This document shows, one piece after another, positions 1 through 64,000 of a stretch of 64,000 nucleotides of DNA. A program made the position numbers and the translations under genes. Every line of letters starts with the position of its first letter. Within the stretch, counting starts at the first letter, position 1. The notes under the pieces were generated by a model that did not search any database, was not told the origin of the DNA, and worked only from the letters and a program-made list of their open reading frames with translations. This stretch comes from Nocardioides sp. YR527 (lineage in GTDB: Bacteria > Actinomycetota > Actinomycetes > Propionibacteriales > Nocardioidaceae): NCBI RefSeq assembly GCF_900101045.1, contig NZ_FNFN01000002.1, forward strand, positions 1 through 64,000. Direction: 5' to 3'.

Positions 1-1
1 G

Positions 2-112
2 CTCGCCGGCGCCGCCGGCACCAAGGGCACCCTCGACCTCGAGACCGCCGACAAGCTCCTCGCCAAGATCGACGAGATCGCCGAGATCTTCTGGGAGACG
101 AAGAAGGCGTGA
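2..112 (+). CDS. sodN: Nickel superoxide dismutase, C-terminal end (5' partial)
   Basis: Only the last 36 codons are in the window, open from base 2 to the TGA at 110-112. The C-terminus, KIDEIAEIFWETKKA, closely matches the end of Streptomyces nickel superoxide dismutase as I remember it, where the final helix ends in IFWETKKA. NiSOD is a small cytoplasmic enzyme that dismutates superoxide using nickel bound by an N-terminal Cys hook; that hook lies outside the window, so metal ligation cannot be checked. A hairpin at 191-232 probably ends the transcript. Confidence 0.85.
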   Translation, partial: LAGAAGTKGTLDLETADKLLAKIDEIAEIFWETKKA

Positions 113-190
113 GCCTCCTTCGTCTTCATCGACGGCCGAGCTTGCGAAGCCGTCGTAACAAGAAGGCCTGAGGAACGAAGGCCGACTTGC

Positions 191-232
191 GAGAAGCCAG
201 GTTTCGGCGAGCAGCCGGGGCCTGGCTTTCTC
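191..232 (+). terminator. Hairpin downstream of sodN
   Basis: GAGAAGCCAGG at 191-201 pairs with CCTGGCTTTCTC at 221-232 (one bulged T) around a GC-rich loop. It lies 79 bases after the sodN stop and before the next gene's promoter region, so it probably terminates sodN. There is no long T-run. The rest of 113-348 holds only this hairpin and the promoter of the next gene. Confidence 0.55.
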
Positions 233-263
233 CATGCCCCACCCCCGCGAGGGCATAGACGTA

Positions 264-296
264 TGACAAGTACGTCACTAGTGTGACAAGTGTCAC
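264..296 (+). promoter_or_regulatory. Candidate operator/promoter region of the GH28 gene
   Basis: TGACAAG occurs at 264-270 and again at 284-290, exactly 20 bp (about two helical turns) apart. The second copy is part of a perfect palindrome, GTGACA-AG-TGTCAC (283-296). The segment is more AT-rich than its surroundings and ends about 50 bp before the start codon. This fits a dimeric repressor or activator site for pectin-responsive control. No regulator gene lies next to it. Confidence 0.4.
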
Positions 297-348
297 CGTC
301 CCCCTCGCGGCGGCCTCGGGCCGCCGTCGGAGCTCTCGAGGAGCATGC

Positions 349-1752
349 ATGCGTCACATTCGAAAGCGCGCGACACCCGTCCTGCTGGTCCTCGGTCTGG
401 TCGGCTCGCTGACCGCGACCACACCCGCCCTCGCAGACCAGAAGACCGACCAGACCGTACGCGGTCCGGATGCGGCCGCGATCGCGAAGATCGTCGACCG
501 CATCGAGGAGCCCTCGATCCCCGACCGCGACTACCAGATCACCGACTTCGGCGCCGTCGGAGACGGCACGACCGACGCGCTGCCCGCGATCAGGGCCGCG
601 ATCGAGAAGGCCTCGGCCGACGGCGGCGGCCGCGTCGTACTCCCCGAGGGCACCTGGCTCTCTGAGGGTCCGGTGCACCTGGCGAGCAACATCGACCTCC
701 ACGTCTCCGAGGGGGCGACGCTGCTGTTCGGGACCGACACGGACGACTACCTGCCGGTGGTGCGTACGCGCTGGGAGGGCACCGAGCTCGACGGCTACTC
801 ACCGCTGATCTACGGCAACGACGTGCACGATGTCGCCATCACCGGATCGGGCACCATCGACGGCAACGAGGACTCCGAGTTCCACGCCTGGAAGGAGCAG
901 GAGAAGCCCGATCAGCTGCGGCTGCGCCAGATGGGCTTCGACGGCGTACCGGTCGAGGAGCGCGTCTTCGGGAAGGGTACGTTCCTGCGACCGAGCGCCA
1001 TCCAGTTCTTCCACGCCGAGCGGGTGCTGCTGGAGGACTACCGGGTCACCAACTCACCGTTCTGGATCAACCACCTCGTCTACACCGACCAGGCGACCGT
1101 GCGCGGACTCGACGTCGACAGCCACCGGGCCAACAACGACGGCATCGATGTCGACTCCAGCACCAACGTCCTGATCGAGGAGAACCGCTTCCGGACCGGC
1201 GACGACTCCGTGGTCGTGAAGTCGGGACGGGACCTCGACGGACGCACCATCGCCCGTCCCAGCGAGAACGTCGTGATCCGCCGCAACGACATGGGCGGCG
1301 AGGACGGAATCGCCCTGGGCAGCGAGATGTCCGGTGGTATCAGGGGCGTCTACTTCACCGACAACGTGCTGCGTGACGGCGCCTCGGCGATCCGGTTCAA
1401 GGGCAACCTCGACCGCGGCGGCACGGTCGAGCACATCCGGGTGAGCGACATGGAGATCGGCGGCTTCGAGAACTTCATCTGGTTCCAGCTCGACTACCCC
1501 GGTGAGCTGGGCGGCAACTACCCACCGGTCTACCGCGACATCGTCTTCTCCGACATCACGGTCACCTCCGCCACGACCGGGCTCGAGATCCACGGTCCGG
1601 CCGACGCTCCCTTGAGCGATGTCACCCTGCGGGACGTCACCGTCGAGCAGGTCGAGACGCCGATGGTCCTGGAGAACGTCGAAGACCTGCGCTTCGACAA
1701 CGTCCGGTTCGGCGACCAGTACGTCGACGGAGAGCTCGACTGGGTCTCCTGA
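349..1752 (+). CDS. Secreted GH28 polygalacturonase-like glycoside hydrolase
   Basis: A 467-residue exported enzyme. Start at ATG 349 (GAGGAG at 337-342 upstream), giving an N-terminal signal peptide with a hydrophobic stretch ending in the TPALA cleavage site. Next comes a pectate-lyase-3 type opening (ITDFGAVGDGTTD), then a right-handed beta-helix. GH28 active-site blocks are readable: NNDGIDVD, TGDDSVVVKSG, and an IRFK motif in place of the usual RIK; the GHG segment is replaced by an LGSE block. The family hydrolyses galacturonan or rhamnogalacturonan chains outside the cell. The BASS transporter follows 97 bp downstream. Family confidence is good, substrate unknown. Confidence 0.82.
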   Translation: MRHIRKRATPVLLVLGLVGSLTATTPALADQKTDQTVRGPDAAAIAKIVDRIEEPSIPDRDYQITDFGAVGDGTTDALPAIRAAIEKASADGGGRVVLPEGTWLSEGPVHLASNIDLHVSEGATLLFGTDTDDYLPVVRTRWEGTELDGYSPLIYGNDVHDVAITGSGTIDGNEDSEFHAWKEQEKPDQLRLRQMGFDGVPVEERVFGKGTFLRPSAIQFFHAERVLLEDYRVTNSPFWINHLVYTDQATVRGLDVDSHRANNDGIDVDSSTNVLIEENRFRTGDDSVVVKSGRDLDGRTIARPSENVVIRRNDMGGEDGIALGSEMSGGIRGVYFTDNVLRDGASAIRFKGNLDRGGTVEHIRVSDMEIGGFENFIWFQLDYPGELGGNYPPVYRDIVFSDITVTSATTGLEIHGPADAPLSDVTLRDVTVEQVETPMVLENVEDLRFDNVRFGDQYVDGELDWVS

Positions 1753-1849
1753 ACCGGTCCCCCACCCCGCCGGCCGCGCACCCCTTTCGAGGCTCGCGGC
1801 GGGCGGGTCGTCGGGTCGAGTCTGTACCCATCTTCTCGGAAGGAAGAAC

Positions 1850-2830
1850 ATGAGAACAGTCCGACAGGTCAGCGCCTTCGTGGGTCGATGGTTCGCCCTG
1901 ATCGTCCTGGTCGCCGGCGCCATCGCCCTGGCCACGCCCAGCACCTTCGACGGGTGGGCGGCCCAGGTGCCGCTGCTCCTCCAGATCATCATGCTCGGGA
2001 TGGGCATGACATTGCGCCCCGTCGACTTCGCGATCATCGGCCGACGGCCGTGGGCCCTGCTGCTGGGAGTCGCCACCCAGTTCACCGTGATGCCACTGCT
2101 CGGCTGGGGCATAGCGAACGCGCTCAGCCTCTCCGCGGTGCTCACCGCGGGCATGATCCTGGTCGGCTGTGCGCCCGGCGGCACCGCCTCCAACGTCATG
2201 GTGTTCCTGGCGCGCGGCGACACCGCGCTGTCGGTGGCGATGACCTCCGTGTCGACGCTGCTCGCTCCCGTACTGACGCCCCTTCTCGTCCTCTTCCTGA
2301 TCGGGGAGGACCTGCCCGTCTCCGCGGGCGACCTGTTCGTCTCGATCGTGGAGATCGTGCTCGTCCCGGTCCTGCTCGGACTGGTGCTCCGACTGCTGCT
2401 GCCGCGTCTCATCGAGAAGGTCATCGATGTGCTTCCGCTGATCTCGGTCGCCGGCATCACCGGGGTCGTGCTCGCCGTCGTGGCCGGCAGCGCCGACACG
2501 CTGCTCTCGGTCGGCCTCCTGGTCGTCCTCGCCGTGGTGCTGCACAACGTCGCCGGCCTGGCCCTGGGGTACGCCGTCGGGCGGGTCTGCGGCATGCCCG
2601 TCTCGAGCCGGCGCGCGATCAGCATCGAGGTCGGCATGCAGAACTCCGGCCTCGCCGCTGCCCTCGCCACCGTCCACTTCTCACCCGCGGCCGCGCTGCC
2701 TGCCGCGATCTTCTCGGTGTGGCACAACGTGTCCGGCTCGATCCTGGCGAGCTACTGGTCCCGGCGCCCCATCGAACGCGACGACGTCACCCCACAGCCG
2801 GAGGCCGCACCAGCCGATCGTCGGGGATGA
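1850..2830 (+). CDS. BASS-family (bile acid:sodium symporter-like) transporter
   Basis: A 326-residue polytopic inner-membrane protein. ATG 1850 has a GGAAGGAAG Shine-Dalgarno sequence just upstream. About nine or ten hydrophobic segments are visible. The IMLGMGMTL segment in TM2 and the GCAPGGTASN motif (near residue 106) are typical of the BASS superfamily, whose members import organic anions with sodium. No substrate can be assigned: relatives carry bile acids, pantoate or pyruvate-like acids. Placement after a secreted pectinase suggests uptake of a uronate-derived acid, which is inference. The 3' end overlaps the convergent RidA gene by 44 bp. Confidence 0.85.
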   Translation: MRTVRQVSAFVGRWFALIVLVAGAIALATPSTFDGWAAQVPLLLQIIMLGMGMTLRPVDFAIIGRRPWALLLGVATQFTVMPLLGWGIANALSLSAVLTAGMILVGCAPGGTASNVMVFLARGDTALSVAMTSVSTLLAPVLTPLLVLFLIGEDLPVSAGDLFVSIVEIVLVPVLLGLVLRLLLPRLIEKVIDVLPLISVAGITGVVLAVVAGSADTLLSVGLLVVLAVVLHNVAGLALGYAVGRVCGMPVSSRRAISIEVGMQNSGLAAALATVHFSPAAALPAAIFSVWHNVSGSILASYWSRRPIERDDVTPQPEAAPADRRG

Positions 2831-3224
2831 CGGCGACGCCGAGGATCTCGATCATCGCCTCGGGCTGCCACAGCGCGGTGGTCCCGATCCCCGCCATCGC
2901 CGGGTAGACCGGGCCGGCGAGCTCGCGCCAGACTTCACCGATCTCCTTGCCGTGCGCCTGGTAGTCCGGGATGTCGGTCAGGAAGATCGTGATCGACACC
3001 AGGTCCTCGGGGATGCCGCCGACCTCCCGCAGCGTGGTCAGGACGTTGCCGAACGCCTGCCGGAACTGCTCGACGATTCCCCCGGGGACGATCTGCATGT
3101 TCTCGTCCAGCGCGGTCTGCCCGCCGAGATGGAGGGTGTTGCCACTGAGCGTGCCGTGCGAGTAGCCGCGCGGCGCGGGCAGCGCCGCGGGGTTGACGGC
3201 TACGGGCGTGAGGTCCGTGTTCAT
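2787..3224 (-). CDS. RidA/YjgF/YER057c family protein (putative enamine/imine deaminase)
   Basis: 145 residues from ATG 3224, the usual single-domain Rid length. Conserved blocks include LGGQTALDE, VGGIPEDLVS and IEILGVAV near the C-terminus. Canonical RidA deaminases use an Arg in a YPARS motif; here the matching segment reads YPAMAGIG, so this belongs to the Arg-less Rid subfamilies. It is divergent from, and shares an 87-bp promoter region with, the cupin-to-PaaX operon. 2-Aminomuconate deaminase is a Rid-type enzyme, so acting on an amino-enone intermediate of anthranilate breakdown is a reasonable inference. It overlaps the BASS gene tail to tail. Confidence 0.85.
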   Translation of the reverse strand: MNTDLTPVAVNPAALPAPRGYSHGTLSGNTLHLGGQTALDENMQIVPGGIVEQFRQAFGNVLTTLREVGGIPEDLVSITIFLTDIPDYQAHGKEIGEVWRELAGPVYPAMAGIGTTALWQPEAMIEILGVAVIPDDRLVRPPAVG

Positions 3225-3311
3225 GATTCGACCGTAGGGCATCTATTGACATTCCTACAACGTTCGTGCAGAAAATGAAACACATCCTGAATCGAACGGA
3301 CAGGACCTCAC
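3225..3311. promoter_or_regulatory. Divergent promoter region between ridA and the aryl-CoA operon
   Basis: An 87-bp AT-richer gap serving both directions. A -35-like TTGACA sits at 3246-3251 on the + strand, and AGGAC precedes the cupin ATG. The PaaX-family regulator at the end of the + operon is the obvious candidate to bind here, but I see no clear long palindrome. Confidence 0.4.
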
Positions 3312-3758
3312 ATGGACCCCACCTCCGACACCTCTGGTCTCGTCGTCCCGGTCGTGACCCGCGCCGGCTTCGAGCCCGACCTGACCGAGCAGAGCGAGGG
3401 CGCCACCCGGATCAGCGGCGTCAGCATCCAGCACACCCCCGCGACCAAGCTGTGGTTCGGCAAGGTGCACAACCTCGCCGGCTACCGCTCCGTCCCACAC
3501 CACCACGGCGAGGCCGAGACCGGCGGCTACGTGCTGTCGGGTAGGGCCCGGATCTACTTCGGCGAGAAGTTCGAGGACTACCTCGACATGTCCGAGGGCG
3601 ACTGGGTCTTCGTGCCGCCGTTCCTGCCGCACGTCGAGTGCAACCTCGACCGCAACCACCCGCTGACCTGGATGACCACCCGCACCCCCGAGAACATCGT
3701 CATCAACCTTCCTCAGGTCGACGACGCCGACCTACGCGACTGGGCCGACCGGCCATGA
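3312..3758 (+). CDS. Small cupin-domain protein
   Basis: 148 residues with one beta-barrel cupin domain. Motif 1 holds the metal-ligand pattern (HHHGEAETGG); motif 2 is GDWVFVPPFLPHVEC. A single metal-binding cupin this small is usually a dioxygenase-like or sugar/acid-binding protein and not a full gentisate dioxygenase (about 350 residues with two cupins). It is the first gene of the + operon, and its TGA overlaps the next ATG (ATGA). Such cupins recur in CoA-dependent aromatic acid clusters; the reaction is unknown. GTG and ATG alternatives upstream are not supported by a ribosome-binding site. Confidence 0.8.
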   Translation: MDPTSDTSGLVVPVVTRAGFEPDLTEQSEGATRISGVSIQHTPATKLWFGKVHNLAGYRSVPHHHGEAETGGYVLSGRARIYFGEKFEDYLDMSEGDWVFVPPFLPHVECNLDRNHPLTWMTTRTPENIVINLPQVDDADLRDWADRP

Positions 3759-4660
3759 CCGCCGACTCTCAGACGTTCACCGACGCCGTCACCCTCAAGG
3801 AGTGCGAGCCGGAGGTCTTCGACCTCGCCTTCACCGCCACCACCCAGCCGTGCCCGTGGCCGAAGGCGTACGGCGGCGACATGGTCGCGCAGGCGCTCGT
3901 CGCCGCGTCGCGAACCGTCACCGACGGCAAGGCGATGCACTCGATGCACTCCTACTTCATGCGCCCCGTCGACATCGGCGCCGAGGTCCGCTACGAGGTC
4001 GAGGTGCTGCGCGACGGTCGCGGCTACAGCACCCGCCAGGTCCGCGGCTTCCAGAACGGCAAGCCCGTGTACGTGTGCATGGCGAGCTTCGCCGCCGGCG
4101 AGCCGAGCGGCAGCTTCCAGGTGACGATGCCGGTCGACGTACCCGGTCCCGAGACGGTGCCGACCTCCGCGGCCTATCTCGCCGACCGCACCGGCGGGAC
4201 GATGACCGAGACCTCCAAGGCGTACTGGTCCGGCGGGCGCAGCTTCGACATGCGACACGTGCCGGGTCCGGTCTATCTGACCGTAGAGGGCGAGCGGTCG
4301 CCGCACCAGGCCATCTGGGTCAAGCCGTACGACGCCCTCCGCCCCGTCGAGGGCCTGACCGACCAGCAGCGCGACACCGCGGCGCTCGCCTACGTCTGCG
4401 ACTACACGATCCTGGAGCCGGCCCTGCGGGTGCTCGGCCTGGCCTGGGCCGACGAAGGGCTCGTGACCGCCAGCCTCGATCATGCGATGTGGTTCCACCG
4501 GCCGGTCCAGATGGACGACTGGCTGCTCTACGCGCAGGAGGCGGTCTCGGTCGAGGACGGCCGCGGCACCGGGATCGGCCGGTTCTTCACCACCGACGGC
4601 GTGCATGTCGCGACCGTCGTCCAGGAGGGCATGATCCGTGCGGCAGGGGCGTCGTCATGA
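3755..4660 (+). CDS. TesB-like acyl-CoA thioesterase II
   Basis: 301 residues, the usual TesB length with two hot-dog domains. The N-terminal hot dog carries the substrate-tunnel segment AYGGDMVAQALVAA; the C-terminal one has LDHAMWFHRP, the acyl-CoA thioesterase signature, with catalytic Asp in SLDH. It hydrolyses acyl- or aroyl-CoA to the free acid and CoA. It is translationally coupled at both ends (ATGA overlaps at 3755-3758 and 4657-4660), so expression follows the ligase. A likely role is recovering CoA trapped as dead-end aroyl-CoA, which is inference from context. Confidence 0.88.
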   Translation: MTADSQTFTDAVTLKECEPEVFDLAFTATTQPCPWPKAYGGDMVAQALVAASRTVTDGKAMHSMHSYFMRPVDIGAEVRYEVEVLRDGRGYSTRQVRGFQNGKPVYVCMASFAAGEPSGSFQVTMPVDVPGPETVPTSAAYLADRTGGTMTETSKAYWSGGRSFDMRHVPGPVYLTVEGERSPHQAIWVKPYDALRPVEGLTDQQRDTAALAYVCDYTILEPALRVLGLAWADEGLVTASLDHAMWFHRPVQMDDWLLYAQEAVSVEDGRGTGIGRFFTTDGVHVATVVQEGMIRAAGASS

Positions 4661-6300
4661 CCGGGCTCGCCCCGACGGGCCACCAGGACACGTTCGCCCG
4701 CGACCACCTGCCGCCGGCGGCGCAATGGCCGACGCTGGAGTTCACCACACCGCTGCTCGACTACCCCGAGCGCCTCAACGCGGCGACCGCGCTGATCGAC
4801 GCCACCGTCGCGACCCATGGCCCGGACCGTCCTGCCCTCCGCACCCCCGACGGCACGGTGTGGACCTACGGTGAGCTGCTCACCCGCGCCAACCAGATCG
4901 CACACGTACTGGTCGACGACCTCGCTCTGGTCAGCGGCAACCGGGTGCTGCTGCGCTCCCCGAACAACCCGTGGACGGTGGCGGCCTGGCTGGGTGTGCT
5001 GAAGGCCGGCGGGATCGTGGTGACCACGATGGCCGCGCTGCGGGCGACCGAGCTCGGGCCGATCGTCGAGAGGACCCGGCCCGTGATGGCGCTCGTGGAC
5101 CACCGGTTCGTCGAGGACGTCCACGCGGTCCGGGACACCGTCGCGCCCGACCTGACCGTGGTCGCCTACGGCGGAGATGCCGAGGACGACCTGACCCGGC
5201 GGATCCTGGCCAAGCCCGCCGACTTCACCGCGGTCGACACCGCGGCCGACGACGTTGCGCTCTTCGGACCGACCTCGGGGACGACCGGCGTCCCGAAGAT
5301 CACCACCCACTTCCACCGCGACATCCTCTCGATCGACAACACCTTCGGCCGGGCGACGCTGCGGCTGGAGCCGAGCGACGTCGTGGCGTGCACAGCGCCG
5401 TTCGCGTTCACCTTCGGGCTCGGCATGCTGGTCGTCTTCACTCTGCGGGCCGGGGCCTGTGCCCTGCTCACCGAGGCCGCCTCGCCGGTCCAGCTCGCCG
5501 ACCTGATCGCGGAGCACGGCGTCACGGTGCTCGCGACCGCGCCGACGGCGTACAAGCAGATCCTCAAGTCCGGTGCGATCGAGCAGCTCAAGGGGCTGCG
5601 CGTCGCCGTCACCGCGGGCGAGCACATGCCCCAGGTGACCTGGGAGGAGCTCGAGCGCGAGCTGGAGCTGCGGGTCATCGACGGCATCGGCGCCACCGAG
5701 ATGCTGCACATCTTCATCTCCGCGGCCGGCGACGAGATCCGGCCCGGGGCGACCGGCAAGCCGGTGCCCGGCTACCGCGCCACCATCCTGGACGCCGAGG
5801 GCAACGAGGTCGGGCCGGGCGTCGAGGGGCGGCTCGCTGTGATCGGCCCGGTCGGCTGCCGCTACCTGGACGACGAGCGCCAACGCGGCTACATCGTGAA
5901 CGGCTGGAACGTCACCGGCGACACCTTCGTCCGCGACGAGGACGGCTACTACTGGTACCGCTCGCGCACCGACAACATGATCGTCTCCTCGGGCTACAAC
6001 ATCGCCGGCCCCGAGGTGGAGGAGGCGCTGGGCACGCACCCGGACGTGGTCGAGGCGGGCGTGGTCGGTGGACCCGATGCGGACCGGGGCGCCATCGTCT
6101 GCGCCTTCGTGGTGCTCCGCGAGGGCGTCGACGGCGACACCGCGAAGGCCGAGGAGATCCAGCAGTACGTCAAGGGGCGGCTGGCTCCCTACAAGTACCC
6201 GCGCCACGTCCGGTTCGTCGCGTCCCTCCCCCGCAACACCAGCGGCAAGCTGCAGCACTTCAAGCTGCGCCAGATGATCGCGTCGGAGAGCGGGACATGA
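4657..6300 (+). CDS. Aryl-CoA ligase of the benzoate/2-aminobenzoate-CoA ligase type
   Basis: 547 residues of the ANL superfamily. The P-loop-like motif GPTSGTTGVPK (about residue 205), the IGATEML motif (A5), TGD, the YYWYRSRTDNMI hinge and the C-terminal Lys in NTSGKLQ are all present, so the enzyme should be active. It adenylates an aromatic acid with ATP and forms the CoA thioester. The next gene encodes a fused monooxygenase/reductase known to act on 2-aminobenzoyl-CoA or salicylyl-CoA, so anthranilate or salicylate is the expected substrate. ATG 4657 overlaps the thioesterase stop. The next start is 10 bp downstream. Confidence 0.87.
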   Translation: MTGLAPTGHQDTFARDHLPPAAQWPTLEFTTPLLDYPERLNAATALIDATVATHGPDRPALRTPDGTVWTYGELLTRANQIAHVLVDDLALVSGNRVLLRSPNNPWTVAAWLGVLKAGGIVVTTMAALRATELGPIVERTRPVMALVDHRFVEDVHAVRDTVAPDLTVVAYGGDAEDDLTRRILAKPADFTAVDTAADDVALFGPTSGTTGVPKITTHFHRDILSIDNTFGRATLRLEPSDVVACTAPFAFTFGLGMLVVFTLRAGACALLTEAASPVQLADLIAEHGVTVLATAPTAYKQILKSGAIEQLKGLRVAVTAGEHMPQVTWEELERELELRVIDGIGATEMLHIFISAAGDEIRPGATGKPVPGYRATILDAEGNEVGPGVEGRLAVIGPVGCRYLDDERQRGYIVNGWNVTGDTFVRDEDGYYWYRSRTDNMIVSSGYNIAGPEVEEALGTHPDVVEAGVVGGPDADRGAIVCAFVVLREGVDGDTAKAEEIQQYVKGRLAPYKYPRHVRFVASLPRNTSGKLQHFKLRQMIASESGT

Positions 6301-6310
6301 GGGCTGGGAC

Positions 6311-8683
6311 ATGAGGATCGCGATCGTCGGGGGCGGACCTGGCGGGCTCTACTTCGCCACGCTGATGAAGACCCTCGACCCCGGCCACGAGATCACCGTC
6401 TGGGAGCGCAACGCCCCCGACGACACGTTCGGCTTCGGCGTGGTCTTCTCCGACGAGACCCTCGGCAGCATCGAGGGCGCCGACCCGGTCGTGCACGACC
6501 GGATGGAGGAGCTGTTCGCCCGCTGGTCCGACATCGACGTCGGTCTGACCGACCGGCAGGGCGCTCGCCACTCGTTCACCGTCGGCGGGCAGGGCTTCGC
6601 CGCGATGTCACGCAAGGACCTGCTCCAGATCCTGCAGGAACGGGTCGCCGAGCTCGGGGTGGCCGTCCACTTCCGGACCGAGGCCCCGGACCCCGACGAG
6701 CTGCGGGCCTCCTACGACCTGGTGCTGGCCGCGGACGGGGTGAACTCAGCCGTCCGGACCAAGTACGCCGACCGGTTCGGCCCCAGCCTGGACCGCCGGC
6801 GGAACAAGTACATCTGGTTCGGCACCGACCTGGTCTTCGAGGCGTTCCAGTTCTTCGTCAAGCAGACGGAGTGGGGCACGATGCAGATCCACGGCTACCC
6901 CTTCTCCGCGCACGGATCGACGTTCATCGTCGAGATGCGTGAGGAGGCCTGGCGACGCGCCGGCCTGGACCACGACGAGGACGCCGTCGACCGGATCGCC
7001 GAGATCTTCGCCGACGAGCTCCGCGGGCACGCGATCCTGACCAACAACTCCCGGTGGATCAGCTTCCAGACCGTACGCAACGAGCACTGGTACGACGGCA
7101 ACGTCGTGCTCCTCGGCGACGCGGCCCACACCGCTCACTTCTCGATCGGCTCCGGCACCAAGCTGGCCATGGAGGACGCCCTCGCCCTCGCTGCCTGCCT
7201 GCACGAGCACCCCTCCCTCGACGAGGCGCTCGAGGCGTACCAGACCGAACGGAAGCCGGTGGTGGAGTCGACCCAGCGGGCCGCCCAGGCCTCGCTGGAG
7301 TGGTTCGAGGACATCGACATGTACGCCGACCAGGACCCTGCCCAGTTCGTCTTCAACCTGCTCACCCGCTCACGCCGGATCACCTTCGAGAACCTGAAGG
7401 AGCGCGACGCCGACTTCGCGCACCGGATGGAGGCGGAGTTCGCCCGCCACCAGGGCAGCACCGAGGTGGTCCCGGCGATGTTCCAGCCGGTCCGGATCGG
7501 CGAGCTGGAGCTGAAGAACCGGGTCGTGCTCTCGCCGATGGACATGTACTCCGCGACCGACGGCGTCCCCGACGAGTTCCACCTGGTCCATCTCGGCTCG
7601 AAGGCACTCGGCGGCGCCGGCCTGGTGATGACCGAGATGACCTGCGTCTCCCCCGAGGCCCGCATCACCCTCGGCTGTCCGGGCATCTGGACCGACGCGC
7701 AGCGCGACGCGTGGCGAACCGTGACCGGCTTCGTGCACCGTCACTCCACCGCCAGGATCGGGATGCAGCTGGGCCACTCGGGCCGCAAGGGCTCCACGAA
7801 GCTGATGTGGGACGGCATGGACGAGCCGCTCGACCACGACAACTGGGAGGTCATCGGCCCCTCCCCGCTGCCCTACGGCGACGGCTGTCATGTCCCGCGC
7901 GAGGCGACCCGCGCCGACCTGGACAAGGTGGTCGCGGACTTCGTCTCGGCGGCGCGGCGCGCCGTCGACGCCGGCTTCGACCTGATCGAGGTCCACGCCG
8001 CGCACGGCTACCTGCTCAGCTCGTTCCTCTCCCCCATCGCCAACCACCGCGACGACGCCTATGGCGGACCCTTGGCCAACCGGCTCCGCTTCCCCCTGGA
8101 GGTCTTCGACGCGGTCCGCGCGACCGTGCCGGCCCACATTCCGGTGACCGTCCGGATCTCCGCGACCGACTGGATGCCCGACGGCAACACCGACGAGGAC
8201 GCGGTCGAGATCGCCCGCGCCTTCGTCGAGCACGGAGCGGCCGCCATCGACGTCTCGTCGGGCCAGGTGAGCAAGGACGAGAAGCCCGCCTTCGGGCGCT
8301 CCTACCAGACCCCGTTCGCCGACAAGATCCGTCACCGGGTCGCCGAGCCCGCCGGAGCGAAGGTGATCGCCGTGGGCGCCATCTCCTCGTACGACGACGT
8401 CAACTCGATCCTGCTCGCGGGCCGTGCCGACCTCTGTGCGCTCGGCCGCACCCACCTGTTCGATCCCAGCTGGACGCTGCATGCCGCTGCCGAGCAGGAC
8501 TACCACGGCGACGGCGCCGACTGGCCGGTCCCGTGGGCCGCCGGGCAGCGCAAGCCGCCGACGTCACGCAGCGACAAGATCCCCCCTCGGCTGCAGCTGC
8601 TCAGGACCGGCGAGACCGAGCATGTCCACCTGAGGTGGGCCCCCGGGACCGCAGCAGAACATCCGGCAGAATGCCCCAGGTGA
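6311..8683 (+). CDS. Fused flavin monooxygenase / old yellow enzyme (2-aminobenzoyl-CoA monooxygenase/reductase or salicylyl-CoA 5-hydroxylase type)
   Basis: 790 residues with two flavin domains. Residues 1-385 form a class A aromatic hydroxylase: GGGPGG for FAD near the start, a central DG motif (AADG) and LLGDAAHT for the ribityl chain. From about residue 392 (FQPVRIGELELKNRVV) an FMN-dependent old-yellow-enzyme reductase begins, with GHSGRKG, EVHAAHGYLLSSFLSP and FPLEVFDAVR. This architecture is that of Azoarcus evansii 2-aminobenzoyl-CoA monooxygenase/reductase, which hydroxylates and then dearomatises the ring; related proteins are named salicylyl-CoA 5-hydroxylases. The adjacent ligase and Arg-less RidA favour an amino-substituted substrate, but the sequence alone cannot decide. 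Confidence 0.87.
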   Translation: MRIAIVGGGPGGLYFATLMKTLDPGHEITVWERNAPDDTFGFGVVFSDETLGSIEGADPVVHDRMEELFARWSDIDVGLTDRQGARHSFTVGGQGFAAMSRKDLLQILQERVAELGVAVHFRTEAPDPDELRASYDLVLAADGVNSAVRTKYADRFGPSLDRRRNKYIWFGTDLVFEAFQFFVKQTEWGTMQIHGYPFSAHGSTFIVEMREEAWRRAGLDHDEDAVDRIAEIFADELRGHAILTNNSRWISFQTVRNEHWYDGNVVLLGDAAHTAHFSIGSGTKLAMEDALALAACLHEHPSLDEALEAYQTERKPVVESTQRAAQASLEWFEDIDMYADQDPAQFVFNLLTRSRRITFENLKERDADFAHRMEAEFARHQGSTEVVPAMFQPVRIGELELKNRVVLSPMDMYSATDGVPDEFHLVHLGSKALGGAGLVMTEMTCVSPEARITLGCPGIWTDAQRDAWRTVTGFVHRHSTARIGMQLGHSGRKGSTKLMWDGMDEPLDHDNWEVIGPSPLPYGDGCHVPREATRADLDKVVADFVSAARRAVDAGFDLIEVHAAHGYLLSSFLSPIANHRDDAYGGPLANRLRFPLEVFDAVRATVPAHIPVTVRISATDWMPDGNTDEDAVEIARAFVEHGAAAIDVSSGQVSKDEKPAFGRSYQTPFADKIRHRVAEPAGAKVIAVGAISSYDDVNSILLAGRADLCALGRTHLFDPSWTLHAAAEQDYHGDGADWPVPWAAGQRKPPTSRSDKIPPRLQLLRTGETEHVHLRWAPGTAAEHPAECPR

Positions 8684-9528
8684 CTACGGCGGAGGCTGCC
8701 CCGGCAAGCCAGCAGAACCGACGGTCGCGCACCACCGTGGTGACGTTCCTCGGCGCGGTCGTGCGACCGCTCGGAGACTGGATGCCGATCGCCGGCGCGA
8801 TCGACCTGCTCGCGCAGGTCGGACTCGACGCCCCCTCCGTACGCACCGCCGTCCACCGCCTCAAGGGGAACGGCTGGCTCGACTCCGAGACCCGCGCCGG
8901 CACCCGCGGCTACGCGCTCACCGAGACGGCCCTGACCACGCTCGCCGCCGGCGACGAGGTGATCTGGCACGCTCGTACGCCCGCGGACCTCGCCGACGGC
9001 TGGTGCATCGTGAACTTCGGCGTACCCGAGTCGATGCGCGCCAAGCGACACCAGCTGCGTGCCCACCTCTCCCACCTCGGCTTCGGCAACGTCGGTACCG
9101 CGCTGTGGATCGCGCCCGCGCGGATGCGCGACGCGGCCGAGCGGGCGGTCACCGAGCTCGAGCTCGAGTCCTACGCCGCGATCTTCGTCGGCGGCTACCA
9201 CGGCACCCAGGACCTCACCGAGCTGCTCTACAGCAGCTGGGACCTCGAGGCGATCGACCAGAGCTACCGCGAATTCGTCGCGGCCCACAGCGATCTCGCC
9301 AGGCAGCTGCAGAACACCAACCTGTCAGGCCGGGACGCCTTCGTGACCTACCTCGACGTCGTCGGCCGGTGGCGCAAGCTCCCCTTCCGCGACCCGGGCC
9401 TGCCCCATGACGTACTCGCCCCGGACTGGAGCGCCCCCGCCGCGGTCTCGCTGTTCGAGCGGCTGGTCGACGCCCTCGAGAAGCCCGCGCTCGCGCATGC
9501 GAGCTCTCATTGGCCAGGAACGACCTGA
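8671..9528 (+). CDS. PaaX-family transcriptional regulator
   Basis: 285 residues from ATG 8671, overlapping the monooxygenase gene by 13 bp; a GTG at 8680 is an alternative. The N-terminal winged helix-turn-helix (VVTFLGAVVRPLGDWMP...SVRTAVHRLKGNGWL) and the central and C-terminal domains match PaaX. PaaX is a GntR-like repressor released by phenylacetyl-CoA; relatives in aryl-CoA clusters respond to their own aryl-CoA. As last gene of the operon it probably represses the promoter region at 3225-3311 until the aroyl-CoA accumulates (inference). Confidence 0.88.
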   Translation: MPQVTTAEAAPASQQNRRSRTTVVTFLGAVVRPLGDWMPIAGAIDLLAQVGLDAPSVRTAVHRLKGNGWLDSETRAGTRGYALTETALTTLAAGDEVIWHARTPADLADGWCIVNFGVPESMRAKRHQLRAHLSHLGFGNVGTALWIAPARMRDAAERAVTELELESYAAIFVGGYHGTQDLTELLYSSWDLEAIDQSYREFVAAHSDLARQLQNTNLSGRDAFVTYLDVVGRWRKLPFRDPGLPHDVLAPDWSAPAAVSLFERLVDALEKPALAHASSHWPGTT

Positions 9529-9571
9529 CAGCCTCCGGACGGTCTGTCGTCCCATCGACCCGGAGCGGTGC

Positions 9572-10075
9572 TCAGCGCGCGTCGCGCGCACCTTGGCGAC
9601 GGGCGCCCTGCGCACGAGAGGACGCGTCGCGCTTGAGGCCTCCGGTAGTCCGCGTCGCTTCCCGCCGCGCGCTGGGCACAGGCGTGCCGCCGTCGTTCAC
9701 GGGAGTTTCACGAGGTGGCCCGGCGCTGCTGGCGGCTCGCGCCGCGGCGAGCCGTTCGGCCCGCAGCTCCTGCGAGGCCTTCCTCGCCGCTGCACTGACC
9801 TGTCGACTGACCTGCGCCAGCACGGACTCGAAGACCTCTGCCTTGGCCCTGGCGCGCTGGTTCTGGTCGTAGGCCTTGCCGCGTCCGCCGACGCTCTCGA
9901 CCGCGGCACTGGCGCCGCGGCGGTAGACCTTCAGGTGCTTGCTGCGCTCGCGTCTCACCCGCTCGTGCAGCTCGAGCAACTGGTCCTCGTCGAGCTCGCG
10001 CAGGGCAGCAGGGTCCGCCTCACGGACGAGAGCTGCTTCCTTCTCGGTCAGGGAATTCAGCAATGCCTTGTTCAC
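9572..10075 (-). CDS. Conserved hypothetical, charged alpha-helical protein
   Basis: 167 residues from GTG 10075, chosen because GGAGGG lies just upstream on the minus strand; longer readings have no ribosome-binding site. The sequence is rich in Glu, Arg, Ala and Leu and predicted almost all helical, with coiled-coil-like stretches (LRELDEDQLLELHERVRRER) and a disordered, Arg/Gly/Ser-rich tail. No enzyme motif is visible. It may be a nucleic-acid-binding or structural protein. It converges on the PaaX gene, 43 bp apart. Confidence 0.6.
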   Translation of the reverse strand: MNKALLNSLTEKEAALVREADPAALRELDEDQLLELHERVRRERSKHLKVYRRGASAAVESVGGRGKAYDQNQRARAKAEVFESVLAQVSRQVSAAARKASQELRAERLAAARAASSAGPPRETPVNDGGTPVPSARREATRTTGGLKRDASSRAQGARRQGARDAR

Positions 10076-10200
10076 AGGACCCTCCGGTGTCTTCACCGAC
10101 GACTGCGCCGCCCCCGGTTGACGCACACGGCGCAAGCCCATGCTACGCCCGGCGCAGCGCCCCGGTCCGGTGTTCAGAACCCGCCCGAGGCGTGCCGTTC

Positions 10201-11226
10201 TCAGAGGAGCCCGAGCTCGGTGGCGTGGCGGCGTACCGCGTCGCTGTCGGCGGCGAGCACGAGCGGCACCTCGTCGCCCATGGTGCTCCACACGCGCTCG
10301 ACCCGGCCGTCGTGAGGATCGAGCCGCACCTCGCGGATGTAGACGGCGAGGATCCGCCCGGGATGGCGGCGGACGGTGTCGGCATAGGTCTGCGGATCGT
10401 GCTCACCGGAGTCGCCCAGGAGGACGAACGGAAGGCCGGGGTGGAGCGCGAGGACCTCGTCGATGCGCCCGGTCTTGGACTCCCTGCCGTCGGCACCGCC
10501 GAGCAGGTCGCGCAGCAGCAGCGGGCCGCGGGGGAAGTCGCGGTGACGCAGGAAGGCATCCAGGAACGCATACAGGTTCCACGGGCTGGAGGAGATGTAG
10601 AAGACCGGGTTCGCGCGGGCGGCCAGGTCGCGGTAGAGCTCGGGCGCACCGGGGAACGGCGTACGCGTGAGCGCCGACCCGGTGAGCGTCTGACGCACCA
10701 TCCGCCCGACGCGCTGGACCCCGGTCTCGAGGATCGTGTCGTCGATGTCGGAGATCACGCCGAACTGCGCCTCACCTGCGGGAACGCGGACCTCCACCGT
10801 GGCGCGGTGGTCGCCGGCCAGGCCGCGGTACTCGCCGGCCAGCTCGACGGTGCCGCGGGTCCACGGTGCCTTCAGCGTCTCCGGGTCGGGCCGCAGCCGT
10901 GCCACGAAGTAGCCCTCGTCGTCGGTGACCACGTCCACCGCGGCATCGCCCACGGTGATCCGCAGCGGCACACCCGGCAGCTCGTCGGTCACGAAGTGAC
11001 GGACCATGCGGCGTACTGCGGGCCTCACCCCCTCGCCCTCCACCGCCTCCGACGGCGGTGGGTCGTCGACGACCCGGCCGCGTACGACGACCCCCTCGGC
11101 ACCCCCGTGCCCGCCATAGCACTTGATCCGAAAGTCCGTCGGCACCCGCGATCCTGCCCGGCGGAGTCTCGCCGCGTCCCATCCGCGCTCCAACCCGAGC
11201 ATCCATCGACGTGCAGACATGGCCAC
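10201..11226 (-). CDS. App1-type phosphatidate phosphatase-like protein (DUF2183)
   Basis: 341 residues. The HAD-type nucleophile motif DIDDTI (about residue 160) and the downstream YISSSPWNLY and LLGDSGEHDPQTY blocks are the catalytic signature of the App1/DUF2183 domain, known from yeast as a Mg-dependent phosphatidate phosphatase. The N-terminal half has a beta-sandwich-like region. The protein has no signal peptide or membrane helix, so it should be cytoplasmic. The start may be ATG 11226 or the ATG two codons in. The 128-bp gap to the upstream permease gene shows nothing recognisable. Confidence 0.85.
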   Translation of the reverse strand: MAMSARRWMLGLERGWDAARLRRAGSRVPTDFRIKCYGGHGGAEGVVVRGRVVDDPPPSEAVEGEGVRPAVRRMVRHFVTDELPGVPLRITVGDAAVDVVTDDEGYFVARLRPDPETLKAPWTRGTVELAGEYRGLAGDHRATVEVRVPAGEAQFGVISDIDDTILETGVQRVGRMVRQTLTGSALTRTPFPGAPELYRDLAARANPVFYISSSPWNLYAFLDAFLRHRDFPRGPLLLRDLLGGADGRESKTGRIDEVLALHPGLPFVLLGDSGEHDPQTYADTVRRHPGRILAVYIREVRLDPHDGRVERVWSTMGDEVPLVLAADSDAVRRHATELGLL

Positions 11227-11354
11227 AGCCTAGGGTCCGCCACGTCAGGACGGCTCGCGGGTCAGGCGTGACTCATGACCTGCAGGTTGCGAGACGCTCC
11301 TGGTCGGGCATTGCCACGGCTTCCGTTGATCCTGTCGGTGAGAGACGGTCCGGG

Positions 11355-12077
11355 TCACATCACGGCGCCGACGAGGACCGCCGCTGCCGAGATGACGAGT
11401 GTCGCGATCACGAGCGGTCGCAGCTGCGCCGGGGACACCCGGCGGAAGAGTGCGTCGCCCAGCCGCCATCCGACCGGCAGCCCGGCCACGCCACCGAGGG
11501 AGAGCAGGAGGACCTCCGAGTCGATGTGACCGAGGACGAGGAAGGCAGCGACCGCGACGAGATCCTGACCGGCGAACACCGACTGCAGAGTCGCCCGGTA
11601 GCGCCGCGGCTCCCGGTTGACGAGTGCCATCACCAGGGGTGGGCCGTTCATCCCGGTGGACGTCAGCAGTACGCCGCTCACGATGCCGGCGACCGGCATG
11701 CCACGGCGGCCGACCTGCGGCCTGATCGCCATCAGCAGTACCAGGACCAGCATCACCACGGCGATACCGGCCGAGAGCCGGCGCTCATCGGCGACCCACA
11801 ACAGCACCAACCCGACCGGCATCCCGATGATCCCGGTCAGGGTCAGCAGCAGGGCGTCGCGGCGGTCCACATGGGCACGCTCACGCAGCGCGACAGCCGT
11901 GGTGAGGATCCAGCTGACGATCGTCGCCACGACGACAGCGCGGGCAGGGTCCGTCACGAGGAGCAGGCCGGGAACGGCCGCGAGGACGGACCCGAACCCG
12001 GTCACCGCCTGCACGAGCGCAGCGATGACGAACACCAGCAACGCGATCCCGATGAGGGCGAGCAGGTCGGCCGACAT
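11355..12077 (-). CDS. TauE/SafE-family permease (DUF81)
   Basis: 240 residues, nearly all hydrophobic, with seven to eight predicted transmembrane helices. Typical family marks are the early GFGSV loop (AVTGFGSVLA) and a second repeat with TGMNGPPLV. The family exports or imports sulfite, sulfonates or other small organic sulfur compounds; the substrate cannot be assigned here. The amidase fragment ends 9 bp upstream on the same strand, so the two may share a transcript with the CDF and CmtR genes. Confidence 0.85.
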   Translation of the reverse strand: MSADLLALIGIALLVFVIAALVQAVTGFGSVLAAVPGLLLVTDPARAVVVATIVSWILTTAVALRERAHVDRRDALLLTLTGIIGMPVGLVLLWVADERRLSAGIAVVMLVLVLLMAIRPQVGRRGMPVAGIVSGVLLTSTGMNGPPLVMALVNREPRRYRATLQSVFAGQDLVAVAAFLVLGHIDSEVLLLSLGGVAGLPVGWRLGDALFRRVSPAQLRPLVIATLVISAAAVLVGAVM

Positions 12078-12086
12078 CGGTTCTGC

Positions 12087-12410
12087 TCAGCCGGCGAGCG
12101 GCGCGTGCCGCGGCCACGGCGCGACCCGCTCGAGCTGGCCGGCCAGGGACAGCAGCAGCGGCTCGCCACCGAGGTCGATGAAGAAGTGGGCGCCGAGAGG
12201 AAGGCCGTCGGGATCGACCCCGGCGGGCACCGACATCGCCGCGCCCCCGGTCACGTTCACGAGGCTGGTGAACCCTGCCATCCCCGGGGCGACGGCGTAC
12301 ATCACCCGGGTGAACGGCTCGACCTGGGCGACCAGGTCGGCGCCCATCATCAGGACCGACCAGCGGGCGATCACTCGGCTCACCTCGGAAACCTTCGGCC
12401 CGACCTTCAC
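12087..12410 (-). pseudogene. Truncated amidase (C-terminal ~107 residues only)
   Basis: The sequence matches the last quarter of amidase-signature enzymes, especially 6-aminohexanoate-cyclic-dimer-hydrolase-like ones: FTSLVNVTGGAAMSVPAG, GLPLGAHFF and a LAGQLERVAPW ending. The Ser-cisSer-Lys catalytic region that should precede it is missing, and the intact CDF gene abuts it directly. A full-length amidase has about 470 residues. A GTG at 12410 overlaps the CDF stop (GTGA) with GAGGT upstream, so a short peptide could be translated. It cannot be an active amidase. Confidence 0.75.
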
Positions 12411-13327
12411 CAGGTGACCTCATGGCATTGCGGGCTCATCTCGGTCTCGGTCTGCAGCGTGGCGTGCTCGATGCGGTGCCGGCTGGCCAGAAGTTGCTGA
12501 GCCTGGGTGCGGACGCCCTGTCCGTCGGCCTCGACCGCGAGCACCAGATGGGCGGTCGCGACGTTCATGCCGGAGGTGAGGGCCCAGATGTGGAGGTCGT
12601 GTACGTCATTCACCCCCGGAACGGCCTCGAGGTCGGCGACGACGTTCTCGAGAGCCAGGCCTTCGGGGACCTCCTGACCGAGGACCGCCAAGACCTGACG
12701 ACCGAGGACGACCGCACGCACCGCGACGAACAGGCCGATGGCGACCGCGACGACGGCATCCCAGAGCGGGAGTCCGGTCGTGGCGACCAGGATGCCCGCC
12801 ACGATGACGCCGACGCTTCCGGCGGCGTCGGCGATGACCTCGTAGTAGGCGCCCTTGACGTTGAGCGACTCGGCGGAACCCTCGCGCAGCAGGAGCATGG
12901 AGATCACGTTGACCGCGAGCCCGATCACGCCGACGACGAGCATCGGCCCGGTGGCGACCTCGACCTCCTCGCCGATCCGGCCCAGCGCCTCGACGACCAC
13001 GTACGCCGCGACGCCGAGCATGATCAGGACGGTCAGCCCGGAGGCGAAGACCTCGGCCCGGTAGGAGCCGTAGGTGCGCCGGCCCGTGGTGTCCTTCCTG
13101 GTGGCGATCCGGGTCGCGACGAGCGCGGCACCGAGAGCGACGACGTCGGCCGCCATGTGGCCGGCGTCCGAGATCAGTGCGAGCGAGCCCGACAGGAGCC
13201 CGAAGACGAGCTCGACGACCATGAAGGCGGCGACCAGGAAGAAGGTCGCCATGAGTCGGCTCCGATACCGGCCGCCGACGTGCCCGGCGGCACCATGCCC
13301 ATGACCGTGCCCGTGGCCCGCGCCCAT
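12407..13327 (-). CDS. Cation diffusion facilitator (CzcD-like Zn/Cd/Co exporter)
   Basis: 306 residues. Start ATG 13327 overlaps the CmtR stop (TGATG). A His-rich N-terminus (GHGHGHGHG) precedes six membrane helices. TM2 carries the HxxxD-type metal site (SDAGHMAADVVAL), and the cytoplasmic C-terminal domain ends in CHEVTW, the usual CzcD tail. The protein exports divalent metal by proton antiport across the inner membrane. Coupling to a CmtR-like sensor suggests Cd, Zn or Pb as inducers. Confidence 0.9.
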   Translation of the reverse strand: MGAGHGHGHGHGAAGHVGGRYRSRLMATFFLVAAFMVVELVFGLLSGSLALISDAGHMAADVVALGAALVATRIATRKDTTGRRTYGSYRAEVFASGLTVLIMLGVAAYVVVEALGRIGEEVEVATGPMLVVGVIGLAVNVISMLLLREGSAESLNVKGAYYEVIADAAGSVGVIVAGILVATTGLPLWDAVVAVAIGLFVAVRAVVLGRQVLAVLGQEVPEGLALENVVADLEAVPGVNDVHDLHIWALTSGMNVATAHLVLAVEADGQGVRTQAQQLLASRHRIEHATLQTETEMSPQCHEVTW

Positions 13328-13665
13328 CAGGCGGCTCCGTCCGAGTCGGCGGCAGCACACATGGCGGGGTCGGTGACGAGGACGACCTCCTGCAGGTCCC
13401 CCAGTGCGTGGACCAGCCGCCGGTCGGCGATCTCGTAGCGAGTGCGGCGACCCTCGGGCACCGCGACGACCAGGCCGCAGCCACGCAGGCAGGCGAGGTG
13501 GTTCGACATGGACTGCCGGCTCACCCCGAGCGAGTCGGCGAGCTCGGCAGGGTAGTCGTGCTGCTCACGCAGCCGCATCAGGATCCGTGCCCGCGTGGGG
13601 TCGGAGAGCGCATGCCCGAAACGGGCGAGCGCATCGATCGATCCGGGACTCACATCGGTGGTCAT
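13327..13665 (-). CDS. CmtR-like ArsR-family metal sensor (first copy)
   Basis: 112 residues from ATG 13665 (a GTG at 13671 is less likely). Winged helix-turn-helix with the ArsR signature LSDPTRARIL. The recognition region reads SNHLACLRGCGLV, giving the two Cys ligands of mycobacterial CmtR. A third Cys in the C-terminal tail (PAMCAAADSD) matches CmtR Cys102. This ligand set binds Cd or Pb and releases DNA. It is translationally coupled to the CDF exporter. Candidate operator sequence lies at 13684-13712. Confidence 0.88.
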   Translation of the reverse strand: MTTDVSPGSIDALARFGHALSDPTRARILMRLREQHDYPAELADSLGVSRQSMSNHLACLRGCGLVVAVPEGRRTRYEIADRRLVHALGDLQEVVLVTDPAMCAAADSDGAA

Positions 13666-13683
13666 GCGCACGACAGTACATCA

Positions 13684-13712
13684 GATCATGAATTCAGCAA
13701 TAGCTTGATCCG
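13684..13712. promoter_or_regulatory. Candidate CmtR operator upstream of the first cmtR-like gene
   Basis: GATCA (13684-13688) and TGATC (13708-13712) form an interrupted inverted repeat that also contains the perfect 8-bp palindrome TGAATTCA (13689-13696). The segment lies 19 bp upstream of the ATG and is unusually AT-rich, which fits an autoregulated ArsR promoter. Confidence 0.4.
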
Positions 13713-13740
13713 TCGCACCGCGGAGGACCCGGCACGCCAT

Positions 13741-13759
13741 CTACTATCCATGATAGTAG
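13741..13759. promoter_or_regulatory. BlaI-type operator candidate, site 1 (before cupredoxin gene)
   Basis: CTACTAT-CCATG-ATAGTAG, a perfect 7-bp inverted repeat with a 5-bp spacer, 51 bp before the cupredoxin start. The same architecture recurs before dsbA (15599-15617) and, weaker, before blaI (19268-19286). The TACT/AGTA half-sites resemble those of BlaI/MecI/CopY repressors. Confidence 0.65.
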
Positions 13760-13810
13760 GATCCACCGGGCTCGACCCACCATCGATCGCACAACCGAGA
13801 GAGAGCTTCG

Positions 13811-14254
13811 ATGAAGCCGATCGCTTCCCTCTGCCTGGCGTTCGCCATGCTGACAGGACTCGCCGCTTGCGGGGAGGAGGCCACACCGACGACTCGCCCG
13901 AGCGACGGCGCCACCTCAGCCCCGGCGACCAGCACTCCCGAGTCGTCGGCGCATGCCGAGCCGCCGTCATCAGAGCGACCGGCCGAGCCCGCGGGCCCGG
14001 TGGTGGAGGTCGCCATCAAGGGCGACGAGGTCACCCCTGCGGGCAAGCGGATCAGCGCGCAGGCCGGGGTGCCGGTGACGTTCGTCATCACCTCCGATCG
14101 GGCCGGCGGGCTGCACGTGCACTCGAGCCCGGAGCAGACACCGGAGTTCGTCGACGGCACGACCACGCTCCAGGTGACCATCGAGCGCCCGGGCCTCATC
14201 GACGTCGAGGAGCACGAGTCCGGCGAGCTCGTCGTGCAGCTGGAAGTCCGCTGA
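13811..14254 (+). CDS. Cupredoxin-like lipoprotein
   Basis: 147 residues. The N-terminus is a lipoprotein signal (hydrophobic core, lipobox LAAC with Cys at about residue 17), then a Ser/Thr/Pro/Ala linker (about 20-57) and a beta-sandwich of about 90 residues. The domain contains VAIKGDEVTPAGKRISAQAG and GLHVHSSPEQ, typical of EfeO/cupredoxin-like folds. A classical His-Cys-His-Met type-1 copper site is not obvious, since the mature domain lacks Cys, so copper binding is uncertain. Expected location is the outer face of the membrane. Start ATG 13811 follows GAGAGAG. The membrane protein gene begins 3 bp after the stop. Confidence 0.75.
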   Translation: MKPIASLCLAFAMLTGLAACGEEATPTTRPSDGATSAPATSTPESSAHAEPPSSERPAEPAGPVVEVAIKGDEVTPAGKRISAQAGVPVTFVITSDRAGGLHVHSSPEQTPEFVDGTTTLQVTIERPGLIDVEEHESGELVVQLEVR

Positions 14255-14257
14255 ACG

Positions 14258-15574
14258 ATGCTTCCCACGCACGGCATCGGCGGGGCGCAGGACCTGCCGA
14301 TCCCCGCGAGCTACGCCATCACCGGCGCCGGAGTCGCCCTGGTCATCAGCTTCGGGGTGCTCCTGGTGGCCTGGCGGCGACCTCGGTTCGACGGCGCCGG
14401 CGCCGGCCGCCCGCTGCCCGCCCCGCTCGCGGGCCTCATCGAGTCGACCTGGTTGTCGATCGTCGCCAGGGTGATCGGGATCGTCCTGGTCGGCTACGCC
14501 GCCTGGGCGATGATCTGGGGACCCGATCTCGCCCTGAACCCGATCTTCGGCATCGTGTACGTGCTGCTGTGGGTCGGCCTCGTCCCGGCATCACTCGTGC
14601 TCGGTCCGGTATGGCGCGCGATCAGCCCGCTGCGTACGTTCCATCGCGGCATCGCCAAGGTGGCCGGGACCTCACCTCGAGAAGGCCTGGTGACGCTGCC
14701 GTCATGGGTCGGATACTGGCCGGCGACGGTCGGCCTGTTCGCCTTCGTCTGGCTGGAGCTGGTCAACGAGCAGGCGAACTACCTGGCCACCGTCCAGACC
14801 TGGTTCGCGGTCTGGGCGGCGGCGCTGATCATCGGGGCCGCGGTCTTCGGGGACGTGTGGTTCGAGCGCGCGGATCCGTTCGAGGTGTACTCGACGCTGA
14901 TCGCGCAGTTCTCACCAGTGGGCCGGCGCAGCGACGGGCAGCTCGTGTGGCAGTGGCCGCTCGTCCATCTCGACGCGTTCGCACCGAGCCCGAGCAGGGT
15001 CGCCGTCGTCGCCGTGCTGCTGGGCTCGACGGCGTACGACAGCTTCAGCCGCTCCCAGCACTGGGTCAGGTTCTCCCAGGCGGTGCTGATCGACATGACA
15101 CTGCTCGGCACGCTGACGCTGCTGGCCTTCTGCGTCTTCGTCGGGGCGACCTTCTCACTGGGCACGATGGCGACCGCCGTCCCGCCCCATCTGCGGCGCA
15201 CACGGCTGCCGGCCCTGTTCGCCCATTCGGTCGTGCCGATCATCGTCGGCTACGTGATCGCGCACTACCTCACGCTCCTGCTGGAGTTCGGCCAGCAGGT
15301 CCTCATCCAGCTCAGCGACCCGATGGTGATCGGCGCGAACCTGCTCGGCACCGCCGACTGGACCGCGGTCTACTTCCTCTCCGAGCAGCCCACGACCCTG
15401 GCGACGATCAAGGTCCTCGCCGTGCTCGCCGGTCACATCCTCGGCGTCATCGCCGCCCACGACCGTGCCGTCAGGCTGCTCCCGAGAGGCCATCAGGCGA
15501 CCGGGCAGCTCGCCCTCCTGGTCGTGATGCTCGTCTACACCGTCGGCGGCCTCTACCTGCTGTTCAGCGGCTGA
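14258..15574 (+). CDS. Polytopic membrane protein of unknown function
   Basis: 438 residues with about 10 to 12 hydrophobic helices. Notable loops are a GPDLALNPIFGIVYVLLW segment and a cytoplasmic PLRTFHRGIAKVAG stretch. I recognise the general type as one that actinobacterial genomes often place beside cupredoxin lipoproteins, sometimes under the name fenitrothion hydrolase, but I cannot confirm this. No transporter or enzyme motif is clear; His, Asp and Glu residues inside membrane segments could bind a metal. It starts 3 bp after the cupredoxin stop and so is probably co-expressed under operator site 1. Confidence 0.7.
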   Translation: MLPTHGIGGAQDLPIPASYAITGAGVALVISFGVLLVAWRRPRFDGAGAGRPLPAPLAGLIESTWLSIVARVIGIVLVGYAAWAMIWGPDLALNPIFGIVYVLLWVGLVPASLVLGPVWRAISPLRTFHRGIAKVAGTSPREGLVTLPSWVGYWPATVGLFAFVWLELVNEQANYLATVQTWFAVWAAALIIGAAVFGDVWFERADPFEVYSTLIAQFSPVGRRSDGQLVWQWPLVHLDAFAPSPSRVAVVAVLLGSTAYDSFSRSQHWVRFSQAVLIDMTLLGTLTLLAFCVFVGATFSLGTMATAVPPHLRRTRLPALFAHSVVPIIVGYVIAHYLTLLLEFGQQVLIQLSDPMVIGANLLGTADWTAVYFLSEQPTTLATIKVLAVLAGHILGVIAAHDRAVRLLPRGHQATGQLALLVVMLVYTVGGLYLLFSG

Positions 15575-15598
15575 CCCGACGAGGCGTCCAGGCGTCAC

Positions 15599-15617
15599 CT
15601 ACTATTCTCGCTAGTAG
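15599..15617. promoter_or_regulatory. BlaI-type operator candidate, site 2 (before dsbA)
   Basis: CTACTAT-TCTCG-CTAGTAG: same 7-5-7 spacing as site 1, with one arm mismatch. It lies 23 bp before the GTG start of the DsbA-like gene and so probably overlaps the promoter. An extra AGTAG extends the right side. Confidence 0.62.
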
Positions 15618-15640
15618 TAGTTCTCAGGAGGAGTGCACCC

Positions 15641-16303
15641 GTGTCCAAGCAGACCAAGATCACCGCCCTAGTCGCGGGTCTGGTGGTCGCCGCGATCGTG
15701 GCCCTGATCGTCGCCTCGTCGAAAGGCGAGGCAGAGCGCCCCGCTCGCACTGCGGACACCCCGGCCGAGGAGAACGCGCTGACGCGCCCCGATGCCCGGA
15801 TCCTGGGCGAGAAGGGCTCCAGCGACGTGACCTTCGTCGAGTTCCTCGACTTCGAGTGCGAGGCGTGCGGGGCCGCGTACCCGATCGTCGAGGACGTACG
15901 GAAGAAGTACGCCGGCGAGGTCACCTTCGTCGTCCGCTACTTCCCGCTGCCCGGCCACTTCAACTCCGAGCGGGCAGCGCGAGCGGTCGAGTCCGCCGGC
16001 CGGCAGGGCCAGTTCGAGGCGATGTACAGCAAGATGTACGAGACCCAGGCGACCTGGGGCGAGGCACAGACGCCCCACGACGACCTCTTCCGCTCCTTCG
16101 CCGAGGAGATCGGCCTGGACATGAAGACGTACGACGCTGACTACGCCTCCGAGGAGGTCGCCGCACGAGTCCAGCGCGACATCGACGACGGCACCGAGCT
16201 CGGCGTGCAGGGGACGCCGACCTTCTTCGTCGACGGCGAGCCGTTCCAGCCGCAGACGGTGGAGGACTTCGACCGGGTCCTCGACGAGGCGCTCGCGCGG
16301 TGA
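15641..16303 (+). CDS. DsbA-like exported/membrane-anchored thiol oxidoreductase
   Basis: 220 residues from GTG 15641 (CAGGAGGAG upstream). One N-terminal membrane helix (about residues 7-27) anchors a thioredoxin-fold domain facing outward. The active site is CEAC within VEFLDFECEACGAAYP (about residue 70), and the cis-Pro loop is QGTPTFFVDG. The protein would introduce disulfides into exported proteins. Its TGA overlaps the VKOR start (GTGA), pairing it with a likely re-oxidant. Operator site 2 places it in the BlaI-type regulon. Confidence 0.88.
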   Translation: MSKQTKITALVAGLVVAAIVALIVASSKGEAERPARTADTPAEENALTRPDARILGEKGSSDVTFVEFLDFECEACGAAYPIVEDVRKKYAGEVTFVVRYFPLPGHFNSERAARAVESAGRQGQFEAMYSKMYETQATWGEAQTPHDDLFRSFAEEIGLDMKTYDADYASEEVAARVQRDIDDGTELGVQGTPTFFVDGEPFQPQTVEDFDRVLDEALAR

Positions 16304-16920
16304 ACGACGCATCCTCGGCGAAGGAGGCCTCCCCTGCCGCGAGCATCGCGATGGGCTGGGGCCTGCTCCTCGGCGGCCTCGTCGGGCTCGTCGCGGCCGC
16401 GGCCCTCCTGATCGAGCGCTTCAAGCTCGCACAGGACTCCTCGTACACGCCGGTCTGCAGCCTGAACCCAGTCGTCAGCTGCGGGTCGGTGATGGAGTCG
16501 GCCCAGGCCGCGGTGCTGGGGTTCCCCAACCCGCTGATCGGCGTGGCCGCGTTTCCGGTGCTCATCACCACCGGCGCCACGATCCTCGCCGGGGCCCGGT
16601 TCCGAAGCTGGTTCTGGCTCGGGCTCCAGGCAGGCGTCACGGCAGGGCTGGCGTTCATCGCGTGGTTGGTCTTCCAGAGCCTCTACCGCATCGGCGCACT
16701 GTGCCCCTACTGCATGGTCGTGTGGATCGTGGTCATCCCGACCTTCTGGTACGTCACCCTGCACAACCTCCGCCATGGCGTCTTCGGGGAGCGGGCCGCC
16801 CGCAGCAAGGCTGCAGAGGTCGCGGACGTATGGCACGCCCCGATCCTCCTGGCGGCGTTCCTTGCGGTTCTCGCGCTCATCGTGGTCCGCTTCTGGGACT
16901 ACTGGTCGACACTGATCTGA
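16300..16920 (+). CDS. Vitamin K epoxide reductase (VKOR) family disulfide-generating protein
   Basis: 206 residues with four to five membrane helices. The two expected Cys pairs are visible: CSLNPVVSCGSV in the first outer loop, and the active CPYC (ALCPYCMVVW) in a later helix. Bacterial VKOR re-oxidises DsbA and passes electrons to menaquinone, taking the place of DsbB in actinobacteria. The GTG start at 16300 overlaps the dsbA stop, so the two are made together. The C-terminal helix may be specific to this subfamily. Confidence 0.9.
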   Translation: MNDASSAKEASPAASIAMGWGLLLGGLVGLVAAAALLIERFKLAQDSSYTPVCSLNPVVSCGSVMESAQAAVLGFPNPLIGVAAFPVLITTGATILAGARFRSWFWLGLQAGVTAGLAFIAWLVFQSLYRIGALCPYCMVVWIVVIPTFWYVTLHNLRHGVFGERAARSKAAEVADVWHAPILLAAFLAVLALIVVRFWDYWSTLI

Positions 16921-16944
16921 GCACCGCACGGCCACGTTCCCAAT

Positions 16945-16982
16945 TGGTCAGCGTTCGCTGTATGGTCAGCGCATGCTGACCA
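16945..16982. promoter_or_regulatory. CmtR/ArsR operator candidate overlapping the second cmtR start codon
   Basis: TGGTCAGC-GCAT-GCTGACCA (16963-16982) is a perfect 8-bp inverted repeat spanning the ATG at 16973. A direct copy of the left arm, TGGTCAGCG, lies at 16945-16953, 18 bp upstream. Binding would block both RNA polymerase and the ribosome site. Confidence 0.6.
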
Positions 16983-17329
16983 TTGCCTCGCGGATGGACG
17001 TGATGACCCGCCTGGGTCGTGCCATGTCCGATCCCACTCGCGCGCGCATCCTGACGGCGCTGCTGGAGGCCCCGGGCTATCCCGCCGAGCTCGCCCGGAG
17101 CCTGGAGCTGACGCGCACCAACGTGTCGAACCACCTCGCCTGCCTGCGCGGGTGTGGCCTCGTCGTGGCCGAGCCCGAAGGGCGTCAAACCCGCTACCAG
17201 ATCGCGGACCCGCACCTGACCGCCGCACTGGAGTCGCTGGTGAAGGTGGTGCTCGCGGTCGACGAGGGCCTCGCCTGTGAGGACGCCGGCTGCGAGCTCG
17301 GCTGCTGCGCCGCGGAGGCGGACCGGTGA
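16973..17329 (+). CDS. CmtR-like ArsR-family metal sensor (second copy)
   Basis: 118 residues, paralogous to the sensor at 13327-13665. Shared marks are MSDPTRARILTALLE and SNHLACLRGCGLVV with the two Cys ligands. The C-terminus is Cys-rich (CEDAGCELGCC, five Cys), unlike the single Cys of the first copy, so it may bind a softer or more thiophilic metal. The stop overlaps the P-type ATPase start (GTGA), so it should control that gene. Its 20-bp operator candidate covers its own start codon. Confidence 0.88.
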   Translation: MLTIASRMDVMTRLGRAMSDPTRARILTALLEAPGYPAELARSLELTRTNVSNHLACLRGCGLVVAEPEGRQTRYQIADPHLTAALESLVKVVLAVDEGLACEDAGCELGCCAAEADR

Positions 17330-19290
17330 GCCGCCACTGCTGCGGACCCGAGGAGCCGTTGAAGCACGAGGAGCTGACACCGTGGTGGCGTGATCGCGGA
17401 CTGTTGTGGCCCGCGGTGTCGGGGATCCTGCTCGCGCTGGGGTTCCTGGCCGACTGGTTCGGCCAGGACACTGTCGCCCTCGTCCTCGAGGGCGGCGCGC
17501 TGGCCGCAGGCGCCTGGACCTTCGTTCCCGGTGCGTTGCGCCGACTGCGCCGAGGCAAGCTCGGTGTCGGGCTGTTGATGACGATCGCCGCGGTCGGTGC
17601 GGTCGCACTGGGCCGGATCGGCGAAGCAGCGGCTCTGGCGTTCCTGTTCGCGATCGCCGAGGCACTGGAGGACCGGGCGATGGACCGCGCCCAGCACGGC
17701 CTGCGCGCCCTGCTCACCCTGATCCCCGACACGGCCAGGGTCGAGCGCGACGGCCAGGTGGAGACCGTCGAGGCCTTCGAGGTACGCCGCGACGACGTCC
17801 TGCTCATCGGCGCCGGCGAGCGGGTCTCGACCGACGGCATCGTGGTCGAGGGCAGCTCGAGCATCGACACCTCGACCGTCACCGGCGAGTCCATCCCCGT
17901 GGAGGTCGCCACCGGCGACCCCGTCCCGGCGGGAAGCGTCAACGGCGGCGGGACGCTCCGCATCGAGGCCACCGCCGACGGCCGCGACAACTCGCTGACG
18001 CAGATCGTTCGGCTCGTCGAGGAGGCGCACGCCCGCAAGGGGGACCGGGCCCGCCTCGCGGACCGGATCGCCCGGCCGCTCGTCCCGGCCGTTCTGGTGC
18101 TCGCCCTCGGAGTGGCACTGCTCGGATGGCTCCTCACCGGCGACCCGCTGGTGTGGGTGGAGCGTGCCCTGGTCGTCCTCGTCGCGGCCTCCCCGTGCGC
18201 GATGGCGATCGCGGTGCCCGTCACCGTGATCTCCGCGATCGGTTCGGCCAGCAAGCTCGGCGTCATCATCAAGTCCGGCCAGGCTTTCGAGCAGCTCGGC
18301 ACGATCCGCGCGGTCGCACTGGACAAGACCGGCACGCTGACCCGCAACCAGCCCTCGGTCGTCGCGGTGACTGGAGCGAGCGGCTGGTCCGAGGACGACG
18401 TCCTGCGCCTCGCGGCCGCGGTCGAGGCGACCAGCACCCATCCGCTGGCCGAGGCCGTGCGTGCCGGCGGACCCGGCGTACGACCGGCTGCCGACGTGCA
18501 GGAGCTGGCCGGCCATGGCCTCCGGGGCATCGCCGAGGGACGCAGCGTACGGGTGGGAAGCCCGCGTTGGGTCTCCCCCGGGACGATCCTCGGCGAGGCG
18601 GCCGACTCGATGGCCGAACGAGGCATGAGCGTCATCGTCGTCGAGGCCGACGACGTCCCGGCGGGCGTCATCGGCGTCCGGGACGAGCTCAAACCCGAAG
18701 CCGCCGAGGCGATCGCGATGCTGCACCAGCGCGGCATCAGGTCGCTGATGCTCACCGGCGACAACGAGCGCACCGCGCGAGCCCTGGCCGCGCAGGTCGG
18801 GATCGATGACGTACGCGCCGAGGAGCTGCCCGCTGACAAGGCCGAGGCCATCGAGTCCTCCGTCGCCACGACTCCGACGGCGATGATCGGCGACGGCATC
18901 AACGATGCCCCGGCCCTGGCCGCCGCGACGGTGGGCATCGCGATGGGCGTCACCGGGTCGGCCGCCGCGGTGGAGTCGGCCGACGTCGCCTTCACCGGGA
19001 CCGACCTGCGCCAGATCCCGCTCGCCTTCGATCACGCCAAGCGGGGTCGAGCCATCATGACCGGCAACATCGCGCTCGCCCTGGCCATCATCGTGGTCCT
19101 GGTCCCGCTCGCCCTGGTCGGCGTCCTCGGACTGGCCGAGGTCGTGCTGGTCCACGAGCTCGCGGAGGTGGTGGTCATCCTCAACGGGCTGCGTGCCGCG
19201 AGGGTGCGCGACCTGACGCCGCCGCGGGCGACCTCGACGGGCCAGCCGCGGTCTAGGGCGTCCGCAGCTACGATGGCGGTTCGTACGTGA
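17326..19290 (+). CDS. P1B-type heavy-metal-transporting ATPase
   Basis: 654 residues from GTG 17326. There is no N-terminal HMA domain, only a short MSRHCCGPEEP tip with a Cys pair. Motifs in order: TGES (actuator), SPC in the ion-binding helix (AASPCAMAIA), DKTGTLTRN (phosphorylated Asp), the nucleotide-domain HP (STHPLAEAV) and GDGINDAPAL. An SPC motif and a missing N-terminal metal domain fit P1B-4-like pumps (Co, Fe and related ions), though the late VHELAEVVVILNG helix differs from their HEGST pattern. Control by a Cys-rich CmtR-like sensor would also allow Cd, Pb or Zn. The pump exports metal from the cytoplasm. Confidence 0.9.
   Translation: MSRHCCGPEEPLKHEELTPWWRDRGLLWPAVSGILLALGFLADWFGQDTVALVLEGGALAAGAWTFVPGALRRLRRGKLGVGLLMTIAAVGAVALGRIGEAAALAFLFAIAEALEDRAMDRAQHGLRALLTLIPDTARVERDGQVETVEAFEVRRDDVLLIGAGERVSTDGIVVEGSSSIDTSTVTGESIPVEVATGDPVPAGSVNGGGTLRIEATADGRDNSLTQIVRLVEEAHARKGDRARLADRIARPLVPAVLVLALGVALLGWLLTGDPLVWVERALVVLVAASPCAMAIAVPVTVISAIGSASKLGVIIKSGQAFEQLGTIRAVALDKTGTLTRNQPSVVAVTGASGWSEDDVLRLAAAVEATSTHPLAEAVRAGGPGVRPAADVQELAGHGLRGIAEGRSVRVGSPRWVSPGTILGEAADSMAERGMSVIVVEADDVPAGVIGVRDELKPEAAEAIAMLHQRGIRSLMLTGDNERTARALAAQVGIDDVRAEELPADKAEAIESSVATTPTAMIGDGINDAPALAAATVGIAMGVTGSAAAVESADVAFTGTDLRQIPLAFDHAKRGRAIMTGNIALALAIIVVLVPLALVGVLGLAEVVLVHELAEVVVILNGLRAARVRDLTPPRATSTGQPRSRASAATMAVRT
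19268..19286. promoter_or_regulatory. BlaI-type operator candidate, site 3 (autoregulatory, weaker)
   Basis: CTACGAT-GGCGG-TTCGTAC keeps the 7-5-7 layout of sites 1 and 2 but has mismatched outer bases (core TACGA/TCGTA pairs). It lies at the 3' end of the ATPase gene, 14 bp before the blaI start, where an autoregulatory operator is expected. Confidence 0.45.
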
Positions 19291-19300
19291 AGGAGTGATG

Positions 19301-19681
19301 ATGCGCGGCTTGGGCCCTCTCGAGGCGAAGATCATGCAGCGGATGTGGTCCGGCGACGCGCCACAGACGGTGCGCGCGGTGCACGACTCGCTGGCGGAGG
19401 ACCGCAAGATCGCCTACACGACGGTGATGACCGTCATGGACAACCTGCACCACAAGGGGTTCCTCGGGCGCGAGCGGCAGGGGCGGGCCTACGTCTACTC
19501 GCCGGCGACGACGCGTGAGGAGCACACCGCCTCGCTGCTCGGCGAAGTGCTCGCCGACGGTGGAGACCGCGCGAATGTCCTGCTCCACTTCGTCGAGCAC
19601 CTCGACGCCGACGAGCTGGAGGCGCTGCGCCGAGTGGTCACCGACCCCGACAGGTCGCCGCACCAGGACGGGGCGAGATGA
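19301..19681 (+). CDS. BlaI/MecI/CopY-family repressor
   Basis: 126 residues. ATG 19301 is chosen over 19298 and GTG 19295 because AGGAG ends 6 bp before it. The N-terminal winged helix contains LGPLEAKIMQRMW and AYTTVMTVMDNLHHKGFL, the standard BlaI DNA-binding block. The C-terminal part should form the dimer that the partner protease cleaves. Its stop overlaps the M56 gene start (ATGA). The palindromes at 13741, 15599 and 19268 are its most likely targets. Confidence 0.9.
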   Translation: MRGLGPLEAKIMQRMWSGDAPQTVRAVHDSLAEDRKIAYTTVMTVMDNLHHKGFLGRERQGRAYVYSPATTREEHTASLLGEVLADGGDRANVLLHFVEHLDADELEALRRVVTDPDRSPHQDGAR

Positions 19682-20688
19682 CCGGCGCGGTCGCGCTGCT
19701 CGCCTTCGCCGCGGCCTCGATGTACGCCGGGCAGCACCTGCTCCCTCGACTCGACGTGCTCCATCGGGCCCCCCGACTGGGTATCGCCCTGTGGCAGACG
19801 CTCGCCGCGGCGGCGATCGCGGCGCTCCTGCTCGGCATGGTCGCTCTCACCATGCCCGGACTGTCCGCCGCCGCGGCGATCGGGGAGGTCCTGCGCGCGT
19901 GCGTCATCGGGATCCAGCACCAGTACGCCTCCGTGACCGGCGCCATCCTGACGACGGCGAGCATCGTGCTCCTGGGCGTCGTCGGCGGACGTCTTGCCGT
20001 TGCCCTGTGGAGCCAGCGACGCCGAGACCTGCGCGCCCGGCGAGCTCACCTGGCCGGCCTCGAGCTGGTGGCCGAGCGCCCGGAGGAGGGCGTCGTGGTC
20101 CTCGACCAGGCGGCCGCGGCCGTCTACTGCGTACAGGGCGAACGCCGCGCCGGGACGTCGGACACCGTGGTCGTCACCCGAGGCGCGCTGCAGACCCTCA
20201 CCGCCGCCCAGATGACCCTCGTCCTTCGGCACGAGCACGCCCACCTGAGCTCGCACCATGCTCGCCTGGTCGCTCGCGCTCATGCGCTGAGCCGGGCATT
20301 TCCGTTCATCGGGTTCTTCCGCGTCGCCCACGAGCAGATCGCCCTCCTCGCGGAGATGCACGCCGACGACGCCGTCGCCGTGGACGATCGCCGATCACTG
20401 GCCGAGGCGCTGTACGAGCTCGCCCTGGCCAATCGGCCCGCGCAGGCGTCGGTCGCTCTCGCCGCCACCGGCTCCGACGTCGTCCAGCGCGCGCAACGAC
20501 TGGTCGGGCCGCACCAGCCGCTCCGACGGATCTCCATCGCAGCGCTGTCCGCAGCCATCGTCCTGGTCGCCTCGACCCCGGCCACCCTCGCCCTGGTGCC
20601 CGGCGGAGTCGGCGACGCACACCAGTGCTGCCTGAGCGCGGGCGACACTCGAGCGGCGGTGCTCAGCCCGCGCGGGGCGAATACATGA
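19678..20688 (+). CDS. M56-family (BlaR1-like) membrane metallopeptidase
   Basis: 336 residues. Two or three N-terminal membrane helices are followed by a cytoplasmic zinc-protease domain with HEHAH ([11 protein letters not shown], about residue 185), the second metal ligand probably in EMHADDAVA, and a C-terminal membrane segment (about 285-305). A short tail with a CC pair (HQCCLSAGD) follows on the far side. Unlike staphylococcal BlaR1 it has no penicillin-binding sensor domain; the Cys-bearing tail could be the sensing part (inference). It is coupled to blaI by an ATGA overlap. It overlaps the convergent ynfA-like gene by 26 bp. Confidence 0.87.
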
Positions 20689-20998
20689 TGACCGCGACGC
20701 CGACCAGGCAGATCAGCGCCCCAACGACGTCGAAACGGTCGGGCTTGAAGCCGTCGAGGACCATGCCCCAGGCGAGCGAGCCGGCGACGAAGACACCGCC
20801 GTACGCAGCCAGGATGCGTCCGAAGTTCGCATCCGGGTGGAGGGTGGCGACGAAGCCGTAGATGCCGAGGGCGATGACACCGGCGCCGATCCAGACCAGA
20901 CCGCGCTGCTCGCGTACGCCCTGCCACACCAACCAGGCCCCGCCGATCTCGGCAACCGCGGCAACGAGGAACAGAGCGATCGACTTCAGTGTGTCCAC
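20663..20998 (-). CDS. YnfA/UPF0060-family small membrane protein
   Basis: 111 residues with four predicted membrane helices, the normal size for this family. Characteristic segments are [41 protein letters not shown] and a C-terminal [11 protein letters not shown]. The family is distantly related to small multidrug resistance exporters; function is unproven. It is convergent with the M56 gene and transcribed alone from the 162-bp gap before the integrated element. Confidence 0.9.
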
Positions 20999-21110
20999 GG
21001 CGTCATCCTGTCAAACCTCCCGCGGTCGCAGACACCGGATTGGCTCGCCTGAACGGCTCGGGGGACATCCGGGGGGAATCCAACCGCACTCAGCAGCAGG
21101 AGAAACAAGA

Positions 21111-21153
21111 AACCCCGCCTGAACCTCTGCGTTTCCGCAGTTCAGGCGGGGTT
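21111..21153. terminator. Bidirectional hairpin: original terminator of the tRNA-Ala gene
   Basis: A 14-bp perfect stem (21111-21124 with 21140-21153) and a 15-base loop. It stands immediately next to the left 37-bp repeat, on the side that would lie downstream of the minus-strand tRNA-Ala before integration. It therefore looks like the tRNA's native terminator, now 14.8 kb away from the gene. Confidence 0.75.
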
Positions 21154-21160
21154 CTAGCTT

Positions 21161-21197
21161 GTGGAGCTGAGGGGATTCGAACCCCTGGCCTTCTCAT
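21161..21197 (+). repeat. attL-side direct repeat (displaced 3' half of tRNA-Ala)
   Basis: 37 bases identical to 35941-35977, read here as the reverse complement of tRNA positions 38 to the discriminator base plus one. Beyond the tRNA body this copy reads C-A-A where the right copy encodes CCA, so it is the old host end. It is followed outward by the hairpin at 21111-21153. Confidence 0.9.
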
Positions 21198-21846
21198 GCC
21201 TCCGAGACCCTTCGGCCTCATCACATGATCGCTCGGATCACCTCGGCAAATCGTTGCCTTGACCTGCACCGATGCCCAACTTCAGTTGATGCTTCTTCTC
21301 GGACGATAACGCGCCACCTCGGCGAATTTCGAGGCCCAAAGTGCGGAGTTTCCGCGGAGCAGTTCGGTGTTTCGGCCACAAGGCGTACCGCAAAGTCGGT
21401 GAACTCTGCCGTAAGGGTCTGCCCGCAGTGACCTTGGGCCTTCATGTCGTCACGGATCGGCGGGTCTCTGTCCGGGCTCTTCGTGGACAGGAAGAAGACC
21501 TGGCCGAGCGAGTCATATTCAGAGGCCTACGTGTCCAACGCACCTGCGGCGATTCGAACCCCAAACCTTCTGTTCAAGATCACGAGGACCGACCTCTCAG
21601 CCGATCTCGTCCATCTTCGGTTCGGCTCGCAGCTTCTCTCGCTCTGACCAGCGGAACGCCGACACTCCGGGTTCCGTCATCGGTCAGACTACCCGACGTC
21701 TCGGCCACTATCGAGGTTTCTGGCAACGCCTTCGCAAGGCTGATGTGTCGAGCTTTCGTTGACCGCAGATCTCGGCGCGGCCGTCACGTACTGTTCGACC
21801 CGTCGACTGGCACAAGGCTCCGTCACTCGAGCCCTCGCGGCCCGTC
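21198..21846. other. Left-end non-coding region of the element
   Basis: About 650 bases of lower-GC sequence with no convincing gene; short open frames here lack ribosome-binding sites and family resemblance. At about 21546-21565 a T-arm-like segment (complement of GGTTCGAATC with partly pairing flanks) suggests a decayed tRNA remnant on the minus strand. No acceptor or anticodon stem could be completed around it. Confidence 0.5.
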
Positions 21847-22374
21847 TTAGGCCTTCGATGCTGCCGCCGCGATCCAGGTGGCGAAGGCTTCCGTCGCGAC
21901 CTGCTCGCCAGCGATGATCCTGTGTCCGTACGTCGCGACTAGGCGATCGATATCGACGTTGTACTTCGGGTTCGCGACTCCGCTGAACCCCATGATCACG
22001 TGACGCTGAAAAGCGATGTCACGGGAACCCTTGTCAAACATGACCCACTTCAGGTTCTCAGGACTCGTCGCCACGATCGCGTCACCGAGAAACAGCGCCA
22101 AATCGTTGACTACCCCGTACCAGATCGGTAGCAACCGTCCCGTCGCCCCCTCAACCTCGCTTCTGAACCAGTTGTTCAGGGCATGCAGCCCATCTCCCTC
22201 GGATGACAATGCCACGCCGTTCCGTTCCAGCAACTGCCGCAGCACGGCGACTCGCTCGTCCTTTGCAGCCATCAGCCTCTGGAATGCAGAACGCGCTTCA
22301 CGCTTCGTCGCTTCATGCAGCGGGCGCGTCACACCAGGGTCGAAGGGGGCGTACCCACCCCAGTTCACGCTCAT
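21847..22374 (-). CDS. Conserved hypothetical protein carried by the element
   Basis: 175 residues, soluble, no signal peptide. ATG 22374 has a weak GGGCGGGA upstream. A Tyr/Asn/Asp-rich C-terminal half (VIMGFSGVANPKYNVDIDRL, then ATYGHRIIAG) looks strongly patterned and therefore conserved, but I recognise no enzyme family. It lies 106 bp downstream of the putative immunity gene on the same strand and may be a second immunity or accessory protein of the RHS locus, or unrelated cargo. Function unknown. Confidence 0.65.
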   Translation of the reverse strand: MSVNWGGYAPFDPGVTRPLHEATKREARSAFQRLMAAKDERVAVLRQLLERNGVALSSEGDGLHALNNWFRSEVEGATGRLLPIWYGVVNDLALFLGDAIVATSPENLKWVMFDKGSRDIAFQRHVIMGFSGVANPKYNVDIDRLVATYGHRIIAGEQVATEAFATWIAAAASKA

Positions 22375-22480
22375 TCAGTGTCCCGCCCAATTCAGCTCAC
22401 TCGAAGCGTCCGGGCAGCCTCGACGAACAAGGCCGTATCGGTTCTGTCGAAGTAGGGCTCGAGCGAACCTAGCAGCGCCA

Positions 22481-22729
22481 TCATCCCTCGCCGACCTCAC
22501 GGAGCTTTTCGGCGAACTGGATGATGTCCAAGGTGAACTCGCGGCTTGGGTCCAGTTCGTCCTCGATCGTGGCTTGTCCGGCTTCGCCATCCAACCTGAC
22601 GTTGTAGACGTCGTAGGTGAAGTACCGTTCGGACTCCCCCAACTCAGCAATGGCCTCGGCCAATTGCCGACGAACGAAGGCATCGGCTTCATGGGAAAGG
22701 AACTCTTCTAGAACCTTCAAGTCAGTCAT
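22481..22729 (-). CDS. Putative immunity protein for the RHS toxin
   Basis: 82 residues, acidic (rich in Glu and Asp), cytoplasmic, no signal. ATG 22729 overlaps the RHS stop (ATGA), so the two are translationally coupled, the hallmark position of an immunity gene in polymorphic toxin loci. Fold is probably alpha/beta; features are LEEFLSHEADAFVRRQLAEA near the N-terminus and YDVYNVRLDGEAG in the middle. It is a typical size for neutralising a roughly 100-residue basic toxin domain. No named immunity family could be assigned by eye. Confidence 0.7.
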   Translation of the reverse strand: MTDLKVLEEFLSHEADAFVRRQLAEAIAELGESERYFTYDVYNVRLDGEAGQATIEDELDPSREFTLDIIQFAEKLREVGEG

Positions 22730-25700
22730 GGCGCCACCGGGAATGCGGTCTTGATCAGGCCATCTCGGACGATGACCTCGATCCCCGTGACTGGGTTACC
22801 AGCCCTGTCGGTGCCGATCACCTTACCCAGGTCAGCAGTGATTCCGCGGTCTGTCGCGGTTCCAGTTCGAAGCGCTTGGTCGACGTAGCCCTTGATATCT
22901 CCAGCGCTCGTGTCTTCGGCGTAGCGACTTACGTTCTTGAATCCGGAGTTGTACGAATGGCGGTAGTTGATGTGCTCGATAGTCGACATGAGGCCCCCAT
23001 GCTTGTAGGTGTCCGCGCCCCACTCTGCGGCGATCTTCTTGCCTGGCAGCGCCTTGATCCCATTTTCCGCGGCGTTTCCGGGTCTGAGGAGGAGCGCTCC
23101 CAAGCCAGCTGCTCCGGTCCCCACGGAGGCTCCCTCGGCTCCGGGGATCGATTCCAGACCGATGATTCCGCATATGGGCCCCGCGAGCATGCAGATCAGC
23201 ACGAGATCGGTTGCGGCACCTGCAATGGCTTGGGCATAGATGACGTCCATGTCCGGCCTGCCGTCGGCAGTGACAGGGAATGGCCCGTTGTGGCATTGGC
23301 CCCAGCATGGGGTCGTGCCGGACCCCTCGAACATGTTGCCTAGCGGCTCGAACACTTCGTCGAGCCACGGGACGCCGAACCCAGCGCCTTCGTCGCCCTT
23401 GCTGCTCTTGGTCTCGATCGGATCCTTGGGCTGTGACGGTGCCGGGGGCGGTGGCGTGCTCAGACGTTCCCTAGTGATTGCCCGGTCCTTCTCGACATCG
23501 GGCTTCTTGTCGTCTCCGATGGAGTACAGGCCAGTCGGGTCACTGAAGGTGATCGGATTCTGGTTTGCATACGAGTACGCGTTCAGCGACGCCGGGTCCG
23601 CGAGATCCACGATCGGGTCAGTGGTGACGAACAGCCCCAGCACCGGGTCGTACGGTCGTGCGCCGACCTGGAGCAGGTCCACGCTCTCATCACGGGTCGA
23701 TCCAACGAATCCCTTCTCCCCGGGGAACGTCGCCTCATCTGGGGCGGTGCCGCGGTCGGCACCGAAGGGACGCTGCCGGCGTTGCGGCAAAGACTCGTCC
23801 TGCGCGGTCGCGGCTGCGGCCTCGGCGTTCCCGAGGGCGTACTCAGGGGTGCCCTGGTCATCGACCGACCAGGTCGTCACATCGGCCGGGTTCATACCGG
23901 TCCGGGTCGCGATCAACTGGCCCGCGAACGTGTAGTCCCGCCGCGGTGCCACCTCACCGGTCTGCAGGCCGGCCCCGGTGTCCTTGGCGCTGTCATGGAC
24001 CAGTTCCACGCCACCAGGCAGGTAAACCGTCGTGACTGTCCCCGCACCGGGTTTGGTGACCCGGCGCAGCACCCGCGCACCAGCGGTGTCGTAGACCGCA
24101 GACTGCGCCGATGCGGTCTCGCTGGCAGGGTCCACCCCTGCGAGGTGGTGCTCGGCATCCCACTCCAGGCGCTGCACATCACCCTTGACGGGTCGATCCA
24201 ACAATTCGCCGGCGGCGCTGTAGGTGTATGTCCCCTCGATCGCTGCCAAGGCCGCATCCGCCGTCCCGGAGACCGTGTCGACCGCGACCGTGCCCGGTGC
24301 ATGTGCGGGACCATCAGCGGGGTAGGAGTAGGTCGCCTTGGTGGTGCCATCAGCGGTGGTGTAGGCGTCGGTGATTCGGTTGTTGGTGGCGTCCTCGAAC
24401 GTCCAGGCCTGGGTGAACCCATGCCCCGCGGGCAGGTTCCCTCCGGTCGGGGCGGTGTCGCCGCATGTCTGGGCGGTGCCTGACCAGGCCGTCTTGAGTC
24501 GGTTCAGGCCGTCGTACTTGTAGCACTCGGTCTCTTGCCAGGATGGATCCGTGGCTCCGGTGGTTTGCTTGTCGGTGCGAACGCTGGTCACGTTCCCGGC
24601 CAGGTTGTAGGCGTAGGTCTGGAGCTGGTCGAGCTCGGGGCGGGTCTGGCGGTCGATCTGCTGCTCGGTCAGGCGGCCGGAGCCGGGCTGGTAGCGGTAG
24701 GACTGCCAGGACATGTGCCCGTAGGTGTTGCCGAGCGCAAGCTGGTCGACTTGGCTGTAGGCCGAGTAGGCGGTGGCGATGACGTACTGGCCCATCGAGC
24801 CGCCCATTCGGATCGGGCGGCCGAGGTCGTCGTAGTCGTAGACGACCTTCTCGGCGGGCAGCACCGGTGCGGTCGCGCCGGTCGGGGTGATCGGGTAGTA
24901 GCTGGTCGCGGCGACCTGGCCGTCGAGTCGGTAGGACTGTTTGGTCCGGTAGCTGCCGGCGACCTCGTTCGGGACCAGGCCGGTCTTGGCGGCGAGGGTG
25001 ACGTGGCTGTCGGTTGGCTGCCCGGTTGCGTTGTAGGCGTCGATGGCCTGGGTATAGAGCGCGGCGCCGTCGCGGTAGCGGGTGGTTGAGGTCAGCTGTC
25101 CCGTCTGGATCGTGTCGTAGACCCAACCAGCAACCTGCTTGCGGGTCCCGTCGCCGGCGACCTCCTCGAGCGCGGTCTGGCGACCCATCGCGTCGTAGCT
25201 GGTGCGCAGCTTCGTGCCGTTGGCGTCCACGGACTCGACCGGGCGACCGAGGTTGTCGTAGCTGGTGGAGGAGTCCCCGGCATCGGGGTCACTGGTGGTC
25301 AGGCGGTGGCCGAGCTCGTCGTAGGTGTAGGTCCAGGTGTTGTCCTTCTCGTCCTTGACCGTCTTGAGGAGGCCGGTGGGGGTGTAGCCGTAGCGGGTGA
25401 CGACCTTGGTGGCGTCGGCGGCGCCGCTGTTCGCGCCGCCGTCGGTGTGCTTCCACTGCTGACTGGTGCGGCCGCGGGCATCAGCCACCACCGTGGTGGC
25501 GACGCCACCGGCCGGTGGGGTGGTGTGGGTCAGGTTGGCGTCGTAGGAGTACCGGGTCACCGGGTCGGCGGTGGTGCCGACCCAGTTCGCGGTCTGCGTC
25601 AGCGGCCGAGAGGCACCGTCGTAGGTGGTGATGATCGACTCGGGAGCCGCGTCGACCGGGTCCACGAACGTAGTGGTCGGGAGCCCGGAGGCCAGGACCT

Positions 25701-28700
25701 GGTTGTCGACCTGGCTGACCCGGCCGGCGGTGTCGTAGTTGGTGGTGGAGACGACTCGGCCCTTGGCGACCTTGTTCTTCTCATCGGTCCACCGGGTCTC
25801 GGCTTGGGTCTGTACCTGGCGTCCGAGAGAGTCGAACAGGGCGGTGCTGGTGACCTGGCCAGGCGCCGTCCCAGCGGTGCCGCCGGTGAGGGTCTTGGTG
25901 GTGATCGCGTTCATCTTCGCGCCACCCGCTCCGCGCAGCTGGTAGGTGTAGGCCAGGTCCGGGGTTGAGCTGGTGTTGCCGGGCAGCTTCACCGTGACCA
26001 GGCGACCGAGGCTGTCGTAATCGGCGGTCGTGGTCCCGCCGGACGGGTCGGTCACGGTGGTCGGGAGCCCCCACTTGGGGTCGTTGATGGTGGTGGTCTG
26101 GTGCCGAGCCAGCGGGCCGGCTCCGTCAGGGTCGGGGCTGGTGGAGACCACCTTGGTCGGGCTCCGGCCGGTATCGGGCGTGTAGACGATGGAGGTCGCT
26201 GCACCTGCGGCGTCGGTGACCGTCTTGACGCGACCGTTGGCGTCGTACGTGGTCTCTGCGGTGGTCTGCCAGGCGTCATCGACCAGGGCCTTGGTGGTGG
26301 TCACCAGCCCCTTGGCGGGTGCCTGGCCGACACCGCCGTTGTCGTAGGCCCACTGGGTGCCCTCGAGCAGGCCCGAGGCTGCGGGCGGCCCGCTGTCGCA
26401 GGCGCCTTCGGCCTTGCGGGACTGCGAGGGATAGCTGCTCAGCCCGTCGACGACGGAGCTGGGGTAGGTGGTGTAGAGGCAGGTCCGGTCGGTCGTGTCA
26501 GCGGATGCGGTGTCGCTGGTCTTGGTGTAAGCGTGGTCATCGCGCTTGACCTCGCGACCCAACGAGTCGTAGTCCATGGTGACCTTGACGTACCGGTCAC
26601 CACCGCCGTCAGCGGTTGCGCGTGGGCTGGTGGTCAGAGTGCTGGCGGTCTGCACCCGTCGCGGATCACGATTGGCTGTGTGCCCGGCCACCGCGGGAAG
26701 GACGTCGTAGGTGGTGCTCTGCTTGGAGACCACCGTCTCGCCCGCGTAGGTCGTGGTCGAGGTCGGCAGACCGGCACGTGCTCTGGCCTCGGGGTCCAGT
26801 CCGGTTCCGTCCGAGCCCATGCCGCGGTCGAAGGTCGCGACCGTCTTGGTGCGGGGGTGGCCGGTTGTGTCGGCGCCGGCCTCACCGACGCGGGTGGTGA
26901 CCTTCGCGTAGCCCCGCCACTGGTTCCATCGCTTCTTGCGGTCCAGGGCCAGCGGGTCATCCGAGCGCGCCCAGGCCCCGTCGGAGGCGCCGTCGCCGTC
27001 TGCGTCGCCGTAGGTGTAGCTGGTCAGGACCTGGAGCCCGATGCCAGGAGCTTGGGTGACCGCGGTGACGACGTACTTGTAGAACCAGTGCTTCTCTTCA
27101 GGGAAGGTGTCGTAGTGCGCCTCGTCGGGGAAACACCGTTGGGTGTTGGTCGCGGGGTTGGGGAAGGCGCCGTCGACCTTGCACGCCGGGGCGCTGTACT
27201 GGACGCCGAGGACCGAGCCGAGCTCATCGATGATGCTTGTGATCCGCGGCCGGTACATGGGCGGGAGGTTGTCGGTGGAGGTATCGACCCTGTTCTTCAT
27301 CGGGGTCGACCGGAAGGTGACCGTGCCCGCCGGGTCGTCAATGCCTGGTGTGGCTGCGCCGGCATAATGGTTGATCGAGGACAGCCACAGCGTGACATGG
27401 TCACGGTCGTCCTCCTTCTTCGGGAACACGAACCCGAAGGTCCACTGGTCGACTGGCTCGAACCCGTCGTCGGGTCCGGTGCCCGTGTAGGTCTGGGTCA
27501 GCACTCGGGTGAGCTGTTTGGTGGAGAAGAATGTGGGTGAGAACTGGGTCTGCAAGTCGCAGTCGCCGGAATTGCAGACCATGTCGAAGGGGACGTCGGG
27601 CCACTGGTTGGCATTCTCTTCGTTCAGGGTGTTGCCGCTGCCCGGTGAGCAGTTGTAGGACTTGCGGCAACGCTCCGTGACGTCGAACAGGACCCGGGCT
27701 GGTGCGGCGCCGGTGTCACCGGCCTTGGTGCCGTAGGTGACCTTGGTGAGGTAGCCGCCGCGGTCATAGCCGGTCGCGACGCCACCGCGCTCCTCGTCGG
27801 GAACCGCGCCGATGTTCTCGTTGGCGCGATAACGGTTCGTCTCCTTGGCCCAGTGGTAGTTCACAGTGTTGCCGACGGGGTCAGTCACCTGGGTCAGGTT
27901 CCAGCGCCACACCGCGTCCTGGCCCGAGGCACCGAAGGTCTCGGCGTGGCCGGGCTCGCCGGAGTGGTTGCCATAGACGGGGACCCGCAGGGACGAGTTC
28001 GCGCCGGTGTCGGCGTCACTCTGCCCGAAGAGGTATCGGGTGCCGTCGGGGGTGGTGACCTGGAACCGCTCGAACTGGCCACCCTTGACCCCCAGCCGGG
28101 TGATCACCGAGCCGTCGTCGGTCCGCAGACGGAAGTCGTCCGAACCACCGGCTGGGTCTTTGACGAGCTCGCCGGCGTGGGCGCTCAGGGAGAGGTTCAG
28201 GGCCTCGCCGCGCCAGCACAGGTCTCCGGTGTCGCGCTGGGCGTTGTTCGCGGACGCACCGTTGTGGTCGGCCTGGTCCTCGGCGCACGGCGCGTAGGTG
28301 CGCTCGATGAACCCGGGCGCCATGTCCCAGCCGAGCCCGACCCAGGAGGCCTGGACGTTGCCCGACCCGACCACGCCATCGACCGCACCGGAGTCATAGG
28401 TCAGCCCCAGACCGGGCTCCATCCCGGAAGCGACCGGCGGGGTCTGCAACGGGTAGGACCACGTGAACGAGCCGCTCGATCCGCCGCCAGACCACGACGC
28501 TGCAGTCCCTAGCGACGTCGCGGTCCAATCACCGAGCTCGCCGGTCGGAGTGGTCTCCGCCATCAGCACCACACCAGCCGTCGCCAGCTCGGCGGTGGCC
28601 TCAGACGCCCCGGCCGACTTGGCCTCGGCAGACTTCTCGGCCGCCTTCGGCTCGTTGGAGCCTTCCTCGACCGTCCCAGCCTCGGGCTCAGATGCTCCAG

Positions 28701-29640
28701 ATTCAACGGGAGCCGACTCAACGGCCTCTGACTCGGTCGCCTCAGGCCCAGTCGAGCTGGCCTCGGGAGTGTCACCTGGCTGCTTGGGCTTATTGGGAGT
28801 CGCGAGGATCGGAGCAGGCTTGCTGAGGAGGTCGCCGGGGAGAGTGGCGGTCAGGCGGCCCTTGCTGTCCCGCGTCGTCTTCAGCCACGTCGAGGCCTGA
28901 CAGGCCTTGTTTCTGGGAGTGGTCAGCACGCACGCGGGGTAGGCGACCAGCCGCAGCCGGCTCTCCCAGCCGCCGCCCACCGTCGCATCGGCCTCAACGT
29001 AGGCGGACACGTCCATCGCGACCTTGACCGACGCCACCTCCGGTTGTACCGCCGAGGGTGCGGCTCCCTCACCCGAAGCACCCATTTTCTCTGGTGTGAC
29101 TCGAACGACCGGGCCCCACGCTCTGGCGCGGTCGCGTGCCGCGTCGGCCGGGGCGTCGTCGACCACTTCGACCTCGAGGTCCGAGGTCCCCCCGGTGTTA
29201 CCGCTGGTGTCAGCGTCGTCGGTCTCTACCCATAGCGGGAGGTCGTCTGCCTGGGTCAGCTTCTCTGTCGGCGTCACCGTGGCGGTGCCAGCCGTGGTCT
29301 TCTCCGCCGAGGCGGTCTCCATCGTGACCGTCTCCGGAGCAGGATCCTCCTCCTCGACCGGGACCTGGACCTCGCCCGGGGACGCATCGGTCACCTCCCC
29401 GGTGTCCTCTGGCGTCAGACAGGGGGCGTCGAAGGTGGTAGCGCGTTGAGACTGTCCCGTCTCCTCGCCGCACACCACGTCCCCGACGAACCGGAGCTGG
29501 TCCGGCTCGACGACCGGGACCGAGGTGGTCAGACCAGTGGCGACCAAGACAGCAGCCGCGGCCAAGGTGGCCGCGCGACGCAGCATCACCACTGTCTCGC
29601 CGGTCTTGGCGGCGGAGTAGCGGAGGAAAGGATTGCTCAT
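22726..29640 (-). CDS. RHS/YD-repeat polymorphic toxin-like protein
   Basis: 2304 residues from ATG 29640 (AAGGA upstream; the reading frame opens 63 codons earlier without a ribosome site). An N-terminal export signal covers residues 19-45, then a Glu/Ala/Pro-rich linker around 300-420. A long beta-rich region and at least ten YDxxGR-type repeats follow. The RHS core ends with GARPYDPVLGLFVTTDP near residue 1998. The next 200 residues hold a Pro-rich stretch, a CWGQC Cys pair and a hydrophobic helix. The last ~100 residues (from about KKIAAEWGADTYKHGG) look like a separate toxin domain with conserved His, Arg and Thr. Such proteins encapsulate and deliver a C-terminal toxin. Confidence 0.85.
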   Translation of the reverse strand: MSNPFLRYSAAKTGETVVMLRRAATLAAAAVLVATGLTTSVPVVEPDQLRFVGDVVCGEETGQSQRATTFDAPCLTPEDTGEVTDASPGEVQVPVEEEDPAPETVTMETASAEKTTAGTATVTPTEKLTQADDLPLWVETDDADTSGNTGGTSDLEVEVVDDAPADAARDRARAWGPVVRVTPEKMGASGEGAAPSAVQPEVASVKVAMDVSAYVEADATVGGGWESRLRLVAYPACVLTTPRNKACQASTWLKTTRDSKGRLTATLPGDLLSKPAPILATPNKPKQPGDTPEASSTGPEATESEAVESAPVESGASEPEAGTVEEGSNEPKAAEKSAEAKSAGASEATAELATAGVVLMAETTPTGELGDWTATSLGTAASWSGGGSSGSFTWSYPLQTPPVASGMEPGLGLTYDSGAVDGVVGSGNVQASWVGLGWDMAPGFIERTYAPCAEDQADHNGASANNAQRDTGDLCWRGEALNLSLSAHAGELVKDPAGGSDDFRLRTDDGSVITRLGVKGGQFERFQVTTPDGTRYLFGQSDADTGANSSLRVPVYGNHSGEPGHAETFGASGQDAVWRWNLTQVTDPVGNTVNYHWAKETNRYRANENIGAVPDEERGGVATGYDRGGYLTKVTYGTKAGDTGAAPARVLFDVTERCRKSYNCSPGSGNTLNEENANQWPDVPFDMVCNSGDCDLQTQFSPTFFSTKQLTRVLTQTYTGTGPDDGFEPVDQWTFGFVFPKKEDDRDHVTLWLSSINHYAGAATPGIDDPAGTVTFRSTPMKNRVDTSTDNLPPMYRPRITSIIDELGSVLGVQYSAPACKVDGAFPNPATNTQRCFPDEAHYDTFPEEKHWFYKYVVTAVTQAPGIGLQVLTSYTYGDADGDGASDGAWARSDDPLALDRKKRWNQWRGYAKVTTRVGEAGADTTGHPRTKTVATFDRGMGSDGTGLDPEARARAGLPTSTTTYAGETVVSKQSTTYDVLPAVAGHTANRDPRRVQTASTLTTSPRATADGGGDRYVKVTMDYDSLGREVKRDDHAYTKTSDTASADTTDRTCLYTTYPSSVVDGLSSYPSQSRKAEGACDSGPPAASGLLEGTQWAYDNGGVGQAPAKGLVTTTKALVDDAWQTTAETTYDANGRVKTVTDAAGAATSIVYTPDTGRSPTKVVSTSPDPDGAGPLARHQTTTINDPKWGLPTTVTDPSGGTTTADYDSLGRLVTVKLPGNTSSTPDLAYTYQLRGAGGAKMNAITTKTLTGGTAGTAPGQVTSTALFDSLGRQVQTQAETRWTDEKNKVAKGRVVSTTNYDTAGRVSQVDNQVLASGLPTTTFVDPVDAAPESIITTYDGASRPLTQTANWVGTTADPVTRYSYDANLTHTTPPAGGVATTVVADARGRTSQQWKHTDGGANSGAADATKVVTRYGYTPTGLLKTVKDEKDNTWTYTYDELGHRLTTSDPDAGDSSTSYDNLGRPVESVDANGTKLRTSYDAMGRQTALEEVAGDGTRKQVAGWVYDTIQTGQLTSTTRYRDGAALYTQAIDAYNATGQPTDSHVTLAAKTGLVPNEVAGSYRTKQSYRLDGQVAATSYYPITPTGATAPVLPAEKVVYDYDDLGRPIRMGGSMGQYVIATAYSAYSQVDQLALGNTYGHMSWQSYRYQPGSGRLTEQQIDRQTRPELDQLQTYAYNLAGNVTSVRTDKQTTGATDPSWQETECYKYDGLNRLKTAWSGTAQTCGDTAPTGGNLPAGHGFTQAWTFEDATNNRITDAYTTADGTTKATYSYPADGPAHAPGTVAVDTVSGTADAALAAIEGTYTYSAAGELLDRPVKGDVQRLEWDAEHHLAGVDPASETASAQSAVYDTAGARVLRRVTKPGAGTVTTVYLPGGVELVHDSAKDTGAGLQTGEVAPRRDYTFAGQLIATRTGMNPADVTTWSVDDQGTPEYALGNAEAAAATAQDESLPQRRQRPFGADRGTAPDEATFPGEKGFVGSTRDESVDLLQVGARPYDPVLGLFVTTDPIVDLADPASLNAYSYANQNPITFSDPTGLYSIGDDKKPDVEKDRAITRERLSTPPPPAPSQPKDPIETKSSKGDEGAGFGVPWLDEVFEPLGNMFEGSGTTPCWGQCHNGPFPVTADGRPDMDVIYAQAIAGAATDLVLICMLAGPICGIIGLESIPGAEGASVGTGAAGLGALLLRPGNAAENGIKALPGKKIAAEWGADTYKHGGLMSTIEHINYRHSYNSGFKNVSRYAEDTSAGDIKGYVDQALRTGTATDRGITADLGKVIGTDRAGNPVTGIEVIVRDGLIKTAFPVAP

Positions 29641-29707
29641 GCCAGGTGTCCTTGATCGATCCGAGACCCGAGAACCAAGTGATGCTTGAGTCGAGCGGCG
29701 TACAGGG

Positions 29708-32644
29708 TCATGGGGTGTTACGCACCTCGCGCGAGACCAGGAAGGCGCCGGTCGGGTCCAGTGGGCCGGAGTAGGCTCGGACCTCGTCGATGACGCCCTT
29801 GAAGTAGGCATCGGGGGTCGACGCGGCACCGGCCCCGACCCAGACCGGCATCAGGGTCTCGGTGGAGGGCTGATCGATGGTGGGCGACTCATCGGCGGCC
29901 GCTTGCACCGCAAATGGAGTAGCTGCTTCGATGCCGTCGATGTAGAGCCGCAACTGGGAGGGGTCCTTCTCATAGACCCCGACCAGGTGCACCCACTTGC
30001 CGGCATACCGGCCGATTGACCCGGTCGGGCCGTTCACGCTCTCCCACTTGTTGGTGGAGCCGCTCCCGGTCCTGACCGCAAACTGCCAGCCCTGGGATCG
30101 GTACTCCAGCGCGACCTTCTTAGCCGAGGTGTCCGGCAGCGAGAGCGAGGCCACCGTGAAGGCGCCGGTGTCGACCGCAGCCGGGTCGAGCTTGACCCAC
30201 GCCGAGAGCGCGAACCCCTTGTCCGGGTTGACCGCATTCGCGTTCTCACCGCTGCTCTTCGCATACTGAGAAGTGCCGTTCAGCGCCAACGCCTTATCGC
30301 CGACAGCCCAAGTCTGGCTGCCCGACCCCACCGGGTCGTAATCACGGTCATGACCACCCACCCAAGTCGGCGATCCCGACAACGCGAGCGTCGTGGGCTG
30401 CTGCTCCGAGGGTGCCTCGTCATTGCCGTTGCCGTCCAGATGCCACTGATGCGAGGTCGAGGCACCCATCACCTTGAACCTCAACTGCTTCGGCACCGAT
30501 GGGTTCCCGGCGATATCGGAAGCCGTCGCAGTGATCCAGTCCGGGCCCATATGACCAGTCCTAGTTACTGTCAGCTTCTCACTCAACGGGTCCAGCCTCT
30601 TGGAGATCGGCGTGGCTGAGGTCAAGAACCCGTAGTTGTAGTGGAGGACGTCTGAGGAGGGCGAGTCCATCGAGATTGTCACACCTTGCCCGTACGACCC
30701 CACCTTGGGAGCCTCAATCACCGGCGGATCGGGCTTGACGTTGTCGATCACCATCGTCAGCCACGACGACGCCGGCCCCTGGAATCCATATGAGTCGATC
30801 CCGTAAACCCACCAGGAATAGGTGCCGTCAGGCAGGTTCTCGGTCAGCGTGATCCCCGACTGGGTGGGCGGATCCGAGGGATGGAATGCATTCCGCCGGT
30901 CCACGACGATCTCTCCCGAGGAGTTCCTGACGACGAACCGCTGCTGAACCTGGTTCCCATCAGGATCTGTCGTCGTCGCCAGCAGCACTGGCTGCCGCAC
31001 CCGCACGTAGTACTTGCTGTTGTACAGGACCGCGTCATCGGTCGAGGTGTTTCCGGTGAACCGTCCCGTCGGGACGTTGGGTGCTCGGTTGTAGGTCACC
31101 AGCAGCTTGGGGTAGGCGCCGTCGGAAGCGCCGTACTTACGCCAGGAGTACTCGTTGGTCTCGTCCTTGGCAAACATGCCCAGCCGCATCCGGTCATAGC
31201 CGTTGCTCAGGTCCGAGGCCAGACCCTTCTTGACGTCCCACTCGTTCTCGTAGTTCGTCGAGCAGTAGTCCTCATGTCCGCGGGCCTTGTAGTTGGTCGA
31301 CTGGTAGCCGACCTTGGCCGGGCCTGGCCACCGGGTCCCGGAGTCGAACGCCTCCACGGTCCAGACCTCGATCCCGGCGCCCGTGGTGTTGCACGTGTGC
31401 TCGGGAGAGTGGAACTGCATGTGCAGGAAGGTGGCTTCCTGGATCTCGGTCCCCTGCAGGCTCTCGATGTCGAACTTGTAGAACGAACGAGCCTTCTTCG
31501 GCCCCGAGGACCAGCCGTCATACCCGGCGCGGCCCAGTGCCACATCCCCGTACCAGTGCTCGCCGGTCGACCAGTACATCCCCCACTCAGCACCCAGGTC
31601 TGCGCGCGTCAAGTTCGGGTCAAGAACGGCAGGAAACTGGGTCTCCTCCGCCAACAGCATCGACTTGTCCGAGCGCACATGGAGCTCAGCAGCGGTCTGG
31701 CCACTCTGCGCCTCGCCCTCCGTCGCGGTCGACTCGGACTCGAGTGTCATGGTCATCGCGGCCGACCGTGCCCCGTCGGGACGCTCCACCAAACGCCGGA
31801 TCTCCTCCGCGGTCGGCGGGTCCGTCTCCGCAGAAGCCAGGTCAGGCTCAGCGGCCGAGCTCTTCGCCGCCGACCCCGACGCCTCAGCCACATCCCCGGC
31901 ATCCCATTGCTCTGGATCGCTCGAGGCGAAGACCACCTCGCCGGTGCCGTTGGTGGCCTCCAAGCCACCCTCGCCGTCATCAGCAATATCAACACCGGAC
32001 GCGGTGATATCGAAGTGGAAGTCAGCCACCTGCGGCAGCTCGGCCGCAGCACGGTCATGCAGCACCAGATACGTCTGGAACCCAGCAACACTCGCGCCGA
32101 CCACCAGATCGACCTGACCACCCCACACGCCAGCAAAGGTCGCCAAGTTCCCGTCCACTCGCGGAACCGGAAGATCCCCATACTCAGCGGGCCAGGACAG
32201 AGCGATCTGCTCGCCACTCGGACCGGCCAGCTCCGCGAGCGGACCCGTCCCATCGGCGGTGATCGTGAACTCAGCCGGAGCTGTCACCGGCGCCAGCCGA
32301 CCAGCACCATCAGGCTCGAGGGAGGCATCGACTTCATGCCAGCCGTCACTCTGGTGAACCCTCACAGGTCCCGGGCTGATCTCGGCAACCAGCCCCGTCT
32401 CCGGCACCGCGCGCACAATCTGAGTGGGCGTGGTCAGCGTGTCAACGACCGTCGGCTCCCCGGTCTCCTGCGCCTGAGCAACCGCCTCGGCCTCGGTCAA
32501 CAGCCTCTCTGGCGGCGCCGGCGGCACGATCGACGACAGGCCCGCAGCCGGTGCCATCGCAGACGGCACCACGCAGATCCCTGCCGACAGCAGCAGTCCG
32601 AACGAAAGAGTCAGCGCAACACCATGAGCGCGACGAACCTTCAA
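29708..32644 (-). CDS. Secreted LamG/jelly-roll partner protein of the RHS locus
   Basis: 978 residues from TTG 32644, chosen because GGGAGGAG lies 6 bp upstream and a signal peptide follows at once (VRRAHGVALTLSFGLLLSAG); the frame itself runs on to 32914 with an ATG at 32695. After a helical and beta-rich N-terminal part, residues around 390-520 resemble a DNRLRE-type carbohydrate-binding domain (SFYKFDIESLQGTEIQEATF). The last ~240 residues form a LamG/concanavalin-like jelly roll (WVHLVGVYEKDPSQLRLYID). LamG-type proteins commonly precede RHS genes in actinobacteria. Here it lies 67 bp before the RHS start in the same operon and may anchor or present it on the cell surface. Confidence 0.75.
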   Translation of the reverse strand: MKVRRAHGVALTLSFGLLLSAGICVVPSAMAPAAGLSSIVPPAPPERLLTEAEAVAQAQETGEPTVVDTLTTPTQIVRAVPETGLVAEISPGPVRVHQSDGWHEVDASLEPDGAGRLAPVTAPAEFTITADGTGPLAELAGPSGEQIALSWPAEYGDLPVPRVDGNLATFAGVWGGQVDLVVGASVAGFQTYLVLHDRAAAELPQVADFHFDITASGVDIADDGEGGLEATNGTGEVVFASSDPEQWDAGDVAEASGSAAKSSAAEPDLASAETDPPTAEEIRRLVERPDGARSAAMTMTLESESTATEGEAQSGQTAAELHVRSDKSMLLAEETQFPAVLDPNLTRADLGAEWGMYWSTGEHWYGDVALGRAGYDGWSSGPKKARSFYKFDIESLQGTEIQEATFLHMQFHSPEHTCNTTGAGIEVWTVEAFDSGTRWPGPAKVGYQSTNYKARGHEDYCSTNYENEWDVKKGLASDLSNGYDRMRLGMFAKDETNEYSWRKYGASDGAYPKLLVTYNRAPNVPTGRFTGNTSTDDAVLYNSKYYVRVRQPVLLATTTDPDGNQVQQRFVVRNSSGEIVVDRRNAFHPSDPPTQSGITLTENLPDGTYSWWVYGIDSYGFQGPASSWLTMVIDNVKPDPPVIEAPKVGSYGQGVTISMDSPSSDVLHYNYGFLTSATPISKRLDPLSEKLTVTRTGHMGPDWITATASDIAGNPSVPKQLRFKVMGASTSHQWHLDGNGNDEAPSEQQPTTLALSGSPTWVGGHDRDYDPVGSGSQTWAVGDKALALNGTSQYAKSSGENANAVNPDKGFALSAWVKLDPAAVDTGAFTVASLSLPDTSAKKVALEYRSQGWQFAVRTGSGSTNKWESVNGPTGSIGRYAGKWVHLVGVYEKDPSQLRLYIDGIEAATPFAVQAAADESPTIDQPSTETLMPVWVGAGAASTPDAYFKGVIDEVRAYSGPLDPTGAFLVSREVRNTP

Positions 32645-33099
32645 CGTGAGCTCCTCCCGAGCCGAGCATGACAACACTTGTCCGATTGCTGCCATCGGCT
32701 CCGAGGGCACGAAGGACACGCACGGCGACAATCGCACCGCGCCGAGCGCCACGGCAGGCAAGTTGATCCAACGTGTCGTCACCGTTGGCGCACTGTTACC
32801 TATACGGGTAAGGGCATAGTTACCGCGGGCTACGGCTAGCCCCCCGATCTGACTACGGAGTAAGAGAACGTTCGGAGGAAACAGTTGGCGCGGGCCCCGC
32901 GCGTCCGGAAACATCCAGTCAGGCTCTGCGGCCCACCGGCCCGAACCTCGCCCGATACCCAGATCGTCGCCGCGGCGCCACTTCGACGGCAGTCAACGAA
33001 CGTCGATTGCCAAACTCAAAGGCGGCTTTGAACTGCAACAAAGCAACTTCTCAACCGGTCGGCACGCATGCTACGACCGTCAAAGCGGGTGGACGGAGG
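32645..33099. promoter_or_regulatory. Gap holding the likely promoter of the LamG-RHS operon
   Basis: 455 bases between the LamG and zinc-ribbon genes. The part at 32780-32840 is AT-richer and holds a short inverted repeat TTACC-N6-GGTAA (about 32798-32813). No confident -10/-35 pair and no gene is visible; the open frame extending the LamG gene upstream probably is not translated. Confidence 0.35.
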
Positions 33100-33549
33100 T
33101 CATGAACTCACCTCAACCGTGGGCAGGGTGAAGCTGCCGCCGGTGATCCGACCGACCATCGAGTACGCCGTGACCAGGCTGTCGACCGTGCGCTGGTATC
33201 GCACGTCCTCGAGAAGCTTATCGATCGCGATCCGCACGATGAGATCGTCGAGCAGCACGCGCATCGCGTCTGGTGAGTCCACGATCCAGTCGATGACCTC
33301 TTGGGCATCCTGCACCGAGATGCTCTCCTCGATCTTCTGCAGCAGCTCTGCTGTGGTCATCGGCCGCCGCGGCTGGTCCTGTGTCTGGGTCGATGACGGC
33401 GTAGGAGATGGCTTGGGTGTCCTCTGCCGCGGGTGGGCGCGTTTGCGGCACAAGGAACCGCAATACAGTCGCGGACGGCCTCGACCGCCGCTGCGCGGGA
33501 ACTCCCGGCCACACTCCACACAGGTCTTGGTCTTTCGCGACTGGCTCAC
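33100..33549 (-). CDS. Zinc-ribbon protein of the element, function unknown
   Basis: About 149 residues from GTG 33549; a TTG at 33636 would add 29 residues. Neither start has a good ribosome-binding site, so the 5' end is uncertain. The N-terminal region holds a four-Cys zinc ribbon (CVECGREF ... YCGSLCRKR), then a Pro/Thr/Gln linker. The helical C-terminal half starts around MTTAELLQKIEES and contains IDWIVDSPDAMRVLLDDLI. The Cys layout resembles small DNA-binding or plant-type zinc-knuckle proteins of mobile elements. It could regulate the element; that is a guess. Confidence 0.55.
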   Translation of the reverse strand: MSQSRKTKTCVECGREFPRSGGRGRPRLYCGSLCRKRAHPRQRTPKPSPTPSSTQTQDQPRRPMTTAELLQKIEESISVQDAQEVIDWIVDSPDAMRVLLDDLIVRIAIDKLLEDVRYQRTVDSLVTAYSMVGRITGGSFTLPTVEVSS

Positions 33550-33636
33550 GTCGATCAGGTGCACACACCCCGCCTCGCGATTTTCCTCGATCTGCCAACC
33601 GTGTGAAATTGGCAAGGAAGGTGGGAGCGACTTCAA

Positions 33637-34211
33637 CTACCGATCGACGACGCCTTTGATCGACGCCGCTGGTTCCTTCGGTCCGAAGCGTTCGCAGCGC
33701 TTCTGCATCCCGGCGCCGCTCATCCGTATCTGGTGAGTCGGAAAGCGTAGTCGCTCTCCGGCGAACAAGACCGGGCGATGAAACCGCACTCGTCTCGGGA
33801 CGAGGTTGCAGACGTCGTGAGCATCGCCTGCCTCGACGATCATGGCGATTCCACGCGATCTGGGTCGTTACTGGGCTTGGGACTGCCGAGGAGACGGCTG
33901 CCGACCACGAAACTACCGCAACGTCTTTCGGGTGATTTCGGGGAGCATGCGTCTGACCTGCAAGGACGCAAATTGCTCCCCCATCCGCCTCCAGGCGAGT
34001 TCTGCCTGGACGTAAGCATCCAGGTAACCGCCATCGTCGATCATCGAACACGTGAAACTGATGCGGCCGCGGCGGAGCTGGGTGAGGGATGCACTCTACG
34101 GTGATGCCGTGGGCGCTGATGCGCCCCAGGCCGGAGAGCACGGTTCCGATGACTCACCGGAACCGCATCTGCCGCCGACGCCTGGACCAAGCACATCGCA
34201 GACCTACAGCC
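33637..34211. other. Gap inside the element without a recognisable gene
   Basis: About 575 bases. Several short frames exist on both strands, but none has a plausible start, ribosome site or recognisable family. The sequence is less GC-biased at third positions than the true genes around it, so it may be a decayed gene. Confidence 0.45.
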
Positions 34212-35495
34212 CTACGCTGCGCCATCGACGTCGTCGTCTGCAGCGGTGTCGATCTCGTCGAGGAGGTCCTCCTCGGACTCGACGGCGGGCTTGGCGAGCA
34301 AGGATCCATCGGCGTCTTCGGAACGGAGCGTGCGGTCGAGGAGTGCCGCCGGGGCGTGGTCGACGGTGAGGTCAGGCTCGATGTAGTAGCCCTCGGTGAT
34401 CTTCGAGGACGTGTGCCCGAGGAAGGTCGCGGCGGTGTCGGTGCCGAGCCCGCGAGCTAGGACGGTGGCACCGGTGCGGCGGTACCAGCGCATGCTGATC
34501 CCGGTCCCGTCCAGGCCGGCGAGGACGACGAACTCCCGGAAGGTTCGGCGTACGTTGTAGGGGTTCATCGGGCCGCCGGTGCGATTGGCGAAGATGGTGC
34601 GTTCTCGGTCGGCGGCCCTGATCGTCTTCAAGCGGCGGCGGATCACCTTGGCGGCGAATGCTGGCACCGGGACATAGCGATCCGAGGCGTCGGTCTTCGG
34701 GTGCGTCTGGCGTACGACGCCCTTCTTCTTGCGGTAGACGACCGTGCCGGTGACGTGGGCGACCATGCCGCGCGGCCCGTCGGTGATGTCGCATGCCCGC
34801 AGGGCGAGGACCTCGCCGGGGCGCATCGCGGTGCCGAGGAGGACCTCGATGATGTCGCGGACCTGGCCGTCGCTCTTGGGGCCGGGCAGGCCCGGCTCGG
34901 TGCGCCAGGTAGCCGCAGCCTCTCGGAGCTTGGTGATCTGGACGAGGGTCAGTGCCTTGGGGGCACCCTTCGGCCGTGGCAGCGGGGAGGTGCCCTCGAC
35001 CGGGTTCCGGGCGATGGCGTCGTGGCGCAGCGCGAAGGCGAACAGCAGGTTCAGCACCGTCCGGGAGTGGCTCGCCTGGGAGTAGGAGATGGCGAGCTCG
35101 GACTTGAGGAACCGCTCCACCCGACCGGTGGTGATCTCACCGAGGGTGTAGTGCTCCATCGCCGGACGCACGTGCAGGCGGAGCCGGTCCTGGTAGGCCT
35201 CGCGGGTGCGGTGGGCGAGGTCTTGGACCTCGAGGTCGTCCAACCACTCATCGGCGAGGACGTCGAAGGCGCTGTCCGGGCGTAGGCCCCCGGCAGCCCC
35301 GAACGCCGGGCGGCTGAGCAGGCGGTCCTTGAGGGCAGCGGTGGCCAGGTTGGAGGTGCGCCCGCGGACGCGGACCTGGCGCAGTCGACCGTCGGCGTCG
35401 CGCACCCGGGTCTCGGCGAGCCAACTGCCATGGTTGAAGCGGCGGGTGGTCACGGTGCCGTAGGTGCCGATCGTGGTGCGTGGGCGGCCGGCCAT
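34212..35495 (-). CDS. Tyrosine recombinase (site-specific integrase)
   Basis: 427 residues. An N-terminal beta arm-binding segment, a SAM-like core-binding domain (about 75-165) and the catalytic domain (about 190-400). Catalytic landmarks: Arg in TAMRPGEVLALR, the box-II segment RWYRRTGAT, LGHTS and the nucleophile Tyr in ITEGYYIE. In the usual HxLRRT box the His is replaced by Arg here. The enzyme should recombine the two 37-bp tRNA-Ala repeats. Its ATG overlaps the excisionase stop (TAATG), so both are co-translated. It lies about 450 bp inside the right end. Confidence 0.92.
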   Translation of the reverse strand: MAGRPRTTIGTYGTVTTRRFNHGSWLAETRVRDADGRLRQVRVRGRTSNLATAALKDRLLSRPAFGAAGGLRPDSAFDVLADEWLDDLEVQDLAHRTREAYQDRLRLHVRPAMEHYTLGEITTGRVERFLKSELAISYSQASHSRTVLNLLFAFALRHDAIARNPVEGTSPLPRPKGAPKALTLVQITKLREAAATWRTEPGLPGPKSDGQVRDIIEVLLGTAMRPGEVLALRACDITDGPRGMVAHVTGTVVYRKKKGVVRQTHPKTDASDRYVPVPAFAAKVIRRRLKTIRAADRERTIFANRTGGPMNPYNVRRTFREFVVLAGLDGTGISMRWYRRTGATVLARGLGTDTAATFLGHTSSKITEGYYIEPDLTVDHAPAALLDRTLRSEDADGSLLAKPAVESEEDLLDEIDTAADDDVDGAA

Positions 35496-35764
35496 TACCG
35501 ACCACCTCCCGGCCCCGGGTCGCTGGCGTGTTGCTGGTCGCAGTCCTCGAGCCGCGCGAGCCAGGACTCGATCTCACCGATCCGGAAGCGCAGCTCACGG
35601 CCGACCCGGAACCCTCGGGGTCCGCGGCCTTGGCTGCGGAGGTCGTAGATGGTCTGCGCCGGCACGTGCAGGTGCTCGCACAGCTCCGTCAGGGAGAGGA
35701 CCGGCTCGATGCCGGACATGAAAGGCGTGGTCTCGCTGCTGGCGTTCGTGGTGTGAGTGGTCAT
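35495..35764 (-). CDS. Excisionase-like helix-turn-helix protein
   Basis: 89 residues from ATG 35764; the frame remains open upstream but lacks a ribosome site there. A MerR/AlpA-type winged helix-turn-helix spans about 22-75 (VLSLTELCEHLHVPAQTIYDLRSQ, then PRGFRVGRELRFRIGEIESWL). Proteins of this size directly upstream of a tyrosine integrase act as recombination directionality factors. It sits between the integrase and the right attachment site. Confidence 0.82.
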   Translation of the reverse strand: MTTHTTNASSETTPFMSGIEPVLSLTELCEHLHVPAQTIYDLRSQGRGPRGFRVGRELRFRIGEIESWLARLEDCDQQHASDPGPGGGR

Positions 35765-35938
35765 GCCCTCAAGGTGCGCCAGCCGTGCCACGAGGCACCG
35801 AGACGGCCCGAGAGATCGCCCGGCCTCCGGGCACGGGCAACGCTCGACGAGGGCCAAAGTGCGGAATAAACGCGGAACCGCCATCCGATCATCCTTCTGC
35901 TCAGGATGTTGGACAGCGGTTCTGACCTGCGATTTCCT

Positions 35939-36014
35939 TGGTGGAGCTGAGGGGATTCGAACCCCTGGCCTTCTCATTGCGAACGAGACGCGCTACCAAC
36001 TGCGCCACAGCCCC
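35939..36014 (-). tRNA. tRNA-Ala(CGC)
   Basis: A 73-base cloverleaf (36014 to 35942) with acceptor GGGGCTG/CAGCTCC (one G-U), a four-pair D stem, anticodon loop TTCGCAA (anticodon CGC reading GCG), a 5-base variable loop and T arm AGGGG-TTCGAAT-CCCCT. CCA is encoded at 35941-35939. The 3' half lies in the element's attachment repeat, so the present gene is a host/element hybrid that remains functional in structure. Confidence 0.93.
35941..35977 (-). repeat. attR-side direct repeat inside the intact tRNA-Ala
   Basis: Identical to 21161-21197. It covers the tRNA from anticodon-loop position 38 through the discriminator and first C of CCA. Strand exchange must have occurred within this segment, most likely near the anticodon loop edge. 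Confidence 0.9.
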
Positions 36015-36057
36015 AAGCGATGAGAAACGTTAGCACCTCGTCGCGGGTGTTACCCAA

Positions 36058-36900
36058 TCAGGAGCCCGTGGCGCGACCGCGTTCTGCCTCGGCGGCCTCG
36101 GCGGCGGCACGCTCGGCCTCCTCGGCCTGGCGGACGAGCTCGGAGTCGGCCGCGTTGCGGCCCGAGCTCCACACGCCGGTGGCGTCGAGGTCGATGGTGC
36201 GGACGGTGCGGCGCGGCGCGGCCTCCTTGGAGACGTACGTCGGCAGCGGGGTCTCCACCGGCTTCCAGGAACCGTCGGGGAGCACCTCGTCGGTCTCCGC
36301 GGGGTGCTCGACGACGGCCACCAGGTCGCCGGTGTCCTGGTCGATGTCGAAGGTGACCCGGGGCGGGGCGACGGGCTCCGGTTCGGGGAGGTCCTCGGGG
36401 AACGGGATCCGTGCCCAGACCTCCCGCTGGTGGCGGACGCTGAACCGGCAGGTAACCAGCCAGGCGACGACCAGGCCGGCCGGGATCGCGATCCAGACCG
36501 GACCGAAGACCCCGAAACCAGCAAGAGCGCCGACCACGGCCAAGCCGAGGACCAGCACCCCCAAGACGATCGAACGGCGCTTGGCCGCGGCGCGAGCCGC
36601 GCGGCGGCGTACGGCCATCGGGACGGGTCGCGGAACAGGCTCCGCGATCGCCCCGGCCTCCGCCTCAGGCTTCTTCGCCGACTTCTCGGTCACCAGATCG
36701 GTGGAGTCCTTGCTGGTGGCTTCTCGCCGAGCGAGGATCCGGCGGGACTTGGAGATGGCGGCGCTGGCCCGGCTCTTGGTCCCGTCCTCGGCCGTCGCCG
36801 TCTGTTCGAGCGCTTTGGGCACCAAGTACACCGCCCACGCCACGGCGAGGGCGACGAAGATGAGTGCGCTCGGGTCCACGTTAAGAAGCGTAGGAGCCAT
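36058..36900 (-). CDS. sepX: SepX/GlpR-like divisome membrane protein
   Basis: 280 residues from ATG 36900. The N-terminus is the family signature: one membrane helix in SALIFVALAVAWAVYLVPKALE. A charged linker, two more adjacent helices in the middle (about 150-192, VLGVLVLGLAVVGALAG...) and a long cytoplasmic, acidic C-terminal tail follow. In Streptomyces SepX and corynebacterial GlpR it associates with the division machinery. It sits in the conserved neighbourhood with mog and moe genes. It ends 43 bp before the tRNA-Ala gene, on the same strand. Confidence 0.82.
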   Translation of the reverse strand: MAPTLLNVDPSALIFVALAVAWAVYLVPKALEQTATAEDGTKSRASAAISKSRRILARREATSKDSTDLVTEKSAKKPEAEAGAIAEPVPRPVPMAVRRRAARAAAKRRSIVLGVLVLGLAVVGALAGFGVFGPVWIAIPAGLVVAWLVTCRFSVRHQREVWARIPFPEDLPEPEPVAPPRVTFDIDQDTGDLVAVVEHPAETDEVLPDGSWKPVETPLPTYVSKEAAPRRTVRTIDLDATGVWSSGRNAADSELVRQAEEAERAAAEAAEAERGRATGS

Positions 36901-36979
36901 TACCAGCCCGTAGGCGGACGTGCAGTGGTGTGTCGCGTGTGACTTGTGTGATTTCAGCAGGACACGCCGAGTCAATGCC

Positions 36980-37579
36980 TCATTCAGGTGACAAACCGAG
37001 CCTGGCCAGCATTCCTTGGTGACATTCTTCAACCGTTATCGCGAAGATACGGTGATCTCTCCAGGCCCCGTCGATATGCAGAAATCGGGGCGCATATCCG
37101 ATCTCGTCGATGCCCAATTTCTCCACGACACGGAGCGAGTTGGAGTTCTCCGGGCGGATGCAGATCTCGATCCGGTGCAGCAGCGCGGTGGTGAAGCAGT
37201 GGTCGATCACCAGCGCCACCGCCAGCGGCATCACGCCGCGGCCGGCGAAGCGCTGGTCGATCCAGTAGCCGATCGAGGCGAACTGCGCCGAGCCGCGAAC
37301 GATGTTGTTGACCGTGACCTGACCAGCGAAAACACCGTCGACATCGATCGCGAACGGATAGGTCACGCCGCGCTTTGCCTGACGCCGAAGACGACGTACG
37401 AGGCTGGCGAACGTCGTGGGCCGCGCGCTCGACCCCGGGGGCACGGTCGCGTCCCACTGGTGGAGCCAGGCCGCCGAGCGGCGGCGCGCGTCGGTCCACT
37501 CCTTGGCGTCGGTGCGGTCAAGAGGGCGTAGGGTCACCGCGCCGTGGGAGAGGACGGCGGGCCAGCCGGGATCAGTCAT
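36980..37579 (-). CDS. GNAT acetyltransferase, RimJ/RimL-like
   Basis: 199 residues from ATG 37579. Whole-length GNAT fold with the acetyl-CoA pyrophosphate loop at QRFAGRGVMPLAVAL and a late NSNSLRVVEKLGI motif typical of RimJ/RimL proteins, which acetylate the N-terminus of ribosomal proteins or other substrates. The substrate is unknown. It is 12 bp downstream of mogA and 79 bp upstream of sepX, so it probably belongs to the same transcript. Confidence 0.9.
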   Translation of the reverse strand: MTDPGWPAVLSHGAVTLRPLDRTDAKEWTDARRRSAAWLHQWDATVPPGSSARPTTFASLVRRLRRQAKRGVTYPFAIDVDGVFAGQVTVNNIVRGSAQFASIGYWIDQRFAGRGVMPLAVALVIDHCFTTALLHRIEICIRPENSNSLRVVEKLGIDEIGYAPRFLHIDGAWRDHRIFAITVEECHQGMLARLGLSPE

Positions 37580-37591
37580 CGGTGGTCCCAA

Positions 37592-38068
37592 TCAATGATC
37601 ACTGCCGACGGACTGTTCAACGGCGTGAGGCAACACCGGACGCAGCACGTCGATCGCGTCCTTCACGCCACCCCGGGACCCGGGAAGGTTCACCACCACG
37701 CACGCTCCGATCTGACCGGCCAGACCGCGGGACAGTAGCGCCGTCGGGATCCCTTTGGCCACTCCGGCCGCCCGGATTCCTTCGGCGATGCCGGGGATCT
37801 CACGGTCGAGCAGCGGACGGGTCACCTCGGGGGTGCGGTCGGTGGGGGTCAGCCCCGTGCCTCCGGTGGTGAGGACGACCCGCGCCCCTTCCCCGGCCGC
37901 CCGGGCGATCGCCTCGCCGACCGGGTCTCCGTCGCGGACGACCTCGGGCGGGCCGACCACGAAACCGAGCTCTTCCAAGAAGGTGACCAGCAGGGGTCCG
38001 GTAGTGTCCTCGTAGACACCGGCCGAGGCGCGGTTGGAGGCCACGACGACGGTCGCTCTGAGACTCAT
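37592..38068 (-). CDS. mog: Molybdopterin adenylyltransferase (MogA/MoaB family)
   Basis: 158 residues with the MoCF-binding fold: VVLTTGGTGLTPTDRTPE is the conserved TGGTG motif, and VVVNLPGSRGG is the second conserved loop. The protein adenylates molybdopterin before metal insertion. ATG 38068 overlaps the moaC stop (ATGA). Order moeA-moaC-mog on one strand forms a compact late-stage molybdenum cofactor operon. Confidence 0.92.
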   Translation of the reverse strand: MSLRATVVVASNRASAGVYEDTTGPLLVTFLEELGFVVGPPEVVRDGDPVGEAIARAAGEGARVVLTTGGTGLTPTDRTPEVTRPLLDREIPGIAEGIRAAGVAKGIPTALLSRGLAGQIGACVVVNLPGSRGGVKDAIDVLRPVLPHAVEQSVGSDH

Positions 38069-38535
38069 CGCTGGAAGGTACCCGACTTTCCGCCGGTCTT
38101 GGTCTCGACCCGGATATCGGTGATGACCGCCCGCTTGTCGACGGCCTTGATCATGTCCACCACGGTGAGGCCGGCGACCGCGACCGCGGTCAGTGCCTCC
38201 ATCTCGACGCCGGTGCGGTCGGTGGTCTTCACGGTCACGGTGATCTCGACGGCGTCGTCGGCGACGCTCAGCTCGACCTTGACGCCGGAGACGGCCAGCG
38301 GGTGGCACAGCGGGATCAGGTCGGGGGTCTTCTTGGCGCCCATGATCCCCGCGATGCGGGCGACGGCGAGCGCATCCCCCTTGGGTACGCCCTCACCGCG
38401 GAGCAGCTCGATGACCTCGGCCGCCACCAGCACACGTCCGGATGCGGTCGCGGTGCGGGTCGTGACCGCCTTCTCGGAGACGTCGACCATCCGGGCCGCG
38501 CCGGTCTCGTCGACGTGGGTCAACCGGTCAGCCAT
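38065..38535 (-). CDS. moaC: Cyclic pyranopterin monophosphate synthase
   Basis: 156 residues, the standard MoaC length. Readable motifs are the N-terminal LTHVDETGAARMVDVSEK, KKTPDLIPLCHPL, GVEMEALTAVAVA and a closing IRVETKTGGKSG. The enzyme converts the MoaA product into cyclic pyranopterin monophosphate. Both ends overlap neighbours (TGATG with moeA, ATGA with mog). No moaA lies in the window. Confidence 0.95.
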   Translation of the reverse strand: MADRLTHVDETGAARMVDVSEKAVTTRTATASGRVLVAAEVIELLRGEGVPKGDALAVARIAGIMGAKKTPDLIPLCHPLAVSGVKVELSVADDAVEITVTVKTTDRTGVEMEALTAVAVAGLTVVDMIKAVDKRAVITDIRVETKTGGKSGTFQR

Positions 38536-39743
38536 CAGAACTCCACATCCAGCTCGATCACGTCCACCTCGGCGTCCTTGTCCAGCGAGGTCGTCTCCGG
38601 CGGGATGACGATCAGGCAGTTGGCGCCGGCGAGATCCCCGATCAGGTGGGACCCCGGGCCACCGATGGGCGAGACGCCGGCACGGGAGCCGTCGTACCAA
38701 CCGCGGAGATACTGCTCCTTGCCCTTCGGGGAGCGCACCGCGTGGGTCAGGGCGGCGCGACGCGCCGGCCGGGCCTCCGGGGTCATGCCCATCAGCCGGC
38801 GCAGCGCCGGGAGCACGAAGAGCTCGAAGGAGACGAACGAGGAGACCGGGTTGCCGGGGAGACACAGGACCGGCACCCGCTCCTCGCCGATCCGGCCGAA
38901 CCCCTGCGGCTTGCCCGGCTGCATGCTCACGGGGCCGAACCAGACACCCTCCGGGGTCAGCGCCTCCTTGACCACGTCGTAGTCGCCCATCGAGACGCCG
39001 CCGGAGGTGACCACCAGGTCGGCACGGACGAGCTGGTCGGAGAGCGCGGTCATGAACGCCCGCGGCTCGTCAGGGACGATCCCGACGCGGTACGCGATCG
39101 CGCCTGCCCGGCGGGCGGCGGCGGCCAGGAGGAAGGAGTTGCCGTCGTAGATCGAGTCGTGGCCCAGGGTCTCGCCGGGGTCGCGCAGCTCGGTGCCGGT
39201 CGAGAGCACCACGACCCTGGGGCGCGGGCGCACCGCAACCTGGGCACGGCCGACGGAGGCGATCAGGCCCAGGTGGCGCGGGCCGAGCACCGTGCCGGCG
39301 GGGATGAGCAGGTCGCCCTTGGCGACGTCCTCGCCCGCGTAGCGAACGTGCTGAGCCTCCTCCGGCGTCTGCCGGATCTCGACCTCGGCGACGCCGCGGT
39401 CGGTCCACTCGTACGGCACGACCGTGTCGGCACCCGTCGGCAGCGGGGCGCCCGTCATGATCTTCGCCGCCGCGCCCGGCGGGAGCGCCAGCAGCGAGGC
39501 CTGCCCGGCGCCGATCTCACCGAGCACCGGCAACCGCACCGGAGCCTCGGCCGAGGCCGTCGCGACATCGGCGTAACGGACCGCGTAACCGTCCATCGAG
39601 GAGTTGTCGAAGCCCGGCAGCGCGACCTCGGCATGGATGTCCTCGGCCACCGCCAGCCCGAGGCAGTCCATCAGGGGCTGCGGGTAGGCCGGCATCGGCT
39701 CGAGGTCGGCCAGGATTCGCTCGCGGTACTCGGCGGGGGTCAC
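38535..39743 (-). CDS. moeA: Molybdopterin molybdenumtransferase
   Basis: 402 residues from GTG 39743. All four MoeA regions are present: DNSSMDGYAVRY, IMTGAPLPTGADTVVP, VVVLSTGTEL with DSNS-like DSIYDGNSF, and VVTSGGVSMGDYD plus LPGNPVSSFVSFE. The enzyme inserts molybdate into adenylated molybdopterin. It starts 11 bp after the uridylyltransferase stop, so the whole set may be one operon. Confidence 0.95.
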   Translation of the reverse strand: MTPAEYRERILADLEPMPAYPQPLMDCLGLAVAEDIHAEVALPGFDNSSMDGYAVRYADVATASAEAPVRLPVLGEIGAGQASLLALPPGAAAKIMTGAPLPTGADTVVPYEWTDRGVAEVEIRQTPEEAQHVRYAGEDVAKGDLLIPAGTVLGPRHLGLIASVGRAQVAVRPRPRVVVLSTGTELRDPGETLGHDSIYDGNSFLLAAAARRAGAIAYRVGIVPDEPRAFMTALSDQLVRADLVVTSGGVSMGDYDVVKEALTPEGVWFGPVSMQPGKPQGFGRIGEERVPVLCLPGNPVSSFVSFELFVLPALRRLMGMTPEARPARRAALTHAVRSPKGKEQYLRGWYDGSRAGVSPIGGPGSHLIGDLAGANCLIVIPPETTSLDKDAEVDVIELDVEF

Positions 39744-39753
39744 CCCGCCAACA

Positions 39754-41130
39754 CTAGTCGGAGAGGATCGTGGCCGGCGCGACGCGTTCGGCGTTGGCGC
39801 CGTCGAGCGAGACCGCGCCGATGACCTGGACGCCCTTGCCGAAGGTCCAGTCGCCGTTGACGGTGAGCGAGGCCGCCTGGCGCAACGACGGCGCACCCTC
39901 GGGGAAACGCTCGTCGAAGTTCGCGACGTACTTGTAGTAGTCGCCGTCCAGGTCGATGAACGGCACCACGTCGGCGACCTGGTCGAGCACGAAGTTGTCG
40001 CCGATGTCGTAGACGTCGGAGCGGAGGACGAGGAGGTCGTTGGTCGTCTTGACCGGGACGAACCGGTCGCGACCGACCTCGATCAGCTGCGAGCCCTCGA
40101 AGACCTCGATCGCGGCCCCCATGGCGGTCTCGATCTGGACGACCTTGGGGGTCTTCGGGTCGGCGGGGTCGACGGTCTTCTCGTTGCGGATGAGCGGCAG
40201 GCCGAGGATGCCGTCGCGCTCGGAGAGGACCTTCTTGAGCGCCTTGAGGTCGAACCAGATGTTGTTGGTCGAGCAGTACTTGTGGCGGTTGAGGTCCTGC
40301 AGCGCCACCTTGTCCTCGTCGAGCGTCTGCGCCGTCTCACGCAGGATCAGGCGGCCGTCGGACTTGCGGCGCGCGAAGTGACCGCCCTTGCGGTCGCTCG
40401 CGGTGCGGCGTACGGCCTCGATGGCGAAGGGGGCACCGGACTTGGCGAACCAGCCGGCGACCTTCTCGTCGGGGACGGCGCCGAGGTTGTCGGAGTTGGA
40501 GACGAAGACCCGCTCGTAGCCCTGCTCGATGAGCAGGTCGAGGAGCCCGGTGTCGAGCAGGGCGGTGTAGATGTCGCCGTGGCCCGGCGGGCACCACTCG
40601 AGCTCGGGGTCCTTGGGCCACTCGACCGGGGTCAGGTCGTCGACGAGCAGGCGCGGCTCACGGTTCTGCAGGAACTCCAGCGGCAGACCCTCGACCGGCA
40701 GGTCCTGGTAGCGCTCGAGCGCGGCCAGGCTGTCCTCGGAGGTGCGGAAGGAGTTCATCAGCAGCAGCGGGAGACGTACGTCGTACTTCTCCCGCATGTG
40801 CAGGATCTGGCGGGCGATCACGTCCAGGAAGCTCAGACCCTTGCGTACGCACAGCAGCGACTTCGCGCGGTCCATGCCCATCGAGGTGCCGAGGCCACCG
40901 TTGAGCTTGATCACCGCGGTGGTGGAGATGGCGGCGTGCGCCTCCTCGTCACTGACCGCGGCGTCGCTGATCGACGGGATGTCGACCGGCTCGATGGTCC
41001 CCTCTGGGATCATCCCGGTCTCACCGTGCTCGAGCTGGCGGTAGTAATGTGCGAATGTCTGCACCGCGACGTCGTCGACGCCGGCATCGCGCATCTTCGC
41101 CATTGCCTTGGCCAAACCTGGGCTACCCAT
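39754..41130 (-). CDS. UTP-glucose-1-phosphate uridylyltransferase (eukaryote-type UDPGP family)
   Basis: 458 residues from ATG 41130. The nucleotide-binding motif KLNGGLGTSMGMDRAKSL and the later FVSNSDNLGA place it in the eukaryotic-like UDP-sugar pyrophosphorylase family and not the short bacterial GalU family; this larger type is common in Nocardioides and relatives. It makes UDP-glucose for cell-envelope glycans. Its start is only 23 bp from the divergent 5-FCL gene, so the two promoters must overlap or one transcript is leaderless. Confidence 0.92.
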   Translation of the reverse strand: MGSPGLAKAMAKMRDAGVDDVAVQTFAHYYRQLEHGETGMIPEGTIEPVDIPSISDAAVSDEEAHAAISTTAVIKLNGGLGTSMGMDRAKSLLCVRKGLSFLDVIARQILHMREKYDVRLPLLLMNSFRTSEDSLAALERYQDLPVEGLPLEFLQNREPRLLVDDLTPVEWPKDPELEWCPPGHGDIYTALLDTGLLDLLIEQGYERVFVSNSDNLGAVPDEKVAGWFAKSGAPFAIEAVRRTASDRKGGHFARRKSDGRLILRETAQTLDEDKVALQDLNRHKYCSTNNIWFDLKALKKVLSERDGILGLPLIRNEKTVDPADPKTPKVVQIETAMGAAIEVFEGSQLIEVGRDRFVPVKTTNDLLVLRSDVYDIGDNFVLDQVADVVPFIDLDGDYYKYVANFDERFPEGAPSLRQAASLTVNGDWTFGKGVQVIGAVSLDGANAERVAPATILSD

Positions 41131-41153
41131 AGAGGAAAGCCTAGGCTGTCGTT

Positions 41154-41771
41154 GTGTCGGGTTCACACACCCCTCCGGGTTCTGATGGTCCAGCCCCCGC
41201 TGACTTCGTGGGGCGCAAGACTGCCTTACGTGACCAGTTGCTGACTACCCGGGGGCGCATCGGGCTCCCTCGGTTGGGTTCGCTCGCGCGCGCCCTATCG
41301 CAGGTGGTCACTGATATTCCAGACGTACGCAGCGCCGGAACGGTTGCTCTCTACGTCTCGATCGGCACCGAACCGGGCACCGGACCGCTCATCGACGCCC
41401 TCGAGGCTGCGGGGAAACGGGTCCTGCTGCCGTGTCTGCTACCGGACAACGACCTGGACTGGGCTTACTACGACGGAGAGCTGGTCCGGGCGCCGCGGGG
41501 TCTGCTGGAGCCCGGTGGGGAGCGGCTGGGCGTCTCCGCGGTCTCCACCGCCGATGTGGTGCTCGTCCCGGGCCTGGCGGTCGATGCGGACGGGTTCCGG
41601 ATGGGACGGGGTGGTGGCTCCTACGACCGGGTCCTGGCTCGGGTGCCGGCCGGCACGCTCACCTGCGTGCTCCTCTACCCGTGGGAGATCGGGGTCTCGG
41701 TGCCGGTGGAGCCGCACGACCGAGCGGTGGGAGCGGCCGCGAGCGGGGAGGGAATGCGGCGCTTCTCCTAG
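41154..41771 (+). CDS. 5-formyltetrahydrofolate cyclo-ligase
   Basis: 205 residues from GTG 41154. Family motifs: the N-terminal RKTALRDQLLTTR, ALYVSIGTEPGTGPLI and the C-terminal GFRMGRGGGSYDR. The enzyme uses ATP to convert 5-formyl-THF to 5,10-methenyl-THF, rescuing a dead-end folate. It is followed by the FmdB gene on the same strand after 59 bp. With the divergent start so near, a leaderless mRNA is likely. Confidence 0.93.
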   Translation: MSGSHTPPGSDGPAPADFVGRKTALRDQLLTTRGRIGLPRLGSLARALSQVVTDIPDVRSAGTVALYVSIGTEPGTGPLIDALEAAGKRVLLPCLLPDNDLDWAYYDGELVRAPRGLLEPGGERLGVSAVSTADVVLVPGLAVDADGFRMGRGGGSYDRVLARVPAGTLTCVLLYPWEIGVSVPVEPHDRAVGAAASGEGMRRFS

Positions 41772-41830
41772 GCGTTCGCTAATATTGGCAGTCGCGCCCG
41801 TCGAGTGCCAGATTCTGTTCTAGGAGAAAC

Positions 41831-42100
41831 GTGCCCACCTATCAGTACGCCTGCACCGAGTGCGGCCACGCCTTCGACCAGTTCCAGAGCTTCAGCGACG
41901 CCTCGCTGACCGAGTGCCCCGAGTGCGGCGGCAAGCTGCGCAAGGTCTTCAGTGCCGCCGGCGTCGTCTTCAAGGGCTCCGGCTTCTACCGCACCGACTC
42001 CCGCTCCGGTTCGTCCTCGTCGACGTCCTCCACGTCCTCGACGACCTCGTCCTCGAGCAGCTCCACCCCGGCGCCCGCCTCCTCCGGCTCCTCGGACTGA
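41831..42100 (+). CDS. FmdB-family zinc-ribbon protein
   Basis: 89 residues from GTG 41831. The N-terminal 45 residues are a zinc ribbon with two CxxC knuckles (YACTECGHAF and TECPECGGKL). The rest is a Ser/Thr-rich low-complexity tail with Ala and Pro, likely disordered. This is the usual FmdB layout and position in actinobacteria, after the 5-FCL gene. Molecular function unknown; FmdB was named from methylotroph formamidase operons. Confidence 0.88.
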   Translation: MPTYQYACTECGHAFDQFQSFSDASLTECPECGGKLRKVFSAAGVVFKGSGFYRTDSRSGSSSSTSSTSSTTSSSSSSTPAPASSGSSD

Positions 42101-42120
42101 GACCACCCCGCGCCAGCGGG

Positions 42121-42163
42121 TTATCCACAGGTTCATCCACAGCGTGACCGGCGCTGTGGATTG
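42121..42163. promoter_or_regulatory. Cluster of DnaA-box-like sequences
   Basis: TTATCCACA at 42121-42129 is a perfect consensus DnaA box. TCATCCACA follows at 42133-42141, and an inverted copy (TGTGGATTG, complement CAATCCACA) lies at 42155-42163. Three boxes in 43 bp of intergenic DNA suggest DnaA binding, upstream of the SAF-domain gene. Confidence 0.45.
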
Positions 42164-42202
42164 CGAGATGCGGGAATCGCGCGTGCGACTTAGCGTGCCC
42201 GC

Positions 42203-42862
42203 ATGTTCACTCGAATCACGTCCTTCTCCCGCCGCGTACGCCGCGGGGTCCTCGCCCATCGACGCCTGCTGGCGTTCCTGCTGACCGCTGCGGCGGTCGC
42301 GATCGGGTTCTCGGCCACCCGACCGGACCCACCCGACACCTCGACGATGGCGGTGGCCTCCCGAGATCTGCCGGTCGGCACGGTTCTCACCGCCGCCGAC
42401 CTCACCGACGTCTCGACCGACCCCGCCAACGTGCCCGTCGACATCGCCGAAGCGCCGCTCGGTGAGCGCCTCGCGGCACCCCTGCGGCGCGGCGAACCCG
42501 TCACCGACGTACGCCTCGTCGGCCCGGAGCTGACCGAGGGACACCCCGACCTGGTGGCCGTCCCGGTCCGGCTTCCCGACGCCGAGATGGCCGGGTTGCT
42601 CCGCGTCGGCGACACCGTGGACCTCTACGCCACCGACCCCGCCACCGCCGAGACCGCCCAGGTCACCACCGACACGCTGATCCTCAGCCTCCCTCAAGCC
42701 GCGGAGCCGAGCCGGGATGATTCCATGGCACAGGGAAAGACCGAAGGGTTTGGCGACGCGTTCACTTCGGCGGGGCGTCTGGTCATCGTCGGAGTCGCCG
42801 AGAAGAGCGTCGAGGACGTCACATCAGCAGGGGTGGGTGGCTACCTCACCTTCGCCTACTGA
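42203..42862 (+). CDS. SAF-domain (CpaB/RcpC-like) protein
   Basis: 219 residues. One membrane helix near the N-terminus (about 21-37), then a SAF domain (MAVASRDLPVGTVLTAADL) as in the pilus protein CpaB/RcpC and in flagellar FlgA. No tad pilus genes are nearby, so a role in pilus assembly is uncertain; many actinobacteria carry such a stand-alone protein between FmdB and MscL. Expected location is the membrane with the SAF domain outside. Confidence 0.82.
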   Translation: MFTRITSFSRRVRRGVLAHRRLLAFLLTAAAVAIGFSATRPDPPDTSTMAVASRDLPVGTVLTAADLTDVSTDPANVPVDIAEAPLGERLAAPLRRGEPVTDVRLVGPELTEGHPDLVAVPVRLPDAEMAGLLRVGDTVDLYATDPATAETAQVTTDTLILSLPQAAEPSRDDSMAQGKTEGFGDAFTSAGRLVIVGVAEKSVEDVTSAGVGGYLTFAY

Positions 42863-42929
42863 CGGCCTACGCACGCCACATCCGGGGTCTCCTTCACCTC
42901 ACACAATGAGCAACAGGAGAAAGCAAGAC

Positions 42930-43280
42930 ATGGACGGTTTCAAGAAATTCCTGCTCCAGGGCGACCTGATCAAGCTGGCCGTGGCCTTCATCATGGGCGC
43001 CGCCTTCGCGTCCGTGGTCACCGCGACGGTCGACGTCATCATGGACCTGCTCGGCAAGATCGGCGGCACGCCGGACTTCTCGAACTACGAGCCGGGCGGC
43101 GTCAGCCTCGGCGCGTGGCTGACCGCTTTCATCGCCTTCCTCATCATGGCCGCGGTCGTCTACTTCTTGATCGTGAAGCCCTACACCGCCGCCAAGGAGC
43201 GCTACTTCCCGGACCCCGAGCCCGGCGAGACCGAGATCGACATCCTCAAGCAGATCCGCGACAGCCTCAGCGCTCGCTGA
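42930..43280 (+). CDS. mscL: Large-conductance mechanosensitive channel
   Basis: 116 residues from ATG 42930 (AGGAG at 42914-42918). The alternative ATG 42906 has no ribosome site and would lengthen the normal MscL start. Family features: amphipathic N-terminus (DGFKKFLLQGDLIKLAV), TM1 with the gate region, an extracellular loop, TM2 (FIAFLIMAAVVYFLIV) and a C-terminal helical bundle. It opens under hypo-osmotic tension to release solutes. It is convergent with the next gene across a shared hairpin. Confidence 0.92.
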   Translation: MDGFKKFLLQGDLIKLAVAFIMGAAFASVVTATVDVIMDLLGKIGGTPDFSNYEPGGVSLGAWLTAFIAFLIMAAVVYFLIVKPYTAAKERYFPDPEPGETEIDILKQIRDSLSAR

Positions 43281-43320
43281 CGCACTCGCGCCAGAACGGA
43301 TTGCCTCGGGCTCCGCTTCG

Positions 43321-43360
43321 GCAGGTGCCGTCTCACCCACCGTGGTGAGGCGGCACCTGC
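43321..43360. terminator. Bidirectional terminator hairpin between mscL and the small acidic gene
   Basis: GCAGGTGCCG (43321-43330) pairs with CGGCACCTGC (43351-43360), extended inward by CTCACC/GGTGAG. The stem overlaps the 3' end of the minus-strand gene and lies 40 bp past the mscL stop, so it can end transcripts from both sides. Confidence 0.7.
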
Positions 43361-43536
43361 GATTTCAGCCAACGGTCCGACGCCGACTCCTCCGACTCCG
43401 CCGACGACTCCCGCTCGTCGCTGGTCGTCTCGGGAAGTACGTCACCGAAGATCCGCGCCAGCCGCTGCTTGCGCTTCCACTCCGGCTCCTCCGGCTCGTC
43501 CGGCCCTGCCGGCTCGGACGAGGTGTCCTCAGCCAT
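43333..43536 (-). CDS. Small conserved acidic protein, function unknown
   Basis: 67 residues, strongly acidic at both ends with a basic central segment (PEWKRKQRLARIFGDVLPETT) that looks conserved, and a closing WLKSQVPPHHG. No membrane segment. Its start overlaps the stop of the LCP gene (TGATG), so it is translated together with it and may work with envelope assembly. The gene's 3' end forms part of the terminator hairpin. Confidence 0.72.
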   Translation of the reverse strand: MAEDTSSEPAGPDEPEEPEWKRKQRLARIFGDVLPETTSDERESSAESEESASDRWLKSQVPPHHGG

Positions 43537-45656
43537 CAGCAGAGACCTGCGCGCTCGCGTGCCGCCTTCGCCTCTTCGGCGATCTGGGCGAGCTCCTCCT
43601 CGGAAGCACCACTGCTGGCACCACCCGAGGCGGTGTCCGACTCGCCGGTCGCGGCCTCGTCGCCGGGTGACGTTTCCGCCGTCTCACCGTCGGTCGCGGT
43701 GTCGTCCGGAGCTGCGTCGCCGTCGCCCGAGCTCTCGCTCTTCTTGCCCGAGGCCTCGCCTGCGTCCAGAGCCCCGGCGGCGATCTTCTTGGTCAGCGGC
43801 TTGTCGTTCGCGATCGCCCTGAAGACGTTCTTCGCCTTCTCCTCGTCGAGGACGACGGTCGCTTCCGGGTTCTGAGGATCGGCGACCGTGGGGATGGTGA
43901 GGAACTTGATGTTCTCCATCCCGATGCTCTGGAAGCCAGCCCCGATCTTGGCCATCGTCTCGAGGTTGTCCTTGAGCCCTTCGTCCATGGTCAGGCCCTT
44001 GGTAGCGGCGTTCAGGAAGCTGAGCACCTTCGTCGGGCTGGTCAGGGTGTCGCCGGAGAGCAGCTTGGCCGCCATCGACCCGATGAACGCCTGTTGGCGC
44101 TTGGACCGATCGAGGTCACCACCATCCCCCAGGCCATGCCGCAAGCGCACGTAGTTGAGCGCTTGCTTGCCGGTCAGCTTCTGCTCACCAGCGTCGAAGT
44201 GAGCGCCGGTGTACTTGTCGTCGACCTCTTCAGGAAGGCATACGTCGACCCCGTCGATGGCATCGACCATGCCCTTGAAGCTCGCGAAGTCGACCACCAC
44301 GAGGTGGTTGACGGTGATGTCGCACTTCTCGCCGCACATCTCGCTCGCCACGGACTCCAACTGCTCGACCGTGCAGGTCGGACCCGCGGTCGCGTAGGCA
44401 GCATTCCACCGCACGTACTCGGCTGGGGACGTCTCGCCGTCCTCGGTCTTGCAGGAGGGACGGTCCACCATCGTGTCGCGCGGGATGGAGACCCCGTAGG
44501 CGAACTTCCGGTTGGCGGACAGGTGCAGCAGGATGTTGGTGTCCGAACCACCACCGCTCTCGCCGTCGACGCCACATCCCTTGCAGTCACGACTGTCCGA
44601 ACCCATCACGAGGATGTTGATCGGCTCCTTCGGGCCGACGTCAGCAGCCTCTTCGCCGAGGCTGACGGTGCTGATGTTCGACCGCAGACTGCGGTAGGTG
44701 TAGACCGTGAAGAGCCCGACGATCAGCGCCAGCACGAGCAGAGTCGAGCTGAGCACCTGCCACACGCTGATCCGCGGCTTGTCGCGGTCATCGCGCTCGT
44801 CCTCCGGATACGGGGCGTAGGGCTGCTGGTAGCCATCCTCGGGCGGATACTCGTCATAGGGCTCGTCGTCATAGCCGGCTGCATACGCAGCGCCCCGACG
44901 GCCCGGGGCGGGATAGGCCTCGTGGCGGGCCTCGTGCAGCTCGTCGCGCGAGGACGTACGCCCTCGGGGCCGGTCGGCCGGATCAGGCCGGGGCGCGACC
45001 GCGGTCGCGCCGGGGTCGTTCCAGTCGAACTCGCGAGCAGCCGGCGGAGCGAGCTGCTGGTCGGGGGCCTTGGGCGCGGGAGGAGCGGGGTGAGGATCCT
45101 GGCGGTACCACTCCTGCGCAGGCGCGACCGCGGTCTCCTCGGCGGAGGGAGCCGCGGCCGGCGGCGGAGGTATTCGGCGCGCGGGGCGCGGGGTCTCGCG
45201 TAGCGGCGGCGCTACGGCCGTCACGTCCGGGGCGTTCCACTCCTGCGGCACGGGCGGCGCAGGCGAGGGACCCGGGTTGCCACGGCCCAACGCCTGATAG
45301 CGCTCGGCCCGGGTCGGCTCTCTACGCACCGGTTCGGCGCGCGGCTGCTCGACGGCGGGCGGCTCCGGCAGCGCCGGCTCCTGACGAGCGGCCCGGCGGC
45401 CACCGCCCGATGATCCCGGCCCGGGAGGCGGCGGCGACACGAACTCGGACTGCGGACGCGCGGCCCGCCGGCCACCACCGGGCTCCGCCGACGGCTGGTC
45501 GGTCGGTACGTCGGCCACCCGAGCACCACGACCCGACGGAGTCCCCCCGGACTCGTCGTTCGCAGGCTCGTCGGCGCCGTACATCCACTCGAATCCGGAC
45601 ACGCCGGAGCCTGAATCCGCACCCCCACGTCGGGGAGGCATGGAGGAGTCAGGCAT
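43536..45656 (-). CDS. LytR-CpsA-Psr (LCP) family cell-wall glycopolymer ligase
   Basis: 706 residues. A very long cytoplasmic N-terminus (about 300 residues, rich in Pro, Arg, Ala and Tyr) precedes one membrane helix (ISVWQVLSSTLLVLALIVGL). The outer LCP domain follows: ILVMGSDSRD, then VSIPRDTMVD, and LNYVRLRHGLGDGGDLDRSKRQQ with the conserved Arg residues. A Ser/Glu/Asp-rich tail ends the protein. LCP enzymes attach teichoic-acid-like or arabinogalactan polymers to peptidoglycan. The long repetitive N-terminus is larger than usual and could be a phosphorylation or protein-binding region. Confidence 0.9.
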   Translation of the reverse strand: MPDSSMPPRRGGADSGSGVSGFEWMYGADEPANDESGGTPSGRGARVADVPTDQPSAEPGGGRRAARPQSEFVSPPPPGPGSSGGGRRAARQEPALPEPPAVEQPRAEPVRREPTRAERYQALGRGNPGPSPAPPVPQEWNAPDVTAVAPPLRETPRPARRIPPPPAAAPSAEETAVAPAQEWYRQDPHPAPPAPKAPDQQLAPPAAREFDWNDPGATAVAPRPDPADRPRGRTSSRDELHEARHEAYPAPGRRGAAYAAGYDDEPYDEYPPEDGYQQPYAPYPEDERDDRDKPRISVWQVLSSTLLVLALIVGLFTVYTYRSLRSNISTVSLGEEAADVGPKEPINILVMGSDSRDCKGCGVDGESGGGSDTNILLHLSANRKFAYGVSIPRDTMVDRPSCKTEDGETSPAEYVRWNAAYATAGPTCTVEQLESVASEMCGEKCDITVNHLVVVDFASFKGMVDAIDGVDVCLPEEVDDKYTGAHFDAGEQKLTGKQALNYVRLRHGLGDGGDLDRSKRQQAFIGSMAAKLLSGDTLTSPTKVLSFLNAATKGLTMDEGLKDNLETMAKIGAGFQSIGMENIKFLTIPTVADPQNPEATVVLDEEKAKNVFRAIANDKPLTKKIAAGALDAGEASGKKSESSGDGDAAPDDTATDGETAETSPGDEAATGESDTASGGASSGASEEELAQIAEEAKAARERAGLC

Positions 45657-45695
45657 AGATCACCGTCATTCGTCGCTGGACTTCGGGGGGATTCG

Positions 45696-45719
45696 GGTTG
45701 AGTCGACGGTGACTCAACC
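45696..45719. promoter_or_regulatory. 9-bp inverted repeat upstream of the LCP gene
   Basis: GGTTGAGTC (45696-45704) and GACTCAACC (45711-45719) form a perfect inverted repeat with a 6-bp spacer, about 40 bp before the LCP start. It has no T-run, so it looks more like an operator than a terminator. Confidence 0.45.
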
Positions 45720-45805
45720 TACGCGAGCGCACCAAGTTTGGCCCCTCACCGCATCGAACCCCAAACCGTAGTATTACCCGCCACCATGGCAAGATATCCG
45801 CGAAT

Positions 45806-45881
45806 GCCCCAGTAGCTCAGTGGATAGAGCAGCCGCCTCCTAAGCGAAAGGTCGCAAGTTCGACTCTTGCCTGGGGCACCA
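45806..45881 (+). tRNA. tRNA-Arg(CCU)
   Basis: 73-base cloverleaf plus encoded CCA. Acceptor GCCCCAG/CTGGGGC, D arm GCTC...GAGC, anticodon loop CTCCTAA (anticodon CCT), T arm GCAAG-TTCGACT-CTTGC. The anticodon stem GCCGC/GCGAA pairs only at its inner three positions; the outer two are G-A and C-A mismatches. All other stems pair fully, so it is probably functional. Confidence 0.9.
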
Positions 45882-45888
45882 GAAGACC

Positions 45889-47094
45889 TCAAGAGAACAG
45901 CTTCTGCAGCCGCCCGACGCCCTCGACGAGGTCGTCGTCGCCCAGCGCGTAGGAGAGCCGCAGGTAGCCCGGAGTGCCGAACGCCTCGCCCGGGACGACC
46001 GCGACCTCGGCCTCGTCGAGGATGTAGGCCGCCAGGTCGGCCGAGGTGTCGATGACCCGGCCGTCGTACGACTTCCCGAGCAGCCCCTTGACCGACGGGT
46101 AGACGTAGAACGCACCTTCCGGGGTCGGGCAGTAGACGCCGTCGATCTCGTTGAGCATCGCGACGATCGTCTGCCGGCGCCGGTCGAAGGCGACCTTCAT
46201 CTCGTCGACCGCGGTCAGGTCACCGACGAGGGCCGCGATGGCGGCGCGCTGGGAGACGTTCGAGACGTTGGAGGTCGCGTGGCTCTGCAGGTTGGTCGCG
46301 GCCTTGACGAGGTCGGTGGGGCCGACCAGCCAGCCGACCCGCCAGCCCGTCATCGCGTACGTCTTGGCGACCCCGTTCACGATGACGCAGTGGTCCCGCA
46401 GCGAGGGACAGAGGACGGGCAGGGAGCCGGTCGAGACGCCGTCGTAGAGGAGGTGCTCGTAGATCTCGTCGGTCAGCACCCACAGCTCGTGCTCCTCGAC
46501 CCAGGCGCCGATGGCCCGGATCTCGTCCGCGGTGTAGACGGCGCCGGTCGGGTTCGACGGGGAGACGAAGAGGAGCACCTTGGTGCGCTCGGTGCGCGCC
46601 GCCTCGAGCTGCTCGACGGTGACCTTGTAGTCCTGGGTCTCGTCGGCTACCACCTCGACGGCGACGCCCCCGGCGAGCTGGATCGACTCGGGGTAGGTGG
46701 TCCAGTAGGGCGCCGGGACGATCACCTCGTCGCCCGGGTCGAGCATGGTCGCGAAGGCCGAGTAGATGGCCTGCTTGCCGCCGTTGGAGACCAGGACCTG
46801 CGCCGGCGTGATCTCCAGCCCCGAGTCACGAAGGGTCTTCTCGACGATGGCCTGCTTGAGCTCCGGCAGACCCCCGGCGGGCGTGTAGCGGTGGTTCTTC
46901 GGGTCACGCGCGGCCTCGACGGCGGCGTCGACGACGTAGTCCGGGGTCGGGAAGTCGGGCTCGCCGGCGCCGAACCCGATGACCGGGCGGCCCTCCGCCT
47001 TGAGCGCCTTGGCCCTGGCGTCGACCTTGAGCGTGGCGGACTCGGCGATGGCGCCGATACGGGCGGAGACGCGGCGGTCACGAGGCGAAGTCAT
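45889..47094 (-). CDS. Class I pyridoxal-phosphate aminotransferase (aspartate aminotransferase type)
   Basis: 401 residues. Readable marks are the substrate-specific [12 protein letters not shown] near the N-terminus, [10 protein letters not shown], the PLP-binding Tyr/Asp region [11 protein letters not shown], the Schiff-base Lys in [14 protein letters not shown], and the C-terminal Arg in PGYLRLSYA. The Ib subgroup aspartate aminotransferases have these motifs. It converts aspartate and 2-oxoglutarate to oxaloacetate and glutamate; some relatives accept aromatic amino acids or prephenate. Convergent with tRNA-Arg. Confidence 0.92.
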
Positions 47095-47115
47095 AGCGCA
47101 GATCCTAGGTCGGCC

Positions 47116-47787
47116 TCAGCCGGGCAGCTGAAGCCCGGCCATCAGCGCCTGGCGGCTGGCGCGTACGTGCTCCCGCATCACCCGCTCGGCGCTGTCGCCG
47201 TCCTTGGCGATGATGAGCTCGAGGACGAGGTGGTGCTCGCGGTCGGACTGGAGAGCCCGCCCGGGTTGGCTGAGCGAGGTCGTGACCAGGCGGGCGTAGG
47301 CGAGCTGGTTCATCAGGGTCCGGTAGTGGGACTCGAGCTTGCCGTTGTCGGCGCCGCGGATCAGCAGGTCGTGGAACTCGCCGACCAGTCGGGCGTAGGT
47401 GTCCCGGTCGTCGCGGGCGACCGCGGCGTCGGCCTCGCGGAGGTTCTCCTCCAGCGCGTCGACCTCGGGCACCCGGCCCCGCTGCGCCAGCAGCCGGGCG
47501 GCGGCCCCCTCGAGCAGCTCCTTCATCTCGAAGAGCTCGGTGATCTCCCGACGGGACGGCGTGGTGACGAAGGTGCCGACCCGCGGGCGCACCTCGACCA
47601 GACCTTCGGTCTGCAGCTGCTTGAGCGCCTCGCGCACCGGGGTGCGGCTCACCCCGAACTCCTCGGCGAGCGCGAGCTCGGACAGCGGCGCGCCCGGGTC
47701 GATCGCACCGGTGATGATGCGCTCACGGAGCCCCTCTATGACGCGGCCCTGCATCAGGCTCGACGTCCCGTTCGGACGTGCACTCAT
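47116..47787 (-). CDS. GntR-family (FCD) transcriptional regulator
   Basis: 223 residues. Winged helix-turn-helix of the FadR subfamily (LALAEEFGVSRTPVREALKQLQTEG) and an all-helical FCD ligand domain with metal-binding His residues (EFHDLL ... EHHLVLELI). Last gene of the minus-strand operon with flavin reductase, SnoaL protein and BCCT transporter. FadR/VanR-type regulators commonly bind TTGTATACAA-like palindromes. Matching repeats in the shared promoter region at 50391-50577 make it the probable local regulator. Confidence 0.9.
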   Translation of the reverse strand: MSARPNGTSSLMQGRVIEGLRERIITGAIDPGAPLSELALAEEFGVSRTPVREALKQLQTEGLVEVRPRVGTFVTTPSRREITELFEMKELLEGAAARLLAQRGRVPEVDALEENLREADAAVARDDRDTYARLVGEFHDLLIRGADNGKLESHYRTLMNQLAYARLVTTSLSQPGRALQSDREHHLVLELIIAKDGDSAERVMREHVRASRQALMAGLQLPG

Positions 47788-47808
47788 CCGACTCTCCCCC
47801 TGTGGTCG

Positions 47809-48306
47809 TCAGCCCAGGCTCGGCAGCGCCGAGCCGTCGAAGAACTGGCCGGAACTGTAAACCATCGCGGCCCGCTCGGAGGCCGTGGCGTGAAGGACGC
47901 GGCAGATGAACACGGTGTGCGTGCTGGCCTGCAGCCGCTCCCGGATCTCGACCTCCATCTGCGCGCTGCTGCGCTCGATGAGGGGGCTGCCGTGCGGCCC
48001 GGGGACCCAGTCGACCTGCGCGAACTTGTCCGGCGACTTGCCGGCGAACACGTTGACGACGTCGAGCTGGTCGACCGAGAGGATGTTGATCGCCAGGTGG
48101 TCGGTCGTATAGAGGCAGTCGTGCGTGGAGGACGTACGTTGCACGCAGATCATCACCGTCGGCGGATCGAGCGAGATGCTGGCGAACGCGTTGACCGCCA
48201 GGCCGCGAGGCGTCTCCTCGTCCATCGCCGTCACGACGGTGACACCGGTGACGAACTTCCGGTTGACCTGCTTCATGGTGTCGAGGTCGGGGCTTACGAC
48301 GGTCAT
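47809..48306 (-). CDS. Flavin reductase-like protein (partner of the luciferase-like monooxygenase)
   Basis: 165 residues with the FMN-binding split-barrel fold: FVTGVTVVTAMDEETPRGLAVNAFASISLDPP is the family's N-terminal block (only partly quoted positions: about residues 18-50). It uses NAD(P)H to make reduced FMN or FAD for a monooxygenase. The only candidate partner here is the LLM-type enzyme at 54169-55212. It starts 1 bp after the SnoaL gene stop in the same operon. Confidence 0.87.
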   Translation of the reverse strand: MTVVSPDLDTMKQVNRKFVTGVTVVTAMDEETPRGLAVNAFASISLDPPTVMICVQRTSSTHDCLYTTDHLAINILSVDQLDVVNVFAGKSPDKFAQVDWVPGPHGSPLIERSSAQMEVEIRERLQASTHTVFICRVLHATASERAAMVYSSGQFFDGSALPSLG

Positions 48307-48307
48307 C

Positions 48308-48739
48308 TCAGTTGTCCTCTCCGACGTGGATGATGCCGAGGGCGGCCAGGAGCGCCCGCGGGTCCCAGGTGACGTGCTCCTCGACGATGAGGCCGTCCTC
48401 GAAGCGGGCGAAGGTCGCGCCGCTCACCACGACCTTCTTCCGGGTCGGCGGCACGCCCAGGAAGCCGTGCGTGTGGGTGCCGGTGCTGTGCCACCGGATC
48501 GCCGCCAGGTCGCCCTCGACGACGACGTCGTCGACGGTCGTGACCAGGTCGGGGAAGGAGGAGCGGGTCGTGAGGATCATCGCCTTGAGCGCCTCGAGGT
48601 CCTGTGCCTCGGTGTTTCCGCTGGTCACCCGGCGGTAGGAGGGTGCGATGAGCTCGTCGAGCGCGCCGACCTCCCCGTCGTCCCAGGCGGCACCCCAGGC
48701 CGTCACGATCGCCCGGCGGCGGGCTTCGGGGTCATGCAT
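48308..48739 (-). CDS. SnoaL-like (NTF2-fold) protein
   Basis: 143 residues with the alpha-beta cone fold of SnoaL/ester-cyclase-like proteins: AWGAAWDDGEVGALDELIAPSYRR at the N-terminus, WHSTGTHTHGFLG and the C-terminal HVTWDPRALLAALG. Such proteins catalyse isomerisation, dehydration or cyclisation of small substrates, often with conserved Asp/His pairs. Its role in this pathway is unknown; a lactone or enamide intermediate is a plausible substrate. It overlaps the transporter stop by 8 bp. Confidence 0.8.
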   Translation of the reverse strand: MHDPEARRRAIVTAWGAAWDDGEVGALDELIAPSYRRVTSGNTEAQDLEALKAMILTTRSSFPDLVTTVDDVVVEGDLAAIRWHSTGTHTHGFLGVPPTRKKVVVSGATFARFEDGLIVEEHVTWDPRALLAALGIIHVGEDN

Positions 48740-50330
48740 CGTGGTTCTCCTTCAGGTTGGAGCGGGCGGCCCTCCGGTCGGCGGAGAGCTCCTTGTAGAA
48801 GGCGACCGCAAGCCCGGCGATGATCACCAGGAACGGCAGCGAGGTGACGATCACGGTGTTCTGCAGCGCGCTCAGTCCGCCGGCCAGCATGAGGACGATG
48901 GCGGTGATGCCGGTGAGGACGCCCCACAGGATCAAGACCCAGCGGCGCGGGTCGAGCGAGCCCTTGGAGGTCATCATCGACAGGACGTACGTGTTGGCGT
49001 CGGCGCCCGAGACGAAGAACATGACCACCAGCAGGATCGCGATCGCCGAGGTGAGGCCGGCCAGCGGGAAGTGGTCGAGGGTCGCGAAGAAGGCGCTGTT
49101 GATGTCGGTCGCGGTCTGCTGGGCGATGTCACCGCCCTCGTAGAGGTCGATGTGGATCGCGGTGCCGCCGAAGACGGTGAACCAGGTGAAGAAGACGACG
49201 CTCGGGACCACCAGCACACCCACGATGAAGCCGCGGATCGTACGTCCCTTGGAGATGCGCGCGAGGAAGACGCCGACGAAGGCGCCCCAGGACACCCACC
49301 AGGCCATCATGAAGTAGGTCCACCACTGCATCCACTCCAGGCCGCCGAAGGCGGTGCCCTGCAGGCTCATCCGGAAGAAGTCGCTGGCCCACATGCCGAT
49401 CGACTCGGTGTAGAGGTTGGCCACGAACACGGTCGGACCGACGACGAGGACGAAGACGAAGAGCGCCACGGCGAGGACCGAGCTGGCCTGGCTGAGGTAT
49501 TTGATGCCCTTGCTGACCCCGGTGACCGCCGACATCGTGAAGACGGCGGTGACCACGGCGATGATCAGGACCTGACTGACCGAGGTGACGGGCATGCCGA
49601 AGAGGCGCGCCAGACCGTTGTTGACCTGCAGCGCCCCCAGGCCGAGCGAGGTGGTGGTCCCGAACAGGGTCGAGAAGACGGCGAGGACGTCGATCAGCTT
49701 GCCGATCGGCCCGTTCACCCGCTCGCCGAGCAGCGGGTAGAACAGCTGGCTGACCAGCGTCGGACGGCCCTTGCGGTAGGTCGAGTAGGCGATCGCGAGC
49801 CCGAAGATGGCGAAGATCGCCCAGGCCTGCAGACCCCAGTCGAAGTAGGAGTACTGCATCGCGCGCACCGCGGCCGCCGGGGTGTTGGGGTCAGCCAGGC
49901 CGTGCGGCGGGGTGGCGAGGTGCGAGATCGGCTCGGCGACGCCGTAGGACACCAGGCCGATGCCCATGACCGCGCTGAGGATCATCGCGAACCAGGTGAT
50001 GGTGCTGAACTCCGGACGGTCGTGGTCCTTGCCCAGCCTGATGTCGCCGGCCGGGCTGAACGCCAGGAACACCAGGAAGATCAGGATCGCCAGCGTCACC
50101 ACGAGGTAGGTCCAGCCGAACGTCGAGGTCACCCAGTTGAGCGAGTCGGCGGTGACGGCGTTGAGGTTGTCGGTGAACAGCACCGCCCAGGCCACGAAGA
50201 CCGCCGAGACGCCCACGCTGGCCCAGAACACCGATCCCAGCCGGTTGGCCCTGCGGTCGTCGTTCCCTGCGGACGGGGGCGGCAGCTCGTCGACGGCAAC
50301 TGCCGTCGCGGTATCGAGATGGTCGGTCAT
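48732..50330 (-). CDS. BCCT-family betaine/carnitine/choline transporter
   Basis: 532 residues from ATG 50330 (GAGGTCCCCC upstream); 12 membrane helices. The Trp-rich segment in TM8 (EWMQWWTYFMMAWWVSWGAFVGVF, quoted by position about residues 330-353) and the downstream RISKGRTIRGFI identify the family. BCCT proteins import quaternary ammonium compounds, driven by sodium or protons. In this locus the substrate is probably the compound degraded by the divergent operon, i.e. a betaine such as an N-methylated heterocyclic acid. First gene of its operon. Confidence 0.92.
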   Translation of the reverse strand: MTDHLDTATAVAVDELPPPSAGNDDRRANRLGSVFWASVGVSAVFVAWAVLFTDNLNAVTADSLNWVTSTFGWTYLVVTLAILIFLVFLAFSPAGDIRLGKDHDRPEFSTITWFAMILSAVMGIGLVSYGVAEPISHLATPPHGLADPNTPAAAVRAMQYSYFDWGLQAWAIFAIFGLAIAYSTYRKGRPTLVSQLFYPLLGERVNGPIGKLIDVLAVFSTLFGTTTSLGLGALQVNNGLARLFGMPVTSVSQVLIIAVVTAVFTMSAVTGVSKGIKYLSQASSVLAVALFVFVLVVGPTVFVANLYTESIGMWASDFFRMSLQGTAFGGLEWMQWWTYFMMAWWVSWGAFVGVFLARISKGRTIRGFIVGVLVVPSVVFFTWFTVFGGTAIHIDLYEGGDIAQQTATDINSAFFATLDHFPLAGLTSAIAILLVVMFFVSGADANTYVLSMMTSKGSLDPRRWVLILWGVLTGITAIVLMLAGGLSALQNTVIVTSLPFLVIIAGLAVAFYKELSADRRAARSNLKENHDA

Positions 50331-50390
50331 GGGGGACCTCCCCTTGTCAGAGTCGAAGTGTCGAAGTCGAGGGCCAGTCGCGATGCGCTC

Positions 50391-50577
50391 TGGCATACAA
50401 GAGGACGTTACGCACGTCACAAACCCGCTGTCAAGGGGTGGCATGCAAGCAGATGATTCCCTCTAGGCGGTTTACGTTTCCGCAGGTTAAGCACATGAGT
50501 CAGGCTCATTTCCCAGAGGCTCACCCGAACGGTCTTGACGTATGCAAGAGCGTCGTCCTATGGTCTGTTGTATGCAA
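50391..50577. promoter_or_regulatory. Shared promoter region with four TTGTATGCAA-like sites
   Basis: Sites: TGGCATACAA (50391-50400, reverse orientation, 9 of 10 matches), TGGCATGCAA (50439-50448), ACGTATGCAA (50538-50547) and TTGTATGCAA (50568-50577). The last two are exactly 30 bp apart, and the last contains the ATG of the first DUF1185 gene. The region lies between the two divergent operons. The palindromic TTGN4CAA design fits the FCD-type GntR regulator encoded at 47116-47787. Confidence 0.6.
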
Positions 50578-51177
50578 GAGATTCCCTGGCTGCGCAAGCT
50601 GGTCACCTACCGCGACGAGGTCGTGCTCGAGGCCGGCCGCACTCCCGCCGTTCCCGCCCGGCGCGCCAGCGTCGCGGCCGTCATCAGCAACCCGTGGCTG
50701 GGCACCGGCCCGGAGCAGGACCTGAGCGAGGCGGTCGCGGAGATCGCGCCGACCCTCGCCCGCCTGCTGACCGACCGGCTCCTCGACTCCCTCGGCGGCG
50801 TCGACGCCGTCGAGGCGTTCGGCAAGGCCGCTCTGATCGGCTCCGCGGGCGAGATCGAGCACGGGGGCGCGCTGATCCACACGCCCTACTTCGGCAACCT
50901 GATGCGCGAGTTCCTCGGCGGCGAGTCGATCATCTGCTTCGCCGACACCCGTGCCGACGCCGGCCAGCCGCTCGTCGTCCCGCTGTGGCACAAGACCCAC
51001 GCGGCGACCCGCAGCCACTACCAGACCGTCGACGTACGCGTCTCCGACGCACCCCGCGCCGGCGAGATCGTCGTCGTCGCGGCCGCCTCCACCGGTCCCC
51101 GGCCGCACCCGCGGATCGGCGACCGCTCCACCGACCCCGCCATCACGTCCCTCACCCTGGAAGGTGCCCCGTCATGA
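50572..51177 (+). CDS. DUF1185 (amino acid synthesis-like) family protein, first copy
   Basis: 201 residues from ATG 50572; an in-frame ATG at 50542 would add ten residues. Neither has a Shine-Dalgarno sequence, so translation may be leaderless. One alpha/beta domain shared with the next gene: ASVAAVISNPWLGTG, GKAALIGSAGEIEHGGALIH and the C-terminal SHYQTVDVRVSDAPRAGEIV. The family is labelled amino acid synthesis, but no reaction is established to my knowledge. The stop overlaps the next start (ATGA). As a pair, the two could form a heterodimeric enzyme. Confidence 0.85.
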   Translation: MQEIPWLRKLVTYRDEVVLEAGRTPAVPARRASVAAVISNPWLGTGPEQDLSEAVAEIAPTLARLLTDRLLDSLGGVDAVEAFGKAALIGSAGEIEHGGALIHTPYFGNLMREFLGGESIICFADTRADAGQPLVVPLWHKTHAATRSHYQTVDVRVSDAPRAGEIVVVAAASTGPRPHPRIGDRSTDPAITSLTLEGAPS

Positions 51178-51725
51178 ACGTCCGCAAGATCGTCACCGTC
51201 GTCGAAGAGATCCGCTCCGAGGGCGGCCGGCCGGTGTCGCCGCCCGCGAAGGTGGCGATCGTCGCCGCCGTCATCGACAACCCGTGGGCCGGTCAGGGCT
51301 TCGTCGAGGACCTCGGCCCCGGCATCGACGAGAACGCCTCCGACCTCGGTGCACTGATCGCCCCGCTCGTGATCGAGGCACTCGAGGAGGAGCCCGAGGC
51401 GTACGGGAAGGCGGCGATCGTCGGCCTGGACGGCGAGATCGAGCACGGCTCGGCGCTGATCCACACGCTGAAGTTCGGCGACCACTTCCGCAAGGCGGCC
51501 AACGCGACGACGCTGCTCCCGGCCGTCGAGAAGCGCGGCCCCGCGGGCGTGCTGTTCGACATCCCGCTCAAGCACATCACCGACGCGACCATCCGCTCCC
51601 ACCACCAGACCGTCGAGGTCCGGATCCCCGACGCGCCTCACCCCGGCGAGATCGTCGTCGCGCTGGCCGCCGCCTCGCAGGGACGCCCGCAGCAGCGGCT
51701 CGCGGCGCTCTCGACCGAGCAGTGA
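51174..51725 (+). CDS. DUF1185 (amino acid synthesis-like) family protein, second copy
   Basis: 183 residues from ATG 51174, translationally coupled to the first copy. It keeps the family N-terminus (MNVRKIVTVVEEIRSEGGRP), AIVAAVIDNPWAGQGF, GKAAIVGLDGEIEHGSALIH and IRSHHQTVEVRIPDAPHPGEIV. Its start region fits family expectations better than the first copy's. Two tandem DUF1185 genes suggest a hetero-oligomer with one catalytic and one supporting subunit. Reaction unknown; isomerisation or hydrolysis of an amide intermediate would fit the locus. Confidence 0.87.
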   Translation: MNVRKIVTVVEEIRSEGGRPVSPPAKVAIVAAVIDNPWAGQGFVEDLGPGIDENASDLGALIAPLVIEALEEEPEAYGKAAIVGLDGEIEHGSALIHTLKFGDHFRKAANATTLLPAVEKRGPAGVLFDIPLKHITDATIRSHHQTVEVRIPDAPHPGEIVVALAAASQGRPQQRLAALSTEQ

Positions 51726-51735
51726 GCTGACGACC

Positions 51736-52467
51736 GTGGCCCGCCCCACCGTGGTCCTCCTGCACGGAGTCGGTCTCGACCGCTCCGTGTGGGAGCCGCT
51801 CACCGAGCTGATCGGCGGGCGGTACGACGTCGTCGCGCTGGACCTGCCGGGCCACGGCAGCCGGCCGCCGGTGTCCGCCGGCATCACCCTGAGCGACCTC
51901 GCCGACGGTGTCGCCGAGTCGATCCCGGCCGGCGCGCACGTGGTCGGGTTCTCCCTGGGCGCCCTCGTCGCCCAGCACCTCGCCGTGCACCGCCCCGGCC
52001 TGGTCCGCACGCTGACCTGCGTGAGCTCGGTCTGCGACCGCACCCCCGACGAGCGGACCGCGGTGCTCGCCCGGCTGCGGGTCGCCGAGGCCGCGCTCGC
52101 GGCCAGCTCGGAGGCCTCGATCTCGCGTTGGTACGACGGCACCGACGTCCCCGACGCGATCGTTGCCCACACCCGCGAGGTCCTGCTCGCCAACGACGAG
52201 GAGTCCTTCCTCGCCTGCTACCGGGTGTTCGCCACCGCGGACGCCGAGATCGCGCCCCACCTCGGTTCGATCGCGGTCCCGACGCTGGCCATCACCGGCG
52301 CCGAGGACCCCGGCTCGACACCGGAGATGTCGCGCCGGCTCGCGGCCGCGGTGCCGGGGGCATCGGCCGTCATCGTGCCCGGCGCCCGCCACATGCTTCC
52401 CGTCCAGGACCCGGCGGCCCTCGCCGCCCACCTGACCGCCTTCATCGGAGAGTCCGCCCATGTCTGA
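51736..52467 (+). CDS. Alpha/beta-hydrolase
   Basis: 243 residues from GTG 51736. Oxyanion-hole motif LLHGVGLDRSVW, nucleophile elbow GFSLGAL (Ser near residue 73), Asp in ITGAEDPGS and His in ARHMLP complete the catalytic triad. The sequence resembles 3-oxoadipate enol-lactonase-type hydrolases, and 2-(acetamidomethylene)succinate hydrolases are also of this fold. In a trigonelline-like pathway such an enzyme splits the formamidomethylene-succinate intermediate (inference). It overlaps the aldehyde dehydrogenase start by 8 bp. Confidence 0.88.
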   Translation: MARPTVVLLHGVGLDRSVWEPLTELIGGRYDVVALDLPGHGSRPPVSAGITLSDLADGVAESIPAGAHVVGFSLGALVAQHLAVHRPGLVRTLTCVSSVCDRTPDERTAVLARLRVAEAALAASSEASISRWYDGTDVPDAIVAHTREVLLANDEESFLACYRVFATADAEIAPHLGSIAVPTLAITGAEDPGSTPEMSRRLAAAVPGASAVIVPGARHMLPVQDPAALAAHLTAFIGESAHV

Positions 52468-53947
52468 GACCAAGCGCCATCACCACTTCATCGGCGGCGA
52501 GCACGTCGCCCCGAGCTCCGGCGAATACTTCCCCAGCATCAACCCCGCCACCCGCGGCGTGCTCTACGAGGCCGCGCGCGGCGGCGCCGAGGACATCGAC
52601 CGTGCGGTACGGGCCGCCCGCGCCGCCTTCGAGGACCCGGCCTGGCGCGACCTGAGCCAGACGAAGCGGGGCCACCTGCTGCGCCGGCTCGGCGACCTGA
52701 TCGGCGAGAACGCCGAGGAGCTCGCCCGGATGGAGTCGAGCGACAACGGCAAGCTCCTGCGCGAGATGCGCGGCCAGCTGGCCGGTCTGCCCGAGTATTA
52801 CTACTACTACGCCGGACTGGCCGACAAGATCCAGGGTTCGACCATCCCGACCTCGGACCGCCGCGTACTCAACTACACGACGCGCGAGCCGCTCGGCGTG
52901 GTCGGCGCGATCACCCCGTGGAACTCGCCGCTGACGCTCACCACGAGCAAGCTCGCCCCGGCGCTCAGCGTCGGCAACACCGTGGTGATCAAGCCGTCCG
53001 AGTACACCTCCGCCACCGTGCTGCGCCTCGCCGAGCTCGTGCTCGAGGCCGGCTTCCCGCCCGGTGCGGTCAACGTGGTCACCGGCTTCGGCGCCGAGGC
53101 CGGCCAGGCGCTGGTCGACCACCGCGACATCGCGAAGATCTCCTTCACCGGGAGCACCGCCACCGGTGCCCGGATCGCCGCCAACACCGCCAGCCGGTTC
53201 ATCGGGTCGACGCTGGAGCTGGGCGGCAAGTCCCCCAACATCGTCTTCGAGGACGCCAATGTCGCCAACGCTGCGATGGGCGTCGTGGCCGGGATCTTCG
53301 CCGCCGCTGGCCAGACCTGCATCGCCGGCAGCCGGGTCTTCGCCCACCGCTCCGTCTACGACGAGCTCCTCGAGCGCGTCACCGAGCGCGCGCGGACCAT
53401 CAAGATCGGCGACCCACTGGACGAGGCGACCGAGCTCGGCCCGCTCGCCTTCGAGGACCAGCGCGACAAGGTCGCCGGCTACGTCGACCTCGGCCGCTCC
53501 GAGGGCGCCAAGGTCCTGACCGGCGGCAACTCCACCGACGCCGGCCTCGGCGGCTTCTTCTACGAGCCGACCGTCCTGGTCGACGTCGACAATGACATGC
53601 GCGTCGTACGCGAGGAGATCTTCGGTCCGGTCGCCGCGATCATGCCGTTCGAGACCGAGGAGGAGGTCCTCCGGCTTGCCAACGACACCGAGTACGGCCT
53701 GGCCGCCGGCGTCTGGACCAGCAACCTCTCCCGGGCCCACCGGGTCGCCGACCGGCTCGAGGCCGGCACCATCTGGATCAACACCTACCGCGCGATGTCG
53801 CCGATGTCGCCGCGCCAGGGGTTCAAGAACAGCGGTGTCGGCATCGAGCACGGCACCGAGACCATCAAGGAGTACACCCGCCTCAAGAGCGTGTGGGTGA
53901 ACACCAGCGAGGACCCCGTCGCCGACCCGTTCGTGCTGCGGAGCTGA
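52460..53947 (+). CDS. NAD(P)-dependent aldehyde dehydrogenase
   Basis: 495 residues. Full ALDH superfamily set: ITPWNSPL, KPSEYTSAT, FTGSTATGARI, the general base Glu in LELGGKSPN, the nucleophile Cys in AAGQTCIAGSR and EIFGPVAAIMPF. It oxidises an aldehyde to the carboxylate. In this operon the expected substrate is the semialdehyde released by ring opening or its cyclic hemiacetal form. It is between the hydrolase and the tautomerase with almost no spacing. Confidence 0.93.
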   Translation: MSETKRHHHFIGGEHVAPSSGEYFPSINPATRGVLYEAARGGAEDIDRAVRAARAAFEDPAWRDLSQTKRGHLLRRLGDLIGENAEELARMESSDNGKLLREMRGQLAGLPEYYYYYAGLADKIQGSTIPTSDRRVLNYTTREPLGVVGAITPWNSPLTLTTSKLAPALSVGNTVVIKPSEYTSATVLRLAELVLEAGFPPGAVNVVTGFGAEAGQALVDHRDIAKISFTGSTATGARIAANTASRFIGSTLELGGKSPNIVFEDANVANAAMGVVAGIFAAAGQTCIAGSRVFAHRSVYDELLERVTERARTIKIGDPLDEATELGPLAFEDQRDKVAGYVDLGRSEGAKVLTGGNSTDAGLGGFFYEPTVLVDVDNDMRVVREEIFGPVAAIMPFETEEEVLRLANDTEYGLAAGVWTSNLSRAHRVADRLEAGTIWINTYRAMSPMSPRQGFKNSGVGIEHGTETIKEYTRLKSVWVNTSEDPVADPFVLRS

Positions 53948-53950
53948 ACG

Positions 53951-54172
53951 ATGCCCAACGTCGACATCACCCTGGGCGCCGGCCGCTCCCCCGAGCAGCT
54001 GCGCGACCTGATCCACGAGGTGCACGGCGCGGTCCTCCGCACCACCGGCACCCGCCCCGAGCACGTCCGCGTCGTCGTACGCGAGGTCCCGCGGTCGCTG
54101 TGGGCGACCGGCGACGCGACCCTCGCCGAGATGGACGCAACCACCACCACCGAGATGAAGGAGCCGTCATGA
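53951..54172 (+). CDS. 4-oxalocrotonate tautomerase-like protein
   Basis: 73 residues. Pro follows the initiator Met (MPNVDITLGAGRSPEQ), giving the N-terminal catalytic Pro of the tautomerase superfamily. Arg residues in the middle (HVRVVVREVP) match the substrate-binding positions. Small hexamers of this type shift keto-enol or enamine double bonds. It starts 3 bp after the dehydrogenase stop and overlaps the next gene (ATGA). Confidence 0.87.
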   Translation: MPNVDITLGAGRSPEQLRDLIHEVHGAVLRTTGTRPEHVRVVVREVPRSLWATGDATLAEMDATTTTEMKEPS

Positions 54173-55212
54173 GGTTCTCGTTGTTCGCACACATGGAGCG
54201 CTGGGACGAGCAGGTGACGCATCGCCAGCTGTTCGAGGACCTCACCGAGCTCACCCTGATGGCCGAGGCCGGTGGGTTCAGCACGGTGTGGATCGGCGAG
54301 CACCACGCCATGGAGTACACGATCTCCCCCAGCCCGATGCCGCTGCTGGCCTACCTGGCCGCGCGCACCTCGACCATCCGTCTCGGCGCGGGCACCATCA
54401 TCGCGCCGTTCTGGAACCCGCTCCGGGTCGCCGGCGAGTGTGCGCTCCTCGACGTGATCAGCAACGGCCGGATGGAGGTCGGGCTGGCGCGCGGGGCGTA
54501 CCAGATCGAGTTCGACCGGATGGCCGACGGGCTGGCCGCCTCCGACGGCGGCAAGCACCTGCGCGAGCTGGTCCCGGCGGTGCGCGAGCTGTGGCAGGGC
54601 GACTACGCCCACGACGGCGAGATCTGGCAGTTCCCGACCTCCACCAGCGTGCCGAAGCCGGTCCAGCAGCCGACCCCGCCGATGTGGATCGCCGCGCGGG
54701 ACCCGGCCTCCCACGACTTCGCCGTCGCCAACGGCTGCAACGTCATGGTCACTCCGCTGATGAAGGGAGACGAGGAGGTCGCGGCGCTCAAGGACAAGTT
54801 CGACACCGCGGTCGCCGACCACCCCGAGGTCGAGCGCCCCGACCTGATGGTGCTGCGCCACACCCACGTCCACTCGGCCGATGACCCCGAGGGCTGGCGC
54901 CCGGCCGCGGCCGGCATCTCCCGCTTCTACCGCACCTTCGACGCGTGGTTCGGCAACAAGACCACCCCCGTCAACGGCTTCCTCGAGCCCAGCCCCGAGT
55001 CGAAGTTCGAGAGCCGTCCCGAGTTCGAGCTCGAGTCGCTGCACCGCACCGCGATGATCGGCACTCCGGAGGAGGTCATCGAGCGCCTGCGGACGTACGA
55101 GGAGCTGGGCATCGACGAGTTCAGCTTCTGGATCGACAACAGCCTCTCCCACGAGGAGAAGCGCGCCTCCCTCGAGCTGTTCATCAAGGAGGTCGTGCCG
55201 GCCTTCGCCTAG
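54169..55212 (+). CDS. LLM-class flavin-dependent monooxygenase
   Basis: 347 residues with the TIM-barrel luciferase fold: N-terminal FSLFAHMERWDEQ, WIGEHHAMEY with conserved His pair, GAGTIIAPFWNPLRVAGECALLD (about residues 69-92), and RMEVGLARGAYQIEF. Such enzymes use reduced FMN from a separate reductase; the flavin reductase in the divergent operon is the likely partner. In trigonelline degradation a two-component enzyme of this class opens the pyridinium ring. Last gene of the operon; convergent with the next gene, 3 bp apart. Confidence 0.9.
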   Translation: MRFSLFAHMERWDEQVTHRQLFEDLTELTLMAEAGGFSTVWIGEHHAMEYTISPSPMPLLAYLAARTSTIRLGAGTIIAPFWNPLRVAGECALLDVISNGRMEVGLARGAYQIEFDRMADGLAASDGGKHLRELVPAVRELWQGDYAHDGEIWQFPTSTSVPKPVQQPTPPMWIAARDPASHDFAVANGCNVMVTPLMKGDEEVAALKDKFDTAVADHPEVERPDLMVLRHTHVHSADDPEGWRPAAAGISRFYRTFDAWFGNKTTPVNGFLEPSPESKFESRPEFELESLHRTAMIGTPEEVIERLRTYEELGIDEFSFWIDNSLSHEEKRASLELFIKEVVPAFA

Positions 55213-55215
55213 TCG

Positions 55216-56391
55216 TCAGCCGGCGTCGACGACCTCGAACCGGATCCCGGCAGCCTGCAGGCGCGCCAGGAGCGCATCGCCCATCGAGACCGCCGTGGTC
55301 ACCGACCCGGCGGTCTCGGGCAGCGTGTCGAAGGCCAGGCAGAGCGCCGACTCGGCGAGCATCTTCGCCGTCTCGGTGTAGCCGGGGTCGCCGCCGGAGA
55401 CCTTGGTGTGGATCTTCCGGCCGCCGGACTCGGCGACGAAGTCGACGGTGAACCACGACTTCTCCCGCCGGCCCTCGGAGGGGCCGGTGCCCTGCTTGAC
55501 CCGCTCGCCGAGCTTGGCCCGCAGCGGCGGCACCTGCATCGCGAGGGCGAGGGCGCCGACGCCCACCACGCCGCCGACGGCGAACCTCAGGGTCTTGGTC
55601 CCGGCGAAGTGCGAGTAGGTGAAAGCCGGTCCGTACGCCTCCAGGGCCCGCCCGGAGCGGGCGACGATGAACGGGTCGATCGTCGGGAGCGGCAGCAGCC
55701 AGTAGCCCAGCTCGCGGTCGCGGCCGAGCGACGGCTTCGCGGCTCGAGACCTACGCCCCACCGGCCGCTCCTCGATCGCCCGGCGCTCGCGCGAGGCCGC
55801 CGCCATCTCCCGGGGCCGCGACATCTGCCCCAGGGCCGAGTGGAAGGTGCCGCCGGAGAAGGTGGCGTTGGAGCGGACGACGCCCTTCATCGTCAGCGGC
55901 CCGCTGATCTCGCCGCCGGCGGCGAGCTCGCGCACCGTGTAGAAGGCGCCGAGGTCGTGCGGGATCGAGTCGAACCCGCAGGCGTGCACGATCCGGGCGC
56001 CGTTGGCGCGGGCGGTGGCGTCGTACTTCACGAACATCCGGTCGACGAACTCGGGTTCTCCGGTCAGGTCGACATAGTCGGTGCCGGCCTCGGCGCAGGC
56101 CTTGACCAGCGGCTCGCCGTACTCCAGGTAGGGCCCGACGGTGGTGATCACGACGCGAGCACGAGCCGCGAGCGCGGCCAGCGACGAGGAATCGTGCACA
56201 TCGGCCTGGAGGAGCTCGACGTCGGCGGAGCCGAGCGAGTCGCGGACGGCCTCGAGGCGCGACAGGGAGCGTCCCGCGAGCGCCCAGCGCAGTCCCTCGG
56301 GCGCGTGCTCGGCGAGATATCCGGCCACCAGACCGCCCGTGAATCCGGTCGCGCCGAACAGGACGATGTCGAGATCGCGGGAAGACGTCAT
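55216..56391 (-). CDS. Saccharopine dehydrogenase-like / trans-acting enoyl reductase family protein
   Basis: 391 residues. N-terminal Rossmann fold: DIVLFGATGFTGGLVAGYLAE with GxTGxTG, and VVITTVGPYLEYGEPLVKACAEAGTDYVDLTGE (about residues 80-112). The rest resembles Rv2449c/Rv2953-type proteins; Rv2953 is the trans-acting enoyl reductase of mycobacterial phenolic lipid synthesis. A role in reducing a lipid or polyketide double bond is possible but unproven. Monocistronic; promoter in the lower-GC gap 56392-56527 shared with the divergent regulator. Confidence 0.83.
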   Translation of the reverse strand: MTSSRDLDIVLFGATGFTGGLVAGYLAEHAPEGLRWALAGRSLSRLEAVRDSLGSADVELLQADVHDSSSLAALAARARVVITTVGPYLEYGEPLVKACAEAGTDYVDLTGEPEFVDRMFVKYDATARANGARIVHACGFDSIPHDLGAFYTVRELAAGGEISGPLTMKGVVRSNATFSGGTFHSALGQMSRPREMAAASRERRAIEERPVGRRSRAAKPSLGRDRELGYWLLPLPTIDPFIVARSGRALEAYGPAFTYSHFAGTKTLRFAVGGVVGVGALALAMQVPPLRAKLGERVKQGTGPSEGRREKSWFTVDFVAESGGRKIHTKVSGGDPGYTETAKMLAESALCLAFDTLPETAGSVTTAVSMGDALLARLQAAGIRFEVVDAG

Positions 56392-56527
56392 AACCGCTAC
56401 CTTTCCAGAAGCAACGAAATCCGAGACGGCACGGGTCTCTCAGTGATCAAATGTTGCATCAATAGGGATACTCTTGAGCGGTTTCTTTCGGCATCATCCC
56501 CAACAACGAGATGAGTGAGACGAGCCT

Positions 56528-57301
56528 GTGGGCGACGCGGTGATCAGCGTTCTGCTGGCCGACGGCCACGATGTCGTGCGTGTCGGCGTGCGTACGGTCC
56601 TGCTGCCCGAGCCCGATATCGAGGTCGTGGGTGAGGCCCGCACCGCCGCCGAGGCACGCATGCTGATCGCGACGCTCCGTCCCGACGTACTCATCATGGA
56701 CGCCCACCTGCCCGACGCCTCCGGCGTGGCGCTGTGCCGCGAGGCGCTGGCGATGAAGAGCGACATCCGCTGCATGATCCTGGCCAACGACGCCGACGAC
56801 GAGGTGATGAGCCAGGCGATCATGGCCGGTGCGGCCGGTTACGTGCTCAAGCAGATCGAGGCGACGAGCCTGGTCTCCGGCGTACGCCTGGTGGCCAGCG
56901 GACACACCCTCTTCGACCCCGAGGCGGCCGCCAAGGTGGTCCAGAACGTCGAGCAGCGCCGTCGGATGCACGAGGTGGTCGCCGACCTGACCCCGCAGCA
57001 GCGCCGGATCCTCGTGCTGCTCGCCGAGGGCATCTCCAACCGTCAGATCGCCGACCGCCTGGTGCTGGCGGAGAAGACCGTGAAGAACCACATCACCGGT
57101 CTGCTCGCCAAGCTCGGCGTCAGCCACCGCACCCAGGCCGCCCTGATGGCGAGCCAGCTGCTCGAGGAAGGCGTCGTGCCGCGGCCGGCTCCCCCGGCCG
57201 ACGACGTGCGGCAGGCCAAGGGACCCGCAACCAACGGTGGGCCGATGCCCCCGCATCCGCGCGGCCAGGCGCCCTCCCACACCCCCGGCCGATCCCGATA
57301 A
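56528..57301 (+). CDS. LuxR/NarL-type response regulator (DosR-like, atypical receiver)
   Basis: 257 residues from GTG 56528. Receiver domain (1-125) with the phospho-acceptor Asp in VLIMDAHLPD and the Lys in YVLKQIEA, but the acidic pair reads ADGH where DDH is usual, and the switch Thr/Ser is Asn (LANDADDE). The LuxR helix-turn-helix (about 150-215) is complete: LTPQQRRILVLLAEGISNRQIA. A Pro-rich tail follows. The order resembles mycobacterial DosR. No kinase gene is adjacent, so it is an orphan and may be poorly or differently phosphorylated. Confidence 0.9.
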   Translation: MGDAVISVLLADGHDVVRVGVRTVLLPEPDIEVVGEARTAAEARMLIATLRPDVLIMDAHLPDASGVALCREALAMKSDIRCMILANDADDEVMSQAIMAGAAGYVLKQIEATSLVSGVRLVASGHTLFDPEAAAKVVQNVEQRRRMHEVVADLTPQQRRILVLLAEGISNRQIADRLVLAEKTVKNHITGLLAKLGVSHRTQAALMASQLLEEGVVPRPAPPADDVRQAKGPATNGGPMPPHPRGQAPSHTPGRSR

Positions 57302-57332
57302 CCGTCGCGTCGATCCAGGTACCGTGGACGGC

Positions 57333-57599
57333 ATGTGCCGCAACATCCGCCCGCTCCACAACTTCGAGCCGCCCGCCACCAACGACGAGGTCGCCGCTGC
57401 CGCCCTGCAGTTCGTACGCAAGGTGAGCGGCACCACCAAGCCTTCGGCCGCCAACCAGGAGGCCTTCGACCACGCCGTCGCCGAGATCGCCCACATCACC
57501 CGGCATCTCCTCGACGATCTGGTCACCAACGCTCCCAAGAAGAACCGTGAGGTCGAGGCCGCGAAGCGCAAGGCTCGCGCCGAGGCGAGGTACGCCTGA
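57333..57599 (+). CDS. DUF2277 family protein
   Basis: 88 residues from ATG 57333. The highly conserved start MCRNIRPLHNFEPPATNDEV identifies DUF2277. Mostly helical, basic C-terminus (KKNREVEAAKRKARAEARYA). Function unknown; Cys2 and a central KVSG segment are invariant as far as I recall. Its stop overlaps the sirtuin start (TGATG), so they are co-translated. Confidence 0.9.
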   Translation: MCRNIRPLHNFEPPATNDEVAAAALQFVRKVSGTTKPSAANQEAFDHAVAEIAHITRHLLDDLVTNAPKKNREVEAAKRKARAEARYA

Positions 57600-58507
57600 T
57601 GCCCCTCGCCCCCGGGGCGATATCCGAGGATTCGTACGCAGCAGCCCTGGCTCTCCTCCAGGACCGGCGTCTCGTGGTGCTGACCGGGGCCGGCGTCTCG
57701 ACCGACTCGGGCATCCCCGACTACCGCAGCCCGGGAAGCCCGTCACGGCAGCCGATGACCTACCAGCAGTTCATCTCGGGACCGCAGGAGCGGCAGCGCT
57801 ACTGGGCGCGCAGCCACCTCGGCTGGCGGCGGATGGGCAGCGCGGTGCCGAACGCCGGCCATCGCGCCCTGGCCGCGATCGACCCCGAGCTGCTGATCAC
57901 CCAGAACGTCGACGGTCTGCACGAGCAAGCGGCACCGGAGCTGGCCCGGAGCGGCCGGATCGTGACGCTGCACGGCCACGTGAGCGACGTGATCTGTCTG
58001 TCCTGCCGCACGCTGAGCCCGCGCCGCGAACTCCAGGAGCGGATGGAGGCGCTCAACGCGGGTTGGGCCGAGGCGCACGCGGACGTGGAGAGCCGGCCGG
58101 ACGGTGACGTCGCGCTCGAGGAGACCCAGGACTTCGTCGTGCCCGACTGCGAGATCTGCGGCGGCATCCTCAAACCGGACGTCGTCTTCTTCGGCGAGAA
58201 CGTCCCCAAGGACCGGGTCGCCCGGTGCATGGCGGCGGTCGACGCGTTGGCGGGCCCGGGAAGTGTCGAGCTCCGCGGCGAGCGGCACGAGGGGGAGGGC
58301 GTGCTGCTCGTCGCGGGCTCGAGTCTGGCGGTGATGAGTGGCTATCGATTCGTGCGCCGGGCGGCGAAGGCCGGGATCCCGGTCGTCATCGTGAACCGCG
58401 GCGCCACCAGGGGCGATGGGGAGGCTACGTACAAGCTGGAGGTCGGGACCAGCGAGTTCCTCACCACCTTGGCACAGAGCAGATTCAGAGGCTCAGGCAG
58501 AGCGTGA
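57599..58507 (+). CDS. Sir2-family NAD-dependent protein deacetylase/deacylase
   Basis: 302 residues. NAD-binding GAGVSTDSGIPDYRSPGS, the catalytic TQNVDGLHEQA and the active His in TLHGHVSDV are all present. A zinc knuckle has CLSC and, after an insertion of about 50 residues, CEIC. Late motifs are GSSLAVMSGYRF and VIVNRGATRGD. Removes acyl groups from lysines using NAD. The 50-residue spacing inside the zinc module is longer than usual. Overlaps the convergent small gene by 15 bp. Confidence 0.92.
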   Translation: MPLAPGAISEDSYAAALALLQDRRLVVLTGAGVSTDSGIPDYRSPGSPSRQPMTYQQFISGPQERQRYWARSHLGWRRMGSAVPNAGHRALAAIDPELLITQNVDGLHEQAAPELARSGRIVTLHGHVSDVICLSCRTLSPRRELQERMEALNAGWAEAHADVESRPDGDVALEETQDFVVPDCEICGGILKPDVVFFGENVPKDRVARCMAAVDALAGPGSVELRGERHEGEGVLLVAGSSLAVMSGYRFVRRAAKAGIPVVIVNRGATRGDGEATYKLEVGTSEFLTTLAQSRFRGSGRA

Positions 58508-58759
58508 CTGCGGCAGGTCGGCCATCCGGCCGGCGGCCTCGTCGACGGAGAGTCTGGCACCGATGAAGAAGTGGTAGACCGGGCCTTCGTCGATCAGCAG
58601 CACCTTGGCGCTGTGGTAGTCGCCGCCGAGGTCGGTGAGCACGATCTCCTCGCCGCGCTCGAGGTGTCGGGTCAGGCCGGTGTCGGTGTGGTGGACGGCG
58701 ACTGGGCGGAACGTCTCATCCAGCTCGCGGCCGCGAGCGGGCAGATGAACGACCTCCAT
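58493..58759 (-). CDS. Small conserved hypothetical protein
   Basis: 88 residues from ATG 58759, chosen because GGAGGGGAG lies at ideal distance; an ATG at 58798 would add 13 residues. The body is a small beta-rich domain (GEEIVLTDLGGDYHSAKVLL, then GPVYHFFIGARLSVDEA). No family recognised. The next 228 bases to the dtxR gene (58760-58987) show no gene. Confidence 0.65.
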   Translation of the reverse strand: MEVVHLPARGRELDETFRPVAVHHTDTGLTRHLERGEEIVLTDLGGDYHSAKVLLIDEGPVYHFFIGARLSVDEAAGRMADLPQSRSA

Positions 58760-58987
58760 AGAGCTCTCCCCTCCGGAGACCCCCGCAAGTCTCGACATGA
58801 CAACTGCTGAAGGTCTCGCTCCAGCAGGTCTTGCACGTCAAACATAAGCATCTAGGACGTAATCGGTCCAGAGTCGTGTGCCAGATTCTGCTGACGTCGA
58901 GAGAATTTCACCCGCGGTTACAAAAGAGGGCGCAGCGTTGCCACTTCGAAGACGACTCGTGGAGCCGATCGGGGACGAATCTGCGGG

Positions 58988-59674
58988 TCAGAGGGCCTTG
59001 ACGAAGATATGGTCGGCGGCCTCGGGGATGATCTCCGCGGTCTCGCCACCGGAGCCGAGCATGACCCCGTCGGCGGTCGCCTTGATGGCGACGGTCTGGT
59101 CCGGGGTCGCACCGACCCGGCGCAGGGCGCTCATCAGCGACTCGTCCTTCTGCATCTCCTCGGAGATGCGGCGCACCAGGACCGTGGCCCGCTCGGAGGT
59201 CGCCGCGGCCGTGAGCGACTGGACGCCGGCCATGAAGTCCTCGTCGGCGGGCTTGCCGCCGAGCTCGTCGAGACCGGGGATCGGGTTGCCGTAGGGCGAC
59301 TCGGTCGGGTCGCCGAGCAGGTCGAGCAGTCGCTTCTCGACCGTGTCCGACATGACGTGCTCCCAGCGGCACGCCTCCTCGTGGACGAGCTCCCAGTCGA
59401 GGCCGATGACGTCGGTGAGCAGCCGCTCGGCGAGGCGGTGCTTGCGCATCACCCGGGTGGCGAGGCGAAGGCCTTCGTCGGTGAGCTGCAGATGGCGGTC
59501 ACCCTCGACGGTGAGCAGACCGTCGCGCTCCATCCGGGCGACGGTCTGGGAGACCGTGGGGCCGGACTGGTGGAGACGCTCGGCGATGCGGGCGCGCAGC
59601 GGAACGATTCCCTCTTCGACCAGCTCGTAGATGGTGCGGAGGTACATCTCGGTGGTATCGATGAGATCGCTCAC
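58988..59674 (-). CDS. DtxR/IdeR/MntR-family metal-dependent regulator
   Basis: 228 residues. N-terminal winged helix (IAERLHQSGPTVSQTVARMERDGL) and a dimerisation domain with the metal ligands of the family: Met10 (TTEM), the His/Glu pair near residue 80 and CRWEH (Cys102 and His106 equivalents). The C-terminal SH3-like FeoA domain (about 155-228) is present, so it is the long DtxR/IdeR type. Iron or manganese would activate DNA binding. Its DNA-recognition sites were not found within the window. Confidence 0.9.
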   Translation of the reverse strand: MSDLIDTTEMYLRTIYELVEEGIVPLRARIAERLHQSGPTVSQTVARMERDGLLTVEGDRHLQLTDEGLRLATRVMRKHRLAERLLTDVIGLDWELVHEEACRWEHVMSDTVEKRLLDLLGDPTESPYGNPIPGLDELGGKPADEDFMAGVQSLTAAATSERATVLVRRISEEMQKDESLMSALRRVGATPDQTVAIKATADGVMLGSGGETAEIIPEAADHIFVKAL

Positions 59675-59775
59675 GGGCTAATCCTACATCCTTGAATCAG
59701 TCAGAAAAACCGAACCCAGCAGGGTGTGTCCCGAGCGAAGTCGGCCTGCAGGAGAGATCATCACTGCACGATCCC

Positions 59776-60276
59776 CTAGGAGCCCTGGCGTTCTAGGGCT
59801 TCGTTGTATCTGGAAAGCATAGCGCTGAGCCGGTCGATGTCATCGGGACTCCAGTCGGCCAGCCGGTCGTTGAAACGTACGCGGCGCTCCCGGGTCACCC
59901 GGTCGAGCCCGTCGCGGGCCCCGGCGGTCACCGAGACCAGGCTGGCCCGCCCGTCCTCGGGGTCGGGGTGGCGCTCGAGCAGGCCCAGGTCGATCATGGC
60001 CTGCACCATCCGGCTGACCGCTCCCTTGTCGATCCCGAGTCCGTCGACCAGCGCGGAGGCACGCACCGGACCACGCTCGGCGATCCAGGTCAGCATCAGG
60101 TAGCCGCCGGGCGGCAGATCCGGGTGAATCATCCGGCCGCGTGCCTTCATCGCCCGCTTGGCCCGCCACACGAGCACACCGACCTCGGACTCGAGCCGGC
60201 TGAGCGACTCGGCGCGCGGGCCGTCGTCGACCCGCTCGCCCTGGGCGGCGTTGTCCATGGCTGGCACCTCTGTCAT
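59776..60276 (-). CDS. MarR-family transcriptional regulator
   Basis: 166 residues from ATG 60276, overlapping the pump stop (ATGA). Winged helix-turn-helix with RASALVDGLGIDKGAVSRMVQAM and the wing HPDPEDGRAS(L) (MarR's DxRxxxL motif). It is the second gene of the pump operon and so probably represses it. Two inverted repeats upstream of the pump (61923-61974) are candidate sites. An inducing ligand is probably a pump substrate such as a drug or phenolic compound. Confidence 0.9.
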   Translation of the reverse strand: MTEVPAMDNAAQGERVDDGPRAESLSRLESEVGVLVWRAKRAMKARGRMIHPDLPPGGYLMLTWIAERGPVRASALVDGLGIDKGAVSRMVQAMIDLGLLERHPDPEDGRASLVSVTAGARDGLDRVTRERRVRFNDRLADWSPDDIDRLSAMLSRYNEALERQGS

Positions 60277-61898
60277 CTCCGGCCGACTCCTCCCGCCTCG
60301 AGCTCGGCGGCGACCTCAGGAGCGATCTCTTCCTCGGTGAGGTCCTCGATCGTAGTCTTGAGCGGAACCTCCTTGATACCCAGGATCGCAACCAGCGCGA
60401 TGACCGCGCAGGGGATGGCCACCAGGAAGAGATCGGCCGTGGCGACGGCGAAGGCGTGCTCGTAGAGCGCCTGCATCGCGCTCGGCATGCCGGCCGGGTC
60501 GGCGAGCCCGCCGCTCTGCAGGCTCTGGAGCTCCTCGGGGGTGATCTTTCCGCTGGCCACCAGCTCGGGGACGCCGTCGGTGATGACGTCCTCGACCCGG
60601 TGGGAGAGCACGGCGCCGAGCGCGGCGATGCCCATCGAACCGCCCATCGACCGGAAGAAGGCGACGACCGAGGAGCCGGCACCCATGTCCTTGCTGTCGA
60701 GGTTGTTCTGCACCGCGAGGACGAGGTTCTGGTTGGTGGCACCGACACCGAGACCGACGACGGCCATGAAGGCGCCGACCAGGGCCAGGTTGGTGTGCTC
60801 GTCGATCGTGCTGAGCAGGTAGAGCCCGATCGGCAGCATGATGCCGCCGAAGACCAGGTAGCGCTTCCAGCGTCCGGTGGAGCTGATCAGGCGTCCGGTG
60901 ACCATTCCCGCGCCGGAGAGCCCGAGCACCATGCAGATCGACATCAGGCCGGCATGGGTCGGCGTCATCTCGCGAGCGGTCTGGAAGTACTGCTGCAGGT
61001 AGACCGTCGCACCGAACATGCCGGCACCGACGAAGAATGAAGCCAGGGTGGAGAGGACCATCGTGCGGTCCCGGAAGAGGCGCAGCGGGATGATCGGCTC
61101 CTTGGCGAACCTACCCTCGACCAGGATCGCGAGGGCCAGCACGACGACGCTGCCGGCCACCAGGGCGTACGACGTCAGCGAGGCCCACTCGAAGGAGCTG
61201 CCGCCCAGGGTGACCCAGATCAGCAGCGTCGAGACACCGGCGACCAGGAGGAAGGCGCCGAGGTAGTCGATGCTGACCTCGCGGCGTACGTGCGGGAGGT
61301 GCAGGGTCTTCTGGAGCAGGATGAAGGCGACCACGGCGAACGGCACGCCGACGTAGAAGACGCCGGGCCAGCCGACCGGGGAGTCGACGATCACGCCGCC
61401 GACCAGCGGGCCGATGACCGTGGCCAGCGCGAAGACGGCACCGATGTAGCCGGAGTAGCGGCCGCGCTCACGCGGGGGGACGATCATCGCGATGATCACC
61501 TGGATCAGCGCGACGATGCCACCCATGCCGAGGCCCGCGATGACGCGGCCGGTGATGATCACCGGCATCGAAGGAGCCAGTCCACAGATCGCCGAGCCGA
61601 CGATGAAGAGTCCGAGGGCGACCTGGACCAGGACCTTCTTGTTGTAGAGGTCGGCGAGCTTGCCCCAGATCGGGGTGGTCGCGGTCATCGCCAGCATGCT
61701 CGAGACGACGATCCAGGTGTAGCCGCCCTGGGTGCCGTCGAGGTCGGTGACGATCCGCGGCAGGGCGTTGGCGACCGACGTGCTGGACAGCATGGCGACG
61801 AAGAGCGCCATCAGCAGGCCGGAGAGGACCTCCATGATCTGGCGGTGGGTCATCTGCGGCGCCGCGACGGCCTGCGAGGACTGCTGGGACTCTGACAA
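60273..61898 (-). CDS. DHA2-family MFS drug efflux transporter (14 TM)
   Basis: 541 residues from TTG 61898, the only reasonable start near the N-terminus; ATG 61853 (MTHRQ) is the alternative. Fourteen hydrophobic helices; MFS motif A in WGKLADLYNKKVL and the antiporter motif C-type sequence in FALATVIGPLVGGVIVD. The family (EmrB/QacA) exports amphipathic drugs with protons. Coupled to the MarR gene downstream. The 5' region holds two MarR-type operator candidates. Confidence 0.9.
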   Translation of the reverse strand: MSESQQSSQAVAAPQMTHRQIMEVLSGLLMALFVAMLSSTSVANALPRIVTDLDGTQGGYTWIVVSSMLAMTATTPIWGKLADLYNKKVLVQVALGLFIVGSAICGLAPSMPVIITGRVIAGLGMGGIVALIQVIIAMIVPPRERGRYSGYIGAVFALATVIGPLVGGVIVDSPVGWPGVFYVGVPFAVVAFILLQKTLHLPHVRREVSIDYLGAFLLVAGVSTLLIWVTLGGSSFEWASLTSYALVAGSVVVLALAILVEGRFAKEPIIPLRLFRDRTMVLSTLASFFVGAGMFGATVYLQQYFQTAREMTPTHAGLMSICMVLGLSGAGMVTGRLISSTGRWKRYLVFGGIMLPIGLYLLSTIDEHTNLALVGAFMAVVGLGVGATNQNLVLAVQNNLDSKDMGAGSSVVAFFRSMGGSMGIAALGAVLSHRVEDVITDGVPELVASGKITPEELQSLQSGGLADPAGMPSAMQALYEHAFAVATADLFLVAIPCAVIALVAILGIKEVPLKTTIEDLTEEEIAPEVAAELEAGGVGRR

Positions 61899-61922
61899 GT
61901 GTGGACTCGGCTCTCACGCGAA

Positions 61923-61974
61923 TTGGTTGAACATCGGCAACCAATGTACGTCGGATTAGTTGCTAAACACAACT
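61923..61974. promoter_or_regulatory. Two candidate MarR operators before the MFS pump
   Basis: TTGGTTG-N8-CAACCAA (61923-61944) is a perfect 7-bp inverted repeat. A second, related repeat, AGTTG-N7-CAACT (61958-61974), follows 13 bp further upstream. Both share a GTTG/CAAC core and lie 25 to 76 bp before the pump start. Confidence 0.6.
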
Positions 61975-62015
61975 TGTCGCCGGTCGCGGCTCGTCCTGAC
62001 GGTCCGAAAACGGGG

Positions 62016-62075
62016 CGACCCGCAGACGGGCCATGTGGCCAACCCGGTGGATGAGTCCGGTACGCCTGCGGGTCG
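62016..62075 (-). terminator. Candidate terminator for the small minus-strand transcript
   Basis: CGACCCGCAG (62016-62025) pairs with CTGCGGGTCG (62066-62075), with further GGCC pairing inside. On the minus strand the stem is followed by CCCCGTTTT. It lies about 50 bp beyond the 12-codon frame's stop. Confidence 0.45.
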
Positions 62076-62123
62076 GGTGGCTGCCGTTGGATTGCCAGCC
62101 CTTATCCATAGTTGGAGAAGCTG

Positions 62124-62162
62124 CTAGCGAGCAGCCACCTCACGCATCCAATCGTTCTTCAT
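62124..62162 (-). CDS. Twelve-codon ORF with an optimal Shine-Dalgarno sequence
   Basis: ATG 62162 to TAG 62124 encodes MKNDWMREVAAR. GAAAGGAGGTGATCC (complement of 62169-62183) lies just upstream and matches the anti-Shine-Dalgarno tail of 16S rRNA over 15 bases, much stronger than any other ribosome site in the window. A candidate terminator follows at 62016-62075, so this could be a short transcript encoding a leader peptide or microprotein, or a chance ribosome-binding sequence. It lies between the ABC exporter stop (62252) and the MFS promoter. Confidence 0.4.
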   Translation of the reverse strand: MKNDWMREVAAR

Positions 62163-62251
62163 CTGATCGGATCACCTCCTTTCCCGTGTGGCTCAACGGT
62201 AGGCGCCGGGCCATCTCGGGATCAAAGGGTTTTTTCTCAGAGCGTCACAGC

Positions 62252-64000
62252 TCAGGCGGGCTCCTCCACGAGAGCGTGGCTGAACTGCGACTGGTAGAGC
62301 TCGGCGTACGCACCCTTGGCCTCGAGCAGCTCGGCATGGTTTCCCTGCTCGACGATCGCGCCGTCGCGCATGACCAGGATCAGGTCGGCGTCGCGGATCG
62401 TGGAGAGCCGGTGGGCGATCACGAAGGACGTACGGTCCGAGCGCAGCGCCGCCATGGCGTGCTGCAGGAGCAGCTCGGTGCGCGTGTCGACCGAGGAGGT
62501 GGCCTCGTCGAGGATCAGCAGCGACGGCTCGGCGAGGAAGGCGCGCGCGATGGTGACCAGCTGCCGCTCGCCCGCCGAGAGGTTGCCGCCCTGGTCGGTG
62601 ATCAGGGTGTCGTAGCCGTCCGGCAGCGAGTGCACGAACCTGTCGACGTACGTCGCCCGGGCCGCCTCGAGGAGCTCCTCCTCCGTCGCGTCCGGCCGTC
62701 CGTAGAGGATGTTGTCGCGGATCGTGCCCTCGAAGAGCCAGGTGTCCTGGAGCACCATGCCGGTGCGTTCGCGCAGATCGGAACGGGGAATCGAGGCGAT
62801 GTCGACGCCGTCGAGGGTGATCCGGCCGGCATCGAGCTCGTAGAACCTCATGATCAGGTTGACCAGGGTGGTCTTGCCGGCACCGGTGGGGCCGACGATC
62901 GCGACGGTCTGACCGGGACGGGCCACCAGGGACAGGTCCTCGATGAGCGGCCGGTCCTCGTCGTAGGAGAAGCTGACGTGCTCGAACCGGACCTCGCCGG
63001 CTCCGGCTCCGGCTCCGCTCAGCGCAGCGCCGACGTCGGGCGACTGCTCCTCGGCGTCGAGCAGCTCGAAGACCCGCTCGGCCGAGGCCACGCCCGACTG
63101 GAGCAGGTTCATCATCGAGGCGAGGGTGGTGATCGGCTGGGTGAACTGGCGCGAGTACTGGATGAAGGCCTGCAGCTCACCCAGGCTCAGGGCTCCGCTG
63201 GCGACGCGGAGGGACCCGATCACGCAGACCACCACGAACATCAGGTTGCCGACGAACATCATCAGCGGCATCAGGATCCCGCTGATGAACTGGGCCTTGA
63301 AGGACGCGGCGAAGAGCTTGTCGTTCTCCTCGGCGAAGGTCTTCTCGACCTCCTCCTGGCGACCGAAGACCTTGACCAGGTCATGGCCGGAGAAGGTCTC
63401 CTCGATGTGGCCGTTGAGCTTGCCGGTGTGGCGCCACTGGGCCACGAACTGGCCCTGCGACCGCTTCATCACCGCGCCGGTCACCACCAGCGAGATCGGC
63501 ACCGCGAGCAGCGCGATCAGGGCCAGCACCGGGCTGATCCAGAACATCATGAACAGCACCGTGACCAGCGTGAAGAGAGCGGTCAGCACCTGGCTGAAGG
63601 TCTGCTGCAGGGTCTGGCTGATGTTGTCGATGTCGTTGGTGACCCGGCTGAGCAGCTCGCCTCGCGGCTGCTTGTCGAAGTAGGACAGCGGGACGCTGTG
63701 GACCTTCTTCTCGACGTCCTCACGCAGGCCCTTCACGGTGCCCTGGACAACCGAGTTGAGGATCCAGCCCTGCACGAAGGAGAGCAGGGAGGCGACGAGG
63801 TAGACGGCGAGCACGACGAGCAGCGCGCTGCGCAGGGCGTCGAAGTCCACGCCCTGTCCCGGGGTGACGTAGTCCATCCCGGAGAGCATGTCGGCGAGCT
63901 TGTCGTCGCCCTGGGCACGTAGGCCCTCGACCGCCTCCTCCTGGGTCACCCCCGCCGGCAGCTGCCTGGAGAAGACACCGCCGAAGATGATGTTGGTCGC
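62252..64000 (-). CDS. ABC exporter, membrane and ATPase domains fused (5' partial)
   Basis: 583 codons in the window, open at the right edge. Transmembrane domain of the MsbA/MDR type (intracellular loop FSRQLPAG...; [20 protein letters not shown] is the coupling-helix region) with about five helices visible, then the nucleotide-binding domain. Walker A is [10 protein letters not shown], the signature LSAGERQLV (LSGGQ-like), Walker [13 protein letters not shown] and the His switch AHRLS. It probably works with a second half-transporter just upstream, outside the window. Substrate unknown (drug, lipid or peptide). Confidence 0.92.

Follow-up and report, generated by a model that had tools for sequence, protein, structure and literature searches.

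Palindromic sites suggest a BlaI/M56-controlled regulon of envelope redox and metal genes in Nocardioides sp. YR527

Gene content of the island

The DNA analysed here, referred to as the window, is a stretch of 64,000 nucleotides from the soil actinobacterium Nocardioides sp. YR527. The island within it combines metal-transport, thiol-redox and regulatory genes with three palindromic sites. No tRNA gene was found beside the island, the window's two tRNA genes lying at least 15 kb away. The features are as follows.

12407 to 13360, minus strand: CDF metal efflux gene, following ArsR1
13327 to 13671, minus strand: ArsR1, CmtR-like (129.7, below the curated cut-off of 150)
13741 to 13759, no strand: putative operator 1, a BlaI-type perfect 7-5-7 dyad in the gap between the divergent ArsR1-CDF and cupLP-Mem438 genes
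13811 to 14254, plus strand: cupLP, lipoprotein with HxH...ExH and no Cys/Met copper ligand, which we take to be cupredoxin-like
14258 to 15574, plus strand: Mem438, polytopic membrane protein, fold without known match
15599 to 15617, no strand: putative operator 2; the dsbA-like gene starts 23 bp downstream
15641 to 16303, plus strand: DsbA-like thioredoxin-fold oxidase (Pfam)
16300 to 16920, plus strand: VKOR (Pfam)
16973 to 17329, plus strand: ArsR2, a CmtR (Cd/Pb sensor; NF047906, 168.7 bits, cut-off 150)
17326 to 19290, plus strand: Cd-family heavy-metal P-type ATPase (TIGR01512, 486 bits, cut-off 313.5)
19268 to 19286, no strand: weak candidate operator 3, directly 5' of blaI and within the 3' end of the ATPase gene
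19295 to 19681, plus strand: blaI, Penicillinase_R repressor (Pfam, 97 bits, cut-off 22.6)
19678 to 20688, plus strand: M56-like integral membrane zinc protease, 336 aa, with HEHAH at residues 185-189 and EMHADD at 226-231
19918 to 19926, plus strand: M56 His81-Gln-Tyr83, in the loop between helices 2 and 3 at the position of BlaR1 EL1; proposed second half of the sensor
20626 to 20631, plus strand: M56 Cys317-Cys318, C-terminal tail; proposed sensor

Three of these products had been named in a preliminary description of the DNA. The membrane protein of no known type, Mem438, indeed has no family in Pfam or NCBIfam; its AlphaFold model is poor (pLDDT 64), and a fold search with that model gave no match at E 0.001. 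The DsbA-VKOR pair was borne out by Pfam matches to both genes, with VKOR the probable partner of DsbA. The cupredoxin lipoprotein held as a lipoprotein but not as a blue-copper protein. Type-1 (blue) cupredoxins use a Cys-His-His-Met ligand set. No match to cupLP was found in a Pfam search, and in eight aligned sequences the lipobox Cys20 is the only invariant cysteine, while HxH and ExH are conserved (two further sequences, L062 and L096, lack the ExH histidine). Because the protein has HxH/ExH but lacks a Cys or Met ligand for copper across these eight sequences, the blue-copper reading was rejected. Mem438 adjoins every one of the 18 cupLP genes detected. On two actinobacterial plasmids the pair lies near copper-type monooxygenase genes, and no BlaI operator was found around it there (best score 7.8 bits). 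Further along the island, ArsR2/CmtR probably forms a separate circuit, with the Cd-family ATPase as its probable partner.

Palindromic sites in the window, the genome and the genus

The motif CTACTAT-N5-ATAGTAG had been described as perfect before cupLP and as having one mismatch before dsbA-VKOR, and both descriptions proved accurate. At 13741-13759, CTACTATCCATGATAGTAG (site 1, starting 70 bp upstream of ArsR1) has 0 mismatches, and at 15599-15617, CTACTATTCTCGCTAGTAG (site 2) has 1. A search of the 64 kb window at up to three mismatches returned 3 matches against 0.13 expected from shuffles. One of these three overlaps site 2 in a shifted register. A matrix built from 138 sites of relatives, with the window left out and identical sites counted once, ranks sites 1, 2 and 3 first, second and third of 63,982 window positions, with scores of 31.4, 25.8 and 14.9 bits and the next position at 9.2. 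The minimum of 17.0 bits among the training sites is partly a product of construction, since these were limited to two mismatches.

A scan of the whole genome had been suggested as a check, and in 6.19 Mb sites 1 and 2 are the sole matches within two mismatches, with no unrelated place among them; at three mismatches, three unrelated places are added. The control was the same pattern read backwards. It gave no match at one mismatch in this genome (with a slightly narrowed pattern) and was commoner than the pattern itself at two mismatches (6 vs 2) and at three (113 vs 6), so that raw counts at two to three mismatches say little. What supports operators here are the matches with at most one mismatch, together with where they lie.

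The third site, CTACGATGGCGGTTCGTAC at 19268-19286, had been described as a weaker version with the same spacing. It is weak, with 4 of 14 positions mismatched and 14.9 bits, but sites of the same form precede blaI in relatives. For example, the weak form CTACGATGG...TCGTAG occurs 13-45 bp 5' of blaI in six relatives' stretches. Scores of at least 14.9 bits are reached in 35 of 56 distinct blaI-upstream regions (identical sites counted once, the window included and itself the lowest of the 35), compared with 45 of 1420 windows of 132 bp drawn at random from those stretches. Because relatives have such weak same-form sites before blaI, site 3 is regarded as weak but plausible.

Across the genus, sites within one mismatch occur, mostly clustered, in 49 of 215 Nocardioides genomes, this one included, against 3 matches to the reversed control in all 215. 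In 69 loci outside the genus, 20 matches at 26 bits were obtained with the real matrix and 0 with permuted matrices, and only 15 of 67 blaI genes outside it have an operator of their own that reaches at least 18 bits. The genes that follow the sites are dsbA-vkor, resB-ccsA, tlpA, copC/copD/ctaG, CDF, blaI-M56 and cupLP-Mem438. Operon tallies beside 201 sites were DsbA 31, VKOR 30, ResB 25, TlpA 22, BlaI 21, CopC/CopD/CtaG 21, CcsA 20, CDF 20, M56 17, cupLP 8 and unlabelled 140. Among labelled targets, thiol oxidoreductases, CopC/CopD/CtaG and metal exporters come up most often. The stretches compared throughout were mostly picked for holding sites or BlaI and include many near-duplicates, and their counts are inflated by shared ancestry.

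The BlaI class and its recognition helix

The island BlaI belongs to the winged-helix family PF03965 (97 bits, cut-off 22.6), and its profile matches the 2g9w, MecI and BlaI structures, the closest being Mycobacterium tuberculosis BlaI (Rv1846c; 2g9w, E 4.9e-36). It is the one BlaI match in its genome at E 1e-15. Its recognition helix reads AYTTVMTVMDN, with the codon of Asn50 at 19442-19444. His98-Phe99 aligns with the Asn-Phe of MecI, and S. aureus BlaI is reported to be cut at the pair Asn-Phe. Of 64 island BlaI proteins, 48 have Phe where the scissile residue aligns, 12 have Leu, 1 has Gln and 1 has Lys; in 2 the position was not found.

By profile, members of the island class score at least 157.9 bits and those of the next class at most 131.1. 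Island-class BlaI is present in 48 of the 49 site-bearing Nocardioides genomes compared with 2 of 49 site-less genomes sampled from 166, and in 39 of 40 site-bearing genomes once the nine that supplied the profile are set aside. The exception, genome G102, has a one-mismatch site and no island-class BlaI; both site-less genomes with the class have two-mismatch sites before DsbA, CopC or CDF. Among 133 listed sites, which come from 40 of the 49 site-bearing genomes, one of these perhaps lacking a single site, 122 lie within 25 kb of an island-class blaI and the other 11 on other contigs. Conversely, a listed site lies no more than 25 kb from 49 of the 55 island-class blaI genes, and the other 6 have none in that range. 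Within 10 kb, 49 of 60 island blaI genes have thiol-redox genes as neighbours and 45 have copper-type ones; within 5 kb of 20 other-class blaI genes, neither kind occurs. The 7-5-7 geometry is also found upstream of other-class blaI, and 17 of 20 other-class stretches encode a cydA-like N-terminus, two of them Pfam-confirmed.

One position of the recognition helix is mostly Asn in the island class (Lys in 5 of 64) and Arg in the housekeeping, cydA-linked class. The promoters of Asn-type blaI carry TACTAT at 36 of 36 scorable cases and TACTAC at none; those of Arg-type blaI carry TACTAC at 22 of 22 and TACTAT at none. These counts omit 53 Asn-type, 6 Arg-type, 16 Lys-type and 4 Ile-type blaI genes that have no operator within two mismatches, as well as seven ties (6 Asn, 1 Lys). 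Within these sequences, the predicted operators switch together with the Asn/Arg residue of BlaI. From the alignment, 2g9w has Arg where the island protein has Asn, and M. tuberculosis BlaI would therefore go with the TACTAC class. The island operator also differs from the classical BlaI/MecI operator, given as TACA-N2-TGTA in PMC7253601.

The suggestion that BlaI acts at dyads of the local envelope redox and metal genes, with M56 as its partner, is thus supported in silico. The near-uniqueness of the sites, their co-occurrence with one BlaI class, their proximity to and placement before blaI, the Asn/Arg covariation and the recurrent thiol and copper targets together strongly support the predicted wiring, in which the dyads would be BlaI operators, restricted to one BlaI class and serving recurrent targets. 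The Firmicutes regulators CopY/CopR share the Pfam family of the island BlaI, and targets are copper-related in both. CopY is reported to bind copper via C-terminal CxC motifs; the island BlaI, in contrast, has no cysteine, no CxC motif and a protease partner. It scores 41.1 of the 121.95 set for the CopY equivalog TIGR02698, below the cut-off, and direct copper sensing of the CopY type was rejected on these grounds.

The membrane protease and the proposed circuit

As in the staphylococcal BlaI-BlaR1 and MecI-MecR1 systems, a Penicillinase_R repressor lies here beside an HExxH membrane zinc protease. The protease is unmatched by the Pfam M56 model and gives only a sub-threshold M48 match; partial homologues on five plasmids carry an M56 annotation. 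Residues H185, E186, H189 and E226 are invariant among 38 sequences. BlaR1 is the top match of its predicted structure (Z 11.2, a value that helical models can reach by chance; rmsd 5.4, 217 aligned; Foldseek E 0.036). Unlike the staphylococcal sensors, the 336-residue protein has a short Cys tail and no penicillin-binding sensor domain: no transpeptidase-type Pfam match was found, and the protein stops 18 residues past the Cys pair. The circuit also differs from the staphylococcal one in its labelled targets, namely genes for disulfides, cytochrome c and copper; no beta-lactamase appears among the labelled families, 140 tallies carrying no label. Rv1845c, the partner of Rv1846c, is likewise a sensor-less M56.

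The Cys318 column of the tail is at least 90% conserved. All 47 island M56 proteins that the gap rule paired with a blaI and that scored above 200 bits have a tail Cys, which within the set compared is confined to the island class. In relatives, a Pro that is absent from this M56 follows His-x-Tyr in the EL1-position loop. We propose that this loop and the tail Cys form the sensor; the tail falls in a low-confidence part of the predicted structure, and its placement is not readable from the model. In BlaR1, the EL1 loop and the sensor meet at this place.

In the model that we consider likely as a whole, BlaI dimers bound at the dyads would keep the cupLP-Mem438 and dsbA-vkor promoters shut, and probably the divergent ArsR1-CDF promoter too. 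The ArsR1-CDF genes, divergent from site 1, are probably also in the regulon, and CDF genes recur beside the operator in relatives. Weak autoregulation of blaI through site 3 is possible. The M56 protease, apparently built like BlaR1 without its beta-lactam sensor domain, would sense an extracytoplasmic condition via the Cys tail and the His-x-Tyr EL1 loop, most likely copper in excess or in the wrong place, or some other thiol-reactive stress, and would then cleave BlaI. Copper is not the sole candidate, since the pump beside blaI is of Cd type. The released programme would repair and complete envelope proteins through disulfide formation and copper handling, to which relatives would add cytochrome c maturation and lipoprotein acylation. 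Repression by BlaI, its cleavage by M56 and the copper or thiol nature of the signal are steps that we infer.

A serious but less probable reading keeps BlaI/M56 in control of the dyads and makes the signal respiratory or related to the cell wall, arising for instance when electron flow is lost or the wall is damaged. M. tuberculosis BlaI is reported to control the atp operon, a link to respiration; the cydA-like N-termini in 17 of 20 other-class stretches point the same way, as do M23, M15-like, amidase, Lnt and cytochrome c maturation proteins among the site-adjacent genes of relatives. Against it stand the tail Cys, which in the compared set occurs in the island class only, the thiol, copper and metal-export genes that head the labelled targets, and the copper-type monooxygenase genes near cupLP-Mem438 on two plasmids.

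It is far less likely that one of the island's two CmtR-like ArsR/SmtB proteins binds the dyads in an ordinary metal-sensor circuit. Site 1 does sit in the ArsR1/cupLP intergenic region, CmtR and Cd ATPase genes are present, and an ArsR-like gene is present in 21 of the 66 stretches that bear sites; island BlaI, however, occurs in 57 of the 66, a comparison biased because many stretches were chosen by BlaI. ArsR binding would also leave unexplained the co-occurrence with one BlaI class, the 7-5-7 geometry before other-class blaI and the Asn/Arg covariation, and the stretch counts and covariation lead us to disfavour it. A reading without a dedicated regulator, in which the palindromes would be parts of promoters or terminators, or chance repeats, is scarcely credible: TACTAT would fit a TANNNT -10 element, the sites lie near start codons (median distance about 43 bp) and at two to three mismatches the reversed control is at least as frequent in this genome, but site presence and absence follow one BlaI class, and the genus-wide control and the permuted matrices likewise speak against a chance origin, which was rejected.

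With BlaI and M56 as the preferred controllers, the regulon appears to be a new variant of BlaI/BlaR1 circuits. A copper/thiol BlaI-M56 regulon was not described in the openly accessible literature searched, which included PMC12565901, PMC8265638 (no match), PMC7253601, PMC7924339, PMC5874750 and PMC9834060; nor did the papers found there ascribe a copper or thiol signal to BlaI/M56 pairs lacking the penicillin sensor. On balance, we lean slightly towards a wider subclass in Actinomycetota, in which the beta-lactam sensor would be swapped for a minimal metal/thiol sensor (a Cys or Cys-Cys tail with a His-x-Tyr EL1), with regulated proteolysis of BlaI and a single regulon for completing extracytoplasmic proteins. 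If so, disulfides, copper delivery, cytochrome c, lipoprotein acylation and metal export would fall under one control, kept apart by a one-residue Asn/Arg helix switch from the housekeeping BlaI beside cytochrome bd. The beta-lactam resistance switch would then be one branch of a wider membrane-protease signalling for envelope metal and thiol homeostasis. The operator, target list, one-residue switch and Cys tail make the question directly testable, and BlaI/M56 pairs that lack a penicillin sensor occur commonly among the actinobacteria searched here.

Palindromes and genes of the island

The palindromes at 13741 and 15599 have the positions and quality that the preliminary description gave them. 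They lie among the following sites and genes.

Candidate operators and genes of the island
13741-13759: site 1, before cupLP-Mem438; perfect match to the 7-5-7 pattern CTACTAT-N5-ATAGTAG
15599-15617: site 2, before dsbA-vkor; one mismatch
19268-19286: site 3, before blaI; four mismatches
ArsR1: leftward; Pfam/NCBIfam
CDF exporter: leftward; Pfam/NCBIfam
cupLP (cupredoxin-like lipoprotein) and Mem438 (polytopic membrane protein): no Pfam/NCBIfam family found
DsbA, VKOR, CmtR, Cd-type P-ATPase, BlaI: Pfam/NCBIfam
M56-like protease: Pfam/NCBIfam search of island genes
UPF0060: leftward; Pfam/NCBIfam

An operator matrix was trained on 138 sites from relatives (each with at most two mismatches, the window being excluded), and across 63,982 window positions it ranked sites 1, 2 and 3 first, second and third (31.4, 25.8 and 14.9 bits), with the fourth-ranked position at 9.2 bits. 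The third palindrome proposed before blaI is present at this rank, but it is weak. Sites of the same weak form (CTACGATGG...TCGTAG) recur 13-45 bp upstream of blaI in stretches from six relatives, so site 3 is a plausible operator. When duplicates are set aside, 56 regions upstream of blaI remain; 35 of them score at least 14.9 bits, with the window's own region scoring lowest of these, compared with 45 of 1420 random windows.

Whether such palindromes are equally common genome-wide had been raised as a concern. A search of the 6.19 Mb genome found only sites 1 and 2 at up to two mismatches, but the same pattern read backwards, used as a control, outnumbered it at two (6 versus 2) and three mismatches (113 versus 6), so that counts at loose thresholds are untrustworthy; at one mismatch the control had no matches.

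Between dsbA-vkor and blaI, the CmtR and Cd-type P-ATPase genes form a cassette (16940-19290) that looks as if inserted into the regulon, and a different repeat, TGGTCAGC/GCTGACCA, was seen by eye upstream of cmtR. An RHS-repeat protein of 2367 amino acids is encoded on the minus strand (22726-29829), and a short ORF downstream of its gene (22481-22729) may encode an immunity partner.

BlaI classes and operator specificity

A profile built from 12 island BlaI proteins, supplied by nine genomes, splits BlaI into a high class, that of the operator islands (at least 157.9 bits), and a low, housekeeping class (at most 131.1 bits). High-class BlaI was found in 48 of 49 site-bearing genomes versus 2 of 49 sampled site-less genomes (Fisher p 5e-24, ancestry ignored), and in 39 of 40 site-bearing genomes when the nine profile sources were removed. 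The sole site-bearing genome without it, G102, holds one 1-mismatch site, and the two site-less exceptions (G067 and G079) have 2-mismatch sites before DsbA, CopC or CDF. Of the 133 listed sites, 122 are no more than 25 kb from a high-class blaI and the other 11 are on other contigs (one in G102). Counted from the gene side, 49 of the 55 high-class blaI genes of these genomes are that close to a listed site, and six are not. The window's own genome has a single BlaI match at E 1e-15. Agreeing from several sides, these sequence computations support BlaI as the predicted binding partner of the dyads, together with their targets. The proposed wiring of BlaI to 7-5-7 dyads and local envelope genes is supported by this co-occurrence and proximity.

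Most high-class BlaI proteins carry the recognition helix AYTT...DN, with Asn in 59 of 64 and Lys in 5 of 64, and Arg occupies the Asn-equivalent position in 22 of 22 low-class proteins. Each blaI was classed by which operator type its promoter carries.

Operator type by helix residue; promoters are often related or duplicated between loci, so independent events are fewer than the counts
Asn: 36 TACTAT-type, 0 TACTAC-type, 6 ties, 53 without a site
Arg: 0 TACTAT-type, 22 TACTAC-type, 0 ties, 6 without a site
Lys: 1 tie, 16 without a site
Ile: 4 without a site
Asn, outside-genus loci chosen by M56: 10 TACTAT-type, 4 ties, 12 without a site
Arg, outside-genus loci chosen by M56: 1 TACTAC-type, 5 without a site

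The outside-genus loci held no discordant pair of helix residue and operator. Asn usually pairs with adenine and Arg with guanine, and for this reason the base change (T:A to C:G) fits the residue change.

Upstream of most low-class blaI genes there are tandem (C/G)TACTAC-N5-GTAGTA(C/G) dyads with the 7-5-7 geometry of the island operators. A cydA-like N-terminus was found in 17 of 20 low-class stretches, and a cydA-like gene is divergent from blaI in three listed stretches (Pfam-confirmed in two). The place of these housekeeping BlaI/M56 pairs beside cytochrome bd genes and their tandem TACTAC-N5-GTAGTA dyads (congener stretches L100-L119, for example L103:5375-5466) suggest that BlaI may control cydAB in Nocardioides.

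Distribution of the operator

At up to two mismatches, 24 of 58 genomes match (own included) and several congeners have clusters of 3-11 sites; the reversed control also matches in most of the 58. At up to one mismatch, matches occur in 49 of 215 Nocardioides genomes (own included), with three control matches in three genomes. Perfect matches occur in 7 of 296 genomes, a thin sample of the class that includes our own, and the control has none. Eleven of the 18 site-chosen stretches read first contain BlaI and/or M56 genes (L030, L031, L033-L036, L038, L041, L042, L044, L047).

Outside the genus, 69 loci selected on the M56 protein alone had sites of at least 22 bits in 28 cases and at least 26 bits in 20. 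For comparison, 60 matrices with permuted columns were run on these loci; on average they hit 0.45 loci at 22 bits (the maximum of 19 probably stemming from near-identical permutations) and none at 26. The 22-bit sites were found at 19 of 34 loci with BlaI scores of at least 155 bits, 3 of 9 at 145-155 and 6 of 26 below. Strong sites occur, among others, at loci from Arthrobacter, Cryobacterium, Actinomadura, Glycomyces and Mycolicibacterium. Operator use is not uniform, since many BlaI/M56 pairs of Nocardia and Nonomuraea in this sample have no strong site. Transposase-like genes, presumably IS3-type, were seen by eye at operator islands (L038, L039, L046; G013). Together with the patchy presence in Nocardioides, they suggest horizontal spread.

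Putatively controlled genes and the proposed signal

Operons starting next to 201 sites (at most two mismatches) in 66 stretches were tallied, tandem sites counting an operon twice: DsbA 31, VKOR 30, ResB 25, TlpA 22, BlaI 21, CcsA 20, CDF 20, M56 17, ArsR2 13, Mem438 9, cupLP 8, CopCD 8, CtaG-CopD 7 and CopC 6, with 140 unlabelled. DsbA and VKOR lead among the labelled operons, in keeping with the earlier proposal of a disulfide system as target. One representative of each recurrent unlabelled group was passed through Pfam, yielding Lnt (9 members), M23 peptidase (7), FliL (7), a fusion of a DsbD-type protein with a cupredoxin domain (5), DsbD/CcdA-type (4), DUF3093 (4) and amidase (3), and no assignment for the representative of an 8-member group. 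Within 10 kb of island blaI, a thiol-redox gene was present in 49 of 60 stretches and a CopC, CopD, CtaG, cupLP or Mem438 gene in 45 of 60. Within 5 kb of other-class blaI, both types scored 0 of 20; at the same radius, island blaI had DsbA in 29 of 60 and CtaG-CopD in 36 of 60.

The cupLP-Mem438 pair occurs near methane/ammonia-type monooxygenase genes on an M. chubuense plasmid (L200:10710-13332) and a Rhodococcus plasmid (L201:1-11338), with sigC just upstream in one. Such monooxygenases depend on copper, and SigC keeps M. tuberculosis from being starved of copper according to PMC7924339. These neighbours link the pair with the handling of copper, although its role may lie in supplying the metal and not in detoxifying it. 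Three observations speak against copper as the whole explanation: the pump adjoining blaI is Cd-type, some sites in relatives stand at genes for wall enzymes, and the other BlaI class has a respiratory link. Haloarchaeal, Rhizobium and Sulfitobacter plasmids encode distant homologues of Mem438 (14258-15574); among the 15 matches listed, they are annotated as hypothetical or carry no annotation.

The M56 protease (336 amino acids) has HEHAH and EMHADD motifs that are invariant in 38 sequences. The best structural match of its AlphaFold model (pLDDT 88) is BlaR1 (Z 11.2, 217 aligned, rmsd 5.4; Foldseek E 0.036), and no penicillin-binding domain was found in it. Its short tail after the last helix carries Cys317-Cys318, the Cys318 column being at least 90% conserved in alignment A3. 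All 47 paired island M56 proteins in the genus have a Cys within the last 45 residues, and 45 within the last 30, compared with 4 of 20 other-class proteins, where by reading it belongs to the final membrane helix and not to the tail. Of the Cys-Cys tails, 18 of 19 come with a His-Tyr-Pro motif in the loop that joins helices 2 and 3, versus 14 of 28 other tails (Fisher p 0.001), the lone exception being the window's own protease (His81-Gln-Tyr83, without Pro). Since signalling in BlaR1 involves contact between loop EL1 and the C-terminal sensor, according to PMC9834060, the Cys tail and the loop at the EL1 position may by analogy form a reduced sensor.

We infer repression, BlaI cleavage and the signal as follows. 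BlaI would repress the operator-bearing genes until a Cys/His surface site of M56 meets oxidised thiols, copper or some other soft metal; the triggered protease would then cut BlaI near His98-Phe99, and disulfide, copper and metal-export genes would be induced. His98-Phe99 aligns with Asn-Phe of MecI, the residues between which S. aureus BlaI is cleaved (PMC9834060), and 60 of 64 island BlaI proteins have Phe or Leu at the aligned scissile place. The wiring in the preliminary description is supported. The system appears to work like BlaI/BlaR1, with a repressor of that family, but its protease differs from BlaR1 in having no sensor domain, and its repressor differs from CopY in having no Cys. 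In one relative (L053:8988-9884, G100), the M56 frame beside the island blaI appears to be shifted or disrupted, and the genome has one listed site with at most one mismatch.
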